DNA of 64,000 nt, from positions 186,001 to 250,000 of the forward strand of contig NZ_SIUB01000001.1 of NCBI RefSeq assembly GCF_004310425.1, given 5' to 3'. Below, piece by piece: positions 1 through 64,000 of this stretch (its first letter is position 1; every line of letters begins with the position of its first letter). The notes below the pieces were generated by a model. The model was given only the letters and a program-made list of their open reading frames with translations, had not been told where the DNA came from and ran no database searches. This stretch comes from Hansschlegelia quercus. GTDB taxonomy: Bacteria; Pseudomonadota; Alphaproteobacteria; Rhizobiales; Methylopilaceae. The position numbers and the translations under genes were made by a program.

Positions 1-569
1 TCTATTTGTGTCATGCCCATTAAGGGTTTGAAAGAGCGCCGCGCCATCCGCGCAGCCATATTCACCACTCATGAACGATCGTCTAGACGCCGAAGGCGAT
101 CGGCAACCATGCCAGCGGCAGGTCCAAGACAACCGTCCTGGATGCGCATCGCTCCAGAGTGATCTCACGGTGATGCAGCCCGGCCGCGTTCCTCCGGGCG
201 GCGGCTGACGATCTATCCCGGAGGCAATCCCCAGCTTAGTTAGATGAAACGTCTATTCTGCTAGGCGTGCCGCCCCACTAGAGAATGGCGCTGCCGGCTG
301 GGCGCTTTTTCGATGCCACGAAAGCGAAAATAGCTCGCACCCGGCGAGGGCATGTTTCGCGATCGTTTGCGGACGGCACCTTACAGCGATCCGGCGTCGG
401 CCTGCCGCGGGCACTATCAATTCCCAAGAGCACCAAGCCAAAGACGGCGCTCCAATTGAAGCGCAATCGCCCGTTTTGTGGGCCAATTGCATAAATTGCG
501 AACGGCTTCCGCACACCGCGACGGCGCCAAGAACGGCCTTCGCAAGAAATTACGATGCCTGAGGAGAAA
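1..569. other. Non-coding leader region of the amide cluster
   Basis: No convincing gene is seen. The short reading frames between about 250 and 600 overlap on opposite strands and resemble no known family. The stretch holds a perfect 10-bp palindrome CGTCTAGACG at 80-89 and an imperfect one, TAGATGAAACGTCTA, at 241-255. Both resemble motifs in the promoter at 570-610 and before dmfA1. It is probably a long regulatory region, or the tail of an unrelated intergenic segment. Confidence 0.5.
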
Positions 570-610
570 CGTCTTGACGGCGTTTTGCACCGCAACCTAA
601 CATCTAGATG
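570..610 (+). promoter_or_regulatory. Predicted sigma-70 promoter with overlapping palindromic operator
   Basis: TTGACG at 574-579 and TAACAT at 598-603 are separated by 18 bp and fit a sigma-70 promoter. CGTCTTGACG (570-579) overlaps the -35. The perfect palindrome CATCTAGATG (601-610) overlaps the end of the -10 and the probable start of transcription. That placement suits repression. The same motif family recurs at 80-89, 5603-5623 and 11142-11149. The regulator is unknown. Confidence 0.45.
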
Positions 611-688
611 TTCAATCTAGCACAAGACGCCGCTGTCCGGACCGGATGGCCTTCGCTTCGCTGCGCCCCACCAACGAGAGGCCGAACC

Positions 689-1996
689 ATGCAGTTCACC
701 CGCCGCAACCTGCTCAGGACGACCGCCGCGGCCACTGCCGCGCTCGCCACCCCTCACCTTTGGCTTCCGGGCTCCAGCGAAGCCTGGGGCGCGACGATGA
801 AGAAGGGTGAGCCGATCAAGGTCGGCCTGCTATTCTCCCTCACCGGCGCCCTCGCAGTGCCCGAGGAGGATTCGACCCTCGTCCTGCAATACGCTTTCGA
901 CGAGATCAACAAGGCGGGCGGCATCAACGGCGTGCCGGTGCAGCCGGTGATCGTCGACGCGAAATCCGACTTCGCGGTCTATTCCGAAAAGACCAAGGAG
1001 CTCATCCTGCGCGAGAAGGTCACCGCGCTGTTCGGCTGCTACACCTCCGCGAGCCGCAAGGCGATCCTGCCGACCGTGATGCAGCGCGACCATCTGCTTT
1101 ACTACCCGACCTGCTACGAAGGCGCGGAGTGCACGCAGAACACGATCTGCACCGGCCCGCTCGCCAACCAGCACTCGCAGGACCTGATCCCCTTCATGGT
1201 CGAGAAGTTCGGCAAGAAGGTTTTCTTCGTCGGCTCGAACTACGTCTGGCCGAAAGAGTCGAACAAGAACGCCAAGGTCTGGCTCGAGAAGGCCGGCGGC
1301 GAGCTGGTCGGCGAGGAGTACATCCCGCTCGGCAGCTCCGAGTTCGGGCCTGTGCTCGGCAAGATTCGCGACGCCAAGCCGTCCTTCATCTTCTCAACCG
1401 TGGTCGGCGCTTCCGACATCGCCTTCCACAAGCAGTTCAAGCAGGAGGGCTTCAAGGTCGACTCGATGCCGATCGCCTCGCTCACCACGGGCGAGATCGA
1501 GACCCGCGCTATGGGCGCCGATTTCGGCGCCGGCCACTTCCTTTCGGCGCCGTACTTCCAGTCGCTCGACAATCCGACGAACCAGAAGTTCGTCGAGGGC
1601 TTCCTGAAAAGCAAGTACGGCAAGAACGGCACGACCCATTACAACATGGAGGAGACCTACCTCTCCGCCTACGTGTTCAAGGCGGGCCTGGAGAAGGCCG
1701 CGGCCGCGATGGGCATCGAGAACGTCACGCCGCGGGCGATCCGCGACCATTCCGGCGGCATTCGCATCGAGGACGCCGTCTCGCCGGAAGGCCTGATCTG
1801 GATCGACGAAAACAACTTCAACACCTGGCTGAAGCCGAAGATCGGCCAGTGCCAGGGCGACGGCACGTTCAAGATCGTGAAGGCCGCCGAGAAGCACGTC
1901 GCTCCGGACCCCTACTCGATCTACCCGGACGCCGGCGTCTGCACGAAGGACGGCCTGAAGGCCGCCGACGGCAAGCTGCGCAAGAGCGTCATCTGA
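689..1996 (+). CDS. Amide/urea ABC transporter substrate-binding protein (UrtA/FmdD-like)
   Basis: Periplasmic type-I solute-binding protein of the branched-chain amino acid/urea/amide (HAAT) class, 435 aa. It begins with a twin-arginine signal (TRRNLLRTT, then an Ala-rich segment ending near SSEAWG), so it is probably exported folded. The start at 689 gives this intact signal and follows a GAGAG ribosome site; an in-frame start at 608 would bury it. The family block GCYTSASRKA lies in the first lobe, followed by YYPTCYEG and a VGSNYVWP segment, as in UrtA and the Methylophilus amide-binding protein FmdD. First gene of a five-gene transporter immediately upstream of DMF hydrolase, so DMF or its amide products are likely ligands. 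That substrate is inferred from position. Confidence 0.85.
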   Translation: MQFTRRNLLRTTAAATAALATPHLWLPGSSEAWGATMKKGEPIKVGLLFSLTGALAVPEEDSTLVLQYAFDEINKAGGINGVPVQPVIVDAKSDFAVYSEKTKELILREKVTALFGCYTSASRKAILPTVMQRDHLLYYPTCYEGAECTQNTICTGPLANQHSQDLIPFMVEKFGKKVFFVGSNYVWPKESNKNAKVWLEKAGGELVGEEYIPLGSSEFGPVLGKIRDAKPSFIFSTVVGASDIAFHKQFKQEGFKVDSMPIASLTTGEIETRAMGADFGAGHFLSAPYFQSLDNPTNQKFVEGFLKSKYGKNGTTHYNMEETYLSAYVFKAGLEKAAAAMGIENVTPRAIRDHSGGIRIEDAVSPEGLIWIDENNFNTWLKPKIGQCQGDGTFKIVKAAEKHVAPDPYSIYPDAGVCTKDGLKAADGKLRKSVI

Positions 1997-2014
1997 CGCT
2001 ACGCCACATGGTCG

Positions 2015-2051
2015 GCCTCGCGGCGCTCATGCGTCGCGAGGCGCCTTTATT
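2015..2051 (+). terminator. Hairpin between binding-protein and permease genes
   Basis: GCCTCGCGGCGC (2015-2026) pairs with GCGTCGCGAGGC (2031-2042), 11 of 12 positions with a 4-nt loop, followed by GCCTTTATT. Its place between the binding protein and the first permease gene suggests partial termination or RNA stabilisation that keeps the binding protein more abundant than the membrane parts. A comparable hairpin sits at the same place in the second transporter operon. Confidence 0.6.
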
Positions 2052-2122
2052 GCACTGCGAAACAAGCGCCACCGCTGGGAGGCGCTTGTCCGCGCCCGGC
2101 GCAGCGCGAGGGAAGACTCGAA

Positions 2123-2998
2123 ATGGATGTCAGCTCGTTCCTGAACGCGCTCATTTTAGGCGTCAGCATCGCCAGCATCTGGCTGATCGCGGCGCTTGGA
2201 TTGACGATCATCTACGGCGCCGCCGGCGTGATCAACATGGCGCATGGCGAGCTGATCATGCTCGGCGCCTACAGCTCCTACATGCTGCAGTTCTATCTCG
2301 GCGTGCCGTATCTGCTCTGCATCCCGGCGTCCTTCGTCATCGTGGCGCTGGTCGGGCTGGCGCTTGAGCGCGGGCTCATCCGCTACCTCTACCATCGACC
2401 ACTCGATACGCTGCTCGCGACCTACGGCGTCTCGCTGGTGCTGATGCAAGGCGTCCGCCTGATCTTCGGCAGCGACCCGAAATATCTCGCCGTTCCGGAG
2501 ATCTTCTCCAGCAACGTCTCGCTCGGTTTCGCGTCCATCTCGACGTTCCGGCTCGTCATCCTGGCCGTGACGGCGCTGCTCGTGTTCGCGCTCTGGCTGC
2601 TGTTCTACAAAACCAGGTTCGGCGTCCAGGTTCGCGCGGTGATGCAGAACAAGGAGATGGCCGCGTCCTTCGGCATCAACGCCGGCCGCGTCTACATGCT
2701 GACCTTCGCGCTCGGGGCCGGTCTCGCTGGCGTCGCCGGCTCGTTGTTCGGGGTTCTCGCCATCGTGCTGCCGACGATGGGCGCGAGCTATGTCGTGCAG
2801 GCCTTCCTCATGGTTGTGGTGGGCGGCGGCTCGCTCGCCGGCAGCGTGGCCGCGAGCGGCGTGACCGGCGAGCTTCAGTCAGTCTTCGCCTCCTTCACCA
2901 ACGACACCTTCGCCCGCTTCATCATCTTCGTCCTGATCGTGGTGTTCCTGAGGTTCCGGCCGCAGGGCCTGTTCGCCCAGGCGGGCGCGCGGCGATGA
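2123..2998 (+). CDS. Amide/urea ABC transporter permease (UrtB/LivH-like)
   Basis: Inner-membrane permease of the LivH/UrtB family, 291 aa, strongly hydrophobic throughout. It shows the family pattern GLTIIYGAAGVINMAHGE near residues 27-45, the segment usually contacting the ATPase or lining the channel. It lacks the N-terminal periplasmic extension of canonical UrtB and of the third transporter in this window. It lies 126 bp after the binding-protein gene, beyond the hairpin, and is followed by the partner permease. It should form a heterodimer with the product of 3044-4147. Confidence 0.88.
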   Translation: MDVSSFLNALILGVSIASIWLIAALGLTIIYGAAGVINMAHGELIMLGAYSSYMLQFYLGVPYLLCIPASFVIVALVGLALERGLIRYLYHRPLDTLLATYGVSLVLMQGVRLIFGSDPKYLAVPEIFSSNVSLGFASISTFRLVILAVTALLVFALWLLFYKTRFGVQVRAVMQNKEMAASFGINAGRVYMLTFALGAGLAGVAGSLFGVLAIVLPTMGASYVVQAFLMVVVGGGSLAGSVAASGVTGELQSVFASFTNDTFARFIIFVLIVVFLRFRPQGLFAQAGARR

Positions 2999-3043
2999 AC
3001 GCCCGCTTCGCCAGGATCGACATGTACAGAGCGCGTTGAGACG

Positions 3044-4147
3044 ATGGGAAACCTCTACCACAACAAGACCGCGCAATGGATCGCCTACGGTGTGTTCTTC
3101 GCCGTCCTTGCGATCATCCCGCTCACCGTCGACGACAGCTTCCTGCTGAACCAGTTCGCCACCTATGGCGTCTACGGCATGCTGGCGTTGTCGATCAGCC
3201 TCTGCTGGGGCTTCGGCGGCATCCTGAACCTCGGCCAGGGCATCGCGTTCGGTCTCGGCGCTTACGGCATGGCCATGACCATGCAGATGCAGAGCCAGAC
3301 GGAATCGAACCCGATCCCGCCTTTCATGCTGAACAACAGCCTCGATCACCTGCCGATGCTTTGGCAGCCGTTCCAGAGCACGGGCACGGGCATGGTCCTC
3401 GCGATCGCGGCGCCGACGCTATTCTGCGCGGTGTTCGGCGGCATCATGTTCCGCGCGCGCGTGTCGGGGCCGTTCTTCGCGATCATGACGCTCGCGATGC
3501 TGTCGGCGTTCTACACCATCATCCTCGACCGCCAGGCCTATACGGGCGGCGTGAACGGCCTGACGCCGCCCTCCGCCTTCCAGTTCGCGGGAGTCGAGAT
3601 CGATCCTTACAGCCCGACCGCTTATTGGGTGGTGTTCTGCTTCCTCATGGGCGCGACCGTCGTGGCGAAGCTCATCACCCAGAGCTCCTTCGGCCTCGTC
3701 ACCCAGGCGATCCGCAACGACGCCGAGCGCGTGCGCTTCCTCGGCTACAGCGTCGCGGGCTATGAGACGGTGATCTACACGATCTCGGGCCTGATCGCGG
3801 CGATCGCGGGCTGCTGCTGGGTCATGCTGGTCCAGTATGTCTCGCCCGCGCAGCTCGACGTCAGCTTCAGCCTCTCGATGGTGATCTGGGCGGCGATCGG
3901 CGGAAGGCTGTCGCTGCTGGGCTCGATCTTCGGCGCGTTCCTCATCCAGGGCGCCCAGAGCTATCTCGGCGACACCTTCCTCGCGACATGGCTGCTGATC
4001 CTCGGCGGCTTCTTTATCCTGGTGGTGCGCTTCCTGCCGAACGGCCTCGCGAGCCTGCTCGAATCCGGGCTCGGGCTGCTGGCGACGAAACGCCCCTCCC
4101 CGGCCGCCCAATCGAACGGCGACGCCAAACCCATGCCAGCGGAGTAG
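3044..4147 (+). CDS. Amide/urea ABC transporter permease (UrtC/LivM-like)
   Basis: Second integral-membrane subunit, 367 aa, of the LivM/UrtC type. The characteristic ICWGFGGILNLGQG-like segment appears as LCWGFGGILNLGQGIAFG near residues 55-72. A loop with QAYTGGVNGLT follows in the middle, and a hydrophilic Ala/Pro tail closes the protein. The ATG at 3044 lies 45 bp after the preceding permease, and the next gene starts 7 bp downstream, so translation is probably coupled. Confidence 0.88.
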   Translation: MGNLYHNKTAQWIAYGVFFAVLAIIPLTVDDSFLLNQFATYGVYGMLALSISLCWGFGGILNLGQGIAFGLGAYGMAMTMQMQSQTESNPIPPFMLNNSLDHLPMLWQPFQSTGTGMVLAIAAPTLFCAVFGGIMFRARVSGPFFAIMTLAMLSAFYTIILDRQAYTGGVNGLTPPSAFQFAGVEIDPYSPTAYWVVFCFLMGATVVAKLITQSSFGLVTQAIRNDAERVRFLGYSVAGYETVIYTISGLIAAIAGCCWVMLVQYVSPAQLDVSFSLSMVIWAAIGGRLSLLGSIFGAFLIQGAQSYLGDTFLATWLLILGGFFILVVRFLPNGLASLLESGLGLLATKRPSPAAQSNGDAKPMPAE

Positions 4148-4154
4148 GACGGCG

Positions 4155-4901
4155 ATGCCTGGCCTTCTCGAGATCCACAATCTGTCGAAGAGCTTCGACG
4201 CCACCAAGGTCATCGACAACTTCAGCCTCGAAGTCGTCGAAGGGACGCTTTGCTGCCTCGTCGGCCCCAACGGCGCCGGCAAGACCACGACGCTCGATCT
4301 CATCACCGGCCGCATCAAGCCGACCGGCGGGAAGATCCTGTTCGCCAACGAAGACATCACGGCCAAGCACGAACACGTCATCGCGCGCGCCGGCATCGGG
4401 CGGAAGTTCCAGGTGCCCGCCGTGCTGCGCGACCTGACGGTGCGGCAGAACCTCGAGGTCTCCTATAGCCGGCAGACCAACCCGTTCTGGAACCTGTTCA
4501 AGTTCCGCCCGGCCGGCCTCAAGACCAAACTGGACGAGATCGCGACGCTCGCCGGCCTGACCGGGCGCCTGAACGAGCGCGCCGGCATCCTCAGCCACGG
4601 CGAGACTCAGTGGCTCGAGATCGGCATGGTGCTGATGCAGGAGCCGCGGCTTCTGCTGATGGACGAGCCGATCGCGGGGATGACAGAGGTCGAGATCGAG
4701 AAGACCGCCCGGATCTTCAAGGATCTGCGCAAGACCGCGACGCTGATCGTGGTCGAGCACGACATGGGCTTCGTGCGCGAGATCGCCGACGTCGTCACCG
4801 TCATGCACATGGGCTCGCTGCTGGCGCAGGGCACGATCCGGCAGGTCGAGGCCGACCCGCGCGTCCGCGACGTCTATCTCGGCGAGCAGGAGGCGGCATG
4901 A
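4155..4901 (+). CDS. Amide/urea ABC transporter ATP-binding protein (UrtD-like)
   Basis: Cytoplasmic ATPase of the LivG/UrtD type, 248 aa. Walker A is GPNGAGKTT near residue 37. The signature region is LSHGETQWLEIGM, where the usual LSGGQ is LSHGE as in UrtD proteins. Walker B and the following acidic residue are LLLMDEP, and the H-loop is VEHDM. It powers transport with the UrtE-like subunit encoded next; the two genes overlap by 4 bp (ATGA). Confidence 0.9.
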   Translation: MPGLLEIHNLSKSFDATKVIDNFSLEVVEGTLCCLVGPNGAGKTTTLDLITGRIKPTGGKILFANEDITAKHEHVIARAGIGRKFQVPAVLRDLTVRQNLEVSYSRQTNPFWNLFKFRPAGLKTKLDEIATLAGLTGRLNERAGILSHGETQWLEIGMVLMQEPRLLLMDEPIAGMTEVEIEKTARIFKDLRKTATLIVVEHDMGFVREIADVVTVMHMGSLLAQGTIRQVEADPRVRDVYLGEQEAA

Positions 4902-5602
4902 CCACGCTGCTCGACTTCGAAAACGTCACGTCCTTCTACGGTGCGACCCGCATCCTGAAGGACTTCTCCTTCGACATGCAGAAGGGCCAGTGCCTGTGCG
5001 TGCTCGGGCGCAACGGCGTCGGCAAGACCACGCTGATGCGTACCATCATGGGCCTGACCGACAGGTCGACCGGGACGATCCGCATCAACGGGACCGACCT
5101 GACCGGCAAGGCGCCGCATGTCCGCGCCAAATATGGGCTCGGCTATGTGCCGCAGGGCCGCGGCATTCTCTCGGATTTCACGGTCCGCGAGAACATCCTG
5201 CTCGGCACCTTCGCGCGTTCCGACAACGCGCAGGAGATTCCGGAGATCTGCCTGAGGATCTTCCCCTACCTCAAGGAGAACCTGGACCGCCGCGCCGGCC
5301 TGCTCTCCGGCGGTCAGAAGCAGCAGCTCGCGATCGCCAGGGCGCTCGCGGTCGGACCGGAGATCCTGCTGCTCGACGAGCCGACGGAGGGCATTCAGCC
5401 CAACATCGTCAACGAGATCGGCGAGATCCTGAAGATGCTCAACAAGGAGCTTGGCATCAGCCTGATCCTGACCGAGCAGCACATCAAAGTCGCGCGCAAG
5501 CTGGGCGACGCCTTCATCATGGTCGACAACGGGCGCGTGGTCGCCCGCGGTCCGATCGCCGACATGACCGACGCCCTGGTCGAGAAACATATGACGATCT
5601 AG
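4898..5602 (+). CDS. Amide/urea ABC transporter ATP-binding protein (UrtE-like)
   Basis: Second ATPase subunit, 234 aa, LivF/UrtE type. Walker A is GRNGVGKTT, the signature is LSGGQKQQLAIARAL and Walker B is ILLLDEPTEGIQP; the TEGIQP run is typical of UrtE. The start at 4898 is fixed by the ATGA overlap with the preceding gene. It is the last transporter gene. The dmfA promoter region begins immediately after its stop codon. Confidence 0.9.
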   Translation: MTTLLDFENVTSFYGATRILKDFSFDMQKGQCLCVLGRNGVGKTTLMRTIMGLTDRSTGTIRINGTDLTGKAPHVRAKYGLGYVPQGRGILSDFTVRENILLGTFARSDNAQEIPEICLRIFPYLKENLDRRAGLLSGGQKQQLAIARALAVGPEILLLDEPTEGIQPNIVNEIGEILKMLNKELGISLILTEQHIKVARKLGDAFIMVDNGRVVARGPIADMTDALVEKHMTI

Positions 5603-5670
5603 CGTCTAGAGTTCTCGTCTAGAAAAAATGTTTCGCGCCATTGACGTTTCGATCAAGTCTGAGCTAGATT
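5603..5670 (+). promoter_or_regulatory. Predicted dmfA promoter with tandem CGTCTAGA motifs
   Basis: Two CGTCTAGA motifs start at 5603 and 5616, 13 bp apart. They are followed by TTGACG (5641-5646) and TAGATT (5665-5670) with an 18-bp spacer. The -35 and spacer length copy the promoter at 574-603. The transcript would have a leader of about 110 nt before dmfA1. The upstream motif position is compatible with an activator, or with a repressor acting by looping. Confidence 0.45.
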
Positions 5671-5787
5671 TGAACTTGCAAAAATAAAGAAAAGGCCCTG
5701 CCTTTTCTGTCTCATGACGTCCGCATGCTTGCGGTCTATGGACACTTACGCCTCCCGATAGGCGGCGTTGCTTCAGAGAGGCCTGAG

Positions 5788-6228
5788 ATGATCCCAATTC
5801 CGAAGAAGGGCACGCCGGAGCGCGAGGCCATGATCAAGGAGCATCGGGAGTGCGTCGACTCCATGAAGGGAGTGGCGGGCTTCTCCGTGCTGAAGTGCGA
5901 GACGCCTGGCGACACGACGGTCGTCACCGGCGGCGTGCACGAGCACCCGGACCTCAAGCGCGTCCTGCTGCGCATGCGCGGAGAATCGCCGAAGGGCAAG
6001 CTGATCGTGATCTGCACAAAGGTCGACGCCGAGTGGCGCATCGGCCGGCTGTCAGGCATTCGTGGCGTGCCGCCGGAGTTCGTCGGCGACAAGATCTACA
6101 CGGACGAGCAGGAAATCCAGCACGACATCTTTCTGATGCGGCTGGACGAGCTGCCGGAGACCGCCGGCATGCCGGAACATTTCGACGAAGGCTGGAAGCG
6201 CAAGGACGACAACTGGCCGGTCACCTGA
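5788..6228 (+). CDS. dmfA1: N,N-dimethylformamidase small (alpha) subunit
   Basis: Probable small subunit of N,N-dimethylformamidase, 146 aa. The start at 5788 follows an AGAGAGG ribosome site; a start at 5725 would add an unrelated leader. The C-terminal half, around EWRIGRLSGIRGVPPEF and DEQEIQHDIFLMRLDEL, resembles the corresponding part of the Paracoccus-type subunit (about 130 aa), while the N-terminal half differs. The small subunit is needed for the active enzyme but carries no metal site. The large-subunit gene follows 134 bp downstream, the strongest support for the call. The alignment is from memory and the overall similarity looks low. Confidence 0.72.
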   Translation: MIPIPKKGTPEREAMIKEHRECVDSMKGVAGFSVLKCETPGDTTVVTGGVHEHPDLKRVLLRMRGESPKGKLIVICTKVDAEWRIGRLSGIRGVPPEFVGDKIYTDEQEIQHDIFLMRLDELPETAGMPEHFDEGWKRKDDNWPVT

Positions 6229-6362
6229 CCGGCCCGACGCCGGCCTCCTGACCTCAAGCCCCGTCAGGATCTTCCATCCCCAAACGCCATCTCCGCTGAC
6301 GCCTCGGCTTCCGCGAACGAGAGCGGCTTGCCAGACGCGCGACTTTCATTCTGGAGACGACC

Positions 6363-8762
6363 ATGTGCGCCATGCGGTTGACTGGATACGCCGACAAGTT
6401 CGGCGTCCACCCCGGCGACAAGATCAAGTTCTACGTCAATTGCGACGGTCCGGCCGAGTATAAGGCCGAACTCGTCCATATGATCCATGGCGACACCAAT
6501 CCCCGTGGCCCGGGCTTCATCGAGAAGCCGCTTTCGGCCGACGTCAACGGGTCGTACCAGGGCCGCAAGCAGATCATACACGGCGGATCGTACGGTTTCG
6601 TCGAAGACAAGCCGCAGCTCAACGTCGAAAGCTTCACGCTGCAGTGCTGGATCTGGCCGACGACGCCGAAGACCCACCCGCGTTACTGGAAGCATGGCGC
6701 GCAAGGCCTCGTGACCAAGTGGTCCGACGGCAAGGGCTACGGCCTCTTCATCAACGAAGAGGGCCAGGTCGAGCTGCGCATCAACGACCAGAAAGTCACC
6801 ACCGGCGCGCCTATCCGCGACCACGCCTGGCACTTCGTCGCCGCGAGCTACGACGCCGAAACCGGCGAGGCCACGCTCTACCACGAGCCGCAGATCGTCT
6901 ACGCGCTCGACCCGGTGATCGAGCCGGTCACGGCCGCCATCGCGGCGAAACCGATCGCCATCCCCGCCCCGCTCGCGATCGCCGCCTATGTCGACAAGGT
7001 CGACGACAGCGCGCTGGCGAAGTCTTCGCTGCCCGCGGGGGTCTGGTTCACCGGCAAGTACAACGGCAAGATCGACAGCCCGCGCCTCTGCAAAAAGGCG
7101 TTGAGCCGCCTGGAGATCGAGCAGATGAAGGGCGGCGCACAGCCCGGCCTCACCGAGCGGCGCAACTCAGGTCCGACCGGCGCACTCTCGGAGGTCATCG
7201 TTGCGGCCTGGGACTTCTGGGACGGCATCGACACCATCGTCGCCAAGGACAACGGTCCTTACCGCTTCGACGCCACCCTGGTGAACTGCCCGACCCGCGC
7301 GCTCACCGGCTACAACTGGGCCGGCCAGAACTTCGACTGGAAGTACGCGAAGAAGGAATACGGCGCGATCCACTTCCACGACGACGATGTCGACGACGCC
7401 CGCTGGGAGTTCGACATGGAATGGACCGTGCCGGAGGGCTTCAGGAGCACGTCCTACGCGATCAAGCTGACCACGAGCGAAGGCGACGAGGACTACATCC
7501 CGTTCTGGGTCGTCCCGAAGATCGGCCAGGAGCAGTCGAAGATCGCCGTCATGATCCCGACGATCAGCTACATGGCCTACGCCAACGAACACGTGGCCTG
7601 TAACGCCGGCGGCGCGGAGCTGTTCGTCTACCGCGTGCCGATCATGCAGCACCAGAACATGTTCCTGGCGGAGCATCGCGAATACGGCGGCTCGATCTAC
7701 GACACGCACACCGACGGCTCGGGCATCTGCATGTCGTCGCGGCTGCGCCCGATCCTGTCGATCCGGCCGAAATACGACCACTTCCTCGCACAGGCGCCGT
7801 GGCAGTACCCGGCCGATCTCCACCTGATCTACTGGTTGGAGACGATGGGCTACCAGTACGACATCATCACGGACGAAGACGTGACGTATGACGGCGTGGC
7901 CCGGCTCGAAGGCTACAACGTCGTCATCACCGGCTCGCATCCCGAGCACAATTCCGGAACCCAGCTCGACGCGCTGCACAACTACACCCAGCGCGGCGGT
8001 CGCCTGATGTATATGGGCGCCGACGGTTGGTACTGGGTGCACTCCTACCACCCGGCCTATGACGACAAGGGCCGCGGCGTCATCACGGAGATGCGGCGCT
8101 GTGAGTCCGGCATCCGCACCTGGCGCGCCGATCCCGGCGAATACTATCACCAGGGCACCGGCGAACTCGGCGGCATGTGGCGCTTCCGCGGCCGCCAGCT
8201 CTATTCGGTCGCCGGCGTCGGCATGACGAACGAAGGGTTCGACATCTCGACCTACTTCAGCCGCACGCCGGACAGCCTTGATCCGCGTGTCGCGTGGGCC
8301 TTCGAAGGCATCGAGTACGACGAGAAGCTCGGCAATTTCGGTCTCGTCGGCGGCGGCGCCGCGGGTCTCGAGCTCGACATCGTCGACACGATGCTGGGCT
8401 CGCCCCCTCACACTCTGGCGGTCGCGACGTCCGCCGGCCGGCACACCGAGGCCTATCTCCTCGTCATGGAGGATTTCGGCTTCAACCAGCAGGGCCTCGA
8501 CGGCACGACGCATCCCCGAGTTCGCGGCGACATCGCCTTCCACGAGACTCCGAACGGCGGCGGCGCCTTCTCGTTCTCCTCGATCGCCTTCTGCGGCTCG
8601 CTGCCGTGGAACGAGGGCAAGAACAACATATCAACGCTGGTCGGCAACGTGCTGAACCGCTTCATGGCGGACGGCCCCCTGCCGCCGCCGCCGGCCGACG
8701 CGATCAAGCATCGCGGCCGAGCGGACTATGAGTCCCCCGCTTTGGCGTCGAAACCCTCCTGA
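6363..8762 (+). CDS. dmfA2: N,N-dimethylformamidase large (beta) subunit
   Basis: Catalytic subunit of DMFase, hydrolysing N,N-dimethylformamide to dimethylamine and formate; 799 aa against about 760 for the Paracoccus enzyme. Residues 1-250 hold a beta-rich lectin-like region (AELVHMIHGDTNPRGPG, then SFTLQCWIWPTTP). The catalytic part follows. Tyr446 (GGSIYD), His526 and Glu528 (TGSHPEH), and Tyr403/Tyr406 (SYMAYANE) fall where the mononuclear-iron site of two tyrosines, one glutamate and a nearby histidine is described in the Paracoccus enzyme. The GLVGGGAAGLELD stretch near the C-terminus is also conserved. The start at 6363 follows GGAG. A strong terminator lies just downstream. Confidence 0.9.
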   Translation: MCAMRLTGYADKFGVHPGDKIKFYVNCDGPAEYKAELVHMIHGDTNPRGPGFIEKPLSADVNGSYQGRKQIIHGGSYGFVEDKPQLNVESFTLQCWIWPTTPKTHPRYWKHGAQGLVTKWSDGKGYGLFINEEGQVELRINDQKVTTGAPIRDHAWHFVAASYDAETGEATLYHEPQIVYALDPVIEPVTAAIAAKPIAIPAPLAIAAYVDKVDDSALAKSSLPAGVWFTGKYNGKIDSPRLCKKALSRLEIEQMKGGAQPGLTERRNSGPTGALSEVIVAAWDFWDGIDTIVAKDNGPYRFDATLVNCPTRALTGYNWAGQNFDWKYAKKEYGAIHFHDDDVDDARWEFDMEWTVPEGFRSTSYAIKLTTSEGDEDYIPFWVVPKIGQEQSKIAVMIPTISYMAYANEHVACNAGGAELFVYRVPIMQHQNMFLAEHREYGGSIYDTHTDGSGICMSSRLRPILSIRPKYDHFLAQAPWQYPADLHLIYWLETMGYQYDIITDEDVTYDGVARLEGYNVVITGSHPEHNSGTQLDALHNYTQRGGRLMYMGADGWYWVHSYHPAYDDKGRGVITEMRRCESGIRTWRADPGEYYHQGTGELGGMWRFRGRQLYSVAGVGMTNEGFDISTYFSRTPDSLDPRVAWAFEGIEYDEKLGNFGLVGGGAAGLELDIVDTMLGSPPHTLAVATSAGRHTEAYLLVMEDFGFNQQGLDGTTHPRVRGDIAFHETPNGGGAFSFSSIAFCGSLPWNEGKNNISTLVGNVLNRFMADGPLPPPPADAIKHRGRADYESPALASKPS

Positions 8763-8772
8763 GGCGCCAATC

Positions 8773-8818
8773 GCCGGCGTCCGCAGACCCGATTGCGGGC
8801 GCCGGCATTCTTCATTTT
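8773..8818 (+). terminator. Rho-independent terminator after dmfA2
   Basis: GCCGGCGTCCGCA (8773-8785) pairs with TGCGGGCGCCGGC (8794-8806) at 12 of 13 positions plus one G-T, with an 8-nt loop and a T-rich tail ATTCTTCATTTT. It separates the DMFase genes from the Rieske-like gene that begins at 8833. The latter may therefore be expressed mainly by read-through or from its own weak promoter. Confidence 0.75.
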
Positions 8819-8832
8819 CGTAAGGCGGTTCC

Positions 8833-9933
8833 ATGTCGCACCGACCCGACCTCGGCTATTACGACGAAGGCCAGGATCTTGCGGACGCGGCCTTCTACGC
8901 CGACGCCATTGGGCCGGCAGGCGGCGCGCGCGTCCTGCCGCCGGCGGCGTTCCGCTCGCTGAGCTACACGCTGCTCGAGGACGAGGCGGTCTGGACGCGC
9001 GACTGGATCTGCGTCGGCTCCCACGAGGCGATCCCCGACGTCGGCGACCTGCTGCCCTTCACGATCGGGACGCATGGCCTTCACGTGCAGCGTGCGGAAG
9101 AAGGGCTAAAGGCGCGCTTCAACAAGGCGCAGCATGGCGGCTGCCGAGTGGTGCCGCTGCAGTGCCAGACCGGCGCGAAGACCAAGTGCTCGTTCACGTC
9201 CTGCGGCTACAGCCGCGATCGCATGGCGATCCCGGCGGGCGAGCTCGGCGACGGCACTCCCGAGATGCATCAATATCTCGGCCTGCGCCCGGAACGACTG
9301 CTGACGGCCGATGTCCGCAGCTGGGGACCTTTGATCTTCGTCAATCTCGACGTCCGCCCGGAAGCGCCGGAAGCGAGCCTTTCGGAGCTGAACAGGCTCG
9401 GAGGCTTCTTCGGCAATGACAAGCGGGGATGTTCGGCCGAGACCTGGCTCGAATTCCCTGCCAACTGGAAACTCGTTGGGCAGCATCTCGCCTCCGGCGA
9501 GCCGGCGCTCGAGGACATGGACGGCGGGTGGATCCTCGCGACGGGCGCGCTCTCGAACGGCGAGCCGGCGCGGTTCGCCTGGCTGTTCCCGAACCTCGTT
9601 CTGATCGCGACCGACAGCGAGACCTGCGTGGCTATCCTTCAGCAGACCGCGATCGGGCAGACGCTCTGCCGCGTCAGGATCTATGGCGCCGCCGCGGCCG
9701 AGCGCGCCGATTTCTGGATCGCCGAGATCAACGGGCGCGCATCGGCCGCCGCCCAGGAGCATCTCGCTCTTTCCCGGTGGGGCACCCAGTTCCGGCCCGA
9801 AACGCTCAGCGCCCCGCTTCCCGTCCAGCGCGATTCGCACGGTCTGTGGATGCAACGCGTGCTGGCGGCGCGGGTTGCGCGAAGCCCCCGTAACGACATC
9901 CCGCAACCGCTGTTCCAGAACCCGAGAGGCTGA
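8833..9933 (+). CDS. Degenerate Rieske-type oxygenase alpha-subunit-like protein
   Basis: Protein of 366 aa with the layout of a ring-hydroxylating oxygenase large subunit. An N-terminal EDEAVWTRDWICVGSHEAIPDVGD segment leads into a Rieske region, and LEFPANWKL precedes a C-terminal domain. The Rieske motif C-x-H-x17-C-x2-H survives in spacing only: Cys104 and Cys124 remain, but the two cluster histidines are Val106 and Ser127. Two extra cysteines, Cys111 and Cys119, lie between them. After NWKL the usual Asp/His/His mononuclear-iron ligands are not recognisable. It cannot be a normal Rieske dioxygenase. A four-cysteine metal site, a structural role or an accessory role for DMFase is possible. 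The reading frame is intact with normal codon use, so it is not an obvious pseudogene. Confidence 0.6.
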   Translation: MSHRPDLGYYDEGQDLADAAFYADAIGPAGGARVLPPAAFRSLSYTLLEDEAVWTRDWICVGSHEAIPDVGDLLPFTIGTHGLHVQRAEEGLKARFNKAQHGGCRVVPLQCQTGAKTKCSFTSCGYSRDRMAIPAGELGDGTPEMHQYLGLRPERLLTADVRSWGPLIFVNLDVRPEAPEASLSELNRLGGFFGNDKRGCSAETWLEFPANWKLVGQHLASGEPALEDMDGGWILATGALSNGEPARFAWLFPNLVLIATDSETCVAILQQTAIGQTLCRVRIYGAAAAERADFWIAEINGRASAAAQEHLALSRWGTQFRPETLSAPLPVQRDSHGLWMQRVLAARVARSPRNDIPQPLFQNPRG

Positions 9934-9937
9934 CCTC

Positions 9938-10636
9938 ATGCTCGCTCTTGAGATCCCGACCGGCGACGGCTCCCTCCTGGCGAGCGGCGTCGCGGCCTAC
10001 AAGCGCGGCGAGTTCGGGCTGGCCTTCCTGTGCTTCTCCGAGCTCGCCGCAGCGGGCGACGCGGAGGCCAAGACCTGGCTCGGTTCGATGTACGCGCATG
10101 GCGAAGGCGTCGTCGCCTCGCTCAGCAAGGCCTTCGACCTCTATCTCGAGGGCGCGGAGGCGGGAAACCCGCTCGCCCAAACGAATGTCGGGGCGATGCT
10201 TGCGATGGGCCAGGGCGTCGAACAGAACGACGCCGAGGGCGTGAAGTGGCTGACCAAGGCCGCCACCCAAGGCGACCTGTTCGCCCAGTACAACCTGGCG
10301 ACCCTCTACTCCAAAGGACAAGGAGTCGAGGTGGATTTGGCGGCCGCGGCTCACTGGTATCGTACGGCCGCTGAGGCCGGGCACTATCCGTCCCAGGCGC
10401 GTTTGGGTTTTCTCTACGCAAACGGCATCGGCGTCGAGAAGGACCGGGTCGAGGCCTTTGTCTGGCTCTCGCTCGCGGCGCAGCACGGCATCGGCAACGC
10501 GTTGAACGCGCTCGAGGCGGTCGCGTCGCAGATGTCGGCGGACGAGAAGCGCGCAGGCGCGGCCGGCGTCGATCGCTGGCGCTCGCGAACGGCGGAGACG
10601 TCTCGCCATGCCCGGCTAAACCCGGTTCCGGGTTAA
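9938..10636 (+). CDS. Sel1-like repeat protein
   Basis: Protein of 232 aa made mainly of four Sel1-like (TPR-related) repeats of about 36 residues, each with an A..LG..Y..G.GV pattern: SMYAHGEGV, AMLAMGQGV, TLYSKGQGV and FLYANGIGV. Such solenoids act as protein-protein scaffolds. No signal peptide is visible, so it is probably cytoplasmic. The start at 9938 lies 4 bp after the Rieske-like gene, which implies co-translation and perhaps a shared function with that protein or with DMFase. Confidence 0.8.
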   Translation: MLALEIPTGDGSLLASGVAAYKRGEFGLAFLCFSELAAAGDAEAKTWLGSMYAHGEGVVASLSKAFDLYLEGAEAGNPLAQTNVGAMLAMGQGVEQNDAEGVKWLTKAATQGDLFAQYNLATLYSKGQGVEVDLAAAAHWYRTAAEAGHYPSQARLGFLYANGIGVEKDRVEAFVWLSLAAQHGIGNALNALEAVASQMSADEKRAGAAGVDRWRSRTAETSRHARLNPVPG

Positions 10637-10642
10637 GCCGAG

Positions 10643-10939
10643 ATGGTGTTCAGCCCGCAGCAGATAAAATTCGAGTTTCTCAGTTACATCAAGGAGTTCG
10701 GCGGCAAAACCGAGGACTGGCGCGTAGGTTGCGCGGTAGATGCGCCGAAAGCGATGTTTGAAGAGAACAAGGTGGACTCGGAGCTAGACGTTTGGCTCTG
10801 GAAACCTGCGCTTTCACCGGCCGCCGCCGGGATTGTCTTCCGCTACATGACAGATCAGCTTCACGTTACGCCGGCAAGTATTTCGGTACCCGGATCCAGC
10901 ATCTTTCTCTTCAAAAGATCCGAATCCGCAGCGGATTGA
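10643..10939 (+). CDS. Small hypothetical protein
   Basis: Frame of 98 aa starting 6 bp after the Sel1-repeat gene in the same direction. No family is recognised. The sequence mixes charged and aromatic residues (KIKFEF-like start, then DWRVGCAVDAP, ELDVWLWKP and SIFLFKRSE), consistent with a small folded alpha/beta protein. The tight spacing is the main argument that it is a real last gene of the dmf-associated unit. Confidence 0.5.
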   Translation: MVFSPQQIKFEFLSYIKEFGGKTEDWRVGCAVDAPKAMFEENKVDSELDVWLWKPALSPAAAGIVFRYMTDQLHVTPASISVPGSSIFLFKRSESAAD

Positions 10940-11141
10940 CGCATCGTCAACGTTCTTGCAGCTGATGAAACGCGAGAGCGGCTCTTGCGACAAGCGTATT
11001 GGACGATCGCCGCCACAGACTTGGTGTTGATGCCTCATTTACGACAGCGCCACGACGAGTCGTTCTTGCCTTAGGCTGTGACGTAAATTCACAACACTTT
11101 CTCGAAACTTTTTCGCATCTGCGAGATAGCCCTAGTAAAAA

Positions 11142-11188
11142 CGTCTAGATGACATTTAGATCATGCATCTTTTGGATTAGTAGGGGGA
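11142..11188 (+). promoter_or_regulatory. CGTCTAGA motif and strong ribosome site before the porin gene
   Basis: CGTCTAGA at 11142-11149 matches the motifs before dmfA1 exactly. An AT-rich stretch surrounds it, and AGGGGGA at 11182-11188 is a strong ribosome site for the ATG at 11197. The Tsx-like gene at 39054 has a very similar leader (AGGGGGACTACATG). No confident -35/-10 pair is called. Confidence 0.35.
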
Positions 11189-11196
11189 CTTCCAGA

Positions 11197-12018
11197 ATGT
11201 CGTTGTCGCTTAAGAAAATCGCGTATGGAGCGGTGCTTGCTGCCGCCGCAAGTCTCCCGGCGGCCACCGTCGCTTCGGCGGCCGACCTCGCGGCTCCCGA
11301 GCCGATGGTCGCGGAAGCCATCTCGTCATTCGACATCGCTTTCGGCTTCAAGGCTACGAGCGATTACCTCGTGCGTGGCATTTCGCAGACGAACGGCGAT
11401 CCCGCGCTTCAGGGTTATGCCGAGCTGCAGGCTTTCGACTGGGTCTACGCCGGCGTCTGGGCGTCGAACGTCAGCTTCGGCGGCGCTCAGGACCCGTCGG
11501 CCGAGGTCGACTACTACGGCGGCGTCCGTCACAGCTTCGGGCCGGTCACGCTCGACGCGGGCTATGTCTGGGTCGACTTTACCGGTGAGGACAAGGGCTC
11601 CCGCACCCTCGCCTACGGCAAGGTGTACGGCGTCGTGAAATACGCCGTGACCGAGAGCTTCGATATCGGCGGCAACGTCTACTACGGTAGCGACTACATC
11701 AATCTCGGCGCCGAGATCACGCACGCGACCGCCTTCGCGAAGTACAAGTTCACGCCGTTCGCCGCAAATCCAGATATCGGCGCTTATATCTCCGGTTCGT
11801 TCTCCCACATGTGGACCAGCAAGAACTTCGTGCCGGACTACAGCTACTGGGACGCGGGCGCCGCCCTTACTTACAAGGGACTTACGCTCGACGTCCGGTA
11901 CAACGACAGCAACCTGTCGAAGAGGGAATGCGGGCTTGAGATCGGTCACCGCAACGCCTGCGGCGATCGCTACCTCGTGACCCTCGCGTTCGACACCTCG
12001 ATCAACAAGCTGAAGTAA
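11197..12018 (+). CDS. TorF-family outer-membrane channel protein
   Basis: Outer-membrane beta-barrel protein of 273 aa. A Sec signal peptide (KKIAYGAVLAAAASLPA...ASAADL) is followed by the TorF/TIGR02001-type pattern: ATSDYLVRGISQTNGDPALQGY, WVYAGVWASNVSFG, EVDYYGGV, and alternating amphipathic strands to the C-terminus. ATG 11197 is chosen because it gives the signal peptide and follows AGGGGGA; an in-frame ATG at 11149 would spoil both. In Methylophilus an outer-membrane porin (FmdC) is part of the amide cluster; this protein may play that role here. Confidence 0.75.
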   Translation: MSLSLKKIAYGAVLAAAASLPAATVASAADLAAPEPMVAEAISSFDIAFGFKATSDYLVRGISQTNGDPALQGYAELQAFDWVYAGVWASNVSFGGAQDPSAEVDYYGGVRHSFGPVTLDAGYVWVDFTGEDKGSRTLAYGKVYGVVKYAVTESFDIGGNVYYGSDYINLGAEITHATAFAKYKFTPFAANPDIGAYISGSFSHMWTSKNFVPDYSYWDAGAALTYKGLTLDVRYNDSNLSKRECGLEIGHRNACGDRYLVTLAFDTSINKLK

Positions 12019-12034
12019 CCATCGTCCTAGCCAG

Positions 12035-12071
12035 GCCGCGCCGCGCTTTTCTTCGGAGAGCGCGGCGCGGC
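12035..12071 (+). terminator. GC-rich hairpin after the porin gene
   Basis: GCCGCGCCGCGCT (12035-12047) and AGCGCGGCGCGGC (12059-12071) form a perfect 13-bp stem. There is no good T-run after it, so termination may be inefficient or factor-assisted. Confidence 0.55.
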
Positions 12072-12111
12072 TCATCCTTCGGCTGGGCGCAACGCCAAGG
12101 CGAAGAGATCC

Positions 12112-12756
12112 GTGCAGCAACCGCTGTCACCGTCCGGAAATAGCCGCGCTAAAGATGAGGCTCCTGCCGATCAGGAGCAGCACGCCGCCGACCAAGCTTC
12201 GCTCGGCCGCAGCGTCGGCGAGACCATTAAACAAATCCGCATCCGCCGGGGATTGACGCTCACGGACCTCGCCCGGGCGAGCGACATCTCTCCCGGCATG
12301 TTGAGCCGTGTGGAGAACGGTCGCACCGCGGCCAGCCTCAGCCTCCTCGATCGCATCTGCGTCTCCCTGGGCGCGGACCTAGCCGGCATGTTCCGCGAGG
12401 TCGAGGTTGCGCGGCGCGGCATAAGGGTCATCCGCCTGAGCGACATGCCTCTCGTTAAGTCGAGGCGCTCGCTGCGCGCCGCCGAAATACGACGGATCGC
12501 ACAGACCACCCTCGGCGCCGTCTCGATGGAAGCGCTACGCGTCACGGTCGCAGCCGATGCGCGCGCGCCCGCAAAACTCGACTGCGCCGGCCGAGGCCTG
12601 ATCTATCTGCTCAGCGGTCAGGCCGAACTCACAGTCGACGGCGTCGCGGTCGTGATGGGCGCGGGCGACGCGCTCGACATCTCAGTTCCCGCCATCCTGC
12701 CGGTGCGCGCCATCTCCGGCGACGCGACGCTGCTCAGCTTCGCGCTCGTCGAATGA
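12112..12756 (+). CDS. XRE-family transcriptional regulator with cupin domain
   Basis: DNA-binding regulator of 214 aa starting at GTG. A polar N-terminal tail is followed by an XRE helix-turn-helix at about residues 34-88 (IKQIRIRRGLTLTDLARASDISPGMLSRVENG) and a C-terminal cupin fold at about 135-214 (GRGLIYLLSGQAELTVDG, then MGAGDALDISV). This class usually senses a small metabolite through the cupin and controls adjacent catabolic genes. It lies downstream of the dmf/porin genes and is the only obvious local candidate for the CGTCTAGACG-like palindromes. That link is inference. Confidence 0.82.
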   Translation: MQQPLSPSGNSRAKDEAPADQEQHAADQASLGRSVGETIKQIRIRRGLTLTDLARASDISPGMLSRVENGRTAASLSLLDRICVSLGADLAGMFREVEVARRGIRVIRLSDMPLVKSRRSLRAAEIRRIAQTTLGAVSMEALRVTVAADARAPAKLDCAGRGLIYLLSGQAELTVDGVAVVMGAGDALDISVPAILPVRAISGDATLLSFALVE

Positions 12757-12958
12757 TCGTCCCTGCACGATCAGGTGAAGCCGGCGAGCCGCGGGCTCTC
12801 TACGTCAATCGACTTATACGATCGATCGCTTCACACGTGGTCAGGTCGCTGACGCGGGTGGCGCTCAACGTGGGCGCACATGGCGCCGCGCCTCCACGCC
12901 GGCGAGCGTGCAACACGCCCTTTTTCCCGGCAATTCTCGTGCTTCGAAGGAGTTGAGC

Positions 12959-13801
12959 ATGGCTGCTGGCGTCGTCTCCGCGCTCTGGCGCTACCCGGTG
13001 AAATCGGTGCTCGGCGAGGCCATCCGATCGGCGTCGCTCACAGCAGCGGGGCTGCACAAAGACCGCGCTTACGCCATCATCGACATCGAAAGCGGGAAGG
13101 TTGCGAGCGCCAAACGCCCGCAGCTCTGGCGCAAGATGCTCGAGCTGTCGACGGTCAGCGAGGCGGGCGACAGTTTCGCGATCCGTTTTCCGGACGGCGA
13201 CGTCGTCGGCGTCGCCGACGCGGCGATCGACGACAAGCTCAGCGCGTTCCTCGGCCGAGCCGTCAGAATGTCGGCGCAAGCCGCCGACACGGACTCCCTC
13301 GACCGAGCCGTGCCCGAAGAAGTGCTGGCGCTCGGAGAGGGCGCCCAGGTGGACTCGACCCATCTGGTCCTCGCCCAGGGCTCGCCCGAAGGCGGCTTCT
13401 TCGACTACGCGCCGTATCACGTCATGACGCGCGCGAGTCTCGACTCCGTCCGCGACGCGCTTGGAGACGACAGCATCCTGGTCGAGCGCTACCGCGCCAA
13501 CATCGTGATCGACTGCCCCGGGATCGCGCCCTTTGCGGAAAACAGCTGGACCGGATCGGAGCTCAGGATCGGGCCCGACGCCGTCCTGACCATCACCGGC
13601 GCGACGCCGCGCTGCGCGGTGCCGATGCTTTCGCACGGACATCTTCCGAAGGCGCCGGGCGCACTCACCAAGCTGGTCGAACTAAACCGGATCGAGCTCC
13701 CGGAGTTCGGCCCCGGAGTCTATCCGTGCCTCGGGGCGTTCGCGACGCTGAAACGCCCGGGCGTGGTTTCGATCGACGAGACGGTCGAACTCGTCTCCTG
13801 A
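12959..13801 (+). CDS. MOSC domain-containing protein
   Basis: Protein of 280 aa with an N-terminal MOSC beta-barrel (VSALWRYPVKSVLGE...AGLHKDRAYAII) and a C-terminal MOSC domain (RYRANIVIDC, then WTGSELRIG and TPRCAVPML with the conserved cysteine). This is the layout of YcbX/mARC-like molybdenum-cofactor proteins that reduce N-hydroxylated compounds. The start at 12959 follows AAGGAG. It is a single gene, convergent with fmdB. The substrate is unknown; a role in detoxifying N-oxidised amides would fit the setting but is speculative. Confidence 0.8.
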   Translation: MAAGVVSALWRYPVKSVLGEAIRSASLTAAGLHKDRAYAIIDIESGKVASAKRPQLWRKMLELSTVSEAGDSFAIRFPDGDVVGVADAAIDDKLSAFLGRAVRMSAQAADTDSLDRAVPEEVLALGEGAQVDSTHLVLAQGSPEGGFFDYAPYHVMTRASLDSVRDALGDDSILVERYRANIVIDCPGIAPFAENSWTGSELRIGPDAVLTITGATPRCAVPMLSHGHLPKAPGALTKLVELNRIELPEFGPGVYPCLGAFATLKRPGVVSIDETVELVS

Positions 13802-13843
13802 GGCCCATGCCGGCGCCGCGCGCGCCCAGGGATCGGCCGCTTT

Positions 13844-14170
13844 TCAGTGGCTGATCATCCAGGGCCGCGCTTTCGGGAAACTCTTGGCTGCTCCGGCGGC
13901 CGTCGCGGGGGTCTTGAGGCTGCGGCCCGAACAGCAGCCGCATCCCGGCGCGTGGCTCTTCGAGCTCCTCGGTTCGTTCGAGGAGCGCTCGTTCGTGGCG
14001 GCGGCTCTGCGGCGCGCTGGGTCCATGCCGGCAAGCGCGGGCGCTGTCAGCAGCACGCGGGGAGCCGGTGTCCCGCAATCCGGGCAGCCGAGCGGCGCGT
14101 CGTAGGCGGACATCGGCATCAGCGCGGTGAACGGGCCGCAATCGGCGCAGGAATAGTCGTAGACGGGCAT
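13844..14170 (-). CDS. fmdB: FmdB-family zinc-ribbon protein
   Basis: Protein of 108 aa beginning MPVYDYSCADCG, with a second CPDCG about 20 residues later. These two CxxC pairs form the zinc ribbon of the FmdB regulatory-protein family. A third cysteine group (CGCC) lies in the C-terminal half. It follows fmdA on the same strand after 61 bp, as in the Methylophilus fmd cluster where FmdB was linked to control of formamidase. Its molecular role is not established. Confidence 0.82.
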   Translation of the reverse strand: MPVYDYSCADCGPFTALMPMSAYDAPLGCPDCGTPAPRVLLTAPALAGMDPARRRAAATNERSSNEPRSSKSHAPGCGCCSGRSLKTPATAAGAAKSFPKARPWMISH

Positions 14171-14231
14171 GAAGCGTTTCCCAATTCGCGTCCGCCGCGG
14201 CTGCTTAGCCGCGGCAGATTGCGTCGATGGA

Positions 14232-15461
14232 TCAGAGATCGGCCGCGAGCGGCATATCGATCGAGCCGTCCAGGAACTTCGTCGGACCCGCGGCGCTTGG
14301 GTTGATGTCGAACTCGAAGATCTTGGTCGGCAGCCACAAGGTCGCGCAAGCGTTGGGGATATCGACGACGCCCGAGATGTGCCCCTGAACGGGCGCGGTG
14401 CCGAGGATCGAGTAGGCCTGCGCGCCGGAATAACCGAACTTCTTGAGATACTCGATCGCGTTCAGGCAGGCCTGGCGGTAGGCGACGTGGACGTCGAGGT
14501 AATGCTGCTTGCCGGCCTCGTCGACCGAGATGCCCTCGAAGATGAGGTAGTCGTCATATTTTGGCGTGATGACGGACGGCTTGAAGATCGGGTTCTTGAT
14601 CCCGTATTTCGCGATGCCGTCTTTGATGACGTCGACCTTGAGATGCAGCCAGCCGGCCATCTCGATCGCGCCGCAGAAGGTGATCTCGCCGTCGCCCTGG
14701 CTGAAATGCAGGTCGCCCATCGAGAGCCCGCCGCCCGGCACGTAGACCGGGAAGTAGACCTTGGCGCCGCGCGACAGATCCTTGATGTCGCAATTGCCGC
14801 CATGCTCGCGCGGCGGCACGGTGCGTACGGCTTCCGCAGCCGCCTTGTCCTTCGCCTCGCCCTTGAGCCGGCCCATATGCGCCGTCGGCGCGAACGGCAC
14901 GGTGCCGACAGGCGGCACGCGGTCCTTGTGCGCCTCGACGAACGGGATCTCTCGGTCGTTCCAGGTCTTGAGCAGGTTCGGATCGGGAAGGCAGCCGATC
15001 AGGCCGGGATGGATCAAACCGGGGAACCGGACGCCAGGGATATGGCGCGACTTCGTGAACATGCCCTCGAAGTCCCAGATCGACTTCTGGGCCGACGGGA
15101 AGTGTTCGGTGAGGAAGCCGCCCCCATTCTGCTTGGAGAAGAAGCCGTTGAAGCCCCACTGGCTGTCGGGCTTTGCGCCGATGTCGAGAATGTCGACGAC
15201 CAAGAGATCGCCGGGCTCCGCGCCCTCGACGCCGATCGGGCCCGACAGGAAGTGGACGATGGTGAGGTCGATGTCGCGGACGTCGGACGCGTCGTCGTTG
15301 TTCTTGATGAACCCGCCGGTCCAGTCATAGGTCTCGATGATGAAGTCGTCGCCTGGCTTGGTCCAGGCCACCATCGGAATGTCCGGGTGCCAACGATTGT
15401 GCACCATGTCGTTGTCGTATGCGGACTGCGACAGGTCGACCTTGATCAGCGTTTCAGTCAT
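14232..15461 (-). CDS. fmdA: Formamidase (FmdA)
   Basis: Formamide amidohydrolase of the acetamidase/formamidase family, 409 aa, almost the length of the Methylophilus enzyme. It converts formamide (and weakly other short amides) to formate and ammonia in the cytoplasm. Visible family blocks are NRWHPDIP near the N-terminus, VEGAEPGDLLVVDI, GFNGFFSKQNGGGFLTEHFP, REHGGNCDIKDLS, GGLSMGDLHFSQGDGEI and ISGVVDIPNACATLWLP. It is the 3' neighbour of a complete Urt transporter and precedes fmdB, so import and hydrolysis are probably co-expressed. N-methylformamide or formamide released from other amides could feed it. Confidence 0.95.
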   Translation of the reverse strand: MTETLIKVDLSQSAYDNDMVHNRWHPDIPMVAWTKPGDDFIIETYDWTGGFIKNNDDASDVRDIDLTIVHFLSGPIGVEGAEPGDLLVVDILDIGAKPDSQWGFNGFFSKQNGGGFLTEHFPSAQKSIWDFEGMFTKSRHIPGVRFPGLIHPGLIGCLPDPNLLKTWNDREIPFVEAHKDRVPPVGTVPFAPTAHMGRLKGEAKDKAAAEAVRTVPPREHGGNCDIKDLSRGAKVYFPVYVPGGGLSMGDLHFSQGDGEITFCGAIEMAGWLHLKVDVIKDGIAKYGIKNPIFKPSVITPKYDDYLIFEGISVDEAGKQHYLDVHVAYRQACLNAIEYLKKFGYSGAQAYSILGTAPVQGHISGVVDIPNACATLWLPTKIFEFDINPSAAGPTKFLDGSIDMPLAADL

Positions 15462-15515
15462 CTCAGCTCCCCGTTTCTCGGAATTTCTTGGACGTTCGCT
15501 TAGGGACGGAAATCT

Positions 15516-16205
15516 TCAGACGGACAGGTATCGCGAGACCTTGGCCTCATCGACGGCCGAGCGCGGCTCGTCCTGGACGATCTCGCCGTTCTCGACGACC
15601 AGCACGCGGTCCGCGACGTCGAGCGCGAAGCTGAGCACCTGCTCGGAGACCACGATCGAGAGGCCCCGCTCGTCGCGGATGCGGCGCAGCGTTCGGGCCA
15701 TCTCGCGGATGATCGAAGGCTGGATGCCCTCGGTCGGCTCGTCGAGAAGCAGCACCTTGGGCTTGGTCGCGAGCGCGCGGGCGATCGCGAGCTGCTGCTG
15801 CTGGCCGCCGGACAGGTTGCCGGCGCGACGGCTCTTCATCTCCAGCAGCACGGGAAAGAGTTCGTAGATGTCGGACGGGACGTTGCGCTCGCCGGTGGCG
15901 ACCAGTCCGGTCTCGATGTTCTCCTTCACCGTCATCGTGGAGAACACCATCCGCCCCTGCGGCACGTAGGCGACCCCCTTCCTGACGCGCTGGTGGCTCT
16001 TCAGCGCGCCGATGTCCTCCCCGCCGAGACGGATGGCGCCGGCGGTCGTGGGCAGGACGCCCATCATGGTCTTCATCAGCGTGGTCTTGCCCATGCCGTT
16101 GCGACCCATGATCGCGACGATCTCGTTGGGCGCGACCTTGAAGTTCATCCCGTGAAGGACTTCGCTCTGGCCGTAGGAGACGTGCAGGTTCTCGACGTCG
16201 AGCAT
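15516..16205 (-). CDS. urtE: Urea/amide ABC transporter ATP-binding protein UrtE
   Basis: ATPase of 229 aa starting MLDVENLHVSYGQ. Walker A is GRNGMGKTT, the signature LSGGQQQQLAIARAL and Walker B VLLLDEPTEGIQP, the usual UrtE block. The start at 16205 gives the family-typical N-terminus. It is the fifth transporter gene; fmdA begins 54 bp further on. Confidence 0.92.
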   Translation of the reverse strand: MLDVENLHVSYGQSEVLHGMNFKVAPNEIVAIMGRNGMGKTTLMKTMMGVLPTTAGAIRLGGEDIGALKSHQRVRKGVAYVPQGRMVFSTMTVKENIETGLVATGERNVPSDIYELFPVLLEMKSRRAGNLSGGQQQQLAIARALATKPKVLLLDEPTEGIQPSIIREMARTLRRIRDERGLSIVVSEQVLSFALDVADRVLVVENGEIVQDEPRSAVDEAKVSRYLSV

Positions 16206-16219
16206 TGCCGCGCGCTCCC

Positions 16220-16978
16220 TCAGTGACCGAGATAGACTTCGACGACCTTGGGGTCGTTTTTGACCTTCTCCATCGAGCCCTCCGACAAGATTTTGCCCTG
16301 GTGGAGCACGGTGACCTTGTGGGCGATGTCCTCGACGAATTTCATGTCGTGCTCGATCACCAGCACCGAGCGGTTCTTGATGATCGTGTTGAGGAGCTCC
16401 GCGGTCTTGATCCGCTCGCTCACGCTCATGCCGGCGACCGGCTCGTCGAGCATCAGCAGTTCGGGGTCCTGGATCAGCAGCATGCCGATCTCGAGCCACT
16501 GCTTTTGGCCGTGGCTGAGGAAGGCGGCGTTGTCGTGCAGGCGGTCCTTGAGGAAGATGGCCTCGGCGACCTCGGCAACCCGCTCGCGCACCGCCGCGTC
16601 GCGCTTGAACGTCAGCGCGCCGAGGACCGAGCGGCCTCTCGGGTAGGAAATCTCGAGATTCTCGAAGACGGTAAGGTCGTCGTAGATCGAAGGCGTCTGG
16701 AACTTCCGCCCAACGCCGGCGAGCACGATCTGGCTCTCGCTCATCTTCGTCAGCTCCTTCTCGCGAAAGCGGATGGAGCCGGCGCTGGATTTCGTCTTGC
16801 CGCAGATGAGGTCGAGCACGGTCGTCTTGCCGGCGCCGTTGGGACCGATGATCACCCGGATCTCGTTCTCATCGACGTAGAATGACAGGTCATTCACGGC
16901 CTTAAAGCCGTCGAAGGAGACGGTGAGGCCCTCGACCGCGAGCAGATACTCTTTTGGCGGCGTACCAATCGTCGTCAT
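16220..16978 (-). CDS. urtD: Urea/amide ABC transporter ATP-binding protein UrtD
   Basis: ATPase of 252 aa. Walker A is GPNGAGKTT, the signature region LSHGQKQWLEIGM is UrtD-like, Walker B is LLMLDEPVAGMS and the H-loop VIEHDM. It pairs with UrtE, whose gene begins 14 bp downstream. Confidence 0.92.
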   Translation of the reverse strand: MTTIGTPPKEYLLAVEGLTVSFDGFKAVNDLSFYVDENEIRVIIGPNGAGKTTVLDLICGKTKSSAGSIRFREKELTKMSESQIVLAGVGRKFQTPSIYDDLTVFENLEISYPRGRSVLGALTFKRDAAVRERVAEVAEAIFLKDRLHDNAAFLSHGQKQWLEIGMLLIQDPELLMLDEPVAGMSVSERIKTAELLNTIIKNRSVLVIEHDMKFVEDIAHKVTVLHQGKILSEGSMEKVKNDPKVVEVYLGH

Positions 16979-16988
16979 CTTGCCCTCC

Positions 16989-18143
16989 TCACTCGGCCGG
17001 GGACGCGGCTGCGGCCTGCTTGGCGACGTTGGCTGCGGGGTCGGTCGGATCCTTGCTGTTCAGCTTGAGCGCGCGGTCGATGTGGGGCTGGACGTAATCG
17101 CGCCAGATGCCCGCCAATCCGTTGGGGAAGACCAGCACCACGGCGATGAACAGCCCGCCGAGACCCAGCAGCCAAAGCTCCGGAAAGCTTTCCGACAGGC
17201 TCGTCTTGGCGAAGTTGACCGCAAGCGTCCCGTAGACGGCGCCGAGGATCGAGAGGCGACCCCCAACCGCGGTGAAGATCACCATCTCGATCGAGGGAAC
17301 GATGCCTACCAACGAAGGCGACATGAAGCCGACGTTCAAGGTGAACATCGCTCCGCCGATCGCGGCGAACACGCCGGCGAGGCAGAACACGAAGATCTGG
17401 AAGTTCGCGACCGAGTAGCCGGAGAACCGCACCCGGTCCTCCTTGTCGCGCATCGCGACCAGGATGCGGCCGAGCTTGGAGTCCCGCACATACATCGCGA
17501 AACCCACGATGCAGAGCAGCAGGATCGCGTTGACGAAATAGAGGATGAATTTGGCGCTGTCGGTCCGGATATCCCAGCCGTGCAGCGTCCGAAGATCCGT
17601 GATGCCATTCACGCCGCCGGTGTAGCCCTGCTGACCGATGATCAGGATGGTCGCGATGGCGGCGAGAGCCTGGGTGATGATCGCGAAATAGACGCCCGAG
17701 ACGCGGCGCTTGAACATCGCCGAGCCGATCACGAAGCCGAACAGCGCCGGGATCAGGATGATCAGCAGGATCGTCAGCGGCAGCGAATGGAACGGCTGCC
17801 AGAAGTACGGCAGCTCGGTGATCTGGTTCCAGTCCATGAAGTCGGGGATGCCGGGCGTCGACTGGATCTTGGTGTTCTCGACCGACGACGCCTCGAGCTT
17901 GAGGTACATCGCCATGCCGTAGCCGCCGAGGGCGAAGAAGACGCCCTGCCCCAGGGACAGGATCCCGCCGAGGCCCCAACAGAGCACCAGCCCGACGGCG
18001 ACAAAGGCGTAAGTCAGGTACTTCGCCACCAGATTGAGGCGGAACCCGTCGAGCAGAGCCGGGAAGACGACGATCAGGATGATTGCGAGCAAGCCGACCG
18101 CGATCAGGTCCTTGAGATCCATGAAGGATGGGGCGCGCTTCAT
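16989..18143 (-). CDS. urtC: Urea/amide ABC transporter permease UrtC
   Basis: LivM/UrtC-type membrane subunit of 384 aa with the marker LCWGLGGILSLGQGVFFALGGYGMAMYLKL broken over two helices near residues 50-80 and the loop QQGYTGGVNGITDL typical of UrtC. It has a hydrophilic C-terminal tail rich in Ala and Lys. The gene is packed between urtB (11 bp) and urtD (10 bp). Confidence 0.92.
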   Translation of the reverse strand: MKRAPSFMDLKDLIAVGLLAIILIVVFPALLDGFRLNLVAKYLTYAFVAVGLVLCWGLGGILSLGQGVFFALGGYGMAMYLKLEASSVENTKIQSTPGIPDFMDWNQITELPYFWQPFHSLPLTILLIILIPALFGFVIGSAMFKRRVSGVYFAIITQALAAIATILIIGQQGYTGGVNGITDLRTLHGWDIRTDSAKFILYFVNAILLLCIVGFAMYVRDSKLGRILVAMRDKEDRVRFSGYSVANFQIFVFCLAGVFAAIGGAMFTLNVGFMSPSLVGIVPSIEMVIFTAVGGRLSILGAVYGTLAVNFAKTSLSESFPELWLLGLGGLFIAVVLVFPNGLAGIWRDYVQPHIDRALKLNSKDPTDPAANVAKQAAAASPAE

Positions 18144-18154
18144 CGGGGTGCTCC

Positions 18155-19081
18155 TCAGCGCCGCACTTTGAGAGTGAACAGGCCCTGGGGCCGCAGCATC
18201 AGGATCGCCACGACCGTCAGCAGCGTGATCACCTTCGCCATCGAGCCCGACAGGAAGAACTCGAGCGTCGACTGGGTCTGAGAGATCGAGAAGGCGGACG
18301 CGATCGTGCCGAACAGGCTGGCGGCGCCGCCGAAGACGACGATGAGGAAGGTGTCGACGATGTAGAGCTGGCCGGACGTCGGCCCCGTAGAGCCGATCAT
18401 CGTGAAGGCCGAGCCCGCGACGCCGGCGATGCCGCAGCCGAGGCCGAACGTCATGCGGTCGACCCTCTCGGTGTCGATGCCGACAGCGCCCGCCATCACC
18501 CGGTTCTGCACCACCGCGCGGACCTGACGGCCCCAGCGCGCCTTATACATGAGCAACCCGACCGCGATGGTGATCAGCGCAGTCAGGCACATCACGAAGA
18601 CGCCGTTGATCGGCACTTCGATCGTGTCGGTCACAGGGAGCGACCCGAGCAGCCAGTCCGGCAACACAACGCCGACTTCGCGAGGGCCGAACACCGAGCG
18701 GTAGGTCTGCTGCAGGATAAGGCTCAGCCCCCAGGTGGCGAGCAGGGTGTCGAGCGGCCGCTTGTAGAGGCGCTTGATCAGCGCCCATTCCACCAGCATC
18801 CCGAGCGATCCGGACGCCAGGAACGCCAACGCCATCGCCACGAAGAAGTAGCCGGGGAACAGGGAAGGCAGATAGGCGGAGAAAAACTCGGAGCAGAAAT
18901 AGGTGACGTAGGCGCCGAGGATCATGAACTCCCCGTGGGCCATGTTGATGACGCCCATCTGCCCGAAAATGATCGCGAGTCCCAGCGCCATCAGAACGTA
19001 GACGGAGAACAGGATCAGGCCTGCGAAGCCCTGCATCGCGAAAATGGAGCCGAGGTCTCCAAGCGAATAGTCGCCGAACAT
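18155..19081 (-). CDS. urtB: Urea/amide ABC transporter permease UrtB (short form)
   Basis: LivH/UrtB-type membrane subunit, 308 aa, with GLAIIFGQMGVINMAHGEFMILGAY across residues 30-55 and ARWGRQVRAVVQNRVMAGAVGI in the cytoplasmic loop. It lacks the long N-terminal periplasmic domain present in the third UrtB of this window. It lies downstream of a hairpin that separates it from urtA. Confidence 0.92.
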   Translation of the reverse strand: MFGDYSLGDLGSIFAMQGFAGLILFSVYVLMALGLAIIFGQMGVINMAHGEFMILGAYVTYFCSEFFSAYLPSLFPGYFFVAMALAFLASGSLGMLVEWALIKRLYKRPLDTLLATWGLSLILQQTYRSVFGPREVGVVLPDWLLGSLPVTDTIEVPINGVFVMCLTALITIAVGLLMYKARWGRQVRAVVQNRVMAGAVGIDTERVDRMTFGLGCGIAGVAGSAFTMIGSTGPTSGQLYIVDTFLIVVFGGAASLFGTIASAFSISQTQSTLEFFLSGSMAKVITLLTVVAILMLRPQGLFTLKVRR

Positions 19082-19120
19082 CTTCTTCCCCCAGCCGCGC
19101 CGCCGGCCTTTTCGTCACAA

Positions 19121-19155
19121 AGAAGAATGGCCGGGGCGAGCGAGGCGCCCCGGCC
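19121..19155 (-). terminator. Hairpin between urtA and urtB of the second transporter
   Basis: On the - strand GGCCGGGGCG and CGCCCCGGCC (plus-strand 19146-19155 and 19129-19138) form a perfect 10-bp stem with a 7-nt loop, followed by ATTCTTCT. It occupies the same position as the hairpin at 2015-2042 in the first operon and should lower expression of the downstream membrane genes relative to the binding protein. Confidence 0.65.
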
Positions 19156-19172
19156 GCAGGATCGTCAGACGA

Positions 19173-20432
19173 TCACTGGTAGCCCTTTGGGAAGGGGTTC
19201 GGCTCGATGAGGTCCGGGCTCTCGTAGACCACCTTGAACTGACCGTCCTTCTGGGCGAGCCCGACGCGGGTCCTGGACCAGAGATGATGGTTCTCGTGGA
19301 TCTTGACGTAGCCTTCCGGCGCCTTGGTGAACTCGATGCCGGGCGAGGCTGCGGCAATCTTGTCGATGTCGAAGGAGCCGGCCTTCTCGACAGTCATTTT
19401 CCAGAGCCAAGGCCCGAGATAGGCGGCTTGGGTGACGTCGCCGATCACGGTCTTCTCGCCCCACATCTTCTTGAAGGCGGCGACGAATTCCTTGTTGTTC
19501 GGATTGTCGAGCGACTGGAAGTACTTCATGCAGGCGTAAGCGCCCGCGATGTTGTCGCCGCCGATGCCGTCGATCTCATCCTCGGTGACCGAGATAGTCA
19601 TCAGGGTCTGCTTCTCGAGATTGATGCCGGCCGCCTTCAGCTGCTTGTAGAACGCGACGTTCGAGCCGCCGACCACGTCCGTGAAGATCACGTCCGGCTT
19701 GGTCAGCTTCAGCTTGTTGATCACCGAGTTGAACTGGGTATGGCCGAGCGGGAAGTACTCTTCGCCGACGACCTTCGTCCCCTTCATGAAGTTTTCGATG
19801 TGCTTGCGCGCGATCTTGTTGGACGTGCGCGGCCAGATGTAATCCGAGCCGATGAAGAAGAAGGTCTTTGCCCCCTTCTCTTTCACGACCCAGTTGAGGC
19901 CGGCGAGGATCTGCTGGGTTGCTTCCTGGCCGGTGTAGATCACGTTTTTGGACTGCTCCAGACCTTCGTAGAAGGTCGGATAGTACAGCATGCCGTTGTA
20001 CTGCTCGATCACCGGCAGCACGGCCTTGCGCGACGCCGAGGTCCAGCAGCCCATGATCGCCGCCACCTTGTCCTGGACCAGCAGCTTCTTCGCCTTCTCG
20101 GCGAAGGTCGGCCAGTCGGACGCGCCGTCCTCCTGGACGAACTTGATCTTGCGGCCGAGCACGCCGCCCATTTCGTTGATCTGCGAGATCGCGAGCTTCT
20201 CGGCCTGGATTGACCCCGTCTCCGAGATCGCCATCGTGCCGGTGACGGAATGCAGGATGCCGACCGTCACTTCGGTATCCGTGACCGCAAGCCCGGTGGT
20301 GTTGACCGCCGAGGTCGCGGGCGTGTCGGCAAAGGCCACCTTCGGAAACAGGCCTGCCAGCGGCGCGGCCGCTATGCCCATCAGTAGCTGGCGGCGCAGC
20401 CGCGATTGGAGCTGGTCGTCCGGTCCGGCCAT
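19173..20432 (-). CDS. urtA: Urea/amide ABC transporter substrate-binding protein UrtA
   Basis: Periplasmic binding protein of 419 aa, close to canonical UrtA: VTVGILHSVTGTMAISETG, EDGASDWPTFAEKAKKLL, MGCWTSASRKAVLP and MLYYPTFYEGLEQSKN. It carries a signal peptide with an RR pair (SRLRRQLLMGIAAAPLAGLFP...FADTP). The start at 20432 follows GGAGAG and removes nine residues from the longest frame. It is first gene of the second transporter operon, which ends in fmdA-fmdB. Urea or formamide is the likely ligand. Confidence 0.92.
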   Translation of the reverse strand: MAGPDDQLQSRLRRQLLMGIAAAPLAGLFPKVAFADTPATSAVNTTGLAVTDTEVTVGILHSVTGTMAISETGSIQAEKLAISQINEMGGVLGRKIKFVQEDGASDWPTFAEKAKKLLVQDKVAAIMGCWTSASRKAVLPVIEQYNGMLYYPTFYEGLEQSKNVIYTGQEATQQILAGLNWVVKEKGAKTFFFIGSDYIWPRTSNKIARKHIENFMKGTKVVGEEYFPLGHTQFNSVINKLKLTKPDVIFTDVVGGSNVAFYKQLKAAGINLEKQTLMTISVTEDEIDGIGGDNIAGAYACMKYFQSLDNPNNKEFVAAFKKMWGEKTVIGDVTQAAYLGPWLWKMTVEKAGSFDIDKIAAASPGIEFTKAPEGYVKIHENHHLWSRTRVGLAQKDGQFKVVYESPDLIEPNPFPKGYQ

Positions 20433-20503
20433 CGATCTCTCCGCATCCCCCAGCCTCAATCGAGGCGACTGTGGCTAGGCTGATCCGGGTTTTGCGATGC
20501 AGC

Positions 20504-20525
20504 ATATACGTCGGTTGACGTATAT
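20504..20525. promoter_or_regulatory. Perfect 9-bp inverted repeat in the divergent promoter region
   Basis: ATATACGTC (20504-20512) and GACGTATAT (20517-20525) are perfect inverted copies separated by GGTT. The site lies 72 bp upstream of urtA (- strand) and about 190 bp upstream of the sensor chimera (+ strand). TTGACG sits inside it at 20515-20520. This is a textbook dimeric operator geometry; the LuxR-type regulator encoded at 24084 is one candidate. Confidence 0.6.
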
Positions 20526-20713
20526 CGGCCTGAGACCGAGGCCGCCTATCGTGCGGACAGCGCGCGAGGACGAATTTTCGAAATGATCTGAGTGGCTCCG
20601 CCGAACAGGCAAGCGTCTTGCTTGTCGTCTTGGGCGTCAGGATTGTTGGAGGGGTCTATTTTGCGCTGCGGCGGGGCGAGCGGCGGTTTGGACTGCGGAT
20701 TGCAGGTCGAGCC

Positions 20714-23700
20714 ATGACCGACCGCCTCCGCATCATTCCCGTGCGCCGTCGCTATAATCAGTGGGTCGCTGACGAGACGCTTGAGGATTACGCGCTTCGC
20801 TTCACCGCCAAGAGCGCCAGGCGGTGGTCCGCGGTTCGGGTGGGCAACACAGCGCTCGGGGCAGTCTCGTTCCTGGCGCTGGAAGCGATCGGCGGTGCGA
20901 TCACCCTGAGCTACGGCTTCGAGAACGCGGTCGCCGCGATTGCCGTCGTATCGGCGCTGATCTTCCTTACCGGCCTGCCGATCGCCTATTACGCGGCGCG
21001 CGACGGCGTCGACATCGACCTGCTGACCCGCGGCGCCGGCTTCGGCTACATCGGATCGACGATCACATCGCTGATCTATGCCTCTTTCACCTTCATCTTC
21101 TTCGCCATCGAGGCGGTCATCATGGCGCTCGCGCTGCAGCTCTGCTTCGGGCTGCCGCTCGCGATCGGCTATGTGGTATCGGCGATCGCGGTGATCCCGA
21201 TCGTGACCCACGGCATCGCGTGGATTAGCCGGTTCCAAGTCTGGACCCAGCCGCTCTGGATCGCCCTTCATCTCGCGCCGCTGACCTTCATCGCGCTTCA
21301 GGACGACGCGAGCTTTGCGGAATGGACCGGCTATTCCGGCGCAACGGTTCACGGCGGAGACCTCAACCTGCTGGGCGCGGGGGCCGCCGGCGCGGTGGTG
21401 TTTGCGCTCGTCGCGCAGATCGGAGAGCAGGTCGACATCCTGCGCTTCATGCCGGAACGGAAGGTCTCCGGACGGCTCGGCTGGTGGGCCGCGCTGATCG
21501 CCTCCGGGCCGGGCTGGATCGTGCCCGGCGCGGTGAAGATGGCGATCGGCTCCTTCCTCGCTGTGCTCGCGATGTCGCACGGCGTCCCGGCGTCTCATGC
21601 CGGCGAGCCGACCCAGATGTACCTCGTCGCCTTCGGCTACGTGTCATCGTCGCCGCAGGTGGCGCTTGCTCTGACCGGGGCGTTCGTCGTGGTCTCGCAG
21701 CTGAAGATCAACGTCACCAACGCCTACGCCGGCTCGATCGCCTGGTCGAACTTCTTCTCGCGGCTGACCCACGCCCATCCCGGGCGGATCGTGTGGCTGT
21801 TCTTCAACGTCGCGATCGCGGTGCTCCTGATGGAGGCCGGCATCTACAAGACGCTGGAACAGACGCTCGGGCTCTATTCGGTGGTCGCCGTCGCCTGGGT
21901 CGGAGCGCTCGTCGCGGACCTCACCATCAACAAGCCGCTCGGCCTCAGCCCGCGCCGCATCGAGTTCAAGCGAGCCCATCTCTACGACGTCAATCCGGTG
22001 GGCGTCGGCGCCATGGTGCTAGCGACCGTGGCCGCGATCACCTCATATGCCGGCGTCTTCGGGATCTACGCGCAGGCGCTGGCGCCCTTCATCGCGCTCG
22101 TGGTGGCGTTTCTCGCGGCGCCCGTGATCGCGCTTGCGACGGGCGGGCGCTTCTATCTCGCGCGCAAGCCTCGGGCCGAATGGCGACTTAGGCCTTCGCT
22201 CGCCTGCGCGGTTTGCGAGAACGCGTTCGAGCCCGAGGACATGGCGCATTGTCCGGTCTATTCCGGGCCGATCTGTTCGCTGTGCTGTTCGATCGACGCG
22301 CGCTGCCGGGACGGCTGCAAGCCGCACGCTCGCTATCAGGCGCAGGTGGTGGGTCTGCTCGCGGCCATCCTGCCAGACTGGTCCATCAGCCGCCTGAACA
22401 CGCGCACCGGCCACTTCTTCGGCGTGTTCGTGACCCTGTGCGGCATCCTCGGCCTCGTTCTGTCGCTCGTCCATTTCCTCGCCGTCCAGGCGGCGCCGAA
22501 AGAGGCGGCCGCGGTCGCGGGCGCGCTTTGGGCGGTGTTCCTGATCCTTGTGATCATAGCCGGCGTCGCGGCATGGCTGTTCGTGCTCGCCCAGGAGAGC
22601 CGGGAGATCGCGCAGGACGAAAGCTCGCGCCAGACCTCGCTGCTGATGCGCGAGATCGGGGCGCACAAGAAGACCGACGCGGCCCTCCAGCGCGCCAAAG
22701 AGGTGGCGGAGGCCGCAAACCTCGCGAAGAGCCGCTACGTCGTCGGCATCAATCACGAACTCCGCACGCCGCTCAACGCCGTGCTCGGCTATGCGCAGTT
22801 GCTCGACGCAGACGCCGGGTTGTCTCCCAAGACCCAAAAGGGCGTTCGGGTCATCCGCCGCAGCGCCGAGCATCTGTCCGGGCTGATCGACGGCCTGCTC
22901 GATATCGCCAAGGTCGAGGCCGGACGGCTGAAGCTGTCGCGCGATGAGGTCTGGACGGGGGCTTTCCTCGATCAGCTCGCAGACATGTTCCGCCTGCAGG
23001 CGACCGCGAAGGGCATCGACTTTGCGTTCAGTGGCGCGGGGTCGCTGCCGCCCGTGGTGCGCGCCGACGAGAAGCGGCTCAGGCAGGTGCTGATCAACCT
23101 GCTGTCCAATGCGGTGAAATTCACCGATTCCGGCCGCGTCTCGCTCCAGGTCACTTACCGCAGTCAGGTTGCCGAGTTCGAGATCGCCGACACCGGCGTC
23201 GGCATCCGTCCCGAAGACGCCGAGCGCGTGTTCGAGCCGTTCGAACGCGGCGCGATGAGCCGCGCTCAGCTCCAGCCCGGCATGGGGCTCGGCCTCACCA
23301 TCACCAAGCTGCTGGTCGAGATCATGGGCGGCGAGATTCTGCTCACGAGCACGCCCGGCCAGGGCTCGACATTCCGCGTCAGGCTGATGCTCGCCCATGT
23401 CGCGGACGCGCGCCCCCCGGCGGCCGCCAGGGCGCGCGTCCTTGGCTATACCGGCCGGCGTCGGGTCGTGCTCGTGGCCGACGACGACGATGACCAGCGC
23501 AACCTGATGCGCGAGGCCCTGGAGCCGATCGGCTTCATGGTCGTGACAGCGACCGACGGCGTCGCTGCGATGACGATCGCCGAGGAGTGCAGGCCGGACT
23601 TGGTGCTGCTCGACATCTCGATGCCCGGAATGTCCGGCTGGGACGTGGCGCGCAGGCTGCGCGAGACCGGTCACGACGCCCCGATCGTGATGATGTCCGC

Positions 23701-24091
23701 GAGCATCGGCGACACCGCCTCGCAGCCGGCCCGGGCGCCGGATCATAACGGAGCGATCTCCAAGCCGGTCGATCTCCAGGCGCTGATGACTCGCGTCGAG
23801 GCCCTTCTCGGCCTGAGCTACGTGACGGAGAGCGAGAGCGGGGGTCCCGCGCACGCCAATTCGCCGGAAGAGCACGCCCGGCCGGCGGCGCGCCATGTCG
23901 AGGAACTCGCTCGGCTGGGGGAAATCGGCTACGTCAGCGGCATCGAGTCCAAGCTCGCCGAGCTGGAAGCCGCCGATCTCGGGACCGGCGCATTCGTCAC
24001 GGCGGCGCGCGAGCGCATCCGCGCGTTCGATCTCCGCGGCTACATGGCGCTGCTCGAGCGCCGGAATGTGCCCGAGACCGCCGATGACTGA
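20714..24091 (+). CDS. NCS1-type transporter / hybrid sensor histidine kinase chimera
   Basis: Membrane protein of 1125 aa. Residues 1-490 are a 12-helix nucleobase:cation symporter-1 (cytosine/allantoin permease-like) domain. Residues 498-536 form a cysteine-rich insert with eight or more Cys in CxxC-like pairs, probably a zinc knuckle. Two more membrane segments (about 560-650) lead to a HisKA domain with phospho-acceptor His681 (NHELRTPL), an HATPase domain (NLLSNAVKFTD, DTGVGI, GMGLGLTI) and a receiver with Asp967 (LLDISMPG). An alpha-helical tail of about 120 residues ends the protein. The start at 20714 gives the ETLEDYALRFTAKSARRWS N-terminus; a TTG at 20618 is the alternative. It overlaps the response-regulator gene by 8 bp and diverges from the urtA-fmdA operon. 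It likely senses an amide, urea or nucleobase through the transporter fold. Confidence 0.88.
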   Translation: MTDRLRIIPVRRRYNQWVADETLEDYALRFTAKSARRWSAVRVGNTALGAVSFLALEAIGGAITLSYGFENAVAAIAVVSALIFLTGLPIAYYAARDGVDIDLLTRGAGFGYIGSTITSLIYASFTFIFFAIEAVIMALALQLCFGLPLAIGYVVSAIAVIPIVTHGIAWISRFQVWTQPLWIALHLAPLTFIALQDDASFAEWTGYSGATVHGGDLNLLGAGAAGAVVFALVAQIGEQVDILRFMPERKVSGRLGWWAALIASGPGWIVPGAVKMAIGSFLAVLAMSHGVPASHAGEPTQMYLVAFGYVSSSPQVALALTGAFVVVSQLKINVTNAYAGSIAWSNFFSRLTHAHPGRIVWLFFNVAIAVLLMEAGIYKTLEQTLGLYSVVAVAWVGALVADLTINKPLGLSPRRIEFKRAHLYDVNPVGVGAMVLATVAAITSYAGVFGIYAQALAPFIALVVAFLAAPVIALATGGRFYLARKPRAEWRLRPSLACAVCENAFEPEDMAHCPVYSGPICSLCCSIDARCRDGCKPHARYQAQVVGLLAAILPDWSISRLNTRTGHFFGVFVTLCGILGLVLSLVHFLAVQAAPKEAAAVAGALWAVFLILVIIAGVAAWLFVLAQESREIAQDESSRQTSLLMREIGAHKKTDAALQRAKEVAEAANLAKSRYVVGINHELRTPLNAVLGYAQLLDADAGLSPKTQKGVRVIRRSAEHLSGLIDGLLDIAKVEAGRLKLSRDEVWTGAFLDQLADMFRLQATAKGIDFAFSGAGSLPPVVRADEKRLRQVLINLLSNAVKFTDSGRVSLQVTYRSQVAEFEIADTGVGIRPEDAERVFEPFERGAMSRAQLQPGMGLGLTITKLLVEIMGGEILLTSTPGQGSTFRVRLMLAHVADARPPAAARARVLGYTGRRRVVLVADDDDDQRNLMREALEPIGFMVVTATDGVAAMTIAEECRPDLVLLDISMPGMSGWDVARRLRETGHDAPIVMMSASIGDTASQPARAPDHNGAISKPVDLQALMTRVEALLGLSYVTESESGGPAHANSPEEHARPAARHVEELARLGEIGYVSGIESKLAELEAADLGTGAFVTAARERIRAFDLRGYMALLERRNVPETADD

Positions 24092-25001
24092 GCCTGCGCC
24101 ACGCACAGTCGTGCTCGTGGTCGACGACAGCCCCGAGACGCTCGCGATGCTGACGGAGGCGCTGGAGCGGACCGGGGCGGTCGTCCTAGTCGCCACGGAC
24201 GGCGAGCGCGCGCTCGCCGCGGTTGAACGCGTGGCGCCGGACCTCATCCTGCTCGACGCGGTTATGCCCGGCCTCGATGGCTTCGAGACCTGTCGCCGAC
24301 TGAAGAAGCTCTCGGCGCTGACGCACGTGCCGGTGATCTTCATGACGGGCCTCAAGGAGACCGACCGCATCGTCGAGGGACTTGAGGCCGGCGGCGTCGA
24401 CTACGTCACTAAGCCCATTGTGATCGACGAGTTGCTGGCGCGCATCCGGGTCCATATCGACAACGCCCGCCTGTCGCGGAGCGCCCGCGCGGCGCTCGAC
24501 ACCACGGGGCGCTTCCTGTTCGCGGCCGACAGGAACGGTCGTCTGCTCTGGTCGACGCCGCAGGCGACCCGGCTGCTCGCGACCGCATCACCAAACTTCA
24601 GCGCGGAAGATCTCGCATTGCCGGAGATCGTCGCCAAATGGCTCGTCGCCCGCAGCGAGGGCCGCAGCGACCAGCCTTCGGTGAGCCTTCAGGCCGGCGC
24701 CGAGGGCGCCTCGCTGGTGGTCGCCTTCGTTGGGCAGTCCGACCGGGACGAGTTGCTGCTCCGCGTCACGCAGGAAGGCGGCTCGGACTACGCCGCCCTG
24801 TTCAAGGATCGCCTGGGCGTCACCACGCGCGAGGCCGACGTCCTGCTATGGATCGCCCGCGGGAAGTCGAACCGCGACATCGGCGAGATCCTGGGCATGA
24901 GCCCGCGGACCGTGAACAAACATCTGGAGCAGATCTACGTGAAGCTCGGCGTCGAAAACCGTGCGGCGGCGGCCGCCGCCGCCGTCCGCGTCCTGCAGTA
25001 G
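24084..25001 (+). CDS. LuxR-type DNA-binding response regulator
   Basis: Protein of 305 aa. An N-terminal receiver (VDDSPE acidic pocket, phospho-acceptor Asp58 in LLDAVMPG, Lys in TKP) is followed by a middle region of about 110 residues that looks like a degenerate PAS-like fold (GRFLFAADRNGRLLWSTP). A C-terminal LuxR helix-turn-helix closes it (LTTREADVLLWIARGKSNRDIGEILGMSPRTV split across helices). The start overlaps the sensor gene's stop. It is the cognate output of the NCS1-kinase chimera and a candidate activator of the divergent urt-fmdA operon. Confidence 0.9.
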   Translation: MTEPAPRTVVLVVDDSPETLAMLTEALERTGAVVLVATDGERALAAVERVAPDLILLDAVMPGLDGFETCRRLKKLSALTHVPVIFMTGLKETDRIVEGLEAGGVDYVTKPIVIDELLARIRVHIDNARLSRSARAALDTTGRFLFAADRNGRLLWSTPQATRLLATASPNFSAEDLALPEIVAKWLVARSEGRSDQPSVSLQAGAEGASLVVAFVGQSDRDELLLRVTQEGGSDYAALFKDRLGVTTREADVLLWIARGKSNRDIGEILGMSPRTVNKHLEQIYVKLGVENRAAAAAAAVRVLQ

Positions 25002-25011
25002 CGCGCCCCGC

Positions 25012-25950
25012 TCAGATCAACGCCTTCGGCAACATCATGTGGATGCCTTTGTTGCCGTCGACGAGCTGCGTCACCCGCAGGTTCCCGGCGAGCGAGCACA
25101 GCATGTAAGCCTCGTTGCGGGTGAGGTTGGAGCGCAAGCAGACGTGACGGACCATCTCGCGCACCGCCTGCTTGGCGGCGTCGTCGAGGTCTTCGTCGAG
25201 GCCGATCGACATCAGGTGCGTTTCGTTCTCCGCGAAGGGGAAGTCGATCGCGAGGTCCTTGCGGACGGTAAGGCGGAATGTGCCCTCGAGGCCGGTCTCG
25301 AGCGCGGTGATGCAGACCTCGCCGTCGCCCTGCACGCCATGGCCGTCGCCCGCGAAGAACAGCGCGCCTTCGTTGAAGACCGGCAGATAGAGCGTCGCCC
25401 CCGGCTTCAGCTCCTTATTGTCCATGTTGCCGCCGAAGGCGCGTGGGACGGGCGAGCCGCAGCGGCCCCATGCGGGAGGCGGCGCAACGCCCATAATGCC
25501 GAAGAACGGGTCGAGCGGCACCTCCACGCCCCAGGGAAGCCTGCAGACGCCGGCCGCCGTGTCGATCGCGGGGTGGATCGTTTCATAGTCGGTGAACTCG
25601 TCCGGCAGCGTGCCGAGCAGCGGCAGAATCGCGACGAAGCCCCAGTCCATCGTGGGCTTGGCTTCGAGGATGTCGATCTGAAGCGCGTCACCCGGCTCCG
25701 CGCCCTCCACGAAGATCGGCCCGGTGATGAAGTGCGGCCCCCCGCCCTGCTGCAGCGTGTCGAGCGCGGCCAGATAGTCCGCTGGCGCCTTCGAGGAGTC
25801 CGGCGGCAGGCACTCCTTGCCGCCAGCGGGGAACGAGGTGAGCGTCACGGTGTCGCCGGAGGCGATGCGCACGACCGGCTTGAGCGCGCTGTCGAGATAG
25901 CCCCAGACCATGTTCTCGGGCGCGGAGGAGATCGTGTGGTGACGGGCCAT
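25012..25950 (-). CDS. Acetamidase/formamidase family protein (second copy)
   Basis: Amidohydrolase of 312 aa from the shorter branch of the acetamidase/formamidase family. Markers are HFITGPIFVEGAEPGDALQIDILE, WGVEVPLDPFFGIMGVAPP, GGNMDNKELKPGATLYLPV, FFAGDGHGVQGDGE and ETHLMSIG. Compared with FmdA (409 aa) it lacks several insertions, so substrate range may differ (acetamide, formamide or another short amide). The gene follows urtE of the third transporter after 26 bp on the same strand and ends 10 bp from the convergent response-regulator gene. Confidence 0.9.
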   Translation of the reverse strand: MARHHTISSAPENMVWGYLDSALKPVVRIASGDTVTLTSFPAGGKECLPPDSSKAPADYLAALDTLQQGGGPHFITGPIFVEGAEPGDALQIDILEAKPTMDWGFVAILPLLGTLPDEFTDYETIHPAIDTAAGVCRLPWGVEVPLDPFFGIMGVAPPPAWGRCGSPVPRAFGGNMDNKELKPGATLYLPVFNEGALFFAGDGHGVQGDGEVCITALETGLEGTFRLTVRKDLAIDFPFAENETHLMSIGLDEDLDDAAKQAVREMVRHVCLRSNLTRNEAYMLCSLAGNLRVTQLVDGNKGIHMMLPKALI

Positions 25951-25976
25951 GGGAGCCTCGCTTTCCTGCGTTTGCT

Positions 25977-26669
25977 TTAGACGGACATGAAACGGGACAG
26001 GCGCTCGCGGCTCATCTCGCCGCGGGCGCCCCGATCGACGATCTGGCCGCGCGAGAGCACCACGAAGCCGTCCGCGACCGCGGTCGCGAAATCGAGATAT
26101 TGTTCGACCAGCAGGATCGAGATCCGGCCCTTGAGGCCGCTCAGCACGGTCTCGATCAACTGGACGATCGAGGGTTGGACCCCTTCCGTCGGCTCGTCGA
26201 GGATGAGCAGTTTCGGCTTCGTGATGAGGGCTCGCGCGATCGCGAGCTGCTGTTGCTGTCCTCCGGAGAGAGCGCCCCCGCGCCGGCCCGCCATCTCGCC
26301 AAGGATTGGGAACAGCCGGACCGCCTCGGAGATCCCTTCCCCCGCTGGGTCGCCATGCGCGCGGGCGGCCACGAGAAGGTTCTCCCTGACCGTCAGCTCC
26401 GCGAAGATCTCCCGGCCTTGGGGCACATAGGCGATCCCCGCGCGGGATCGGCGATGGTTCTGGCTCAGCGTGACATCCGCGCCATCGAATGTGATCGACC
26501 CGCGCGTGACAGGCAGCAGCCCGACGAGGCACCTCAGCAAAGTCGACTTGCCGGCGCCGTTGCGGCCGAGCACCGCGAGGCACTGGCCGGGCTCGACCTC
26601 GAACGAGACCATCCTCAGAACCTGAGCGCCGCCGTAATGCTGGTCGAGGTCGCGGACCATGAGTTTCAT
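25977..26669 (-). CDS. urtE: Urea/amide ABC transporter ATP-binding protein UrtE (third set)
   Basis: ATPase of 230 aa: MKLMVRDLDQHYGGAQVLR start, Walker A GRNGAGKST, signature LSGGQQQQLAIARAL and Walker B LLILDEPTEGVQPS. The start at 26669 is set by the 4-bp gap to urtD. An in-frame upstream extension inside urtD is not needed. Confidence 0.92.
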   Translation of the reverse strand: MKLMVRDLDQHYGGAQVLRMVSFEVEPGQCLAVLGRNGAGKSTLLRCLVGLLPVTRGSITFDGADVTLSQNHRRSRAGIAYVPQGREIFAELTVRENLLVAARAHGDPAGEGISEAVRLFPILGEMAGRRGGALSGGQQQQLAIARALITKPKLLILDEPTEGVQPSIVQLIETVLSGLKGRISILLVEQYLDFATAVADGFVVLSRGQIVDRGARGEMSRERLSRFMSV

Positions 26670-26673
26670 CGCG

Positions 26674-27380
<707 letters not shown>

Positions 27381-27384
<4 letters not shown>

Positions 27385-28484
27385 GAGGGTGCATCCTTCG
27401 GCTGAAGCGCGCCCGGCCGCGTGAGCATCGCGGGCCGCCAGCGGCCGATGTCGAGCAGCCCGTTCGGGAAGATCAGCGCGACTAGAATGACGAGAGCCGA
27501 CAGCACGAACGGCCAGAGTTCGGGGAGCGTCGCCGAGAGCGAGAACTTGATGGCGTTGACGACGACCGCCCCGATCACGGCGCCGGCGAGCCGCCCGCGT
27601 CCGCCGATCGCGCACCAGACGGCGATCTCGAGCGAGAGCTCAGGCGACAGCACGCGCGGATTGATGATGCCGACCTGCGGCACGTAGAGCAGTCCAGCGA
27701 TCGCTGCGATCACCGCCGACAGGCACCAGACCGCGAGCTTGAGCCGCAGCGTCTCGTAGCCGAGAGAGCGCAGCCGGGTCTCGTCGTCGCGCGTGGCGAC
27801 CAGCAGGCGGCCGAACCGCCCGATCATCAGCAGGCGGCAGCCAACCAACGTGAGGCCAAGCGCTCCAAGCGACGCGAGCGCCAGCCCCTCCGCGACCCCC
27901 GGCGTCTGGAACGGGACGCCGAAGATCGTCTGAAAGCCGGTCATGCCGTTGTTGCCGCCGAAGCCGGTGTCGTTTCGGAACATCAGCAGCATCGCGACAT
28001 AGACGAGCGCCTGGGTGATGATCGCGAAGTAGACGCCGCCGACCCGCGAGCGGAACGACACCCAGCCGAAAGCGAAGGACGCCGCGAACGAGACCGCGAC
28101 CGCAGCGAGCAGCGCTATCGAAAAGCTCCCGAGCGGCCCCCACCAATTGGGAAGCGCCGTCCAGCCCATGAACTGAACGATATCAGGCGTGATCCCGGTG
28201 GTCGCAACCGACTGCTCAAGCAGGTGCATGCCGGCGACGTAGCCGCCGATCGCGAAGAACAGTCCGTGCCCAAGACTGAGGATGCCGGCATATCCCCAGA
28301 TCAGGTCCAGCGCGACCGCGAGTAGAGCGAAGCAGGCGAGTTGCCCGACGATGTTGACGCGATAGCCGGACAGGCCGGGCCACAGGGCCACGGCCGCAAA
28401 AGCGAGCAACGTCGCCGCCGCGACGCCTGAAAAGACGCGGTCGTCCAGCGCGCGGGCGAGATACGCCTTTTTCGGAGCGATCAC
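27381..28484 (-). CDS. urtC: Urea/amide ABC transporter permease UrtC (third set)
   Basis: LivM/UrtC-type permease of 367 aa. The start chosen is GTG at 28484 because it overlaps the TGA of urtB (GTGA), the coupling used elsewhere in this operon; an ATG at 28526 would overlap urtB by 46 bp. Family features are LIWGYAGILSLGHGLFFAIGGY and a central loop GFGGNNGMTGFQTI, which differs from the YTGGVNGIT loop of the other two UrtC copies. Confidence 0.9.
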
Positions 28485-30088
28485 TTGCGGCGTCCCTTCA
28501 CGGCGTAGAGGCCCTCGGGACGCCACTGCAGGAACGCTATGATCATCAGCAGCACGATCACCTTGGCGGCGACCGCGCCGTAGAGCGGTTCGATGAGCAC
28601 GTTGATCTGGCCGACGCCGAGCGACGCGATCGCCGTGCCGGCTAGCGTCCCCACACCGCCCAGCACCACGACCATGAAACTGTCGACGATGAAGTTCGAG
28701 CCCATCTGCGGATTCACATTGTAGATCGGGCAGAGCGCAAGCCCCGCAAGGCCGGCGAGCCCCGAGCCCAGCCCGAACGCCATCATATCGACGCGGCGGG
28801 TAGCTATGCCCACGCAGCCCGCCATCGCACGGTTCTGGGTGACGGCGCGAATATTGAGGCCAAGCGGCGTGCGCTTCAGCACAAACCAGGTCAGCGCGAG
28901 CGTGACGGCCGCAAACACAATCGCGAACAGGCGGTTCCAGGTGACGATGAAGTCGCCCATCAGGAGCCGGCCGCCCGAGATGTACCAGGGGGTGACGAAC
29001 TGGAGGTTCTGAGTGCCGACCGCGACCCGCATCAGGTTCACGAGCAGCAGGCTGACCGCCCAGGTCGCGAGCAACGTCATCAGCGGGCGGGTATAGAGAC
29101 GGCGCACGATCGTCGCCTCGACGGCGACGCCGATTCCCGCCGTCACGACGAACACGACAGGGATCGCGGCGATCAGGTACCAGTCGATCAACGACGGCGC
29201 GACGGCGCGCAGCGTCTCCTGCACGGCGTAGGCGACATAGGCGCCAATCATGATGAACTCGCCCTGGGCGAGATTGATCACGCCCATCAGCCCGAAGATG
29301 ATCGCGAGGCCGGCCGAGGCCATGAACAGGATCGAGGCGAATGACAGGCCGTTGTAGAACACGTTGAGGGCGTTCGAGAGCGCGAGCCAGCGCCCGATTG
29401 AGGCGACGCCTTCGTCGACCGCGCCGCGGAAGGCGGGGTCGGTCCGATAGGCCGGATCGCTCTTCAGCCCGTCGACCCGGGTGAGCGCCCGACGGTCCGA
29501 CGTTGCGGCGATGTGTTCGATCGCCGCGATGCGCTTGGGCATGTCCGGCGAGTTGAGCAGCGCCGCCTGGCCGACGCCGAGGATGCGGGCCTTCAGCCCC
29601 GCGTCGGCTTCGGTCTCCGCCGCCTTTTCGAAGAACTCCGGCGGCAGCGATCCGGCGCGGCGCTCGAGCGCCGCAAGAGCTGCGCCGCGCTCATCCGCCG
29701 TCGCGCCGCTCCGAAGCGTGGCCGCGGCGCGGACAGTCTCGAACAGCGGCCGGTTCTTCAGGCTGAGCAGCGGAGACGTTCCGCCCCCGCCGTCAACGGG
29801 GCTGAGGGTCACGGCGTTCACCGCGCCCTCGGAACGCACGATCATCGCGCCGCCGGGACCACATTTCAGACCTCGGTCGATCGCAGCGCCGGCGAGCGCC
29901 ACGGTCCATTTCGCGTCGTCGGCCGAGGCGTCGACCAGTCCTGCAGCCATGGCGTTGGCCGCGTCCGTCATGCCCGCCGCGCCGCCGCAGGCCTGCGCCG
30001 CAATGGCCGCGCGATCGAACGCCGCCGCAGCCGGTCCGCACGCAACAACCGCGCCTAACAAGCCCGCAAGCAGGCTACGCCGCCACAC
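28481..30088 (-). CDS. urtB: Urea/amide ABC transporter permease UrtB with periplasmic N-terminal domain
   Basis: Long UrtB of 535 aa. A signal-like helix (SLLAGLLGAVVACGPAAAA) precedes about 220 residues of predicted periplasmic alpha-helical domain with ERRAGSLPPEFFEKAAETEAD-like repeats split by loops, and then the LivH-type permease (GLAIIFGLMGVINLAQGE). This is the standard architecture of urea-transport UrtB, unlike the two short copies here. GTG 30088 is chosen: it follows CGGAGG and yields the signal segment. A 6-bp hairpin (30094-30108) holds that ribosome site in its loop and stem, 4 bp after the urtA stop, so translation may be coupled. Confidence 0.88.
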   Translation of the reverse strand: MWRRSLLAGLLGAVVACGPAAAAFDRAAIAAQACGGAAGMTDAANAMAAGLVDASADDAKWTVALAGAAIDRGLKCGPGGAMIVRSEGAVNAVTLSPVDGGGGTSPLLSLKNRPLFETVRAAATLRSGATADERGAALAALERRAGSLPPEFFEKAAETEADAGLKARILGVGQAALLNSPDMPKRIAAIEHIAATSDRRALTRVDGLKSDPAYRTDPAFRGAVDEGVASIGRWLALSNALNVFYNGLSFASILFMASAGLAIIFGLMGVINLAQGEFIMIGAYVAYAVQETLRAVAPSLIDWYLIAAIPVVFVVTAGIGVAVEATIVRRLYTRPLMTLLATWAVSLLLVNLMRVAVGTQNLQFVTPWYISGGRLLMGDFIVTWNRLFAIVFAAVTLALTWFVLKRTPLGLNIRAVTQNRAMAGCVGIATRRVDMMAFGLGSGLAGLAGLALCPIYNVNPQMGSNFIVDSFMVVVLGGVGTLAGTAIASLGVGQINVLIEPLYGAVAAKVIVLLMIIAFLQWRPEGLYAVKGRRK

Positions 30089-30111
30089 CCCCGCCACCCT
30101 CCGGGTGGAGA

Positions 30112-31362
30112 TCAGCCGTACTGGCTCATCGGCACAGGCTTCGGCGTCCCCTCCGACTGCCAGAGCACGTCGAAGCCTTGGGAGGCGTTGACCGAGCCGA
30201 TGAACACGCCGCGCGAGACGTAATTGTTCTCGGCCGTCATGCCGATCTTGTAGCCGGACGGGCAATCGAAACTCAGGCCCGCAAACGCTTGTCGCACCTC
30301 CGGCACGTCGAAGGAACCAGCCTTCTTGGCGGCCATCGCCCAGAGATGAACAGCGTCGTAGGTCGAGACCATCGGGTCGATTGCGACGTCGGGACGGAAC
30401 GGCGCCTTCGTCTTGCCGACATAGTCCGCCCAGGATTTGAGGAACTTCTGGTTGGCCTCGCCCTTGGCCTGCTGGAGATAGGCCCAGCAGTTGAGGTGGC
30501 CGACGAGCTTCTGGGTGTCGAGGCCCTCGAGATCAGCCTCCACCATGTCGAGGCCGAGCACCGGCACGTCGGACGACGAAATGCCTTGGTTCGCGAACTC
30601 GCGCATGAAGTCCGGGATCGACGAACCCACGACCGTCAGCACGACCACGAGCTTGCCGCCCGGCGCGTCCGCAAAGGCGCGGATCTGGTTCACGATGGTC
30701 TGGAAGTTGGAGAAGGAGAACGGCACGTACTCCTCCTTCCAGGCGCTCTCTTCGATGCCCTTTGTCTTCCAGTAGCCCTTGAGCTGCTTGTTGATGGTGC
30801 GCGGCCAGACGTAGTCCGATCCAACCATGAAGAAGCGCTTCGCCTCCACGCCGTCGGGGCTCATCAGGTAATCGACCGCCGGCAGCACGGAGCTCGCGGG
30901 CGGGGAGTTCACGTAGACGACGTTCTTCGAGTTCTCATCGCCCTCGAAGTGAAGGGGATAGAACAGCAGCCCATTGTTCTGCTCCACCACCGGCAGCACG
31001 GATTTGCGGGACACCGAGGTCCAGCAGCCGAACAGCGCCGCGACCTTGGTCTCCGAGAGCATCTGGCGGCCGACCTGCGCATAGAGCGGCCAGTCCGAGG
31101 CCGGGTCCGACGTGACCACCTCGATCGTCGAGCCGTTGACGCCGCCCGCCGCGTTAATCTCCTCGGCCGCCATCTTGGCCACGAAATTCATGCGGCCTTC
31201 GAGGTTCGCCATGGTGCCGGAGGACGAGAACAGGCAGCCGAGCTTCACCGTTCCCGCCGCGCGCGATGACCGGATCAGCGGCGGCGCGGCGAGCGGCAGG
31301 ATCGCGCTCGCCGCCGCGGCGCCCGTGGTCCTGAGGAAGGTTCTGCGGTCGAACTTGCTCAT
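30112..31362 (-). CDS. urtA: Urea/amide ABC transporter substrate-binding protein UrtA (third set)
   Basis: Periplasmic binding protein of 416 aa with a clear twin-arginine signal (FDRRTFLRTTGAAAAS...SRAAG). The core shows the family blocks ASDWPLYAQVGRQML, FGCWTSVSRKSVLP, LLFYPLHFEGDENSKN and MVGSDYVWPRT. The first strand reads LGCLFSSSGTMA rather than the GILHSLSGTMA of canonical UrtA, so the ligand may be a short amide and not urea. It is the first gene of operon A-B-C-D-E-amidase. Confidence 0.9.
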   Translation of the reverse strand: MSKFDRRTFLRTTGAAAASAILPLAAPPLIRSSRAAGTVKLGCLFSSSGTMANLEGRMNFVAKMAAEEINAAGGVNGSTIEVVTSDPASDWPLYAQVGRQMLSETKVAALFGCWTSVSRKSVLPVVEQNNGLLFYPLHFEGDENSKNVVYVNSPPASSVLPAVDYLMSPDGVEAKRFFMVGSDYVWPRTINKQLKGYWKTKGIEESAWKEEYVPFSFSNFQTIVNQIRAFADAPGGKLVVVLTVVGSSIPDFMREFANQGISSSDVPVLGLDMVEADLEGLDTQKLVGHLNCWAYLQQAKGEANQKFLKSWADYVGKTKAPFRPDVAIDPMVSTYDAVHLWAMAAKKAGSFDVPEVRQAFAGLSFDCPSGYKIGMTAENNYVSRGVFIGSVNASQGFDVLWQSEGTPKPVPMSQYG

Positions 31363-31486
31363 CGCCTTAGGCCTTCAAAGGATTTCGTCGTCTTGACGCT
31401 GCCCGCGCCAAGTCATCCCTCGCAAGGCCAAATATCAGCAGGCGGCGCGCTCCAAATGGGCATTCGGAGGGCCATCGTTCCGCCAG

Positions 31487-31500
31487 TGTCAAAATTGACA
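31487..31500. promoter_or_regulatory. Inverted repeat upstream of the third transporter operon
   Basis: TGTCAA and TTGACA (31487-31492, 31495-31500) are perfect inverted arms around AA. The site lies about 125 bp upstream of urtA on its promoter side. The arms also contain a -35-like TTGACA on both strands, so promoter and operator could coincide. No regulator can be assigned. Confidence 0.4.
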
Positions 31501-31617
31501 TGCGCGGCCCAGCCCGGAGTTGGCGTCCATACGGCTCGTCTTCGGTCGCTCTGTCGCCGTGGGGTTTGACGGCTTGCTACAACCCCGTCGCGGGATCACT
31601 CTGCCTCAACTATCAGC

Positions 31618-32007
31618 ATGGCCACATCATGGGCCGAACGGCGTGAGGTTCGCGACATGGCCGCGTCGCGTTTGACGGACGAAGAGATCGCGAGCCTCGT
31701 CGGCGAGGTCGCGGCCGGCGCCTCGATCGAGGCGGTCTGCGCCGGCGCGCATGTATCGGTTCGCACCTTCTATCGCTGGAAGCGCAAGTTCGACGGGCTG
31801 ACGCCATCCGGCGTGCGGCAGCTCAAGGCGCTCCGCCGCGAAAACAGCGAGCTGAAGCGCCTCCTCGCCGAACGATCCGGCCGCCGCCTCGACGCCACTC
31901 CACCGACGGCCCATGCTATGCGGCCAACTCGCGACCCCATCCGGCTAAGAGAAAGCCGTGACGTAAGCCTAGGCCGATTTGCGGCGGTGCGGCTGAGCGG
32001 ATCTTGA
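31618..32007 (+). CDS. Orphan IS3-type OrfA-like helix-turn-helix protein
   Basis: Frame of 129 aa whose first 90 residues match the OrfA half of IS3-family transposases: an HTH (LTDEEIASLVGEVAAGASIEAVC...VSVRTFYRWKRKFDGL) and a short leucine-zipper-like helix (LKALRRENSELKRLLAE). The remaining 40 residues are unrelated and there is no OrfB catalytic frame, frameshift window or terminal repeat nearby. It is either a remnant or a domesticated DNA-binding protein. A start at 31657 (MAASRLTD) is equally likely. It lies 72 bp from the 3' end of tRNA-Gln. Confidence 0.55.
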   Translation: MATSWAERREVRDMAASRLTDEEIASLVGEVAAGASIEAVCAGAHVSVRTFYRWKRKFDGLTPSGVRQLKALRRENSELKRLLAERSGRRLDATPPTAHAMRPTRDPIRLRESRDVSLGRFAAVRLSGS

Positions 32008-32079
32008 GTCTGCGGCCATGCTCGTCGTGAGCGCGGAGCGTCGTGCCCAGACGCGCATCTCTCGCGACGGAAAACCGTC

Positions 32080-32154
32080 TGGCTGGGGCGGGAGGATTCG
32101 AACCTCCGCATGGGGGAATCAAAATCCCCTGCCTTACCGCTTGGCGACGCCCCA
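32080..32154 (-). tRNA. tRNA-Gln (anticodon UUG)
   Basis: Complete cloverleaf on the - strand. The 7-bp acceptor TGGGGCG/CGCCCCA, a T-arm GGAGG-TTCGAAT-CCTCC, and an anticodon stem GGGGA/TCCCC around loop TTTTGAT give anticodon TTG (plus-strand 32120-32122). Discriminator G and an encoded CCA end at 32080. Confidence 0.95.
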
Positions 32155-32208
32155 TCGACAGACGGCGGATGGATAGCCGCCGCAGGCGCGCGCCGCAACA
32201 CGCCTTGC

Positions 32209-33687
32209 TTAGACGCCCGTCGAGGGCCGCACCTCCTGCGCTGGAATGCGCATCGTGCAGACCACGCCTTCGGGCTCGAAGCGCATGTCGGCGCCACCAT
32301 CCGGCGCGAAGGCGAGGCTGCGGGCGATGACGGTGCGACCGAAGCCGCTGCGGGTCGGCTCGCTCACGACGGGACCTTCGCGCTCGCGCCATTCGATGAC
32401 GAACGACTCGTCGTCCTCGATCGCGCGCACGTCGATGACGCCGTCATTCACTGAAAGCGCGCCGTGTTTCACGGCATTTGTCGTCAGCTCGTGAAAGATC
32501 AGGCCGAGCGCCGTCGCAGTTCGCGCGGTCACCGGCACGCCGAGGCCGGCGAGCCGCACCCGCATGCTTGCGGCGCCGACATAAGGCGCGAGCTCCGCCT
32601 GAACGATCTCCTGGATCGTCAGGTCCGCCCATGACTTCTCCGAAAGCAGCTTATGGGTGGCCGCAAGCGCCTGGATGCGGCCGAGGAACGCCGTCTGGAA
32701 GGCCTCGATCGTGTCGGCGCTCGAGGCCGTCCGAGCGCAAATCGCGGTGACGAGCGTCAAGGTATTGCGCACGCGGTGATCGAGCTCGTGCATCAGCAGA
32801 AGCTGCTGCCGTTCGGCGGCCTTGCGCGGGGTGAGATCGACGAGCGTGACCACGCAGCCGCGCGTCTGCTGGCCGGCAACCACAAGCGGCGCGGCGGACA
32901 CCAGGAGATCCTGGTGCCGAACCGCGTTCGGCACACTCGCCTCGATGCCCTGCACCGGCGCGCCAGCGATCGCGACGGCGATGAGGTCCTCCTGCTCCAT
33001 CAATCCGTTGGCAGCAAATTCGAGCGCGAAGGCGTCGCGGAACGGCTGGCCGACCGGGGACACGGTCACAAGCGCCAAGGCGGCTGCGTTGACATGCGTC
33101 ACCACGCCGTCGCCATCGCAGACCACGACCGCCTCGTTGGCCGAGGTGATGACCGCGCGCGCCATCCGCTCAGACTCTTCCGCGGCCGCGGCGCGGACGC
33201 GCGCCGTGAGGTCGGCGAAGGTCACCGCCACGCCTTCGCTTGGCCCGAGCCGCAGCGGCGCCGCGGAAACCAGCAGATGCCGGTCCTCGTCGCCCGCCTT
33301 GATGCTGATCTCGACGGTTCTGCGTCCGCCATGGGCGGCCTTTGCGGCGATGCGGCGCACGGCGGAGGCGGCCGCAGGTTCGAGCGCCGCGAACAGGCCG
33401 ACAGCGTTCAGCTCCGCCGCAGTACGGCCGAGGAGCTCGCCCAGCGCATGGTTGGCGTAGACGAGCCGCCCGTGGCCGTCGAGGGCGGCCGCGCCGAACT
33501 CCATCGCCTCCATGAAGGCGCGGTAGGCTTCGACGCCCCCCTCGAGGGTGAACACTTCCTCCGCCATGTCGCCGCCGATGACCAGCGCGTCGACCTCGCC
33601 TTCGCGGATCGCGCGCAGCGTGTCCTCCGCCTCCTCCAGCCGGCGCCGGAGCTCTTCGATGCCGACGCCCGGGTAAGCGGCGGTCAC
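32209..33687 (-). CDS. PAS-PAS HWE-family sensor histidine kinase
   Basis: Soluble-looking kinase of 492 aa. A short N-terminal coiled coil ([23 protein letters not shown]) is followed by two PAS domains (about 50-165 and 175-290). The HWE kinase core has phospho-acceptor His in [10 protein letters not shown]-box [12 protein letters not shown] and the diagnostic W-x-E in EWREREG. HWE kinases commonly feed the PhyR/EcfG general stress response or single-domain receivers in alphaproteobacteria. The GTG start overlaps the kaiB stop (GTGA), so it is translationally coupled to kaiB and is likely the output or input partner of the Kai proteins. Confidence 0.88.
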
Positions 33688-33968
33688 TCGGTCCCCACGG
33701 CGAGATGCACGAGAACCTTCTGGCTGTCGGAGAGATCGCCGATGATCTTGCGGATCGGAATCGGGAGTTCGCGCACAAGCGTCGGAATCGCGACGATGTT
33801 GTGCTCGCGGGCGAGCTGGGGCGACTTTCGCAGGTCGATCACCTCGATCGAGTAGCGGCCGGCGAGATGCGTCCGGCAGATCGCTTCCAGATTTTCGATC
33901 GCGGCGAGCGACTTCGGCGTCTGGCCGGCCACGTAAAGAGTGAGTTTGACAGGATCGGACGAGGGCAT
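33684..33968 (-). CDS. kaiB: KaiB-like circadian/timer protein
   Basis: Protein of 94 aa with the KaiB thioredoxin-like sequence: [27 protein letters not shown] in two halves, [12 protein letters not shown], and the [22 protein letters not shown] segment. KaiB binds phosphorylated KaiC. It lies 40 bp after kaiC and overlaps the HWE kinase gene. No kaiA is present, as in other non-cyanobacterial kai loci. Confidence 0.93.
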
Positions 33969-34008
33969 CGGGGGTCCAGGCGTACGGCTCGCGCCAGCAT
34001 AAGGGGGA

Positions 34009-35685
<1,677 letters not shown>

Positions 35686-35781
35686 TCGTCGTCCGCGCTT
35701 GCGCCCCCGGACCCATGTACCTCCTCACGACGTGATACGCGACAGCGATTTCACGCCCTTCGCGCCGGAAATACGGGAATT

Positions 35782-35879
35782 TGGTGGAAGAGAGTGGGAG
35801 TCGAACCCACCAGAGACCGCATCCGCAGCCCCTTCTGGTTTTGAAGACCAGCCGCCCCACCGGGGAACGCTTCTCCTCC
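35782..35879 (-). tRNA. selC: tRNA-Sec (selC, anticodon UCA)
   Basis: A 98-nt tRNA on the - strand with the hallmarks of selenocysteine tRNA. It has an 8-bp acceptor GGAGGAGA/TCTCTTCC with one G-U, anticodon stem CTGGT/ACCAG and loop CTTCAAA giving TCA (plus-strand 35842-35844). A long extra arm, T-arm GTGGG-TTCGACT-CCCAC, discriminator A and an encoded CCA follow. It implies that UGA is read as selenocysteine in this organism, typically in a formate dehydrogenase. No selenoprotein gene was recognised inside the window. Confidence 0.95.
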
Positions 35880-35944
35880 AACGCCGGCCACATCAGCCTG
35901 CGCCGGCGCGAAGACGCAAGCCCTCCTGCGCCAGCGTCAGGTGA

Positions 35945-35960
35945 TGGCATGTCGCTTGAA
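35945..35960 (+). promoter_or_regulatory. Sigma-54-like element upstream of the purine permease
   Basis: TGGCATGTCGCTTG (35945-35958) is identical over 14 bases to the element upstream of xdh at 52449. The -24 GG is intact, but the -12 pair is GA rather than GC, so activity is uncertain. A start near 35971 would leave a leader of about 40 nt to the ATG at 36010. Confidence 0.4.
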
Positions 35961-36009
35961 TAGGTCGAGGACCATGTTCCTCCCCTTCCCGCTTCGCGAG
36001 GCGTCCCGC

Positions 36010-37407
36010 ATGTCTTCCGTCGCTCACGGCGTTGACGAGATCTTCCCCGCGCCGCGGCTGTTCGCGCTCGGAATCCAGCACGTGCTGGTGATGTACGCCG
36101 GCGCGGTCGCCGTGCCGCTGATCATCGGGCGCGCGCTGAAGCTGCCGCCGGAGGATGTCGCTTTTCTCATCAGCGCCGATCTGTTCGCGTGCGGACTGGC
36201 GACGCTCGTACAATGCCTGGGCTTCCCCGGCGTCGGCATCCGCCTGCCTGTCATGATGGGCGTGACCTTCGCGTCTGTCGGGCCCATGCTGTCGATGGCG
36301 GCGGCGCCTGACGTCGGCATCCTCGGCATCTATGGCGCGGTGATCGCGGCGGGCGTGTTCGGGATCATCGCGGCGCCCTTCGTCAGCCGCCTGCTGCCGC
36401 TGTTCCCGCCTGTCGTGACCGGAACGATCATCCTCGTCATCGGCGTCTCGCTGATGCGAGTCGCGATCAACTGGGCGGCCGGAGGCCAGCCTACGATCAT
36501 GAAGATGGTGGACGGCGTCGCGGGCGCCTTCCCGAACCCCGCCTATGGCGGGCTTCAGGGCATCGGCCTCGCCGTCTTCGTGCTCGCGGTGATCCTGTGT
36601 CTCATCCGCTTCGGCGGCGGCTTCATCTCGAGCATCGCGGTCCTCCTCGGCATCGCAATCGGCGCGGCCGCCACGGCCGCCATGGGACTGATGCATTTCG
36701 AGAAGGTCGCGGACGCCGCCTGGTTGGCGCTCATCCTGCCGTTCCATTTTGGCGCGCCGCAGTTCCATGCCGGACCGGTGGCGACGATGTGCGTCGTCAT
36801 GCTGGTGGTCATGATCGAGTCGCTCGGCATGTTCCTCGCGCTCGGAGACATCACGGGGAAACCGATCCTCCAGAAGGACCTGACCCGCGGCCTGAGGGCT
36901 GACGGGGTGGGCACGCTGCTCGGCGGCGTGTTCAATACCTTCCCCTACACGTCGTTCTCGCAGAACGTCGGCCTCGTCGGCGTAACGGGCGTCAAGTCGC
37001 GTTACGTGACGGTCGCCGGCGGCCTCATCATGCTCGCGCTCGGGCTCGTTCCGAAGATGGCGGCGCTGATCGAAGCCGTGCCGCAACCGGTGCTCGGCGG
37101 AGCCGGGATCGTGATGTTCGGCATGGTGGCCGCCACCGGCGCGCGCATCCTCAGCGCCGTCGACTTCAGATCGAACCGCAACAACCTTTACGTGGTCGCG
37201 ATCTCGATCGGTTTCGGCATGATCCCGCTGGTCTCGCCGGCTTTTTTCAAGAACTTCCCCGACGCGCTCCACCCGCTGCTCGAATCGGGCATCCTGCTCG
37301 CGGCCGTGGTCTCGGTCGCGCTCAACCTCTTCTTCAACGGGCTGACAGCCGCCGAGGTCGCTAGGGCCGACCTCGCCGCGGCCGCAGCCGCCAGCGACCA
37401 CGCCTGA
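36010..37407 (+). CDS. NCS2 purine/urate permease
   Basis: Nucleobase:cation symporter-2 family protein, 465 aa, about 12-14 membrane helices. Family motifs are GIQHVLVMYAGAVAVPLI in helix 1, VMIESLGMFLALGDITG in the signature region and NTFPYTSFSQNVGLVGVTG. Lengths and motifs fit xanthine/uric acid permeases (XanQ/UacT/PucJ-like). ATG 36010 follows GAGG with normal spacing; ATG 35974 is possible. The 8-oxoguanine deaminase gene follows after 23 bp, and the purine-catabolic genes beyond support a purine base or urate as substrate. Confidence 0.9.
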   Translation: MSSVAHGVDEIFPAPRLFALGIQHVLVMYAGAVAVPLIIGRALKLPPEDVAFLISADLFACGLATLVQCLGFPGVGIRLPVMMGVTFASVGPMLSMAAAPDVGILGIYGAVIAAGVFGIIAAPFVSRLLPLFPPVVTGTIILVIGVSLMRVAINWAAGGQPTIMKMVDGVAGAFPNPAYGGLQGIGLAVFVLAVILCLIRFGGGFISSIAVLLGIAIGAAATAAMGLMHFEKVADAAWLALILPFHFGAPQFHAGPVATMCVVMLVVMIESLGMFLALGDITGKPILQKDLTRGLRADGVGTLLGGVFNTFPYTSFSQNVGLVGVTGVKSRYVTVAGGLIMLALGLVPKMAALIEAVPQPVLGGAGIVMFGMVAATGARILSAVDFRSNRNNLYVVAISIGFGMIPLVSPAFFKNFPDALHPLLESGILLAAVVSVALNLFFNGLTAAEVARADLAAAAAASDHA

Positions 37408-37430
37408 TGCGGATCGCGACGGAGTAGATT

Positions 37431-38783
37431 ATGCCGACCCTGCTGCTGAAGAACGCCGAGATCCTCGTCACCATGGACGAGGATCGCCGCGAAATCGCGG
37501 GCGGAGGGCTGTTCGCGCGTGACGGCGTCATCGAGCAGGTCGGCCCGAGCGACGCCCTGCCCACCACCGCCGACGCCGTGCTCGACATGTCGGGCCGCAT
37601 CGTGACGCCGGGCTTCGTCAACACCCACCATCACCTTTACCAAAATCTGACGCGGGCCGTGCCCGGGGCGCAGGATCTCTCGCTCTTCGGCTGGCTGAAG
37701 ACGCTCTATCCGATCTGGGGGCGCATGGGGCCGGAGCACATCCGCGTTTCGACCTCCGTCGGGCTGATGGAGATGGCGGAGACCGGCTGCACCACGAGCT
37801 CCGACCACCTCTACATGTTTCCGAACGGCTCGCGGCTCGACGATTCCATCGAGGCTGCAGTCGAGATCGGGCTCCGCTTTCACCCGACCCGCGGCTCCAT
37901 GAGCATCGGCGAGAGCAAGGGCGGCCTGCCTCCGGATTCGATCGTCGAGGACGAAGCCGCGATCCTCATTGATACGCGGCGGGTGATCGAAGCCTATGAC
38001 GATCCAGAACCCTTTTCGATGATGAGGATCGGCGTCGCGCCCTGCTCGCCCTTCACGGTGAGCCAGGGCCTCATGCGCGACTCCGCGGCGCTGGCGCGGT
38101 CCTATGGCGTGGGGCTGCACACCCACCTCGCCGAGGATCCGGACGACGTCACCTATTCCCTGCAGAAGTTCGGCGTCAGGCCGGGCCAATTCGCCGAAGA
38201 TCATGACTGGTGCGGCCCCGATGTCTGGCATGCGCACTGCGTTCAGCTTGACGCGGACGAAGTGGCTCTGCTCGCACGCACCGGGTCCGGCGTCGCCCAC
38301 TGCCCCTGCTCGAATATGAGGCTAGGCAGCGGTGTCGCGCGCGTTAGGGAGATGGTCGCCGCCGGCGTGCGCGTGGGTCTTGGCGTCGACGGATCGGCCT
38401 CGAATGACAGCGGGCACATGCTGAACGAGGCGCGACAGGCGATGCTCCTGCAGCGTGTCGCCAAGGGAGCGGGCGCCATGACTGCACGGCAGGCGCTGGA
38501 GCTCGCTACGGTCGGCGGCGCCCGAACGCTGAACCGGCCGGATATCGGCTCGCTCGCGGCGGGCAAGGCCGCGGATTTCGCGGCCTTCGACATCGCCGAC
38601 ATCGCGTTCTCAGGCGCGGGATGGGACCCCGTGGCCGCTCTGGTTCTGTGCGGTCCGACCAAAGCGGAGACGGTGGTCGTCGCGGGCAGGACGGTGGTTG
38701 AGAACGGTCTCTGCGTCACGATTGACCGTCAGGCGACGCTCGCCCGCCACCGCTCGCTCGCGGCTGAACTGGCGAATGGATAA
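37431..38783 (+). CDS. 8-oxoguanine deaminase
   Basis: Amidohydrolase-superfamily zinc enzyme of 450 aa. The first metal motif is NTHHHLYQNLTR near residue 65; LHTHLAEDPDD, WHAHCVQLD and LGVDGSASND supply the remaining ligands. The sequence pattern is that of the Pseudomonas Pa0142-type 8-oxoguanine deaminases (guanine and isocytosine side activity), distinct from the GuaD at 42951-44276. It converts 8-oxoguanine to urate, which enters the PuuD/PuuE route encoded nearby. Probably co-transcribed with the permease. Confidence 0.85.
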   Translation: MPTLLLKNAEILVTMDEDRREIAGGGLFARDGVIEQVGPSDALPTTADAVLDMSGRIVTPGFVNTHHHLYQNLTRAVPGAQDLSLFGWLKTLYPIWGRMGPEHIRVSTSVGLMEMAETGCTTSSDHLYMFPNGSRLDDSIEAAVEIGLRFHPTRGSMSIGESKGGLPPDSIVEDEAAILIDTRRVIEAYDDPEPFSMMRIGVAPCSPFTVSQGLMRDSAALARSYGVGLHTHLAEDPDDVTYSLQKFGVRPGQFAEDHDWCGPDVWHAHCVQLDADEVALLARTGSGVAHCPCSNMRLGSGVARVREMVAAGVRVGLGVDGSASNDSGHMLNEARQAMLLQRVAKGAGAMTARQALELATVGGARTLNRPDIGSLAAGKAADFAAFDIADIAFSGAGWDPVAALVLCGPTKAETVVVAGRTVVENGLCVTIDRQATLARHRSLAAELANG

Positions 38784-38932
38784 TTTCGAGGCAGCTACGC
38801 TGGAATCCAGGAAGCCCTCTAGGCCATCTGCATAGAATTGAATCAGATCTCCGCAAAGTACGCCTGTTTCTCGATCATTGTGTTCCGCTCGCTACACATG
38901 CTTGCAACATATTGATGACGCGGGCGAACATA

Positions 38933-38948
38933 TTGACCGGTCGTTCAA
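38933..38948. promoter_or_regulatory. Pseudo-palindrome upstream of the Tsx-like gene
   Basis: TTGACCGG followed by TCGTTCAA is symmetric at 6 of 8 positions per arm and resembles the RutR box type (TTGACC...GGTCAA). The right arm TCGTTCAA recurs upstream of xdh (52438-52445). A RutR-like TetR gene lies 1.1 kb downstream. Apart from this, the 270-bp gap 38784-39053 shows only an AT-rich stretch with no gene. Confidence 0.35.
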
Positions 38949-39053
38949 ACGCTGAGACCTTGGCGGACATCGCTCGTCGATGAATTCGGGGGACTGAACT
39001 CGGAGCGCGCTTGCTCCGAGACCGATGACGCGCACGTCAATCAGGGGGACTAC

Positions 39054-39908
39054 ATGACGAAGACCTGCCGCAAGCCGCTCAAGACCTTGGCGGCCGCCGC
39101 GCTGACCGCTGCCTGCACATTCGCCGGCGCCGGCGCCGCCTCCGCGGCTGACATGCCCGCTTCCGTGCCGTCGGTCGCCGAAGCCTTCACCTTCTCCACC
39201 ACTGAAATTCAGTTCCAGATGGGCCGCCTGAAGAATCCGTTCGCCGCCAGCGGCGCCACGAAGGCCTGGACGCCGATCGTCACGCTGCAGCACGCTTCGA
39301 GCTGGGTGTTCGGCGACGTGTTCTTCTTTATCGACTTTCTCGATGACAAGCATAGAGACGGCTTCAACGACGAGGACGCCTACGGCGAACTTTACCTGTA
39401 CTTCTCGTCCGCCAAGCTGCTCGGCATGAAATATGGCGGCGCGCTGAAGGACGTCGGCATTGTCGCCGGCGTCAACGCCGGCGCCGATCCGGACTATCGC
39501 GGCTACCTGCCGGGCGTCTACCTCGACTGGAACGTGCCGGGCTTCGCGTTCTTCCGCACGCAGTTCACCGCGCTGATCGACGACAGCAAGAAGAACGGCG
39601 GGAATGGTTCGCAGAAGGACGGCTGGCAGGCCGACGCCTCGTTCGCGGCGCCGTTCGAGCTCGCCGGGCAGTACTTCAGCTTCGAAGGTCACATCGAATA
39701 CACCGAGAACTCCCGGAACAAGACCTACAACTCGAAGATGAAGGACTGGATTCTCGCCCAGCCGCAGCTTCGTTGGGACGCGGGCTACGCCCTCACCGGC
39801 AAGAAGGACGTGTTCTTCCTCGGCACCGAGTACCAGTTCTGGATGAACAAGCTCGGCACCAACGTGGACGAGAGCCGCTTCCAGGGTCTGGCGGTCGTCC
39901 GCTTCTGA
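39054..39908 (+). CDS. Tsx-like nucleoside-specific outer-membrane channel
   Basis: Outer-membrane barrel of 284 aa. A Sec signal peptide (KTLAAAALTAACTFAGAGAASAAD) is followed by Tsx-family-like strands: TPIVTLQHASSWVFGDVFFFIDFLDD split over two turns, AYGELYLYFSSAKLLG, PGVYLDWNVPGF and a terminal aromatic VVRF. Tsx channels pass nucleosides across the outer membrane, matching the purine permease upstream and the BmpA-type transporter downstream. The leader AGGGGGACTACATG gives a strong ribosome site. The family call is from pattern, not a full alignment. Confidence 0.7.
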   Translation: MTKTCRKPLKTLAAAALTAACTFAGAGAASAADMPASVPSVAEAFTFSTTEIQFQMGRLKNPFAASGATKAWTPIVTLQHASSWVFGDVFFFIDFLDDKHRDGFNDEDAYGELYLYFSSAKLLGMKYGGALKDVGIVAGVNAGADPDYRGYLPGVYLDWNVPGFAFFRTQFTALIDDSKKNGGNGSQKDGWQADASFAAPFELAGQYFSFEGHIEYTENSRNKTYNSKMKDWILAQPQLRWDAGYALTGKKDVFFLGTEYQFWMNKLGTNVDESRFQGLAVVRF

Positions 39909-39923
39909 TCTGACGAACCGGTT

Positions 39924-39953
39924 GGGACGCGAGCGGCGTTCGCCTCGCGTCCC
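39924..39953 (+). terminator. Hairpin after the Tsx-like gene
   Basis: GGGACGCGAG (39924-39933) pairs perfectly with CTCGCGTCCC (39944-39953). The tail is not T-rich, so it may end transcription only partially. Confidence 0.5.
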
Positions 39954-40063
39954 GACCTGCATTATCGACGGTCGCAAGTCTCTTCATGCGCCCGTCGCGC
40001 TTGCGCCTAGACCCGTGAGGCCGCATTGACGCGCCTGGGCCGAAAGCGGGAGGCGAGGCGCCG

Positions 40064-40729
40064 GTGGAGCAGGACGGCATCGTGCGGGACGCGGCGGAGC
40101 GGATCGCTCGGACCGACACTCCCCGCACGCTCGGCGGCAACAACGAAGCGCGCATCCTCGACGCGGCGGAAGAGGTCTTCGCGACCTACGGCTTCCGAGG
40201 CGCGACCACGGCGCTGATCGCGGCCAAGGCCGGCGTCACCAAGCCCAACATCTATTATTACTTCCGCAGCAAGGAAGCGCTTTACCGCACGCTGCTGCGC
40301 GGCATCCTCAAGCAATGGGCCGACACGCTCCACGTGATCGACGCGGCCCAAGAGCCGGAGGCGTGCATCCGCCTCTATCTGCAGAGGAAGATGGAGTTCT
40401 CACGGAGCAAGCCGCAGCTCTCGCGCATCTTCGCCAACGAGATCATCAGCGGCGCGCCCTACATCGCCGATCAGATCGCCAAGGCCACACGCCCGCTGCT
40501 AGAGGAGAAGACGGCGGTCATCAGGGGCTGGCAGGCGGCGGGCAAGCTCGATCCGTCGATCGACCCAGTGTTCCTGATCTTCCTGATGTGGGCGTCGACG
40601 CAGGCCTACGCCGACTTTGCGGCGCAGATCGAGATCCTGCTGGGCCAGCGCCGCCTCGACAAGGCGGATTATTCCGCCGCGCTCGACACGATCACGACCG
40701 TGGTGCTGTCGGGCGCGCTGAAGCGCTGA
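40064..40729 (+). CDS. TetR-family regulator, RutR-like
   Basis: Repressor of 221 aa starting at GTG after GAGGCGAGG. The TetR helix-turn-helix spans about residues 28-75 (AEEVFATYGFRGATTALIAAKAGVTKPNIYYYFRSKEALY in consecutive helices). The ligand domain ends with FLIFLMWASTQAYADFAAQI, the pattern of RutR, the uracil/thymine-sensing regulator of pyrimidine and purine genes. It sits between the Tsx-like channel and the convergent allantoinase-urate oxidase operon, so it probably controls nucleobase use here. The effector is unknown. Confidence 0.85.
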   Translation: MEQDGIVRDAAERIARTDTPRTLGGNNEARILDAAEEVFATYGFRGATTALIAAKAGVTKPNIYYYFRSKEALYRTLLRGILKQWADTLHVIDAAQEPEACIRLYLQRKMEFSRSKPQLSRIFANEIISGAPYIADQIAKATRPLLEEKTAVIRGWQAAGKLDPSIDPVFLIFLMWASTQAYADFAAQIEILLGQRRLDKADYSAALDTITTVVLSGALKR

Positions 40730-40756
40730 AAACAGGCGCACGGCAAAGGGCCAATC

Positions 40757-41680
40757 TCAGCCCTGCTTCGGCGTCCACGGAAACTGCTCGATGAACGCGT
40801 TCGCGATATCGATGCGCCGCGCAACCCAGACCCTGTCGTGGCCGCCGACATAATCGAGGAAGCGCTTCAGCGCCGCGATGCGGCCTGGGCGGCCGACCAG
40901 CCGGCAGTGCAGCCCGACCGACATCATGCGTGGGCATGTCTCGCCCTCCGCATAAAGCGTGTCGAACGAGTCCTTGAGGTAAGAGAAGAAATCGCCGCCG
41001 GTGTTGAAGCCCTGCGGCGTTGCGAAGCGCATGTCGTTTGCGTCGAGCGTGTAGGGCACGACAAGGTGCGGCCTCGCCGTCATCCGGCTCCAGAACGGCA
41101 GCTCGTCGGAGTAGTCGTCTGCGTCGTAGACGAAGCCGCCTTCCTCGCAGACCAGCCTGCGCGTGCTCTCGCTGGTGCGGCCGGTATACCAACCGAGCGG
41201 CCTGGAGCCGGCGATCCGCGTCTGGATTTCGATCGCTCGCGTCATGTGCTCGCGCTCCAGATCCTCCGCCATGCCGTGATAGTTGATCCAGCGCAGGCCG
41301 TGGCAGGCGATCTCGTGACCGTCCTTCAGCGCGATTTCGGCGACCAGCGGGTTGCGCTCGAGCGCCATAGCGACGGCGAAGATCGTCAGCGGCATGCCGC
41401 GCTCGCGAAACGCGTCGAGCACACGCCAGACTCCGACCCGGGAGCCGTACTCGTAAAGAGACTCCATGCTCATGTGACGCGCGCCGGGATAAGGCAGCGC
41501 GCCGACGATCTCGGACAGGAAGGTCTCCGAGGCTGCATCGCCGTGCAGCACGGCGTTCTCGCCACCCTCCTCGTAGTTCAGCACGAACTGCACCGCGACT
41601 CGTGCGTCGCCGGGCCAGCGAACGCGCGGCGAATTGGGGCCGTAGCCCAGCATGTCGCGAGGATAGTCGGAAGAAGCCAT
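40757..41680 (-). CDS. puuE: Allantoinase PuuE
   Basis: Metal-independent allantoinase of the polysaccharide-deacetylase fold, 307 aa, hydrolysing allantoin to allantoate. Diagnostic PuuE blocks are the N-terminal YPRDMLGYG and WPGDARVAVQFVLNYEEGGENAVLHGD, HEIACHGLRWINY, and GRTSESTRRLV. It is the last gene of a long - strand purine operon, 35 bp after puuD. Confidence 0.95.
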   Translation of the reverse strand: MASSDYPRDMLGYGPNSPRVRWPGDARVAVQFVLNYEEGGENAVLHGDAASETFLSEIVGALPYPGARHMSMESLYEYGSRVGVWRVLDAFRERGMPLTIFAVAMALERNPLVAEIALKDGHEIACHGLRWINYHGMAEDLEREHMTRAIEIQTRIAGSRPLGWYTGRTSESTRRLVCEEGGFVYDADDYSDELPFWSRMTARPHLVVPYTLDANDMRFATPQGFNTGGDFFSYLKDSFDTLYAEGETCPRMMSVGLHCRLVGRPGRIAALKRFLDYVGGHDRVWVARRIDIANAFIEQFPWTPKQG

Positions 41681-41715
41681 GATGGTCCTCAGGCGTCAGG
41701 GGGCGATAACCGCCC

Positions 41716-42909
41716 TCACCGCTTCTCGTCCAGCCAGCGGGCCAGCGTATCGCGGTCGTCCGCCGTCATCTTGGTGATGTTGCCAGGGGGCATGGCGCGG
41801 CTTAGCACCGCGAAGGCGCGGATCTCGTCGGAATGGCGGTCCATGTCGGTGAGGGTCTCGAGCGTCACGCCCTTGGGCGCATGGCCCATGCCAGGCCAAA
41901 GCGGTTCGGAGGCGTGGCACATCGCGCAGCGACTCTGCACCACGATCTCCGCTTCCTCCGCCAGTGCGCTCGGCGCAGCGGCGGCTTTCTCCTCCGGCCG
42001 CGCGACCGACGGGAAGCTTGAGAGGAAGACGATCGCGACGCCGGCCGCCGCCGTGATCCCCCATGTCCACCACGGCGGCGGCAGCCCGCGGTGGCTGGTG
42101 TTGTAGAAGTGCCGGATGGACACGCCCATGACGATGACGAGCACGATGATCGCCCAGGAGAACCGCGTGGCGTAGGCCAGCGGATAGTGGTTCGCGATCA
42201 TGATGAACACGACCGGCAGCGTAAAATAGTTGTTGTGTAGCGAGCGCTGCTTGCCGGTGGCGCCCAACGCGGGGTCCGGCGCGCGGCCAGCCTTGAGCTC
42301 AGCCACCACGATGCGCTGGTTCGGGATGATGATCATGAAGACGTTGGCCGCCATGATCGTGCCCATGATCGCGCCGATCTGCATGAAGGCGCCGCGGCCG
42401 CTATAGACGTGCCCGTAGAGGATGGTGAAGGCGAGCACCATCGCGAAGACCGACAGAGCGAGCTTGAGGTCGCTCTTGTTCAGCGTCGAGCGGCAGAGCG
42501 CATCGTAGATCATCCAGCCGAGGAACAGCCCAGCGAGGCTCGCCGCGATCGCGGTCGCCGGGGGTATGTCGAGCACCTGGGCGTCGATCATGTAGAGCCT
42601 GGCGCCGCAGTAATAGACGATCGCGAGCAGCGCGAAGCCCGACAGCCAGGTGGCGTAGGCCTCCCACTTGAACCAGGTGACGTGCTCGGGGAGCGCAGGC
42701 GGCGCCACCAGGTATTTGACCATGTGATAGAAGCCGCCGCCGTGAACCTGCCACTCGTCGCCGTAGGCGCCCTTGGGCAGGCTCTCGCGGGGTTTCAGGC
42801 TTTGGTCGAGGTGGACGAAGTAGAACGAGCTGCCGATCCAGGCGATGCCCGCGATCACATGCGTCCAGCGCACGAAGAAGCTCAGCCACTCCCAGAGGAT
42901 CGCGTCCAA
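41716..42909 (-). CDS. puuD: Membrane-bound urate oxidase with cytochrome c domain (PuuD)
   Basis: Integral-membrane urate hydroxylase of 397 aa. Residues 1-290 carry about eight membrane helices with histidines for the redox site (RWTHVIAGIAWIGSSFYFVHLD). A C-terminal cytochrome c domain follows with CAMCH at 328-332 and a distal Met (MPPGN). It oxidises urate to 5-hydroxyisourate and passes electrons to the respiratory chain instead of making hydrogen peroxide. The start is TTG at 42909 with GAGGAG upstream. The next enzyme, HIU hydrolase, is encoded at the head of the same operon. Confidence 0.93.
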   Translation of the reverse strand: MDAILWEWLSFFVRWTHVIAGIAWIGSSFYFVHLDQSLKPRESLPKGAYGDEWQVHGGGFYHMVKYLVAPPALPEHVTWFKWEAYATWLSGFALLAIVYYCGARLYMIDAQVLDIPPATAIAASLAGLFLGWMIYDALCRSTLNKSDLKLALSVFAMVLAFTILYGHVYSGRGAFMQIGAIMGTIMAANVFMIIIPNQRIVVAELKAGRAPDPALGATGKQRSLHNNYFTLPVVFIMIANHYPLAYATRFSWAIIVLVIVMGVSIRHFYNTSHRGLPPPWWTWGITAAAGVAIVFLSSFPSVARPEEKAAAAPSALAEEAEIVVQSRCAMCHASEPLWPGMGHAPKGVTLETLTDMDRHSDEIRAFAVLSRAMPPGNITKMTADDRDTLARWLDEKR

Positions 42910-42950
42910 GGCCTCGGCTCCTCGTTCAAATCCGCGGCGCGGCGCGCGCG

Positions 42951-44276
42951 TCAGGCGTCCGCACGTGCTTCGTCCCGGTCGTGCAGCTTCTCGCCCGCCA
43001 CATAGACCGCGCGGATGGCGCGGTCGTCGGCGAGGATCATCTGCGTGAACAGCGCATCCCAGATGTCATCGGCGCGGCGCATGCGGCGCTCGATCACCGG
43101 GGTAGACTTGAGGTCGATCACCATGACATCCGCGTCGTAACCGGCGACGAGATTGCCGACGCGGTCGCCCATGCGCAGGACCTCCGCCCCGCCGACCGTC
43201 GCGAGCCAGAACGCGCGCGCGGGATGCAGGCTGTAGCCGCGGAGCTGCGCGATTTCGTAGGCGGCCTTCATCGTGTCGAACATCGACATGGACGAGCCGC
43301 CGCCGATGTCGGTCGCGATCCCCACCCTGATCGCATCGGCGCAGTCGCGGAGCCCCTTCATGTCGAAGAGCCCTGAGCCGATGAAGGCGTTCGAGGTCGG
43401 GCAATGCGACACCGCCGAGCCGCTCTCGCGGAGCAGCGCGATCTCGCGCTCGGTCAGGTGAATGGCGTGGCCGAAATTGGCGCCTTCGCCCAAAAGCCCG
43501 GCCGCCTCGTAGGTTCCGAGATAGTCCGGCGCTTGCGGATAAAGCCCCCTCACCCACTCGATCTCAGCGAGGTTTTCAGAGAGGTGCGTCTGCATCAGCG
43601 TGGTCGGGTGTTCGCGCCACAGCGCGCCCGAGGCGTCGAGCTGTTCCGGGGTCGACGTCGGGGAGAAGCGCGGAGTGACAGCGTAGGTCAGCCGGCCGCG
43701 TCCGTGCCACTTCTCGATCAGCGCCTTGCTGTCGCGGTAGCCGGTCTCCGCCGTGTCACACAACGGCGCCGGCGCGTTGCGGTCCATCATCACCTTGCCT
43801 GCCGCGATCCGCATGTTGCGGCCGAGCGCGGCGTCGAACAAAGCATCGACCGACGCCGGATAGGTCGCGCAGAACACCGACGCCGTGGTTGTGCCGTTCG
43901 CAAGGCAGGCGTCGAGATAGGCGTCGGCGCCGGCGCGGGCGTATTGCAGATCGGAATATTTGGTCTCGGCGGGAAAGGTGTATTTCACCAGCCATTCAAG
44001 GAGCTGCGCGCCATAGGCCCCCATGAGCTCCATCTGCGGATAGTGCGCGTGGGTGTCGACAAAACCCGCCATGACGAGCGCGTCGGCATAGGCGTCGACC
44101 GCAGCGCCGGGATGGCGCGGCAGCACCTCCTGCGCCGGGCCGACTTCGACGATCCTACCCTCGGCGACGACCACGGCGCCGTCATCGCACTGGTCGACGG
44201 ACTCGTCGGGCGAAACACGGAACGGATCGTCGCGGAAGGCGAGCGTCCGTCCGCGGATGATGCGGGAAACGGTCAT
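42951..44276 (-). CDS. guaD: Guanine deaminase
   Basis: Zinc amidohydrolase of 441 aa converting guanine to xanthine. Markers are FVDTHAHYPQMELMGAYG, MQTHLSENLAEIEWV, FGHAIHLTEREI, SHCPTSNAFIGSGLF and GIATDIGGGSSMSM, all GuaD-specific. It lies in the purine operon between the BmpA-type transporter and urate oxidase; the gap to the upstream gene carries a pair of palindromic repeats. Confidence 0.95.
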   Translation of the reverse strand: MTVSRIIRGRTLAFRDDPFRVSPDESVDQCDDGAVVVAEGRIVEVGPAQEVLPRHPGAAVDAYADALVMAGFVDTHAHYPQMELMGAYGAQLLEWLVKYTFPAETKYSDLQYARAGADAYLDACLANGTTTASVFCATYPASVDALFDAALGRNMRIAAGKVMMDRNAPAPLCDTAETGYRDSKALIEKWHGRGRLTYAVTPRFSPTSTPEQLDASGALWREHPTTLMQTHLSENLAEIEWVRGLYPQAPDYLGTYEAAGLLGEGANFGHAIHLTEREIALLRESGSAVSHCPTSNAFIGSGLFDMKGLRDCADAIRVGIATDIGGGSSMSMFDTMKAAYEIAQLRGYSLHPARAFWLATVGGAEVLRMGDRVGNLVAGYDADVMVIDLKSTPVIERRMRRADDIWDALFTQMILADDRAIRAVYVAGEKLHDRDEARADA

Positions 44277-44315
44277 CGCGTGGCGCGAGGAAGCCGTGCG
44301 CTGGACAAACCACCT

Positions 44316-44435
44316 GCGTGCTTCGAGACGCCCGCCGAAGCGGGCTGCTCAGCATGAGGAACGTTTGCGTCTGCCATCACGCTCACGGACCTCATGCTGA
44401 GGAGCGGCCCCGAGGGGCCGCGTCTCGAAGCACGC
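44316..44435. repeat. Inverted pair of intergenic palindromic repeats
   Basis: Two units in opposite orientation, 44316-44359 and 44390-44435, share GCGTGCTTCGAGACG / CGTCTCGAAGCACGC ends and GCTCAGCATGAGG / CCTCATGCTGAGGAGC ends, with different hairpin centres (CCGCCGAAGCGG and GGCCCCGAGGGGCC). This is the REP-like palindrome type seen in many Hyphomicrobiales. Located inside the operon between bmpA and guaD, the pair could fold into a large stem in the mRNA and set differential expression. Confidence 0.75.
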
Positions 44436-44459
44436 ATAAGGGCCCCGCCTCCGCCTGCC

Positions 44460-45545
44460 TCACTTCGGCAGCGAGCCTTCCACGCCCTGGACGAAGAAGT
44501 TCATCGAGAGCAGGTCCTTGTCCTGCGCCTTTTCGCCGTCCTTCAGCCAGGGGGTCCCGTCCTGCTTGGCGATCGGGCCGATGAAAGGGTGCAATTCGCC
44601 GGAGATGATCTTGGCCTTCGTCTCGTCGGCCATCTTCTTGACGTCATCAGGCACGGCCGGCCCGTAGGGCGCGAGCTCGACCATCTTCTCCTTCAGGCCG
44701 TCCCAAACGTTGTCCGGCTTCCAGCTGCCGTCCATCACCGCCTTCACGCGGGAGATGTAATAGTAGTTCCAGTCGTCGACGATCGAGGTCAGCTGCGCCT
44801 TGGGGCCGAAATCGGCCATGTCGGAGGACTGTCCAAAAGCGAGGATGCCGCGCTCCTCGGCGAGCTTCATCGCCGCCGGGCTATCGGTGTGCTGCATCAG
44901 GATGTCGGCGCCCTGGTCGACCAGCGCCTTGGCGGCGTCGGATTCCTTGCCCGGGTCGAACCAGCTCGAGACCCAGATGATCTTGAACTTGATGTTGGGA
45001 TTGACGGTCTTTGCGCCGAGATAGGCGGCGTTGATGCCCATCACGACTTCGGGGATCGGGAACGAGGCGATGTAGCCGATCGTGCCCGACTTGCTCATCT
45101 TCGCCGCCATCTGGCCGATGATGTAGCGGCCTTCGTAGAAGCGCGCGTTGTAGATGCCCACGTTCTTGGCCGTCTTGAAGCCCGTGGCGTGCTCGAACTT
45201 CACGTCGGGATGACGCGCCGCGACCTTGATGGTCGGGTTCATGAAGCCGAACGAGGTTGTGAAGATCAGCTTGTTGCCGCTTGCCGCAAGCTGCTCGATC
45301 ACCCGCTCGGCGTCCGGCCCCTCGGAGACGTTCTCCACGTAGGAGACCTTCACCTTGTCGCCGAATTCCTTTTCGACCGCCTTGCGGCCGACGTCATGCT
45401 GGTAGGAGTAGCCATGGTCGCCGATCGGGCCGGTGTAGACGAACGCCACCTTCAGCGGCTCCGCCGCCCCTGCCCCGCCTACGACGGCGAGCGCCAGCCC
45501 AAGCGCGGCGCCAAGGCCTGCGAACAATCGTGTAGCGCGGTTCAT
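44460..45545 (-). CDS. BmpA-family nucleoside/purine ABC transporter binding protein
   Basis: Periplasmic binding protein of 361 aa with a Sec signal peptide (RLFAGLGAALGLALAVVGGAGAAE). It has the BMP/PnrA-like core: KVAFVYTGPIGDHGYSYQHDVGRKA across the first strand and helix, VIEQLAASGNKLIFTTSFGF and NAAYLGAKTVNP. Members bind nucleosides or purine bases. It works with the two permeases and the double ATPase encoded upstream in the operon. Confidence 0.9.
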   Translation of the reverse strand: MNRATRLFAGLGAALGLALAVVGGAGAAEPLKVAFVYTGPIGDHGYSYQHDVGRKAVEKEFGDKVKVSYVENVSEGPDAERVIEQLAASGNKLIFTTSFGFMNPTIKVAARHPDVKFEHATGFKTAKNVGIYNARFYEGRYIIGQMAAKMSKSGTIGYIASFPIPEVVMGINAAYLGAKTVNPNIKFKIIWVSSWFDPGKESDAAKALVDQGADILMQHTDSPAAMKLAEERGILAFGQSSDMADFGPKAQLTSIVDDWNYYYISRVKAVMDGSWKPDNVWDGLKEKMVELAPYGPAVPDDVKKMADETKAKIISGELHPFIGPIAKQDGTPWLKDGEKAQDKDLLSMNFFVQGVEGSLPK

Positions 45546-45594
45546 CGCAGTCTCCGTTCGTGAACGTCTTGCAGGAAGGGTTGCGGCGATCCGC

Positions 45595-46515
45595 TCAGCT
45601 GGTCGCGTAGAAGACCTTGCCGAGACAGGAGGGGGCGTTGAGCTTCATCCTCGTGGCGTCGCGGGAGATCACGACGAGCACGACGATGGTCGCGAGATAC
45701 GGCAGCATCGACAGGATCTGCGCGTCGATCTTCAGGCCGAGCGCTTGGCTGTGAAGCTGCAGGATGGTGATGCCGCCGAAAAGGTAGGCGCCGCCGAGCA
45801 CGCGGAGCGGCTTCCACGAAGCGAAGACGACGAGCGCGAGCGCGATCCAGCCGCGGCCGGCCGTCATGCGCTCGACCCAGAGCGGCGTCTGGACGAGAGA
45901 GAGATACGCCCCGCCGAGCCCTGCGCAGGCGCCGCCGAACGTCACCGCGAGATAGCGGATGCCGATGACGGGGTAGCCGATGGCGTGAGCCGCGTCGTGG
46001 TTCTCGCCCGTTGCGCGCAGGATAAGGCCGGCCCGCGTCTTCGTCAGGAACCAACCCACGCCGAGGACGAGCGCGATCGAGAGATAGACCAGCGCGTCCT
46101 GTCCAAAGATCAGCGGGCCGATGAAGGGAATGGCGGTGAGAACGGGGATATTCACCCGCGGAAACTGCGGCAGAGAGGCGCCGGCGAATTGCTGCCCGAT
46201 GAGCGCGGAGAGACCGAGCCCGAACAGCGTCAACGCCAAGCCAGTCGCGACCTGGTTCGACATCAGCGACAGCGTCAGCAGCCCGAACAGCGCGCCCATC
46301 GCGGCTCCGGCGGCGGCTCCCGCGACAATGCCGACGACGTAGCTGCCGGAGGCTAGCGTCGCGGCGAAGGCCGCGATCGCGCCCATGACCATCATCCCCT
46401 CGACGCCGAGATTGAGGACGCCCGAGCGCTCGGTGATCAGCTCGCCGATCGAGGCGAACACCAGCGGGGTCGCGGCCACCGCCACGCCGAGCAGGATGTT
46501 GAGGACAAGGTCCAT
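45595..46515 (-). CDS. Nucleoside/purine ABC transporter permease (second subunit)
   Basis: Membrane permease of 306 aa of the YufQ/BPD_transp_2 type: [20 protein letters not shown] near residue 30 and [24 protein letters not shown] in the conserved cytoplasmic loop. It pairs with the permease encoded 9 bp upstream. Confidence 0.9.
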
Positions 46516-46524
46516 CGGCTCCCC

Positions 46525-47637
46525 CTATTCGGCCGGCTCGAGGGCAGGCGATTGCGCCGCAGGCTTGGTGGCGACGAGCGGCTTGCCAGCGCGCGCCAGA
46601 CGGAAATTCACGAGCACGTCGGCGCCGAGCAGGAAGAACAGCAGCATCCCTTGGAAGACGCTGGTGGTCGCGCTCGGCAGGCTCATCTCGATCTGAGCGG
46701 TCTCGCCGCCGATATAGGTGAGCGCCATCAGCATCCCGGCGAACAGGATGCCGACCGGGTGCAGTCGCCCGAGGAAGGCGACGATGATCGCCGTGAAGCC
46801 GTAGCCCACCGGCAAAGACGGCACGAGCTGGCCCACGGGTCCGGCGGCCTCGAATAGCCCCGCCATGCCGGCGAGCCCGCCCGAGATCATGAAGCTCGAC
46901 CAGACGATGCGGCGCTCAGAGAAGCCGGCGTAGCGCGCGGCGCGCGGCGCCTGCCCCATGACCTTGACCTGAAAGCCGAAGATCAGCCGTTCGATATAGA
47001 TGTAGGCTGCCCCTACTGCGACGAGCGCGACGAGGAAACCGACATTGGCGCGCGTCCCGTCGAGCAGGTTTGGCAGCAGCGCGCTGTCCTGGAACAGCCG
47101 GCTTTCCGGGAAGTTGAAGCCCTCCGGGTCGCGCAAGGGACCGTGGACGAGCAGGCTGAGCAGCAGCGTCGCGACATAGACCAGCATCAGCGAGACGAGG
47201 ATTTCGCTCGCGTTGAACCTGGTCCGAAGCAGCGCCGGGATCGCCGCCCAGGCCATGCCGCCGAGCGCGCCGGCGAGCGCCATCAGCGGCAGCAGCCAGA
47301 AACCGCCGTCGGGATAGAAGGCGAGCGCCACCGAGCCGCCCGTAATCGCGCCGATCGTGAACTGACCTTCGGCCCCGATGTTCCAGACGCCCGCGCGGAA
47401 GCCGATCGCGAGCCCGGTCGCGATCAGGATCAGCGGCGCGCCCTTCACCAACAGCTCCGCCAGGCTGTTGTAGGAGGTCAGCGGCTTGATGAAGATCAGG
47501 TACATCGCTTGCGCCGGATCCTTGCCGAGCGCGCTAAACAGCGCGAAGCCGGCGACGATCGTCAGCAGCAGCGCGATGAACGGCGTCGCGTAGAGCATCG
47601 CGTTGAGCGGCTCCTTGCGCGGGACGAGCTTAAACAT
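46525..47637 (-). CDS. Nucleoside/purine ABC transporter permease (first subunit)
   Basis: Membrane permease of 370 aa of the YufP type: IATGLAIGFRAGVWNIGAEGQFTIGAI in two segments, FQVKVMGQAPRAARYAGFSERRIV in the cytoplasmic loop and a hydrophilic C-terminal tail. Its start overlaps the ATPase gene by 8 bp. Confidence 0.9.
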   Translation of the reverse strand: MFKLVPRKEPLNAMLYATPFIALLLTIVAGFALFSALGKDPAQAMYLIFIKPLTSYNSLAELLVKGAPLILIATGLAIGFRAGVWNIGAEGQFTIGAITGGSVALAFYPDGGFWLLPLMALAGALGGMAWAAIPALLRTRFNASEILVSLMLVYVATLLLSLLVHGPLRDPEGFNFPESRLFQDSALLPNLLDGTRANVGFLVALVAVGAAYIYIERLIFGFQVKVMGQAPRAARYAGFSERRIVWSSFMISGGLAGMAGLFEAAGPVGQLVPSLPVGYGFTAIIVAFLGRLHPVGILFAGMLMALTYIGGETAQIEMSLPSATTSVFQGMLLFFLLGADVLVNFRLARAGKPLVATKPAAQSPALEPAE

Positions 47638-49171
47638 GCGTCGCCTCCTTCGCGGATGCGATCTCCTTCACCCGGCCGCCCATGGCGAGGCCGAGCTTCT
47701 CGACCGTCAGCTCCTCGGTTGGCTGGCTCGGGAACAGGTAGCCGCCGGCGATCACCGAGATCCGCGTCGAGATCGTGAACAGCTCGTCGAGGTCCTGGCT
47801 GATGATCAGCACCGCAGCGCCCGACTTCGCGAGATCGAGCAAGACGCGGTGGATCGCGGCCGCCGCGCCGGCGTCGACGCCCCAGGTGGGCTGCGAGGCG
47901 ATCAGCACCTTGGGCTGCTGCAGGATCTCGCGGCCCATGATGAACTTTTGGAGGTTGCCGCCGGACAGCGAGCGAGCGGCGCTGCGGACGCTTGCGGTCT
48001 TGACGTTCAGGTCCGCCACCACCTTGTCGGCATAGCGCGTCGCTGCGCGGTGGCGGACGAAGCCACCGCGAGCAAAGTCTGCGCCCGGGCCGGAGCAGAG
48101 AATCGCGTTCTCCCACAACGACATGCCGGGCACGGCGGCGTGGCCGAGCCGCTCCTCCGGTGCGAAGCACATGCCGCGCGCCCGGCGCTGGCGCGGCCCC
48201 TCATGGCCGATGTCGATCCCGTCGATCTGGATGTGGCGCGCGTGCCGGCTGCGGCGCTCGCCGATCAGCGCCTCCATCAGCTCGGTCTGACCGTTGCCGG
48301 CGACGCCGGCGATGCCGAGGATCTCGCCGGCCCTGACGGCGAACGTGATGTTCTCGAGATCGACGCCGAACTGCTCGTCGCTCTCCATGAAGAGCTCCTG
48401 AACCTTCAGGCGGATTTCGCCGGGCTCGCCCGTCTCGCGAGTCGGCGTCGAAAGCGTCTGGCCGATCATCATCTCGGCGAGGCCGCGCGCGGTCTCCTGG
48501 CGAGGGTCGCAACTGCCGACCACCTTGCCGCCGCGCAAAACGGTGGCGCGGCTGCAGAGCGTGCGGATCTCATCGAGCTTGTGGGAGATGTAGAGGATCG
48601 AGACGCCTTCGGAGGCGAGCCGCCGGAGCGTCTCGAACAACACCTTGACCTCCTGCGGCGTCAGCACCGAGGTCGGTTCGTCCATGATCAGCAGCTTCGG
48701 CTCGGTCAGCAGGCAGCGCACGATCTCGACCCGCTGGCGCTCGCCGACCGAGAGGGTGCCGACCAGACGGTCGGGGTCGACCTTGAGGCCGTAGGTGGTC
48801 GACACCTCGACGATGCGCTTCTTGAGATCGCCTTTCTTGGCTTCCGCGGCGCTCAAGCCGAGCGCGATGTTGTCCCGCACCGACAGCGCCTCGAACAGGC
48901 TGAAGTGCTGGAACACCATGCCGACGCCCTTGGCGCGGGCCTCGAAGGGCTTGGCCGGCGCGTAGGGTTCGCCGTTGAATAGCATCTCGCCGCCATCCGG
49001 CTTCACGACGCCGTAGATCATCTTCACGAGCGTCGACTTGCCGGCGCCGTTCTCGCCGAGCAGCGCGTGGATCTCTCCCCGCGCGATCGAAAACGACACG
49101 TTCTCGTTCGCGATGACGCCGGGATAGGTCTTGGTGATATTCTTCAGCTGGAGGATCGGGGCGTCGCTCAT
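47630..49171 (-). CDS. Nucleoside/purine ABC transporter double ATP-binding protein
   Basis: Tandem ATPase of 513 aa (YufO/RbsA-like). The N-terminal half has Walker A GENGAGKST, signature LSVGERQRVEIVR and Walker B LLIMDEPTSVL. The C-terminal half is degenerate, with GVAGNGQTELMEAL for Walker A, LSGGNLQKFIMGRE for the signature and VLIASQPTWGVD for Walker B, as usual in this class. The ATG at 49171 overlaps the HIU hydrolase stop (ATGA). Confidence 0.92.
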   Translation of the reverse strand: MSDAPILQLKNITKTYPGVIANENVSFSIARGEIHALLGENGAGKSTLVKMIYGVVKPDGGEMLFNGEPYAPAKPFEARAKGVGMVFQHFSLFEALSVRDNIALGLSAAEAKKGDLKKRIVEVSTTYGLKVDPDRLVGTLSVGERQRVEIVRCLLTEPKLLIMDEPTSVLTPQEVKVLFETLRRLASEGVSILYISHKLDEIRTLCSRATVLRGGKVVGSCDPRQETARGLAEMMIGQTLSTPTRETGEPGEIRLKVQELFMESDEQFGVDLENITFAVRAGEILGIAGVAGNGQTELMEALIGERRSRHARHIQIDGIDIGHEGPRQRRARGMCFAPEERLGHAAVPGMSLWENAILCSGPGADFARGGFVRHRAATRYADKVVADLNVKTASVRSAARSLSGGNLQKFIMGREILQQPKVLIASQPTWGVDAGAAAAIHRVLLDLAKSGAAVLIISQDLDELFTISTRISVIAGGYLFPSQPTEELTVEKLGLAMGGRVKEIASAKEATHV

Positions 49172-49518
49172 CAGCTGCCCCGGTAGGTCGCGTAGCCATG
49201 CGCCTGGAGCAGCAGCGGCACGTGATAGTGCTCCGAGGGGTCGGCGACGGAGAAGCGGAGCACCACGATGTCGAGGAAGCCCGGCTGGGCTCGTCCGGTC
49301 GCCGCAAGATAAGGACCGACGTCGAAACGCAGTTCGTAGACGCCGGCCGCGAACGCCGCCCCCTCGATAAGCGGAGCGTCGGTGCGGCCATCGGTATTGG
49401 TGGCCGCAGCGCCAACCTTCCGCGCGGTCTCGCCTTCGATTGCGAAGGCCTCGATCGCGACCTTCGCCGCTGGCCGGCCGCGCTCGACGTCGAGAATATG
49501 GGTCGTCAGCCGCCCCAT
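49171..49518 (-). CDS. 5-hydroxyisourate hydrolase
   Basis: Transthyretin-related HIU hydrolase of 115 aa that opens 5-hydroxyisourate, the PuuD product. LTTHILDVERGRPA is the N-terminal signature with the catalytic His, and the protein ends in the diagnostic YRGS. YHVPLLL supplies the second His. The start at 49518 is the family-typical one; the frame extends upstream without similarity. It is the first gene of the - strand purine operon with a leader of about 160 nt from the predicted promoter. Confidence 0.95.
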   Translation of the reverse strand: MGRLTTHILDVERGRPAAKVAIEAFAIEGETARKVGAAATNTDGRTDAPLIEGAAFAAGVYELRFDVGPYLAATGRAQPGFLDIVVLRFSVADPSEHYHVPLLLQAHGYATYRGS

Positions 49519-49687
49519 CAGCACGTCCCATCGGCGGTCGTCGGCAGATGGCGCGGCGTTGGACCGAACGTTAAAATCGAGTCCCGGCTGTGCGGTCGGC
49601 GGTCCACGCGGCGAACGGCTCCGGATGATAAAAACAGAGCTCCCCCCGGAGCCTCTGTGATTAAACTGAGCCGAAAGGCATTCACTG

Positions 49688-49703
49688 CGCAATCCATGAG
49701 CCA
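49688..49703 (-). promoter_or_regulatory. Predicted sigma-54 promoter of the purine operon
   Basis: On the - strand TGGCTCATGGATTGCG matches the -24/-12 consensus (TGGCAC-N5-TTGCA) with intact GG and GC pairs exactly 10 bp apart. It faces the HIU hydrolase-transporter-guaD-puuD-puuE operon. The -24 element lies inside the left arm of the inverted repeat at 49698-49707. Confidence 0.55.
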
Positions 49704-49767
49704 GAGCAAAATTACGGCGCCGCGTGCTGATAGGCGCCGACCAAAGCGGCGCCTATCGCTCTGGCTC
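49698..49767. repeat. Nested inverted repeats in the divergent control region
   Basis: Outer arms GAGCCAGAGC (49698-49707) and GCTCTGGCTC (49758-49767) are perfect 10-bp inverted copies. Inside, GATAGGCGCCG (49729-49739) and CGGCGCCTATC (49747-49757) form a perfect 11-bp pair with a 7-nt loop. The right arms are contiguous while the left arms are 21 nt apart, so the fold is a bulged hairpin. It lies between the divergent HIU hydrolase and OHCU decarboxylase genes. Confidence 0.7.
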
Positions 49768-49798
49768 ACGGCTCCCCCGCCGCTTAAGGAACCTAGGC

Positions 49799-50335
49799 AT
49801 GATGGACGACATCACCAGCCAGCCGACAGCGCTTCCCATAATGAGCGAGGCCGATTTCGTCGCGACTTACGGCGGCGTCTACGAGCATTCGCCATGGGTC
49901 GCCGAGGTGGTCGCGGCGGAGGGGCTGTCGGCGGCCGACGAGGAGCCGTCTCACCTCGCGCCCCGCATGGCGCGGGTGGTGGATGATTCCGGCCGCGACG
50001 CCCAGCTTGAACTGCTGCGCCTGCATCCTGAACTCGTCGGCAGGCTCAAGGTCGGCGAGGCGCTCACGGAAGCATCCAAGGGCGAGCAGGCCTCGGCCCG
50101 GCTCGACCAGTGCACGCCCGAACAACTCGCCCGATTCCAGGCCCTGAACGAGGCCTACAATGCCCGCTTCGGCTTCCCCTTCATCGTCGCCGTCACAGGC
50201 ATGACGCGGGAGGACGTCCTTGCGGCCTTCGAACGCCGCGTCGGCAATGCGCCAGAGGAGGAGTTCGCGACCGCGCTCGCGCAGGTCCATCGCATCGCCC
50301 GCATCAGGCTCGACAGCCTTGCCGCACGGCGCTAG
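49799..50335 (+). CDS. OHCU decarboxylase
   Basis: 2-oxo-4-hydroxy-4-carboxy-5-ureidoimidazoline decarboxylase, 178 aa, producing S-allantoin from the HIU hydrolase product. Family blocks are ADFVATYGGVYEHSPWVAE (catalytic His), LLRLHPELVGRLK, LNEAYNARFGFPFIVAV and a C-terminal EVHRIARIRLDSLA-like helix. ATG 49799 follows AAGGA; an ATG 3 bp later is possible. First gene of a + strand operon with allantoicase and ureidoglycolate lyase. Confidence 0.93.
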   Translation: MMDDITSQPTALPIMSEADFVATYGGVYEHSPWVAEVVAAEGLSAADEEPSHLAPRMARVVDDSGRDAQLELLRLHPELVGRLKVGEALTEASKGEQASARLDQCTPEQLARFQALNEAYNARFGFPFIVAVTGMTREDVLAAFERRVGNAPEEEFATALAQVHRIARIRLDSLAARR

Positions 50336-50377
50336 GGCGAGACGCACAAGCCCTAACCTCGAGCGAGGCCGCTCCCG

Positions 50378-51379
50378 TTGATCTATCGCGACCCCGACGC
50401 CCCCGCCTTCGTCGACGATTACGTGAACCTAGCATCGCCTTTGCTGGGGGCGACGGCCGAGGTCGCGTCCGATGAGTTCTTCGCGGCGAAGGAGCGCATT
50501 CTGCAGGACGCGCCGGCCGTCTTCCTGCCCGACGCGTTCGATGAGCACGGCAAGTGGATGGACGGCTGGGAGACCCGCCGGCGGCGAAACGGCGGCAATG
50601 ACTGGCTGCTGATCCGTCTCGGCGTGCCGGGCGTGATCAAGGGCGTAGACATCGACACCTCGCACTTCACCGGCAATTTCCCGCCCGCCGCCTCCATTGA
50701 GGGGTTTTACGGCGAACAGCCCCCTGCCCCGAGCGCGAGATGGCGGCCGCTCGTGCGGACCATGCCGCTCGGGCCCGGCGCGCATCATTACGCCGCGGTC
50801 TCCGAGACCGAGCCGGTGAACTGGATCCGCCTGCAGATCTTCCCCGACGGCGGCGTGGCGCGGCTACGGGTCTATGGCACGCCGTTCCGCGAGTGGACCG
50901 AAGAAGAGCGCCACGGCGAGATTGAGCTTTCGGCGGCGAAGAACGGCGGCCGGATCATCGCCTATAACGACGCCCATTACGGCATCCTGCCGCTGATCTC
51001 CGAGGGGCGCGGCAAGAACATGGGCGACGGCTGGGAGACGCGACGGCGCCGTGAGCCCGGCAATGACTGGGTGATCGTCGCGCTCGCTCATGCGGGAACG
51101 GTCGGCCGCGTCGAGGTCGACACCGCGCATTTCAAGGGCAATTTTCCGGACAGCTGCTCCATTCAGGCGGCGCGCGTCGAGCAGAGCACGCAGCAGTCGC
51201 TGATCACCCAGTCGATGTTCTGGCCCGAGCTTCTGTCGAAGCAGACGCTGCAAGCCGACCACATTCACGATTTCGGCCCCGAGACGATCACCGATCTTGG
51301 ACCGATCACCCACGTCCGCTTCAACATCTATCCCGACGGCGGCGTCTCGCGGCTGCGGCTGTTCGGCAAGCTAGCGTGA
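50378..51379 (+). CDS. alc: Allantoicase
   Basis: Allantoate amidinohydrolase of 333 aa built of two similar halves. GWETRRRRNGGNDW...DIDTSHFTGNFP in the first half is mirrored by GWETRRRREPGNDW...DTAHFKGNFP in the second, and RLQIFPDGGVARLRVYG by RFNIYPDGGVSRLRLFG. It splits allantoate into urea and ureidoglycolate. Start codon TTG at 50378, 42 bp after the OHCU decarboxylase gene; the urea could be used by the amide/urea systems of this genome. Confidence 0.93.
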   Translation: MIYRDPDAPAFVDDYVNLASPLLGATAEVASDEFFAAKERILQDAPAVFLPDAFDEHGKWMDGWETRRRRNGGNDWLLIRLGVPGVIKGVDIDTSHFTGNFPPAASIEGFYGEQPPAPSARWRPLVRTMPLGPGAHHYAAVSETEPVNWIRLQIFPDGGVARLRVYGTPFREWTEEERHGEIELSAAKNGGRIIAYNDAHYGILPLISEGRGKNMGDGWETRRRREPGNDWVIVALAHAGTVGRVEVDTAHFKGNFPDSCSIQAARVEQSTQQSLITQSMFWPELLSKQTLQADHIHDFGPETITDLGPITHVRFNIYPDGGVSRLRLFGKLA

Positions 51380-51876
51380 CGAGCCCGCTGGTCCCGGAGC
51401 CTTTAACCAAGGCCGCTTTCGCGCCCTTCGGCGAGGTGATCGAGACCGAAGACGCTGAAGTCCGGATCATCAATCAGGGGTTCGCCAAGCGCTTCCACGG
51501 GCTTGCTCGCGCCGAGATCGGTCATGGCGCGGAGGCGATCATTTCGATCTTTCGCGCTACGCGCCGACCGTCACCCATCCGTATCGATATGCTGGAGCGC
51601 CATCCGCTCGGCTCTCAGGCCTTCGCGCCCATCCAGCCGCACGATTGGCTGATCGTGGTCGCCGAGGACGCCGGTGCGGAGCCCGACCTCGCGACGCTCC
51701 GCTGCTTCTACGCGCGCGGCGACCAGGGCGTGAACTACGCCTTAGGAGTCTGGCATTTTCCGGTGCTGATCCTGGCTGACGCGCAGGACTTCCTGATCGT
51801 CGACCGCGAAGGTCCTGGCGAGAACCTTCGCGAGTTTTTCTTTCCCGAAGACGCGGTAACGACGATCGCGCTCTAG
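51376..51876 (+). CDS. allA: Ureidoglycolate lyase
   Basis: AllA-family enzyme of 166 aa that converts ureidoglycolate to glyoxylate and urea. Markers are PLTKAAFAPFGEVIE, FRATRRPSPIRIDMLERHPLGSQAF in parts, and YALGVWHFPVL. The GTG start overlaps the allantoicase TGA. It ends 4 bp inside the convergent PACE gene, so both stop codons share bases. Confidence 0.93.
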   Translation: MTSPLVPEPLTKAAFAPFGEVIETEDAEVRIINQGFAKRFHGLARAEIGHGAEAIISIFRATRRPSPIRIDMLERHPLGSQAFAPIQPHDWLIVVAEDAGAEPDLATLRCFYARGDQGVNYALGVWHFPVLILADAQDFLIVDREGPGENLREFFFPEDAVTTIAL

Positions 51877-52295
51877 GCCCGCGCTGATCGCGGCAAGCCG
51901 AACAGGCGATCGAAGCTCAGGTTGAACAGGAACGTGTAGGCGAGAAACACCCCGATCAGCGCGCCGTTATAAATGAAGGCCTCGAGCAGACTCACGCCGA
52001 GCAGCCAGGACAGCGTCGGCGTGATCATCAACACCAGACCCGCCTCGAAGCAAAGCGCATGAACGGCGCGACGGACGAAGCTGCGGCCTTTCACGGTCTG
52101 CTTCCTCTCCCACGCCTCGAAACCGGCGTTGAACACATAGTTCCACGCCATCGCGATCGTCGACGTGACGACTGCCACGAGACTAACGCCGCCGGCCTCC
52201 TGCCCCGAGAGCAGGGTAAGCCCGACGGTAGCGACGCAAAGGCCGAGCGCTTCATAGGACAACACGTAGAACAGGCGGCGAAGCGCGGGCGGCAT
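51873..52295 (-). CDS. PACE-family efflux transporter
   Basis: Small membrane protein of 140 aa with four helices arranged as a tandem pair of two-helix units, as in the AceI/PACE multidrug and polyamine exporters. Marker segments are RLFYVLSYEALGL near the N-terminus, WNYVFNAGFEAWE at the end of the first unit, RAVHALCFEAGLVL at the start of the second and FLFNLSFDRLFG at the end. Its substrate is unknown; an isolated gene between the allantoicase and xanthine dehydrogenase operons. Confidence 0.88.
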   Translation of the reverse strand: MPPALRRLFYVLSYEALGLCVATVGLTLLSGQEAGGVSLVAVVTSTIAMAWNYVFNAGFEAWERKQTVKGRSFVRRAVHALCFEAGLVLMITPTLSWLLGVSLLEAFIYNGALIGVFLAYTFLFNLSFDRLFGLPRSARA

Positions 52296-52429
52296 GGTCG
52301 TTCGAGATCGAAATGAGGGCGTGGGCGCAGGATGGCGCCCGACGCCCGCGTTCTGGCGCCGGGAGCCGCCAGGCGCAAGGGCGCTCTCGTACGCGGGCCG
52401 ATCCTTCGACTTCAGGGGCCGTGGCTGAT

Positions 52430-52485
52430 TTTAATGATCGTTCAAATCTGGCATGTCGCTTGCCACCTGTTGTCCACGACATGCC
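52430..52485 (+). promoter_or_regulatory. Predicted sigma-54 promoter and operator-like repeats of xdh
   Basis: TGGCATGTCGCTTGCC at 52449-52464 matches the -24/-12 consensus with GG and GC 10 bp apart. Just upstream, TTTAATGATCGTTCAA (52430-52445) is a pseudo-palindrome symmetric at 6 of 8 positions. GGCATGTCG (52450-52458) and CGACATGCC (52477-52485) are perfect inverted arms 18 bp apart spanning the promoter and the likely start of transcription. The rest of 52296-52429 shows nothing clear. Confidence 0.5.
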
Positions 52486-52500
52486 TTGGGATCTCTGCAT

Positions 52501-53316
52501 TTGGACATCAACACGATCGAAGAGATCGTCACGCGGCCCGAGCGACCCTCGGCCTTCGACTGGCGGGAGGGCGACAGCTGGCTCGGCGGCGGCACCTGGA
52601 TCTTTTCGGAGCCGCAGCCGGCGCTCCGCCGGCTGATTGACCTCGACGGCTTCGGCTGGACGCCGATCGAACTTCGTCACGACGTCCTGGTGGTCGCCGC
52701 GACCGCCGAGATCGCAGAGCTCAACGCTTATCGGCTTCCGGAGGACTGGACCGCCGGCGGCCTAATCCGGCAATGCTGCGACGCGCTGCTCGGCTCATTC
52801 AAAATCTGGAACATGGCGACCGTTGGCGGCAACATCTGCCTGTCCCTGCCAGCCGGCCCGATGACCTCGCTCGCCTCCGCTCTTGGCGGGACATGCGTCG
52901 TCTGGGAGCGGTCAGGCGGCGAACGGCGGGTGGCCGCCGCAGATTTCGTGACGGGCGACCGCTCCAACGTTTTGCTGCCGGGCGAACTGCTGCGGGCGGT
53001 CGAGCTTCCGCTCGAAGCGCTCCGCAGCCGCGCTGCATTCCGCCAGATTTCGCTCACGCCACGCGGCCGATCCGCGGCGCTGTTGATCGGCCTCCTCGCC
53101 AACGACGGCGGGTTCGCGCTGACCGTCACCGCCTCGACCGTCCGCCCGGTGCGACTGACCTTTCCTGCCCTGCCGGACTGGCCGCAGCTTGAGGTCGCGA
53201 TTGAAGCCGCCATCCCGGCCGCGCTCTATCACGACGACATCCACGGCAGACCCGACTGGCGGCGGCATGTGACGCGCCACATGGCCGAAGACATCCTCGG
53301 CGAGCTTTCCGCATGA
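52501..53316 (+). CDS. Xanthine dehydrogenase FAD-binding subunit
   Basis: FAD-binding subunit of a molybdenum hydroxylase (CoxM/XdhB-like), 271 aa. WLGGGTWIFSEPQP provides the first FAD loop and ATVGGNICLSLPAGPMTSLASALGG the second in two parts. The TTG at 52501 is preferred because the predicted start of transcription lies near 52475; an ATG at 52453 lies inside the promoter element. The next gene overlaps by 4 bp (ATGA). Confidence 0.88.
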   Translation: MDINTIEEIVTRPERPSAFDWREGDSWLGGGTWIFSEPQPALRRLIDLDGFGWTPIELRHDVLVVAATAEIAELNAYRLPEDWTAGGLIRQCCDALLGSFKIWNMATVGGNICLSLPAGPMTSLASALGGTCVVWERSGGERRVAAADFVTGDRSNVLLPGELLRAVELPLEALRSRAAFRQISLTPRGRSAALLIGLLANDGGFALTVTASTVRPVRLTFPALPDWPQLEVAIEAAIPAALYHDDIHGRPDWRRHVTRHMAEDILGELSA

Positions 53317-56003
53317 ACCTCCAGATCAACGGTCGGCGGTTCGACGAGCGTCCGCGCGCCGGCCAGTGCCTGCGCACCTACCTCCGCGAGCGGGGCTGGT
53401 TCGGCGTGAAGAAGGGCTGCGACGCAGGCGATTGCGGGGCCTGCACCGTCCATGTCGACGGCAAGCCCGTGCACAGCTGCATCTATCCGGCGTTCCGCGC
53501 GGACGGGCGCAGCGTGACGACCATCGAAGGTTTCGCCGACGGAGACACGCTGTCCCCTGTCCAGCAGCGCTTCGCAGACGCGCAAGGATTCCAGTGCGGC
53601 TTCTGCACGGCCGGGATGATCGCGACCGTTTCCGGAATGACATCGGACCAGCTCGACGACCTGCCGCGCTCGCTGAAGGGCAATCTTTGCCGCTGCACCG
53701 GCTATCGCACGATCGAGGACGCGATCCGCGGCGTCGCCAACGTGGAGGCGGCGGCGCCGGGTCAGGCCGCCTGCGTCAGCGCCCCCGCGCCCGCCACGCG
53801 GCGGATCGTGACCGGGACCGAGCCCTACACGTTCGACGTTGCGCCAGCGGGCCTGCTGCACATGAAGCTGCTGCGCTCGCCTCACGCCCATGCGCGCGTC
53901 CGCGCGATCGACGCTTCTGCGGCGCTCGCCGTGCCCGGCGTGAAGCTAGTGCTGACGCATGAGGACGCGCCCGCGATTCTGAGCTCAACCGGCCTGCACG
54001 AGCTCGACGCCGACGATCCCGACGACACGCGCATGCTCGACGACGTCGTGCGCTTCATCGGCCAGCGCGTCGCGGCGGTCGTCGCGGACAGCGAAGCGGC
54101 GGCGGAAGAAGGCTGTCGCAGGCTCGCCGTCGACTACGAGATCCTTCCAGCGGTGTTCGACGCGGAAGACGCGATGCAGCCCGGCGCGCCGCTGCTCCAT
54201 GGCGACAAGAAGCTGCCCTGGCGTCCTGAGGCCAATGTCTGCGCGGAGGTGCATGGCGGCGTCGGCGATGTCGAGGCGGGCTTCGGCGAGGCCGACACGG
54301 TCCATGAGGGGACCTATGAGTCTCACCGCGTCCAGCACGCCCATCTCGAGACGCATGGGTCGCTCGCCTGGATCGACGAAGCCGGCCGGCTGAACGTGCG
54401 CACCAGTTCGCAGGTGCCGTTCCTCGCGCAGCGGAGGCTCGCGAAGCTCTTCGGGCTGGAGCGAGAGGAGGTGCGTGTGCTGTGCGCCCGCGTCGGAGGC
54501 GGCTTCGGAGGAAAGCAGGAGCTCCTGACCGAGGACGTCACGGCTCTCGCCGCCCTCCGGCTCAAGGTGCCCGTGAAGCTCGAGTTCACGCGCGAAGAAC
54601 AGTTCGTCGGCGCGACCACGCGCCATCCGATGAAGGTGAAGGTCCGGCTCGGCGCAAAGGCCGACGGGCGGCTGACCGCAATCAAGATCGAGGTCCTGTC
54701 GAACACCGGCGCCTACGGCAATCACGGGCCGGGCGTGCTGTTCCATGGCTGCAATGAATCGATCGCGCTCTATCGTTGCCCGAACAAGAAGGTCGACGGG
54801 TGGTCGGTCTATACAAACACTGTCCCTTCGGGCGCCTTCCGCGGCTATGGCCTGAGCCAGACCAACTTCGCGATCGAAAGCGCGCTCGATGATCTTGCGC
54901 GCAGGCTACAGATCGACCCCTTCGCGATGCGGCGCATCAACGTCATCCGTCCGGGCGACGCGATGCACGCCTTCAGCGCCGATCCGCATGACGTCGAGTA
55001 TGGCAGCTACGGGCTCGACCAGTGCCTCGACCTCGCCGAGCAGGCGATCGCCCGCGACGGTTCGCCGACGCTCGGCGCCGACTGGCTGGTCGGGGAAGGA
55101 ATGGCGGTCGGCATGCTCGACACGATCCCTCCGCGTGGTCACCACGCCAGCGCCGAATGCCGACTGACCTCAGACGGGACTTACGAGGTCGCGATTGGCA
55201 CGGCCGAGTTCGGCAACGGCTCGACCACGGTCCATGTTCAGCTTGCGGCGCAGGCGCTCGCTACGCGTCCGGAGCGGGTGCGCATTGTCCAATCCGACAC
55301 CGACCTGACTGGCTATGACACCGGCGCCTTCGGCTCGACGGGAACCGTGGTGGCCGGCAAGGCCGTCTTCGCGGCGGCGATCGCTCTGCGAGACAAGCTG
55401 GTCGCCGCGGGCGCGGCCCTGCTCGGCGCCGATATCGCTGAATGTGCGCTAGACGAGAACGGCGTCGCCTTCGGAAACCGCCGCCTGACGCTTGCCGAGA
55501 TCGGCGCGCTTTCCGCAATTGGCGAGGCGGCCGGCACGCCACGCTCGGTCGCCTTCAACGTCCAGGCGTTCCGCGTAGCAGTCCACCGCGTCACCGGCGC
55601 GATCCGGATCCTACGGAGCGTCCACGCCGCGGACGCCGGAACCGTGATGAATCCCAACCAGTGCCGCGGCCAGATCGAAGGCGGGGTCGCCCAGGCGATC
55701 GGCGCCGCCCTCTACGAGCATGTGGACGTAGACGCCGCGGGCGCGGTCACGACCCGCACGTTCCGCAGCTATCACGTTCCCGCGTTTGCGGACGTGCCGC
55801 GCACCGAAGTCCTGTTCGCCAAGACATCCGACGCGCTCGGGCCGCTCGGCGCCAAATCGATGAGCGAAAGCCCTTTCAATCCGGTCGGCGCAGCGCTCGC
55901 GAACGCTCTGCGAGACGCGACCGGGCAGCGGTTCGCCGCCCTCCCGCTTACGCCAGACCGCATCTACGACCGCCTGGAAGCGCCAGAAGCCCCGCTGACC
56001 TAG
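53313..56003 (+). CDS. Xanthine dehydrogenase, fused [2Fe-2S] and molybdopterin subunit
   Basis: Fusion of 896 aa. Residues 1-160 hold two [2Fe-2S] clusters (Cys36, Cys41, Cys44 in CDAGDCGAC; then CGFC and CRC). Residues 165 onward are the molybdopterin domain: GRVGGGFGGK-like ARVGGGFGGKQE, GAFRGYGLSQTNFAIE, the DTGAFGSTGT region and terminal catalytic Glu region GAKSMSESPFNPVGAAL. With the FAD subunit it oxidises hypoxanthine/xanthine to urate. Separate FeS and Mo genes are commoner in proteobacteria. It ends 4 bp inside the convergent LicD-like gene. Confidence 0.92.
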   Translation: MNLQINGRRFDERPRAGQCLRTYLRERGWFGVKKGCDAGDCGACTVHVDGKPVHSCIYPAFRADGRSVTTIEGFADGDTLSPVQQRFADAQGFQCGFCTAGMIATVSGMTSDQLDDLPRSLKGNLCRCTGYRTIEDAIRGVANVEAAAPGQAACVSAPAPATRRIVTGTEPYTFDVAPAGLLHMKLLRSPHAHARVRAIDASAALAVPGVKLVLTHEDAPAILSSTGLHELDADDPDDTRMLDDVVRFIGQRVAAVVADSEAAAEEGCRRLAVDYEILPAVFDAEDAMQPGAPLLHGDKKLPWRPEANVCAEVHGGVGDVEAGFGEADTVHEGTYESHRVQHAHLETHGSLAWIDEAGRLNVRTSSQVPFLAQRRLAKLFGLEREEVRVLCARVGGGFGGKQELLTEDVTALAALRLKVPVKLEFTREEQFVGATTRHPMKVKVRLGAKADGRLTAIKIEVLSNTGAYGNHGPGVLFHGCNESIALYRCPNKKVDGWSVYTNTVPSGAFRGYGLSQTNFAIESALDDLARRLQIDPFAMRRINVIRPGDAMHAFSADPHDVEYGSYGLDQCLDLAEQAIARDGSPTLGADWLVGEGMAVGMLDTIPPRGHHASAECRLTSDGTYEVAIGTAEFGNGSTTVHVQLAAQALATRPERVRIVQSDTDLTGYDTGAFGSTGTVVAGKAVFAAAIALRDKLVAAGAALLGADIAECALDENGVAFGNRRLTLAEIGALSAIGEAAGTPRSVAFNVQAFRVAVHRVTGAIRILRSVHAADAGTVMNPNQCRGQIEGGVAQAIGAALYEHVDVDAAGAVTTRTFRSYHVPAFADVPRTEVLFAKTSDALGPLGAKSMSESPFNPVGAALANALRDATGQRFAALPLTPDRIYDRLEAPEAPLT

Positions 56004-57316
56004 ACGACTTCCGTCGTCGGCATGACGGCCTCCGGACGCTCAACCTGGTATGGCTTCAGGATCAGCAGATCGCCCGCCTTCCTCAGGAAAGCGTCGGCGC
56101 CGAACTCCCGCTCATAATAGCGAAAAGCCTTCGACAGCAATGTCAGCTCGGCGTCCATGTAGTAGCGGACGATGAGCTTCTGCCAGTGCAGCCGTGTCAG
56201 TTGGGGAGCTCTCACCCGACGATTGGGCGCTTCGAGCGAAGCGTCGTAGTCCGATCGGGGCGTGCGCCAATCGCCGTAATTGTCGGTCAGGTACATGTCC
56301 GGATCGGAGGGGATCAGGAATGGCCGGCCGGCGTATTCGTGCTCTACGAGAGGCGGCTCGCCCTCCTGCCACCATACCTTATTGTCCCAGGCGTGCAGAT
56401 GACTGCCGTGCCAAAGCACCTCACCTTCGCGATGGTGAAGGAACACGTCGATCTTCACGCCATTCTGATGCGTCAGCTTGATCAGATCGACCGAAGGGAC
56501 GAATTGTTCCTTGAATTTGGGGCTGGCGGCGATCTTCGTCTGAAGGGCGCCGGCATGCTCGGCGCCCATGATCCCGACGTCGACATCTTTGTCGCCGCCC
56601 AGCAATTTGCCTTCCCGGATCACGCCGAGCAGCGTGCCGCTGATCAGGAAGAAGGGGATGGCGGGCATCAGCAGGTCGTAAAGATCCACGAGCGCCGTAT
56701 TGCCGGCCGAAGGCTTCATGGCCGCCTTGGGCTTGGGCAAGGAGGCGAATCGCGTCGAGCCCACGACGTCCAGCAACGACTCCATCATGAACGCCGCGCG
56801 GCCGAGCTCCCTCGCAGCAATCGCGATATCGACGAGGTGGATCGTGTGGGACATCCGCGCGTTCGCCGAACGCGTACTGCGGTTGAAAGCGGCGACGGCC
56901 ATGCTGACGCTATCCGGGGTCGCGGGCAGCCGACGATAAAGTTGCAGCGGGGCCGCAAAATTATGTCCCATGATCAGGTCTAACAGGAGCGGACGGGCGC
57001 GGTCGAAATTGCCCACGTCCACCAGCGCTGCGGCAAGCGCGATTCGCCAAGGATAGCTCGTAAGCGCCTTGTCGCCCGCATAGTCGTCGATAAGACGGAC
57101 GACCTCGCCGTTGCGTCCAGTTTTTGCGTAGTGGTCGATCAACTGGCCGAGATAGAAGCCGCGATGGACGCCCCTGGCGATGTGGCCTAACGCAAGATTC
57201 TCGGCATCATTTTGCCTACCGGCGTCTAAGAGAGCGGTGAACTCGTCCTTTTTTGCCTTTCCGAGCACTGCGCCCGGCCGCATAGCGATGGCAAGTCGGT
57301 CGATCAAAGCTTGCAT
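56000..57316 (-). CDS. TPR-like/LicD (fukutin-type) phosphotransferase, copy 1
   Basis: Protein of 438 aa. Residues 1-190 are helical hairpins resembling TPR repeats (ALGHIARGVHRGFYLGQLIDHYAKTGR, WRIALAAALVDVGNFDRARPLL). Residues 205-400 are a LicD/fukutin nucleotidyltransferase-fold domain with FFLISGTLLGVIREGKLLGGDKD and catalytic aspartates 242, 244 and 246, then GVKIDVFLHH, LIPSDPDMYLTDNYGDW and ASLEAPNRRVR. No signal peptide or membrane helix is seen. LicD proteins transfer phosphocholine; fukutin-type relatives transfer ribitol- or glycerol-phosphate from CDP donors. The tagD-like neighbour favours a glycerol-phosphate-type donor. Confidence 0.82.
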   Translation of the reverse strand: MQALIDRLAIAMRPGAVLGKAKKDEFTALLDAGRQNDAENLALGHIARGVHRGFYLGQLIDHYAKTGRNGEVVRLIDDYAGDKALTSYPWRIALAAALVDVGNFDRARPLLLDLIMGHNFAAPLQLYRRLPATPDSVSMAVAAFNRSTRSANARMSHTIHLVDIAIAARELGRAAFMMESLLDVVGSTRFASLPKPKAAMKPSAGNTALVDLYDLLMPAIPFFLISGTLLGVIREGKLLGGDKDVDVGIMGAEHAGALQTKIAASPKFKEQFVPSVDLIKLTHQNGVKIDVFLHHREGEVLWHGSHLHAWDNKVWWQEGEPPLVEHEYAGRPFLIPSDPDMYLTDNYGDWRTPRSDYDASLEAPNRRVRAPQLTRLHWQKLIVRYYMDAELTLLSKAFRYYEREFGADAFLRKAGDLLILKPYQVERPEAVMPTTEVV

Positions 57317-57536
57317 CGATCCCCGCGCCCATATTGCTGACGGCGTGGATCATACTTACCCAATCAAGCTTCGGCGCGGATCCACAATACGTCCGGCACG
57401 AGAAGCCACACCTCGGCACGAGCCGCAACTGTAGGTGCGCCGATTTCCGTCTCGTGGCTAATGCGGGCGCTCTTTCTCCACTCGGGATAGTCGGGACGAA
57501 GTTCCTTGAGGACTTGGGAACTACGCGATTTCCGCT

Positions 57537-57764
57537 TTAGGCTGCGGGGATCCACTCGATCAGCAAACCCTCGCGCGTATCGCGCGCCCACGAGATCTCG
57601 CCCAGGCGGCCCCAGATGCCGGAAGCCTTGAGCGCTTTCACCAGCGCATCGAGCGTGTCCAGATCGCCTGCGGGCTCGGACATGGCCGCGGCGATCTGTG
57701 CCGTCTCCGACGAGAAGCCGAAATCGGCGTCCCGATACGCTTCAATGCTCGCGATATTTTTCAT
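57537..57764 (-). CDS. Small hypothetical protein
   Basis: Frame of 75 aa (MKNIASIEAYRDADFGFSSE at the start, a helical DTLDALVKALKASGIWGRLGE middle and EGLLIEWIPAA end). No family is recognised. Its codon use and amphipathic helix look gene-like. The flanking gaps 57317-57536 and 57765-57952 carry nothing recognisable. Confidence 0.45.
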   Translation of the reverse strand: MKNIASIEAYRDADFGFSSETAQIAAAMSEPAGDLDTLDALVKALKASGIWGRLGEISWARDTREGLLIEWIPAA

Positions 57765-57952
57765 GGCGAGAGCTTTTCCTCCATGAGCCGACGCGCGCAC
57801 TCTAGGCGGTCATCGTGACAGTTTTTGCACGGCTCACGGGATCGAGACGGCGGGCTCCTAAACGCCTCAAAGCTCAGGCCTCTTTCGATTGAATGTGACG
57901 CGTTTGTAACTTATCCTCCACCGTGTCGCCGCAGCGAGAGTAGGAGCCATGC

Positions 57953-58366
57953 TTGACCAGGGTTCTGACCTACGGAACGTTCGACCTTCTTCATATCGGC
58001 CATCTCAACCTGCTTGAGCGGCTGAGCGCGCTTGGCGACGAACTGATCGTCGCGGTGTCCACCGATGAGTTCAACGCCGAAAAAGGCAAGCGCTGCGTCG
58101 TGTCCTACGAGGACCGCTGCCGGCTCATCTCCGCTCTGAAATGCGTGAGCGCCGTCATTCCGGAGACGCACTGGTCGCAGAAACCGAACGACATCCGTCG
58201 CCTTGGCGTCGACGTATTCGGCATGGGCAGCGACTGGGAAGGGAAGTTCGATTCCCTCAGCCTGTATTGCAAGGTCATCTATCTGCCGCGCACGGAGGGG
58301 ATCAGCACCACTCACCTCCGTAAAGAAATTTCCCGTCGCGAGCGCGTGCCGTCGCTCGTGTCGTGA
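57953..58366 (+). CDS. tagD: Glycerol-3-phosphate cytidylyltransferase-like protein (TagD family)
   Basis: Cytidylyltransferase of 137 aa with the nucleotide-binding HxGH motif in GTFDLLHIGHLNLLERL and the end motif RTEGISTT. Key lengths match TagD, which makes CDP-glycerol. The start is TTG at 57953, set by TAGGAG seven bases upstream; the nearby ATG at 57949 is out of frame. The gene lies between two LicD/fukutin-like transferase genes on the opposite strand, an arrangement that suggests it makes their CDP-activated donor. Confidence 0.88.
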   Translation: MTRVLTYGTFDLLHIGHLNLLERLSALGDELIVAVSTDEFNAEKGKRCVVSYEDRCRLISALKCVSAVIPETHWSQKPNDIRRLGVDVFGMGSDWEGKFDSLSLYCKVIYLPRTEGISTTHLRKEISRRERVPSLVS

Positions 58367-58492
58367 GCTATTCAGAGAGCCGATTAAAGCCGGCGTCCAC
58401 TTAAGCTTCCTCGACACGACACCGTCGAGCAGTGGACCGAACGTCTGGAGTTGATCAGCTTGAGAAGGCCGAGACCGTCGAAATAACCTGTT

Positions 58493-59815
58493 TTAAAGCG
58501 CGGCGTCGAAGTGCTGCGCTGCGTTCAAAGAATTGGCCTCGGGTGAGACGGATGTCCTCCCGGCGGTGGGATCAGCCAACATCACACGTCGCGCCTCGCG
58601 CAGAAAACCGTCGCAGCCGTATTCGCTTTCGTACCGCGCGAAGGCATCCGTTAGCATGCGGAAATTCGCGCGGTGGAACCACTTGATCAGGTTCTGCCTC
58701 ACATAAAGCTGTGCCAGCCGCGGATCGCGGATCCGCCTGTTGGGCGCTTCCAACGAGGCGTTGTAGTCCTTCTTGGGCTTTTGCCAGTCGCCATAGTTCT
58801 CGGCGAGGTAGAGCCGCCAGTCCGACGGCGCGAGATAGCGGCGCCCCTGATAGTCCACGGGCTCAAACAGCGGTTCGTCGGGTCGCCACCAAACGGAGTT
58901 CACCCAGATGTGCGCCCGGCCGCCGTGCCACATCGAACCGCCCTCGACGTGGTGGGTGAAGACGTCGATCACCACGCCGTTGCGGTGCCTGACCTTTACA
59001 CCCTCGATGTTGCTCGAGAAATCGGTCGAGAAGCTGAAGGAGCGCAACGCCGCTTCCCTCGCCCGCGCAGCTACCGACGGATCGAACACGCCGACGTCAA
59101 TATCCTTGTCGTAGCCAAGCAGCCTGCCATCGCGCATCACGCCGAGCAACGTGCCGCTGATCAGGAAGAATTCCCCGAGGCCCGCCATCATCGCGTGGAA
59201 ATCGGCGAGGGCGCGGTCAAGATCGGTCGAAATGTCCCGGCGCTCGAAAGTAGGCCGCGGCGCTTGAGCGCCATCAAGCCAGACGACAGCCTGATCGATC
59301 AGCGCGAAAGCGCGGTCGATCTCTCCGGCGGCGACGGCGATCTCGATCAGGTGGGACACCTGGGTCGCCTTGCGGTAAGGCGTCCGCGGGCTGCGGCCGA
59401 AGGCGGCGCAGGCCGCATCGAGCAGCCGTGCGCTTGGCGGGAGAGCGCGCATCAGGCGCAAGCCTTCCGGCGTATCGCCACCCGCCACCAATTCAAGCGC
59501 GACGGACTCCGCGTCCGTCAGGTCGCCGTCCTGTATCAGCGCGCGGGCGTAGAGGGCGCGCCAGTGCGGGTTGCGCAGCCGGCGCCGGTCGGCGTTAGCC
59601 TGAGAGCGGACATGCGCCTGATCGCCGACTTCGAGAGCGATCTCCGCCCGGCGCAGCCTGTGCCAACCGCCGTCGATACGGGAGAGCGCGCCCCGGTCGG
59701 CAAGAGCCACGCTTTCCGCCTCGCGGCCCTCGCGCATCGCCGTCCTCAGCCTCTCCCGCCGACGTTCTCCGCCAAGGCGCAGATACAGACGACCGAGCAT
59801 CGGACCTAAGGGCAT
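58493..59815 (-). CDS. TPR-like/LicD (fukutin-type) phosphotransferase, copy 2
   Basis: Paralogue of the protein at 56000-57316, 440 aa, same layout: N-terminal TPR-like helices (RAEIALEVGDQAHVRSQANADRR, HWRALYARALIQDGDLTDAE) and a C-terminal LicD domain with FFLISGTLLGVMRDGRLLGYDKD. Aspartates 236, 238 and 240 match the triad of copy 1, followed by GVVIDVFTHH, LAPSDWRLYLAENYGDW and ASLEAPNRRIR. Divergence between copies is large outside the catalytic blocks, so they probably act on different acceptors. The gene is convergent with tagD. Confidence 0.82.
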   Translation of the reverse strand: MPLGPMLGRLYLRLGGERRRERLRTAMREGREAESVALADRGALSRIDGGWHRLRRAEIALEVGDQAHVRSQANADRRRLRNPHWRALYARALIQDGDLTDAESVALELVAGGDTPEGLRLMRALPPSARLLDAACAAFGRSPRTPYRKATQVSHLIEIAVAAGEIDRAFALIDQAVVWLDGAQAPRPTFERRDISTDLDRALADFHAMMAGLGEFFLISGTLLGVMRDGRLLGYDKDIDVGVFDPSVAARAREAALRSFSFSTDFSSNIEGVKVRHRNGVVIDVFTHHVEGGSMWHGGRAHIWVNSVWWRPDEPLFEPVDYQGRRYLAPSDWRLYLAENYGDWQKPKKDYNASLEAPNRRIRDPRLAQLYVRQNLIKWFHRANFRMLTDAFARYESEYGCDGFLREARRVMLADPTAGRTSVSPEANSLNAAQHFDAAL

Positions 59816-59907
59816 GAAGGCGCGTCGCTCCGTGCCGCGCGGAGGCGCGGACCTGTCCCCTAACGCCTATGGGAACCGGAGCAGTCTGTCGACGCCGTAA
59901 CGCAAGC

Positions 59908-60705
59908 TCAGCTTACCGCAAGAGCCTGGATCCACGCGCGGACGCCTTCCGGATCCGGCAAAGCGTAGGTCGCGGCGGAGGCGCGGTTGATCTCGCCGAT
60001 CAAAATCGCGTCGCCGCCGCGCGCCACCGCGGACTCGAAGGCGAACTCATCCGTCAGATCGTCGCCGAGCACGACCGGCCGACGTCCGGCAAAAGGCGGC
60101 TCTTCCATGAGAAGGTCGAGCGCGCCGCCTTTATGGCAACCGCGCGGGCGAACCTCGACAACCATCTTGCCGGGCTGAAGTTCATGGGTCGGGGCGAACT
60201 GCGCCACTAGACCGGCGACGCGCTCTCGCACCTCGCTTTCCCGCTGCGGCGTCGAACGGTAGTGGATAGCAACGCTCGCGCCTTTGTCCTCGATCGAAAG
60301 GCCGGGGCGCGCGTCCACAAAGGCGCCGAGAGCAGCGACGAGCCGTTCCGGCGGCGGGGAGCCGCCATCGGCGACGCGCCCTCCGCCACGGCGCCGAAGC
60401 TCGGCGCCGTGCAGCGCGGCGGCCGGTAGCCGCAGCGGCGCGAGGATGCGATCAATGTCTTCGAGGCTCCGCCCGGACAGGATCGCCAAGGCGCCGTCCA
60501 GCTTGTCGGCTACGGCGCCAATGGCCTCGATCGTATCTTTCGGAATCCAAACGGCGTCCGGCGTGGGCATCAGGTCAAGGACGGTGCCGTCGAGGTCGAG
60601 AAACAGAGCCACCGCGTCAGGAAAGCCCTCAGGCGCCGGGGGTAGCGTCGGGCGGCCGGTGTGTGGCGTCTCCGCGTTCTTCGCCGCGGCGGCATTGGAA
60701 CGCAT
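59908..60705 (-). CDS. otsB: Trehalose-6-phosphate phosphatase
   Basis: HAD-superfamily phosphatase of 265 aa releasing trehalose from trehalose 6-phosphate, for osmotic and desiccation protection. Motif I is LFLDLDGTV, motif II ILSGRS, the cap shows HGAELRRR, motif III includes KGGALDLL and motif IV VLGDDLTDEFAF. ATG 60705 is chosen because GAGAG lies about 8 bp upstream; ATG 60711 and a longer frame from 60786 are alternatives. No otsA is seen in the window. Confidence 0.92.
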   Translation of the reverse strand: MRSNAAAAKNAETPHTGRPTLPPAPEGFPDAVALFLDLDGTVLDLMPTPDAVWIPKDTIEAIGAVADKLDGALAILSGRSLEDIDRILAPLRLPAAALHGAELRRRGGGRVADGGSPPPERLVAALGAFVDARPGLSIEDKGASVAIHYRSTPQRESEVRERVAGLVAQFAPTHELQPGKMVVEVRPRGCHKGGALDLLMEEPPFAGRRPVVLGDDLTDEFAFESAVARGGDAILIGEINRASAATYALPDPEGVRAWIQALAVS

Positions 60706-60789
60706 AGGCATGCTCTCAAAAAAGGCCGTCACGTGGCGCGCTTTAAATAGAAGCGCCGCGCTTGTTGGGCAAGGCTTAGCAGCCAAGCC

Positions 60790-61881
60790 TTAACCTCGTG
60801 CTTGCATCTGCGCTATGAACACGTCGAAGGGCAATTCCGCGACGCGGAACCACAAGAGATCCTCGTTGCGGAACGCCGCCTGAGACTCATGGATCTTTCT
60901 GAAGTCCGGGCTCTTCTCGTACAAATCGGCGAAGACGTCCTGAGAGGCCTTGTAGGCGGCCTCCATCACATCCCGCGGAAAGGGCTTCAGTCTGGCCCCA
61001 GCGGCGACGATCTCGCGCAGCGCCTTCGGATTGCCGGCGTCGTAGCGGGCGAGCGTCGTCTCGGTCACGAGCGCCGCCGCCGCGCGGGCCATCGCCTTGT
61101 AGGCCCGCGGAAGCTCGTCCCACGCCGCCCGGCCTACGAAAAGGTGTGCGACCGCCCCGCCCCGCCAGCCGGGATAGAGATAATTCTTCGCGACCTGTTG
61201 GAGGCCGAGCTTCTGGTCGTCGTACGGGCCCGCCCATTCGGCGGCGTCGATGTCGTGTTTCTCGAGCGATGCGTAGACCTCAGCCCCCGCAAGTTCGCGC
61301 GGCTCGGCGCCAAGCTTCCGGTACACCTCGCCAGAGAGCCCCGCGGTCGTGATCCTCAGCCCCTTGAGGTCTCCGAGGCCGGAAACGTCGCGTGAGAACC
61401 AGCCGCCCATCTGGGCGCCGGTAGCCCCGCAGGGGAGCCCGGCGAAGCCGAAGCGCGCGTAGAAGGCGTCGAGCAGTTCCGTCCCGCCGGAACGCAGCCA
61501 TCCGGCCATCTGCCGCGTGTTAGGGCCGAACGGCGTCGCCGTGCCAAGCGCGAAAGCGGGGTCTTTACTCGTCGAATAACAGGAGGCGGTGTGCGCAGCC
61601 TCGACCGCGCCGCGGGTCACGGCGTCCGCTGCGTCGCTCGGCGCGGCCCCCTCGCCCGGCCCCGCGAGCGTGGCCGTGAAGGCGCCGTCGCTCATCTCGG
61701 CGATCGTTTCGCAGAACAGCGTTCCGGCGCCGCGAAGCACATCGAGCGATTGCGGAAAGCCGGACGCGATGCGCCACTTTACCCGCGGCGCCGCGCGCGC
61801 CACTGCGGGCGCCGCGACCGTCACGCCGGCTGCGAGCCCGGCTACGCCCAAAAACCTGCGTCGCTCCATTCCGTCTGGCAT
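60790..61881 (-). CDS. TRAP transporter solute-binding protein (DctP family), orphan
   Basis: Periplasmic binding protein of 363 aa with a twin-arginine signal (ERRRFLGVAGLAAGVTVAAPAVARA). The DctP/TakP-like core includes KWRIASGFPQSLDVLRGAGTLF in parts, GLRITTAGLSGEVYRKLGAEP with the conserved carboxylate-binding Arg, EVYASLEKHDIDAAEWAGPYDD and LYPGWRGG. Related members bind keto acids or mannitol-type solutes. No DctQ or DctM gene is adjacent, so membrane partners must be elsewhere or outside the window. Confidence 0.87.
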   Translation of the reverse strand: MPDGMERRRFLGVAGLAAGVTVAAPAVARAAPRVKWRIASGFPQSLDVLRGAGTLFCETIAEMSDGAFTATLAGPGEGAAPSDAADAVTRGAVEAAHTASCYSTSKDPAFALGTATPFGPNTRQMAGWLRSGGTELLDAFYARFGFAGLPCGATGAQMGGWFSRDVSGLGDLKGLRITTAGLSGEVYRKLGAEPRELAGAEVYASLEKHDIDAAEWAGPYDDQKLGLQQVAKNYLYPGWRGGAVAHLFVGRAAWDELPRAYKAMARAAAALVTETTLARYDAGNPKALREIVAAGARLKPFPRDVMEAAYKASQDVFADLYEKSPDFRKIHESQAAFRNEDLLWFRVAELPFDVFIAQMQARG

Positions 61882-61937
61882 CGCTCGCTCCCGCTCCTCG
61901 CCGACCTAAGCCACCCGACGCGGAGGGCAAGGGCGGC

Positions 61938-63044
61938 TTAGACCGGGAGAAGCGCCAAGTGATTGTCCCAGCGTAGCCGCCCCATGCGCCGACCGACGAC
62001 CGCCGCGCCGTCTTCACTCGCCGCGATCCGGATGATCTCGCCGAGCCCGTTGCTCGCCACGAACCGGCCGGGGGCGGCTTCCGCCACGAGCCCGCAGCAA
62101 TCCGGGATGGAGACGACGCCGACGAGCTCCTCGCGAGCGGCGTCGAAGACCGCCACGACGCCGCCTTTGGGACCCGAAGCTGCGAGAAATCGTCCGGAGG
62201 CGTCGATGGCCAGCGTGCCGACCGAGCCGCCGATGCGGGCGTTGACGTCGTATCCGGCGTCGAGCCAGCGCAGGCGGGTCCCGTCGAGGCGGGCGACGAG
62301 CGGATGATCGTGCGCGCCGGGCTCCGTGTCCTGCGCGGCGACGAACAGCGACCCGTCGCGCCCCTGCGCGAGATGGCGGAGCGAGAGCGAGGACGCGTCG
62401 GCCTCAACCTCCGCCACGCGGTCGATCGCGCCTGTTACGGGGTCGACCAGCGCGAGGTTCGATCGGGCGCGCGTCGTCCCGAGCGCCTTGATGCCGGGAT
62501 CGGTCTTCGGCTCCTTGGCGCCGTTCGCCACCGCGATCAGGCCGCCCGCGGAGATCAGCTCGTGCGGGCCTATCCCGGCCGAGGCGCATTCGGCGCCGAC
62601 GCGATAGCCGTCCGCGGCGGAACGGACGACGACCGTCCCCTCGCCCGTCGCGGCGTCGATCTCCGCGGAATAAAAGATCGATCCGTCCGGCGAATAGGCG
62701 CCGTGGCCGGAGAAACGGCGCCTGGCGCTCGCCTGGAACGCGCCACGCACGGTGCGCGCCTCGCCGTCGAGCACGAAGGCGAGGTCTCCCGGACGACGAG
62801 CCACCGCCACCGCCTCGCGCCCGTCCGGACGCGCGCTCAGCGCATGAAGCCGCACGGGCGTCGCGGCGCCGGGCGTCGCTTCCAGCGCGTCGTCGAGCAG
62901 CCCGACGTGGTAGCGGCCGTCGGCGTCGAGCGCCGAGCCGACAAACCGCGGCGCCTCCTCCGCACGGGCGGCGACCGGCGGGAACGCTGCTCCGAGAGCG
63001 GCCCCGCCAAGCGCCTGCAGGGCTCCGCGGCGGCTGAGATGCAT
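61938..63044 (-). CDS. DUF1513 (WD40-like) Tat-exported protein
   Basis: Periplasmic beta-propeller-like protein of 368 aa with a twin-arginine start (HLSRRGALQALGGAALGAAFP). Marker segments are GHGAYSPDGSIFYSAEID, SAGIGPHELISAGG, ANGAKEPKTDP and a final RLRWDNHLAL, as in DUF1513 proteins. These typically form an operon with imelysin-like and diheme peroxidase genes and are iron-responsive in several proteobacteria; the imelysin gene 4 bp upstream fits that pattern. Biochemical role unknown. The start at 63044 gives the intact Tat signal. Confidence 0.85.
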   Translation of the reverse strand: MHLSRRGALQALGGAALGAAFPPVAARAEEAPRFVGSALDADGRYHVGLLDDALEATPGAATPVRLHALSARPDGREAVAVARRPGDLAFVLDGEARTVRGAFQASARRRFSGHGAYSPDGSIFYSAEIDAATGEGTVVVRSAADGYRVGAECASAGIGPHELISAGGLIAVANGAKEPKTDPGIKALGTTRARSNLALVDPVTGAIDRVAEVEADASSLSLRHLAQGRDGSLFVAAQDTEPGAHDHPLVARLDGTRLRWLDAGYDVNARIGGSVGTLAIDASGRFLAASGPKGGVVAVFDAAREELVGVVSIPDCCGLVAEAAPGRFVASNGLGEIIRIAASEDGAAVVGRRMGRLRWDNHLALLPV

Positions 63045-63048
63045 CGCC

Positions 63049-64000
63049 TCAGTCCCCGTCGAGTGCGTTGAAGCCCAGTGGCAGGCCGAGCGCCGGGGCA
63101 AGGTTCTTCACGAGATCGTTCTGCGCGACCTTCAACGCGGCGACCGCCGCCTCAAGCGTCTTGCGCCGCTTCGGATCGGTCGCCGCCTGCCCGAAGTCGG
63201 TTGGCAGCTTCGCCGCCGCAGCCTCCGCCGCGGCGAAGGTCTTGGCGTTCGCCGCTGCGACATCCTTCGGCGCATAAGTCCCGAACGTCTTCGCCATGGC
63301 CGCGAGGCTGCCCGTCAAAACCTGAAGGGCGCGCGCGGAGCGGCTGGAGCGCCAGCCTTCCGCCGCTTTCGGTCGCGCCATGTCCGGCCCGGCGCCGAGC
63401 ACGGGGAAGATCTTGAGATCGTTCGCGCGCTGCACCCCGCCGGCGAGGTCCGTCATCAGCCGGGCGGCGCCCTGGGCGGGATCGGCGAAGTGCACGGGAT
63501 CACCCTCCCCGCGCTTCAGCCGCGCCAGCGGGCCGTCCGGCGCGCCCCATTCGGTCACGACGTCGTTCACGATCGAGGCGATGTTGGCGGCGATCGCGAC
63601 GCCGGACCGGCACCGAGCGGCGGGGCTCGCCTCGCTGGTCTCGTAGAGCAGCCTTTCGAGCGCCGGAAACCCCTGGCCCGCGACGCTAACGCCGCGGATC
63701 GTTTCGGGCGGGACGTCGCCGTCCTTCGCGCGTTCTTCTATCTCGGTCAGCGCCTTGGCGACGACGTTGCGACGGTCCGGCCCGAAGAACAGGCGATCGG
63801 CGCGCAAGGCGACGCTCATCGGCCCGGTCGTGACGTGCTCGACAGTCGCCCAGCTGTCGGCCGCCTTGCCGTAGGCCGCGCGCAAGCTCTCGAGATCTGG
63901 CGCGAAGTCACCATCGGCGCAGGCCGCCTTCCAGGCCTCCGACTGCTCGCCCGCAGCTTTCGCCAAGGTCTCGTAGCGCGGTATGAGATAGCTCTCGATC
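63049..64000 (-). CDS. Imelysin-like (peptidase M75/IrpA family) protein, partial
   Basis: Partial gene; the frame is open through the right edge, so the N-terminus and any signal peptide lie outside. The visible 317 residues show SYLIPRYETLAK, FGPDRRNVVAKAL and GQGFPALERLLYE; the classical GxHxxE of M75 proteins is GFPALE here, with His replaced by Pro, so peptidase or metal function is doubtful. A second helical bundle follows. Imelysins with DUF1513 partners act in iron acquisition. Confidence 0.85.
   Translation of the reverse strand, partial: IESYLIPRYETLAKAAGEQSEAWKAACADGDFAPDLESLRAAYGKAADSWATVEHVTTGPMSVALRADRLFFGPDRRNVVAKALTEIEERAKDGDVPPETIRGVSVAGQGFPALERLLYETSEASPAARCRSGVAIAANIASIVNDVVTEWGAPDGPLARLKRGEGDPVHFADPAQGAARLMTDLAGGVQRANDLKIFPVLGAGPDMARPKAAEGWRSSRSARALQVLTGSLAAMAKTFGTYAPKDVAAANAKTFAAAEAAAAKLPTDFGQAATDPKRRKTLEAAVAALKVAQNDLVKNLAPALGLPLGFNALDGD

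Follow-up and report, generated by a model that had tools for sequence, protein, structure and literature searches.

A hybrid histidine kinase divergent from an amide uptake operon

The window analysed here is a 64,000-nucleotide stretch of the 3.58 Mb genome of Hansschlegelia quercus. On its forward strand, positions 20714-24091 form an open reading frame of 1125 amino acids that encodes a hybrid sensor histidine kinase with an NCS1-related input domain. Its parts are a membrane domain of about 12 helices (residues 22-478; 20777-22147), a cluster of eight cysteines (residues 498-535; 22205-22318) that would be cytoplasmic if 12 helices stand before it, and two extra long helices (residues 564-639; 22403-22630), predicted at 564-593 and 595-639, which probably form a membrane hairpin leading into the kinase. 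The signalling half comprises HisKA (PF00512; residues 672-737; 22727-22924) with the phospho-acceptor His681 at 22754-22756, HATPase_c (PF02518, 94 bits; residues 785-893; 23066-23392) and a receiver (PF00072, 84.7 bits; residues 919-1028; 23468-23797) with Asp967 at 23612-23614. With a histidine in HisKA, a HATPase_c and an aspartate in the receiver, the protein is a hybrid histidine kinase. Both residues are kept in 83/83 aligned kinases, and His681 is also identical in sets of relatives gathered without peptide patterns. This make-up agrees with an earlier note on this DNA, which had described the kinase and receiver domains, the extra membrane helices and a cysteine cluster (placed at 498-536).

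The kinase gene overlaps by 8 bases the gene for a response regulator (24084-25001, forward strand) with a receiver (PF00072) and a LuxR/GerE helix-turn-helix (PF00196). On the reverse strand, divergent from the kinase, lies urtA1 (19173-20432), encoding an amide/urea substrate-binding protein (PF13433; TIGR03407, 545 bits against a cut-off of 492.75). It is followed by the permease genes urtB1 (18155-19081; PF02653, 132.7 bits) and urtC1 (16989-18143; PF02653, 130.1 bits) and the ATPase genes urtD1 (16220-16978; PF00005, 104.3 bits) and urtE1 (15516-16205; PF00005, 121.3 bits), in an order kept in relatives. The last gene of this operon is the formamidase gene fmdA1 (14232-15461; NF045496, 753.4 bits against a cut-off of 500; PF03069). 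The pairing with a LuxR regulator and the divergent amide/urea operon had both been claimed earlier, and both hold. The gene cluster around the kinase also has a probable DMF-degrading enzyme, and the window carries two further Urt-like operons.

The input domain as a divergent NCS1 relative

The earlier note had taken the input domain for an NCS1 transporter. A direct match to the family model is absent: PF02133 did not match the kinase at E 10, nor any of the 38 A1 sequences (the window protein and 37 of the best 80 of 395 relatives). Pfam gave no credible domain N-terminal of HisKA in the 1125-residue protein, neither Pfam nor, among the matches listed, NCBIfam assigned a family to the membrane domain, and a profile search of solved sequences with this domain returned three matches at chance level. 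On the other hand, profile-profile comparison (hhalign) related the input family to six NCS1 proteins at 97.6% (E 4.5e-12) and to CodB and Mhp1, its closest solved folds, at 98.6%, in comparisons that included six to eight NCS1 sequences only and a family with an Neff of 2.2. Three other LeuT-fold families scored 0.5% (SSF, 16 proteins), 0.5% (BCCT) and 10% (AA_permease_2), which rules them out as parent family. Judged by these profiles, the input domain is a divergent NCS1-related branch and not a Pfam-defined NCS1 member; of the earlier claim, the NCS1-like fold stands.

Its closest named relatives, among the best 80 of 395, belong to Chenggangzhangella and Methylopila (86%). A stand-alone relative of 497 residues (L217), 30% identical, passes PF02133 (36.4 against a cut-off of 23.5 bits) and adjoins genes for a C-N hydrolase, a Peripla_BP_5 protein and an AmiR/ANTAR protein. 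At E 1e-30, 398 genomes yielded a single stand-alone relative, all other matches being kinase-sized frames.

The binding pocket was mapped by sequence alignment, without coordinates and at about 16-18% identity, onto the site residues reported for CodB (PMC9379551) and Mhp1 (PMC4195764), TM3 and TM8 being fixed by motifs. In this alignment the TM8 hydroxyls that bind Na+ in CodB, Thr278 and Thr279, are not kept: the kinases have Lys331 (codon at 21704-21706, forward strand) and Ile332 in their place (83/83 each). The lysine recurs in every full-length member of the pattern-free sets (24/24, 30/30 and 16/16), and the isoleucine is replaced there once, by Val. L217 has Arg at the position of Lys331, so that a charge alone marks neither a sensor nor a dead transporter. 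The CodB pair Arg216/Tyr285 corresponds to Arg244/Tyr338 (83/83). On TM3, Thr126, aligned with CodB Gln105, is invariant in the 83 kinases, Glu133 falls on Mhp1 Gln121 (83/83), and Phe129, aligned with CodB Trp108, the TM3 aromatic of the CodB and Mhp1 pockets, is Phe in 80/83 and Leu in 3, with Leu in 8/25, 1/30 and 2/16 of the pattern-free sets. On TM6, where the register is less certain, Leu232 occupies the second aromatic plate (Phe204 in CodB, Trp220 in Mhp1) in 83/83, and Glu238 and Gln239, just past the helix break, are invariant in the kinases and absent from L217. Most of the pocket residues looked at on these helices and on TM8 vary as little as the eight cysteines. The kinase thus differs from CodB and Mhp1 in its sodium site, in the missing TM6 aromatic and in the fusion of the domain to signalling domains. 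The loss of one aromatic plate with polar groups kept would fit a smaller, non-aromatic ligand.

The eight cysteines are identical in 83/83 aligned kinases and in the pattern-free sets. The latter answer a bias of our collection, since the peptide patterns used to gather it include parts of the cluster. We propose that the cysteines form a two-metal cross-brace, with two putative four-ligand sites; comparison with RING/FYVE-type modules offers fold hints only, and the metal is probably zinc.

Most kinase relatives lie beside amide or urea genes

Kinases of this type are widespread. Matches were found in 26/385 genomes of the same class, our own included, and in 55/398 genomes of a phylum sample, three of the 55 being partial or weak (a 94-residue fragment, one protein without the NCS1 part and one match at E 6.7e-6). 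For one kinase without the NCS1 part (L220), a tblastn search upstream found no NCS1 remnant. Peptide-pattern matches in GTDB contigs yielded 395 relatives, of which the best 80, from Alpha-, Beta- and Gammaproteobacteria, were kept, so that the neighbourhoods speak chiefly for the closer members of the family.

The earlier note had suggested a search for this architecture and its gene neighbourhoods. We counted 78 loci out of 129 kinase matches (L217 included), with flanks of about 4 kb and 3.5 kb and more than 40% identity. Taking FmdA, AmiE and amide-type UrtA as amide markers, and urease and urea-type UrtA as urea markers, the raw count, related species included, was 40 loci with amide genes, 32 with urea genes, 2 with both and 4 with neither. 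By gene, FmdA stood near the kinase in 37 loci, urease in 29, amide-type UrtA in 40 and urea-type UrtA in 17; some UrtA was present in 57/78. Among the four marker-free loci, L097 and L100 have RND efflux genes as neighbours, and metal-linked genes occur near the kinase in L100 and in L079, so a metal or another signal is possible.

On the tree, the amide and urea labels require 5 changes; with the starred branches only, 4 changes are forced for amide and 5 for urea. The tree is a quick one without bootstrap, with 16/76 inner branches open and long-branch warnings. The labels are clustered (0/500 shuffles as low, for each label), which is due in part to the inclusion of related species. Two kinases (L218 and L219) combine the NCS1, eight-cysteine and two-helix input with another kinase core lacking a receiver, next to FmdA (68 and 71%), in loci that also encode a REC-kinase as a protein of its own and a regulator of the OmpR type. 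The link between input and formamidase thus survives a change of the output module.

A conserved palindrome between the divergent genes

Between the kinase gene and urtA1, at 20507-20522 and assigned to no strand, lies the palindrome TACGTCGGTTGACGTA, which we propose as the operator of the regulator; the intergenic stretch contains ATATACGTCGGTTGACGTATAT. The pattern TACGTC-N4-GACGTA has its single perfect match in the H. quercus genome at this position. We scanned the kinase upstream regions that were long enough (126/129, the window included, with near-copies present, such as the window again as L197). The palindrome was found with 0, 1 and 2 mismatches in 21, 18 and 16 of them, against 0, 0.1 and 1.6 in two-base-block shuffles, that is, in 55/126 regions against 1.7 expected. 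By neighbourhood, sites with up to two mismatches occur in 32/41 amide regions, 2/2 with both, 6/32 urea regions and 0/4 with neither. L043, L189 and L225 have one common upstream site.

A scan of the 78 loci in full (1.56 Mb) gave 39 sites with no more than one mismatch, 14 of them perfect, whereas eight control palindromes gave 0-9 sites each, none perfect. Of these 39, 25 precede the kinase gene and another 12 are found 81-215 bp away from the start of FmdA, the latter in about four lineages (the Alcanivorax, Zhongshania/Pseudomaricurvus, Halomonas and Stutzerimonas groups). In L234, counted as having neither marker, a site with one mismatch is located 102 bp from an incomplete urtA-like gene, and L071 has one site (at most one mismatch) just upstream of a porin-like gene. 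A motif-free search of the amide set recovered the same element, its top words being present in 18/36 and 15/36 de-replicated regions against 2-4 for shuffled sequences. The same search found no such element in the urea set, where the top word, of another kind, occurs in 9/27 de-replicated regions.

In H. quercus, one further site with one mismatch lies upstream of a MOSC-domain gene (window 12801-12816). The pattern read backward gave 3 matches per strand against 2 for the real one, so this one-mismatch count is no signal above chance. Sites with up to three mismatches in the window number 7 against 17 expected by chance. Nothing here indicates that the palindrome also controls the DMF gene or the window's two further Urt-like operons: window sites other than that at 20507 carry 1-3 mismatches, and no convincing palindrome accompanies those two operons. 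With fmdA1 at the end of the divergent operon, the single palindrome could serve all its genes.

A candidate sensor of small amides

We favour the reading, at a probability of about 0.68, that the kinase is a transceptor-like sensor of amides the size of formamide or urea, and that it drives urtABCDE-fmdA through the adjacent LuxR-type regulator. The NCS1-derived domain would bind a very small amide in the former transport site, which lies between the bundle (TM1/TM6) and the hash (TM3/TM8), and binding would move these two relative to each other in the way described for Mhp1 and CodB. The shift would be passed through the cytoplasmic eight-cysteine module and the two-helix hairpin to the dimerisation helices and so change phosphorylation of His681. 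The phosphate would then reach the adjacent regulator, the fused receiver (Asp967) acting as an intermediate or a modulator. A Pfam search of the kinase and the regulator gave no Hpt domain, and the phosphate may be transferred directly or by relay. The regulator would bind TACGTC-N4-GACGTA between the divergent genes and switch on urtABCDE-fmdA, and the amide would be taken up and hydrolysed to formate and ammonia. The domain make-up, the NCS1-like fold, the invariant residues, the neighbourhoods and the conserved palindrome were computed; from these we infer the ligand, the conformational coupling, the metal, the phosphate route, DNA binding and the sign of regulation.

As to the ligand, the earlier note had suggested urea, allantoin or a formamide-like solute. 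The neighbourhoods of the 78 loci point to formamide and/or urea as the best guess; they give nothing for allantoin, no such gene being named among the neighbours scanned. The interpretation in that note as a whole is partly supported, and the observation from which it set out is confirmed. In Methylophilus, the fmd cluster is reported to be induced by formamide and urea and repressed by ammonia (PMC10781810); the latter suggests that nitrogen status may matter too.

The strongest competitor, which we nonetheless consider unlikely, is that the membrane domain has kept its transport function and that the kinase reads turnover and not binding, as proposed for CbrA. Core NCS1 features such as Arg244/Tyr338 are indeed kept throughout, a lysine pointing into Na2 is described for proton-coupled SLC transporters and is found there in CbrA (Lys196; PMC13022988), and the Arg of L217 indicates that a charge at this position is no sign of a dead transporter. 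Against such flux sensing, the many loci with an ABC uptake system of their own (57/78 with UrtA) mean that the kinase need not carry the amide, Glu238 and Gln239 are confined to the kinases in the comparison with L217, and another transporter-kinase, Ks-Amt5, has lost transport (PMC5764959). The strict invariance of the eight cysteines raises a different prospect, that the input is not the amide but a metal, the redox state or the nitrogen status, sensed through the cysteine module, the NCS1 domain being an anchor or a secondary input. Urease needs nickel, and of the marker-free loci one has an HMA/E1-E2 ATPase nearby and another has CopD; the reported ammonia repression of the fmd cluster (PMC10781810) would fit as well. 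Yet most of the pocket positions examined are equally invariant, and the input module remains next to formamidase where both kinase and regulator are of another type, which makes this distinctly improbable.

Least probable, and very unlikely, is a nucleobase, hydantoin or allantoin ligand, of the kind that characterised NCS1 transporters take, with the amide and urea genes acting on a breakdown product. The NCS1-like fold and the Phe at position 129 speak for it, the latter with the reservation that one pattern-free set has Leu there in 8/25, as does the Amidohydro_2 gene adjoining the kinase in L218. The second aromatic plate is nonetheless Leu232 in every aligned kinase, and no gene for nucleobases, hydantoins or allantoin was named among the scanned neighbours, a small part of all.

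Relation to known transporter-kinase fusions

Returning to the small-amide sensor, fusions of sodium:solute symporters to kinases, cited in the earlier note with CbrA as an example, are indeed known (PMC13022988). The SLC5/STAC kinases CbrA, CrbS and RpuS likewise join a transporter to a histidine kinase and target nutrient utilisation, CrbS is also a hybrid kinase (PMC5715377), and the Na2-site lysine of CbrA (Lys196; PMC13022988) has its counterpart in Lys331. They differ in that their transporter is SLC5 and ours is NCS1-related (0.5% against the SSF profile), that CbrA has STAC and PAS between transporter and kinase where ours has the eight-cysteine module and two-helix hairpin, and that the partner regulator here is LuxR-type. 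STAC had no Pfam match in the region and was not among the NCBIfam matches listed (25 of 161), in libraries either of which may lack a STAC model. Ks-Amt5 resembles our kinase as a transporter recruited to sense a small nitrogen compound and fused to a histidine kinase; it differs in its Amt domain, its trimeric core and an output of DHp and CA only, and the cited passages mention neither a cysteine module nor a receiver (PMC5764959). For fmdCABDEF of Methylophilus methylotrophus, the cited passages name 'a putative positive regulator' only and do not mention an NCS1 kinase (PMC10781810). Transporter-kinase fusions are thus known as SLC5/STAC and Amt types, and an NCS1 type was not found in open-licence papers, where none of the matches listed bore a title on an NCS1-histidine-kinase fusion.

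We tentatively suggest, at somewhat less than even odds, that these proteins are a separate class of transporter-derived receptor kinases beside the SLC5/STAC and Amt types. It would combine an NCS1-type fold, whose former sodium site has a fixed lysine and which was retuned from flat ring substrates to the smallest amides, with a bacterial RING-like two-metal module relaying or licensing the signal; on one quick tree, its specificity would have switched about five times between urea and formamide-type ligands. If so, nature has already run that specificity swap. How a transporter fold turns into a receptor is an open question: Ks-Amt5 is reported to be without transport (PMC5764959), CbrA may transport, and transport and signalling are hard to separate in CbrA (PMC13022988). 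This kinase family offers a case, being common (55/398 genomes) and strictly conserved, with a cheap ligand panel and a short predicted operator, and it would give the uptake of formamide and urea a regulator in many Proteobacteria. Single genomes even offer natural amide/urea paralogue pairs: three carry two kinase copies (L227/L228, L229/L230 and L231/L232), one copy of each pair lying by amide-type ABC or formamidase genes and the other by urease genes.

A putative amide island around the sensor kinase

The region looks like an island devoted to N,N-dimethylformamide (DMF) and other amides. This reading is drawn from a DMFA2_C protein of 799 aa (PF20254, 286 bits), encoded behind an ORF of 167 aa for which a Pfam search returned no match (window positions 5725-8762 for both). 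Judging from sequence, these are the probable large and small subunits, respectively, of an N,N-dimethylformamidase. A Pfam search was also without match for a 366-aa protein (8833-9933), which we take, by impression from its sequence, to resemble the alpha subunit of a ring-hydroxylating dioxygenase.

Upstream of the DMF gene lies a third Urt-like ABC operon (608-5602). Its binding protein scores 331.5 bits, under the UrtA cut-off of 492.75 (TIGR03407), and its substrate may hence be another amide. At 25012-31362, convergent to the LuxR-type regulator that follows the kinase, a second protein of the amidase family (PF03069, 106.5 bits) is accompanied by a Urt-like ABC operon of its own. The binding protein of this operon is likewise under the cut-off (381.2 bits), its permease (28481-30265) carries a long N-terminal extension, and scanning upstream of the operon for the palindrome TACGTC-N4-GACGTA, the proposed operator of the regulator, yielded no convincing copy. 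The amide cluster is bordered by an HTH_Tnp_1 transposase ORF (31618-32007, 46.9 bits), which hints that the cluster may be mobile.

Palindrome copies and kinase relatives elsewhere

Within the window, a palindrome copy with one mismatch (12801-12816) lies upstream of a MOSC-domain gene (12908-13801) and may be a chance occurrence. A one-mismatch copy is also found upstream of a porin-like gene of another genome (L071, 6269-7450). In this urea-linked locus, as in L061 (8722-9660), the porin-like gene lies between urtA and the kinase, and both genes are reminiscent of the porin for amides and urea that belongs to the fmd cluster.

In L218 (3634-8156) and L219 (3651-8347) formamidase is adjoined by the kinase, a separate REC-kinase and an OmpR regulator; these systems are the same sensor in a rewired version. 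The relative of the kinase in L220 (7857-9713) has no NCS1 part; it retains the helix hairpin and a reduced Cys tail, and a LuxR regulator gene is convergent to it. Finally, a stand-alone NCS1 relative, possibly an NCS1 amide transporter, adjoins a C-N hydrolase, an AmiC-like binding protein and an AmiR/ANTAR protein in L217 (6949-11984).
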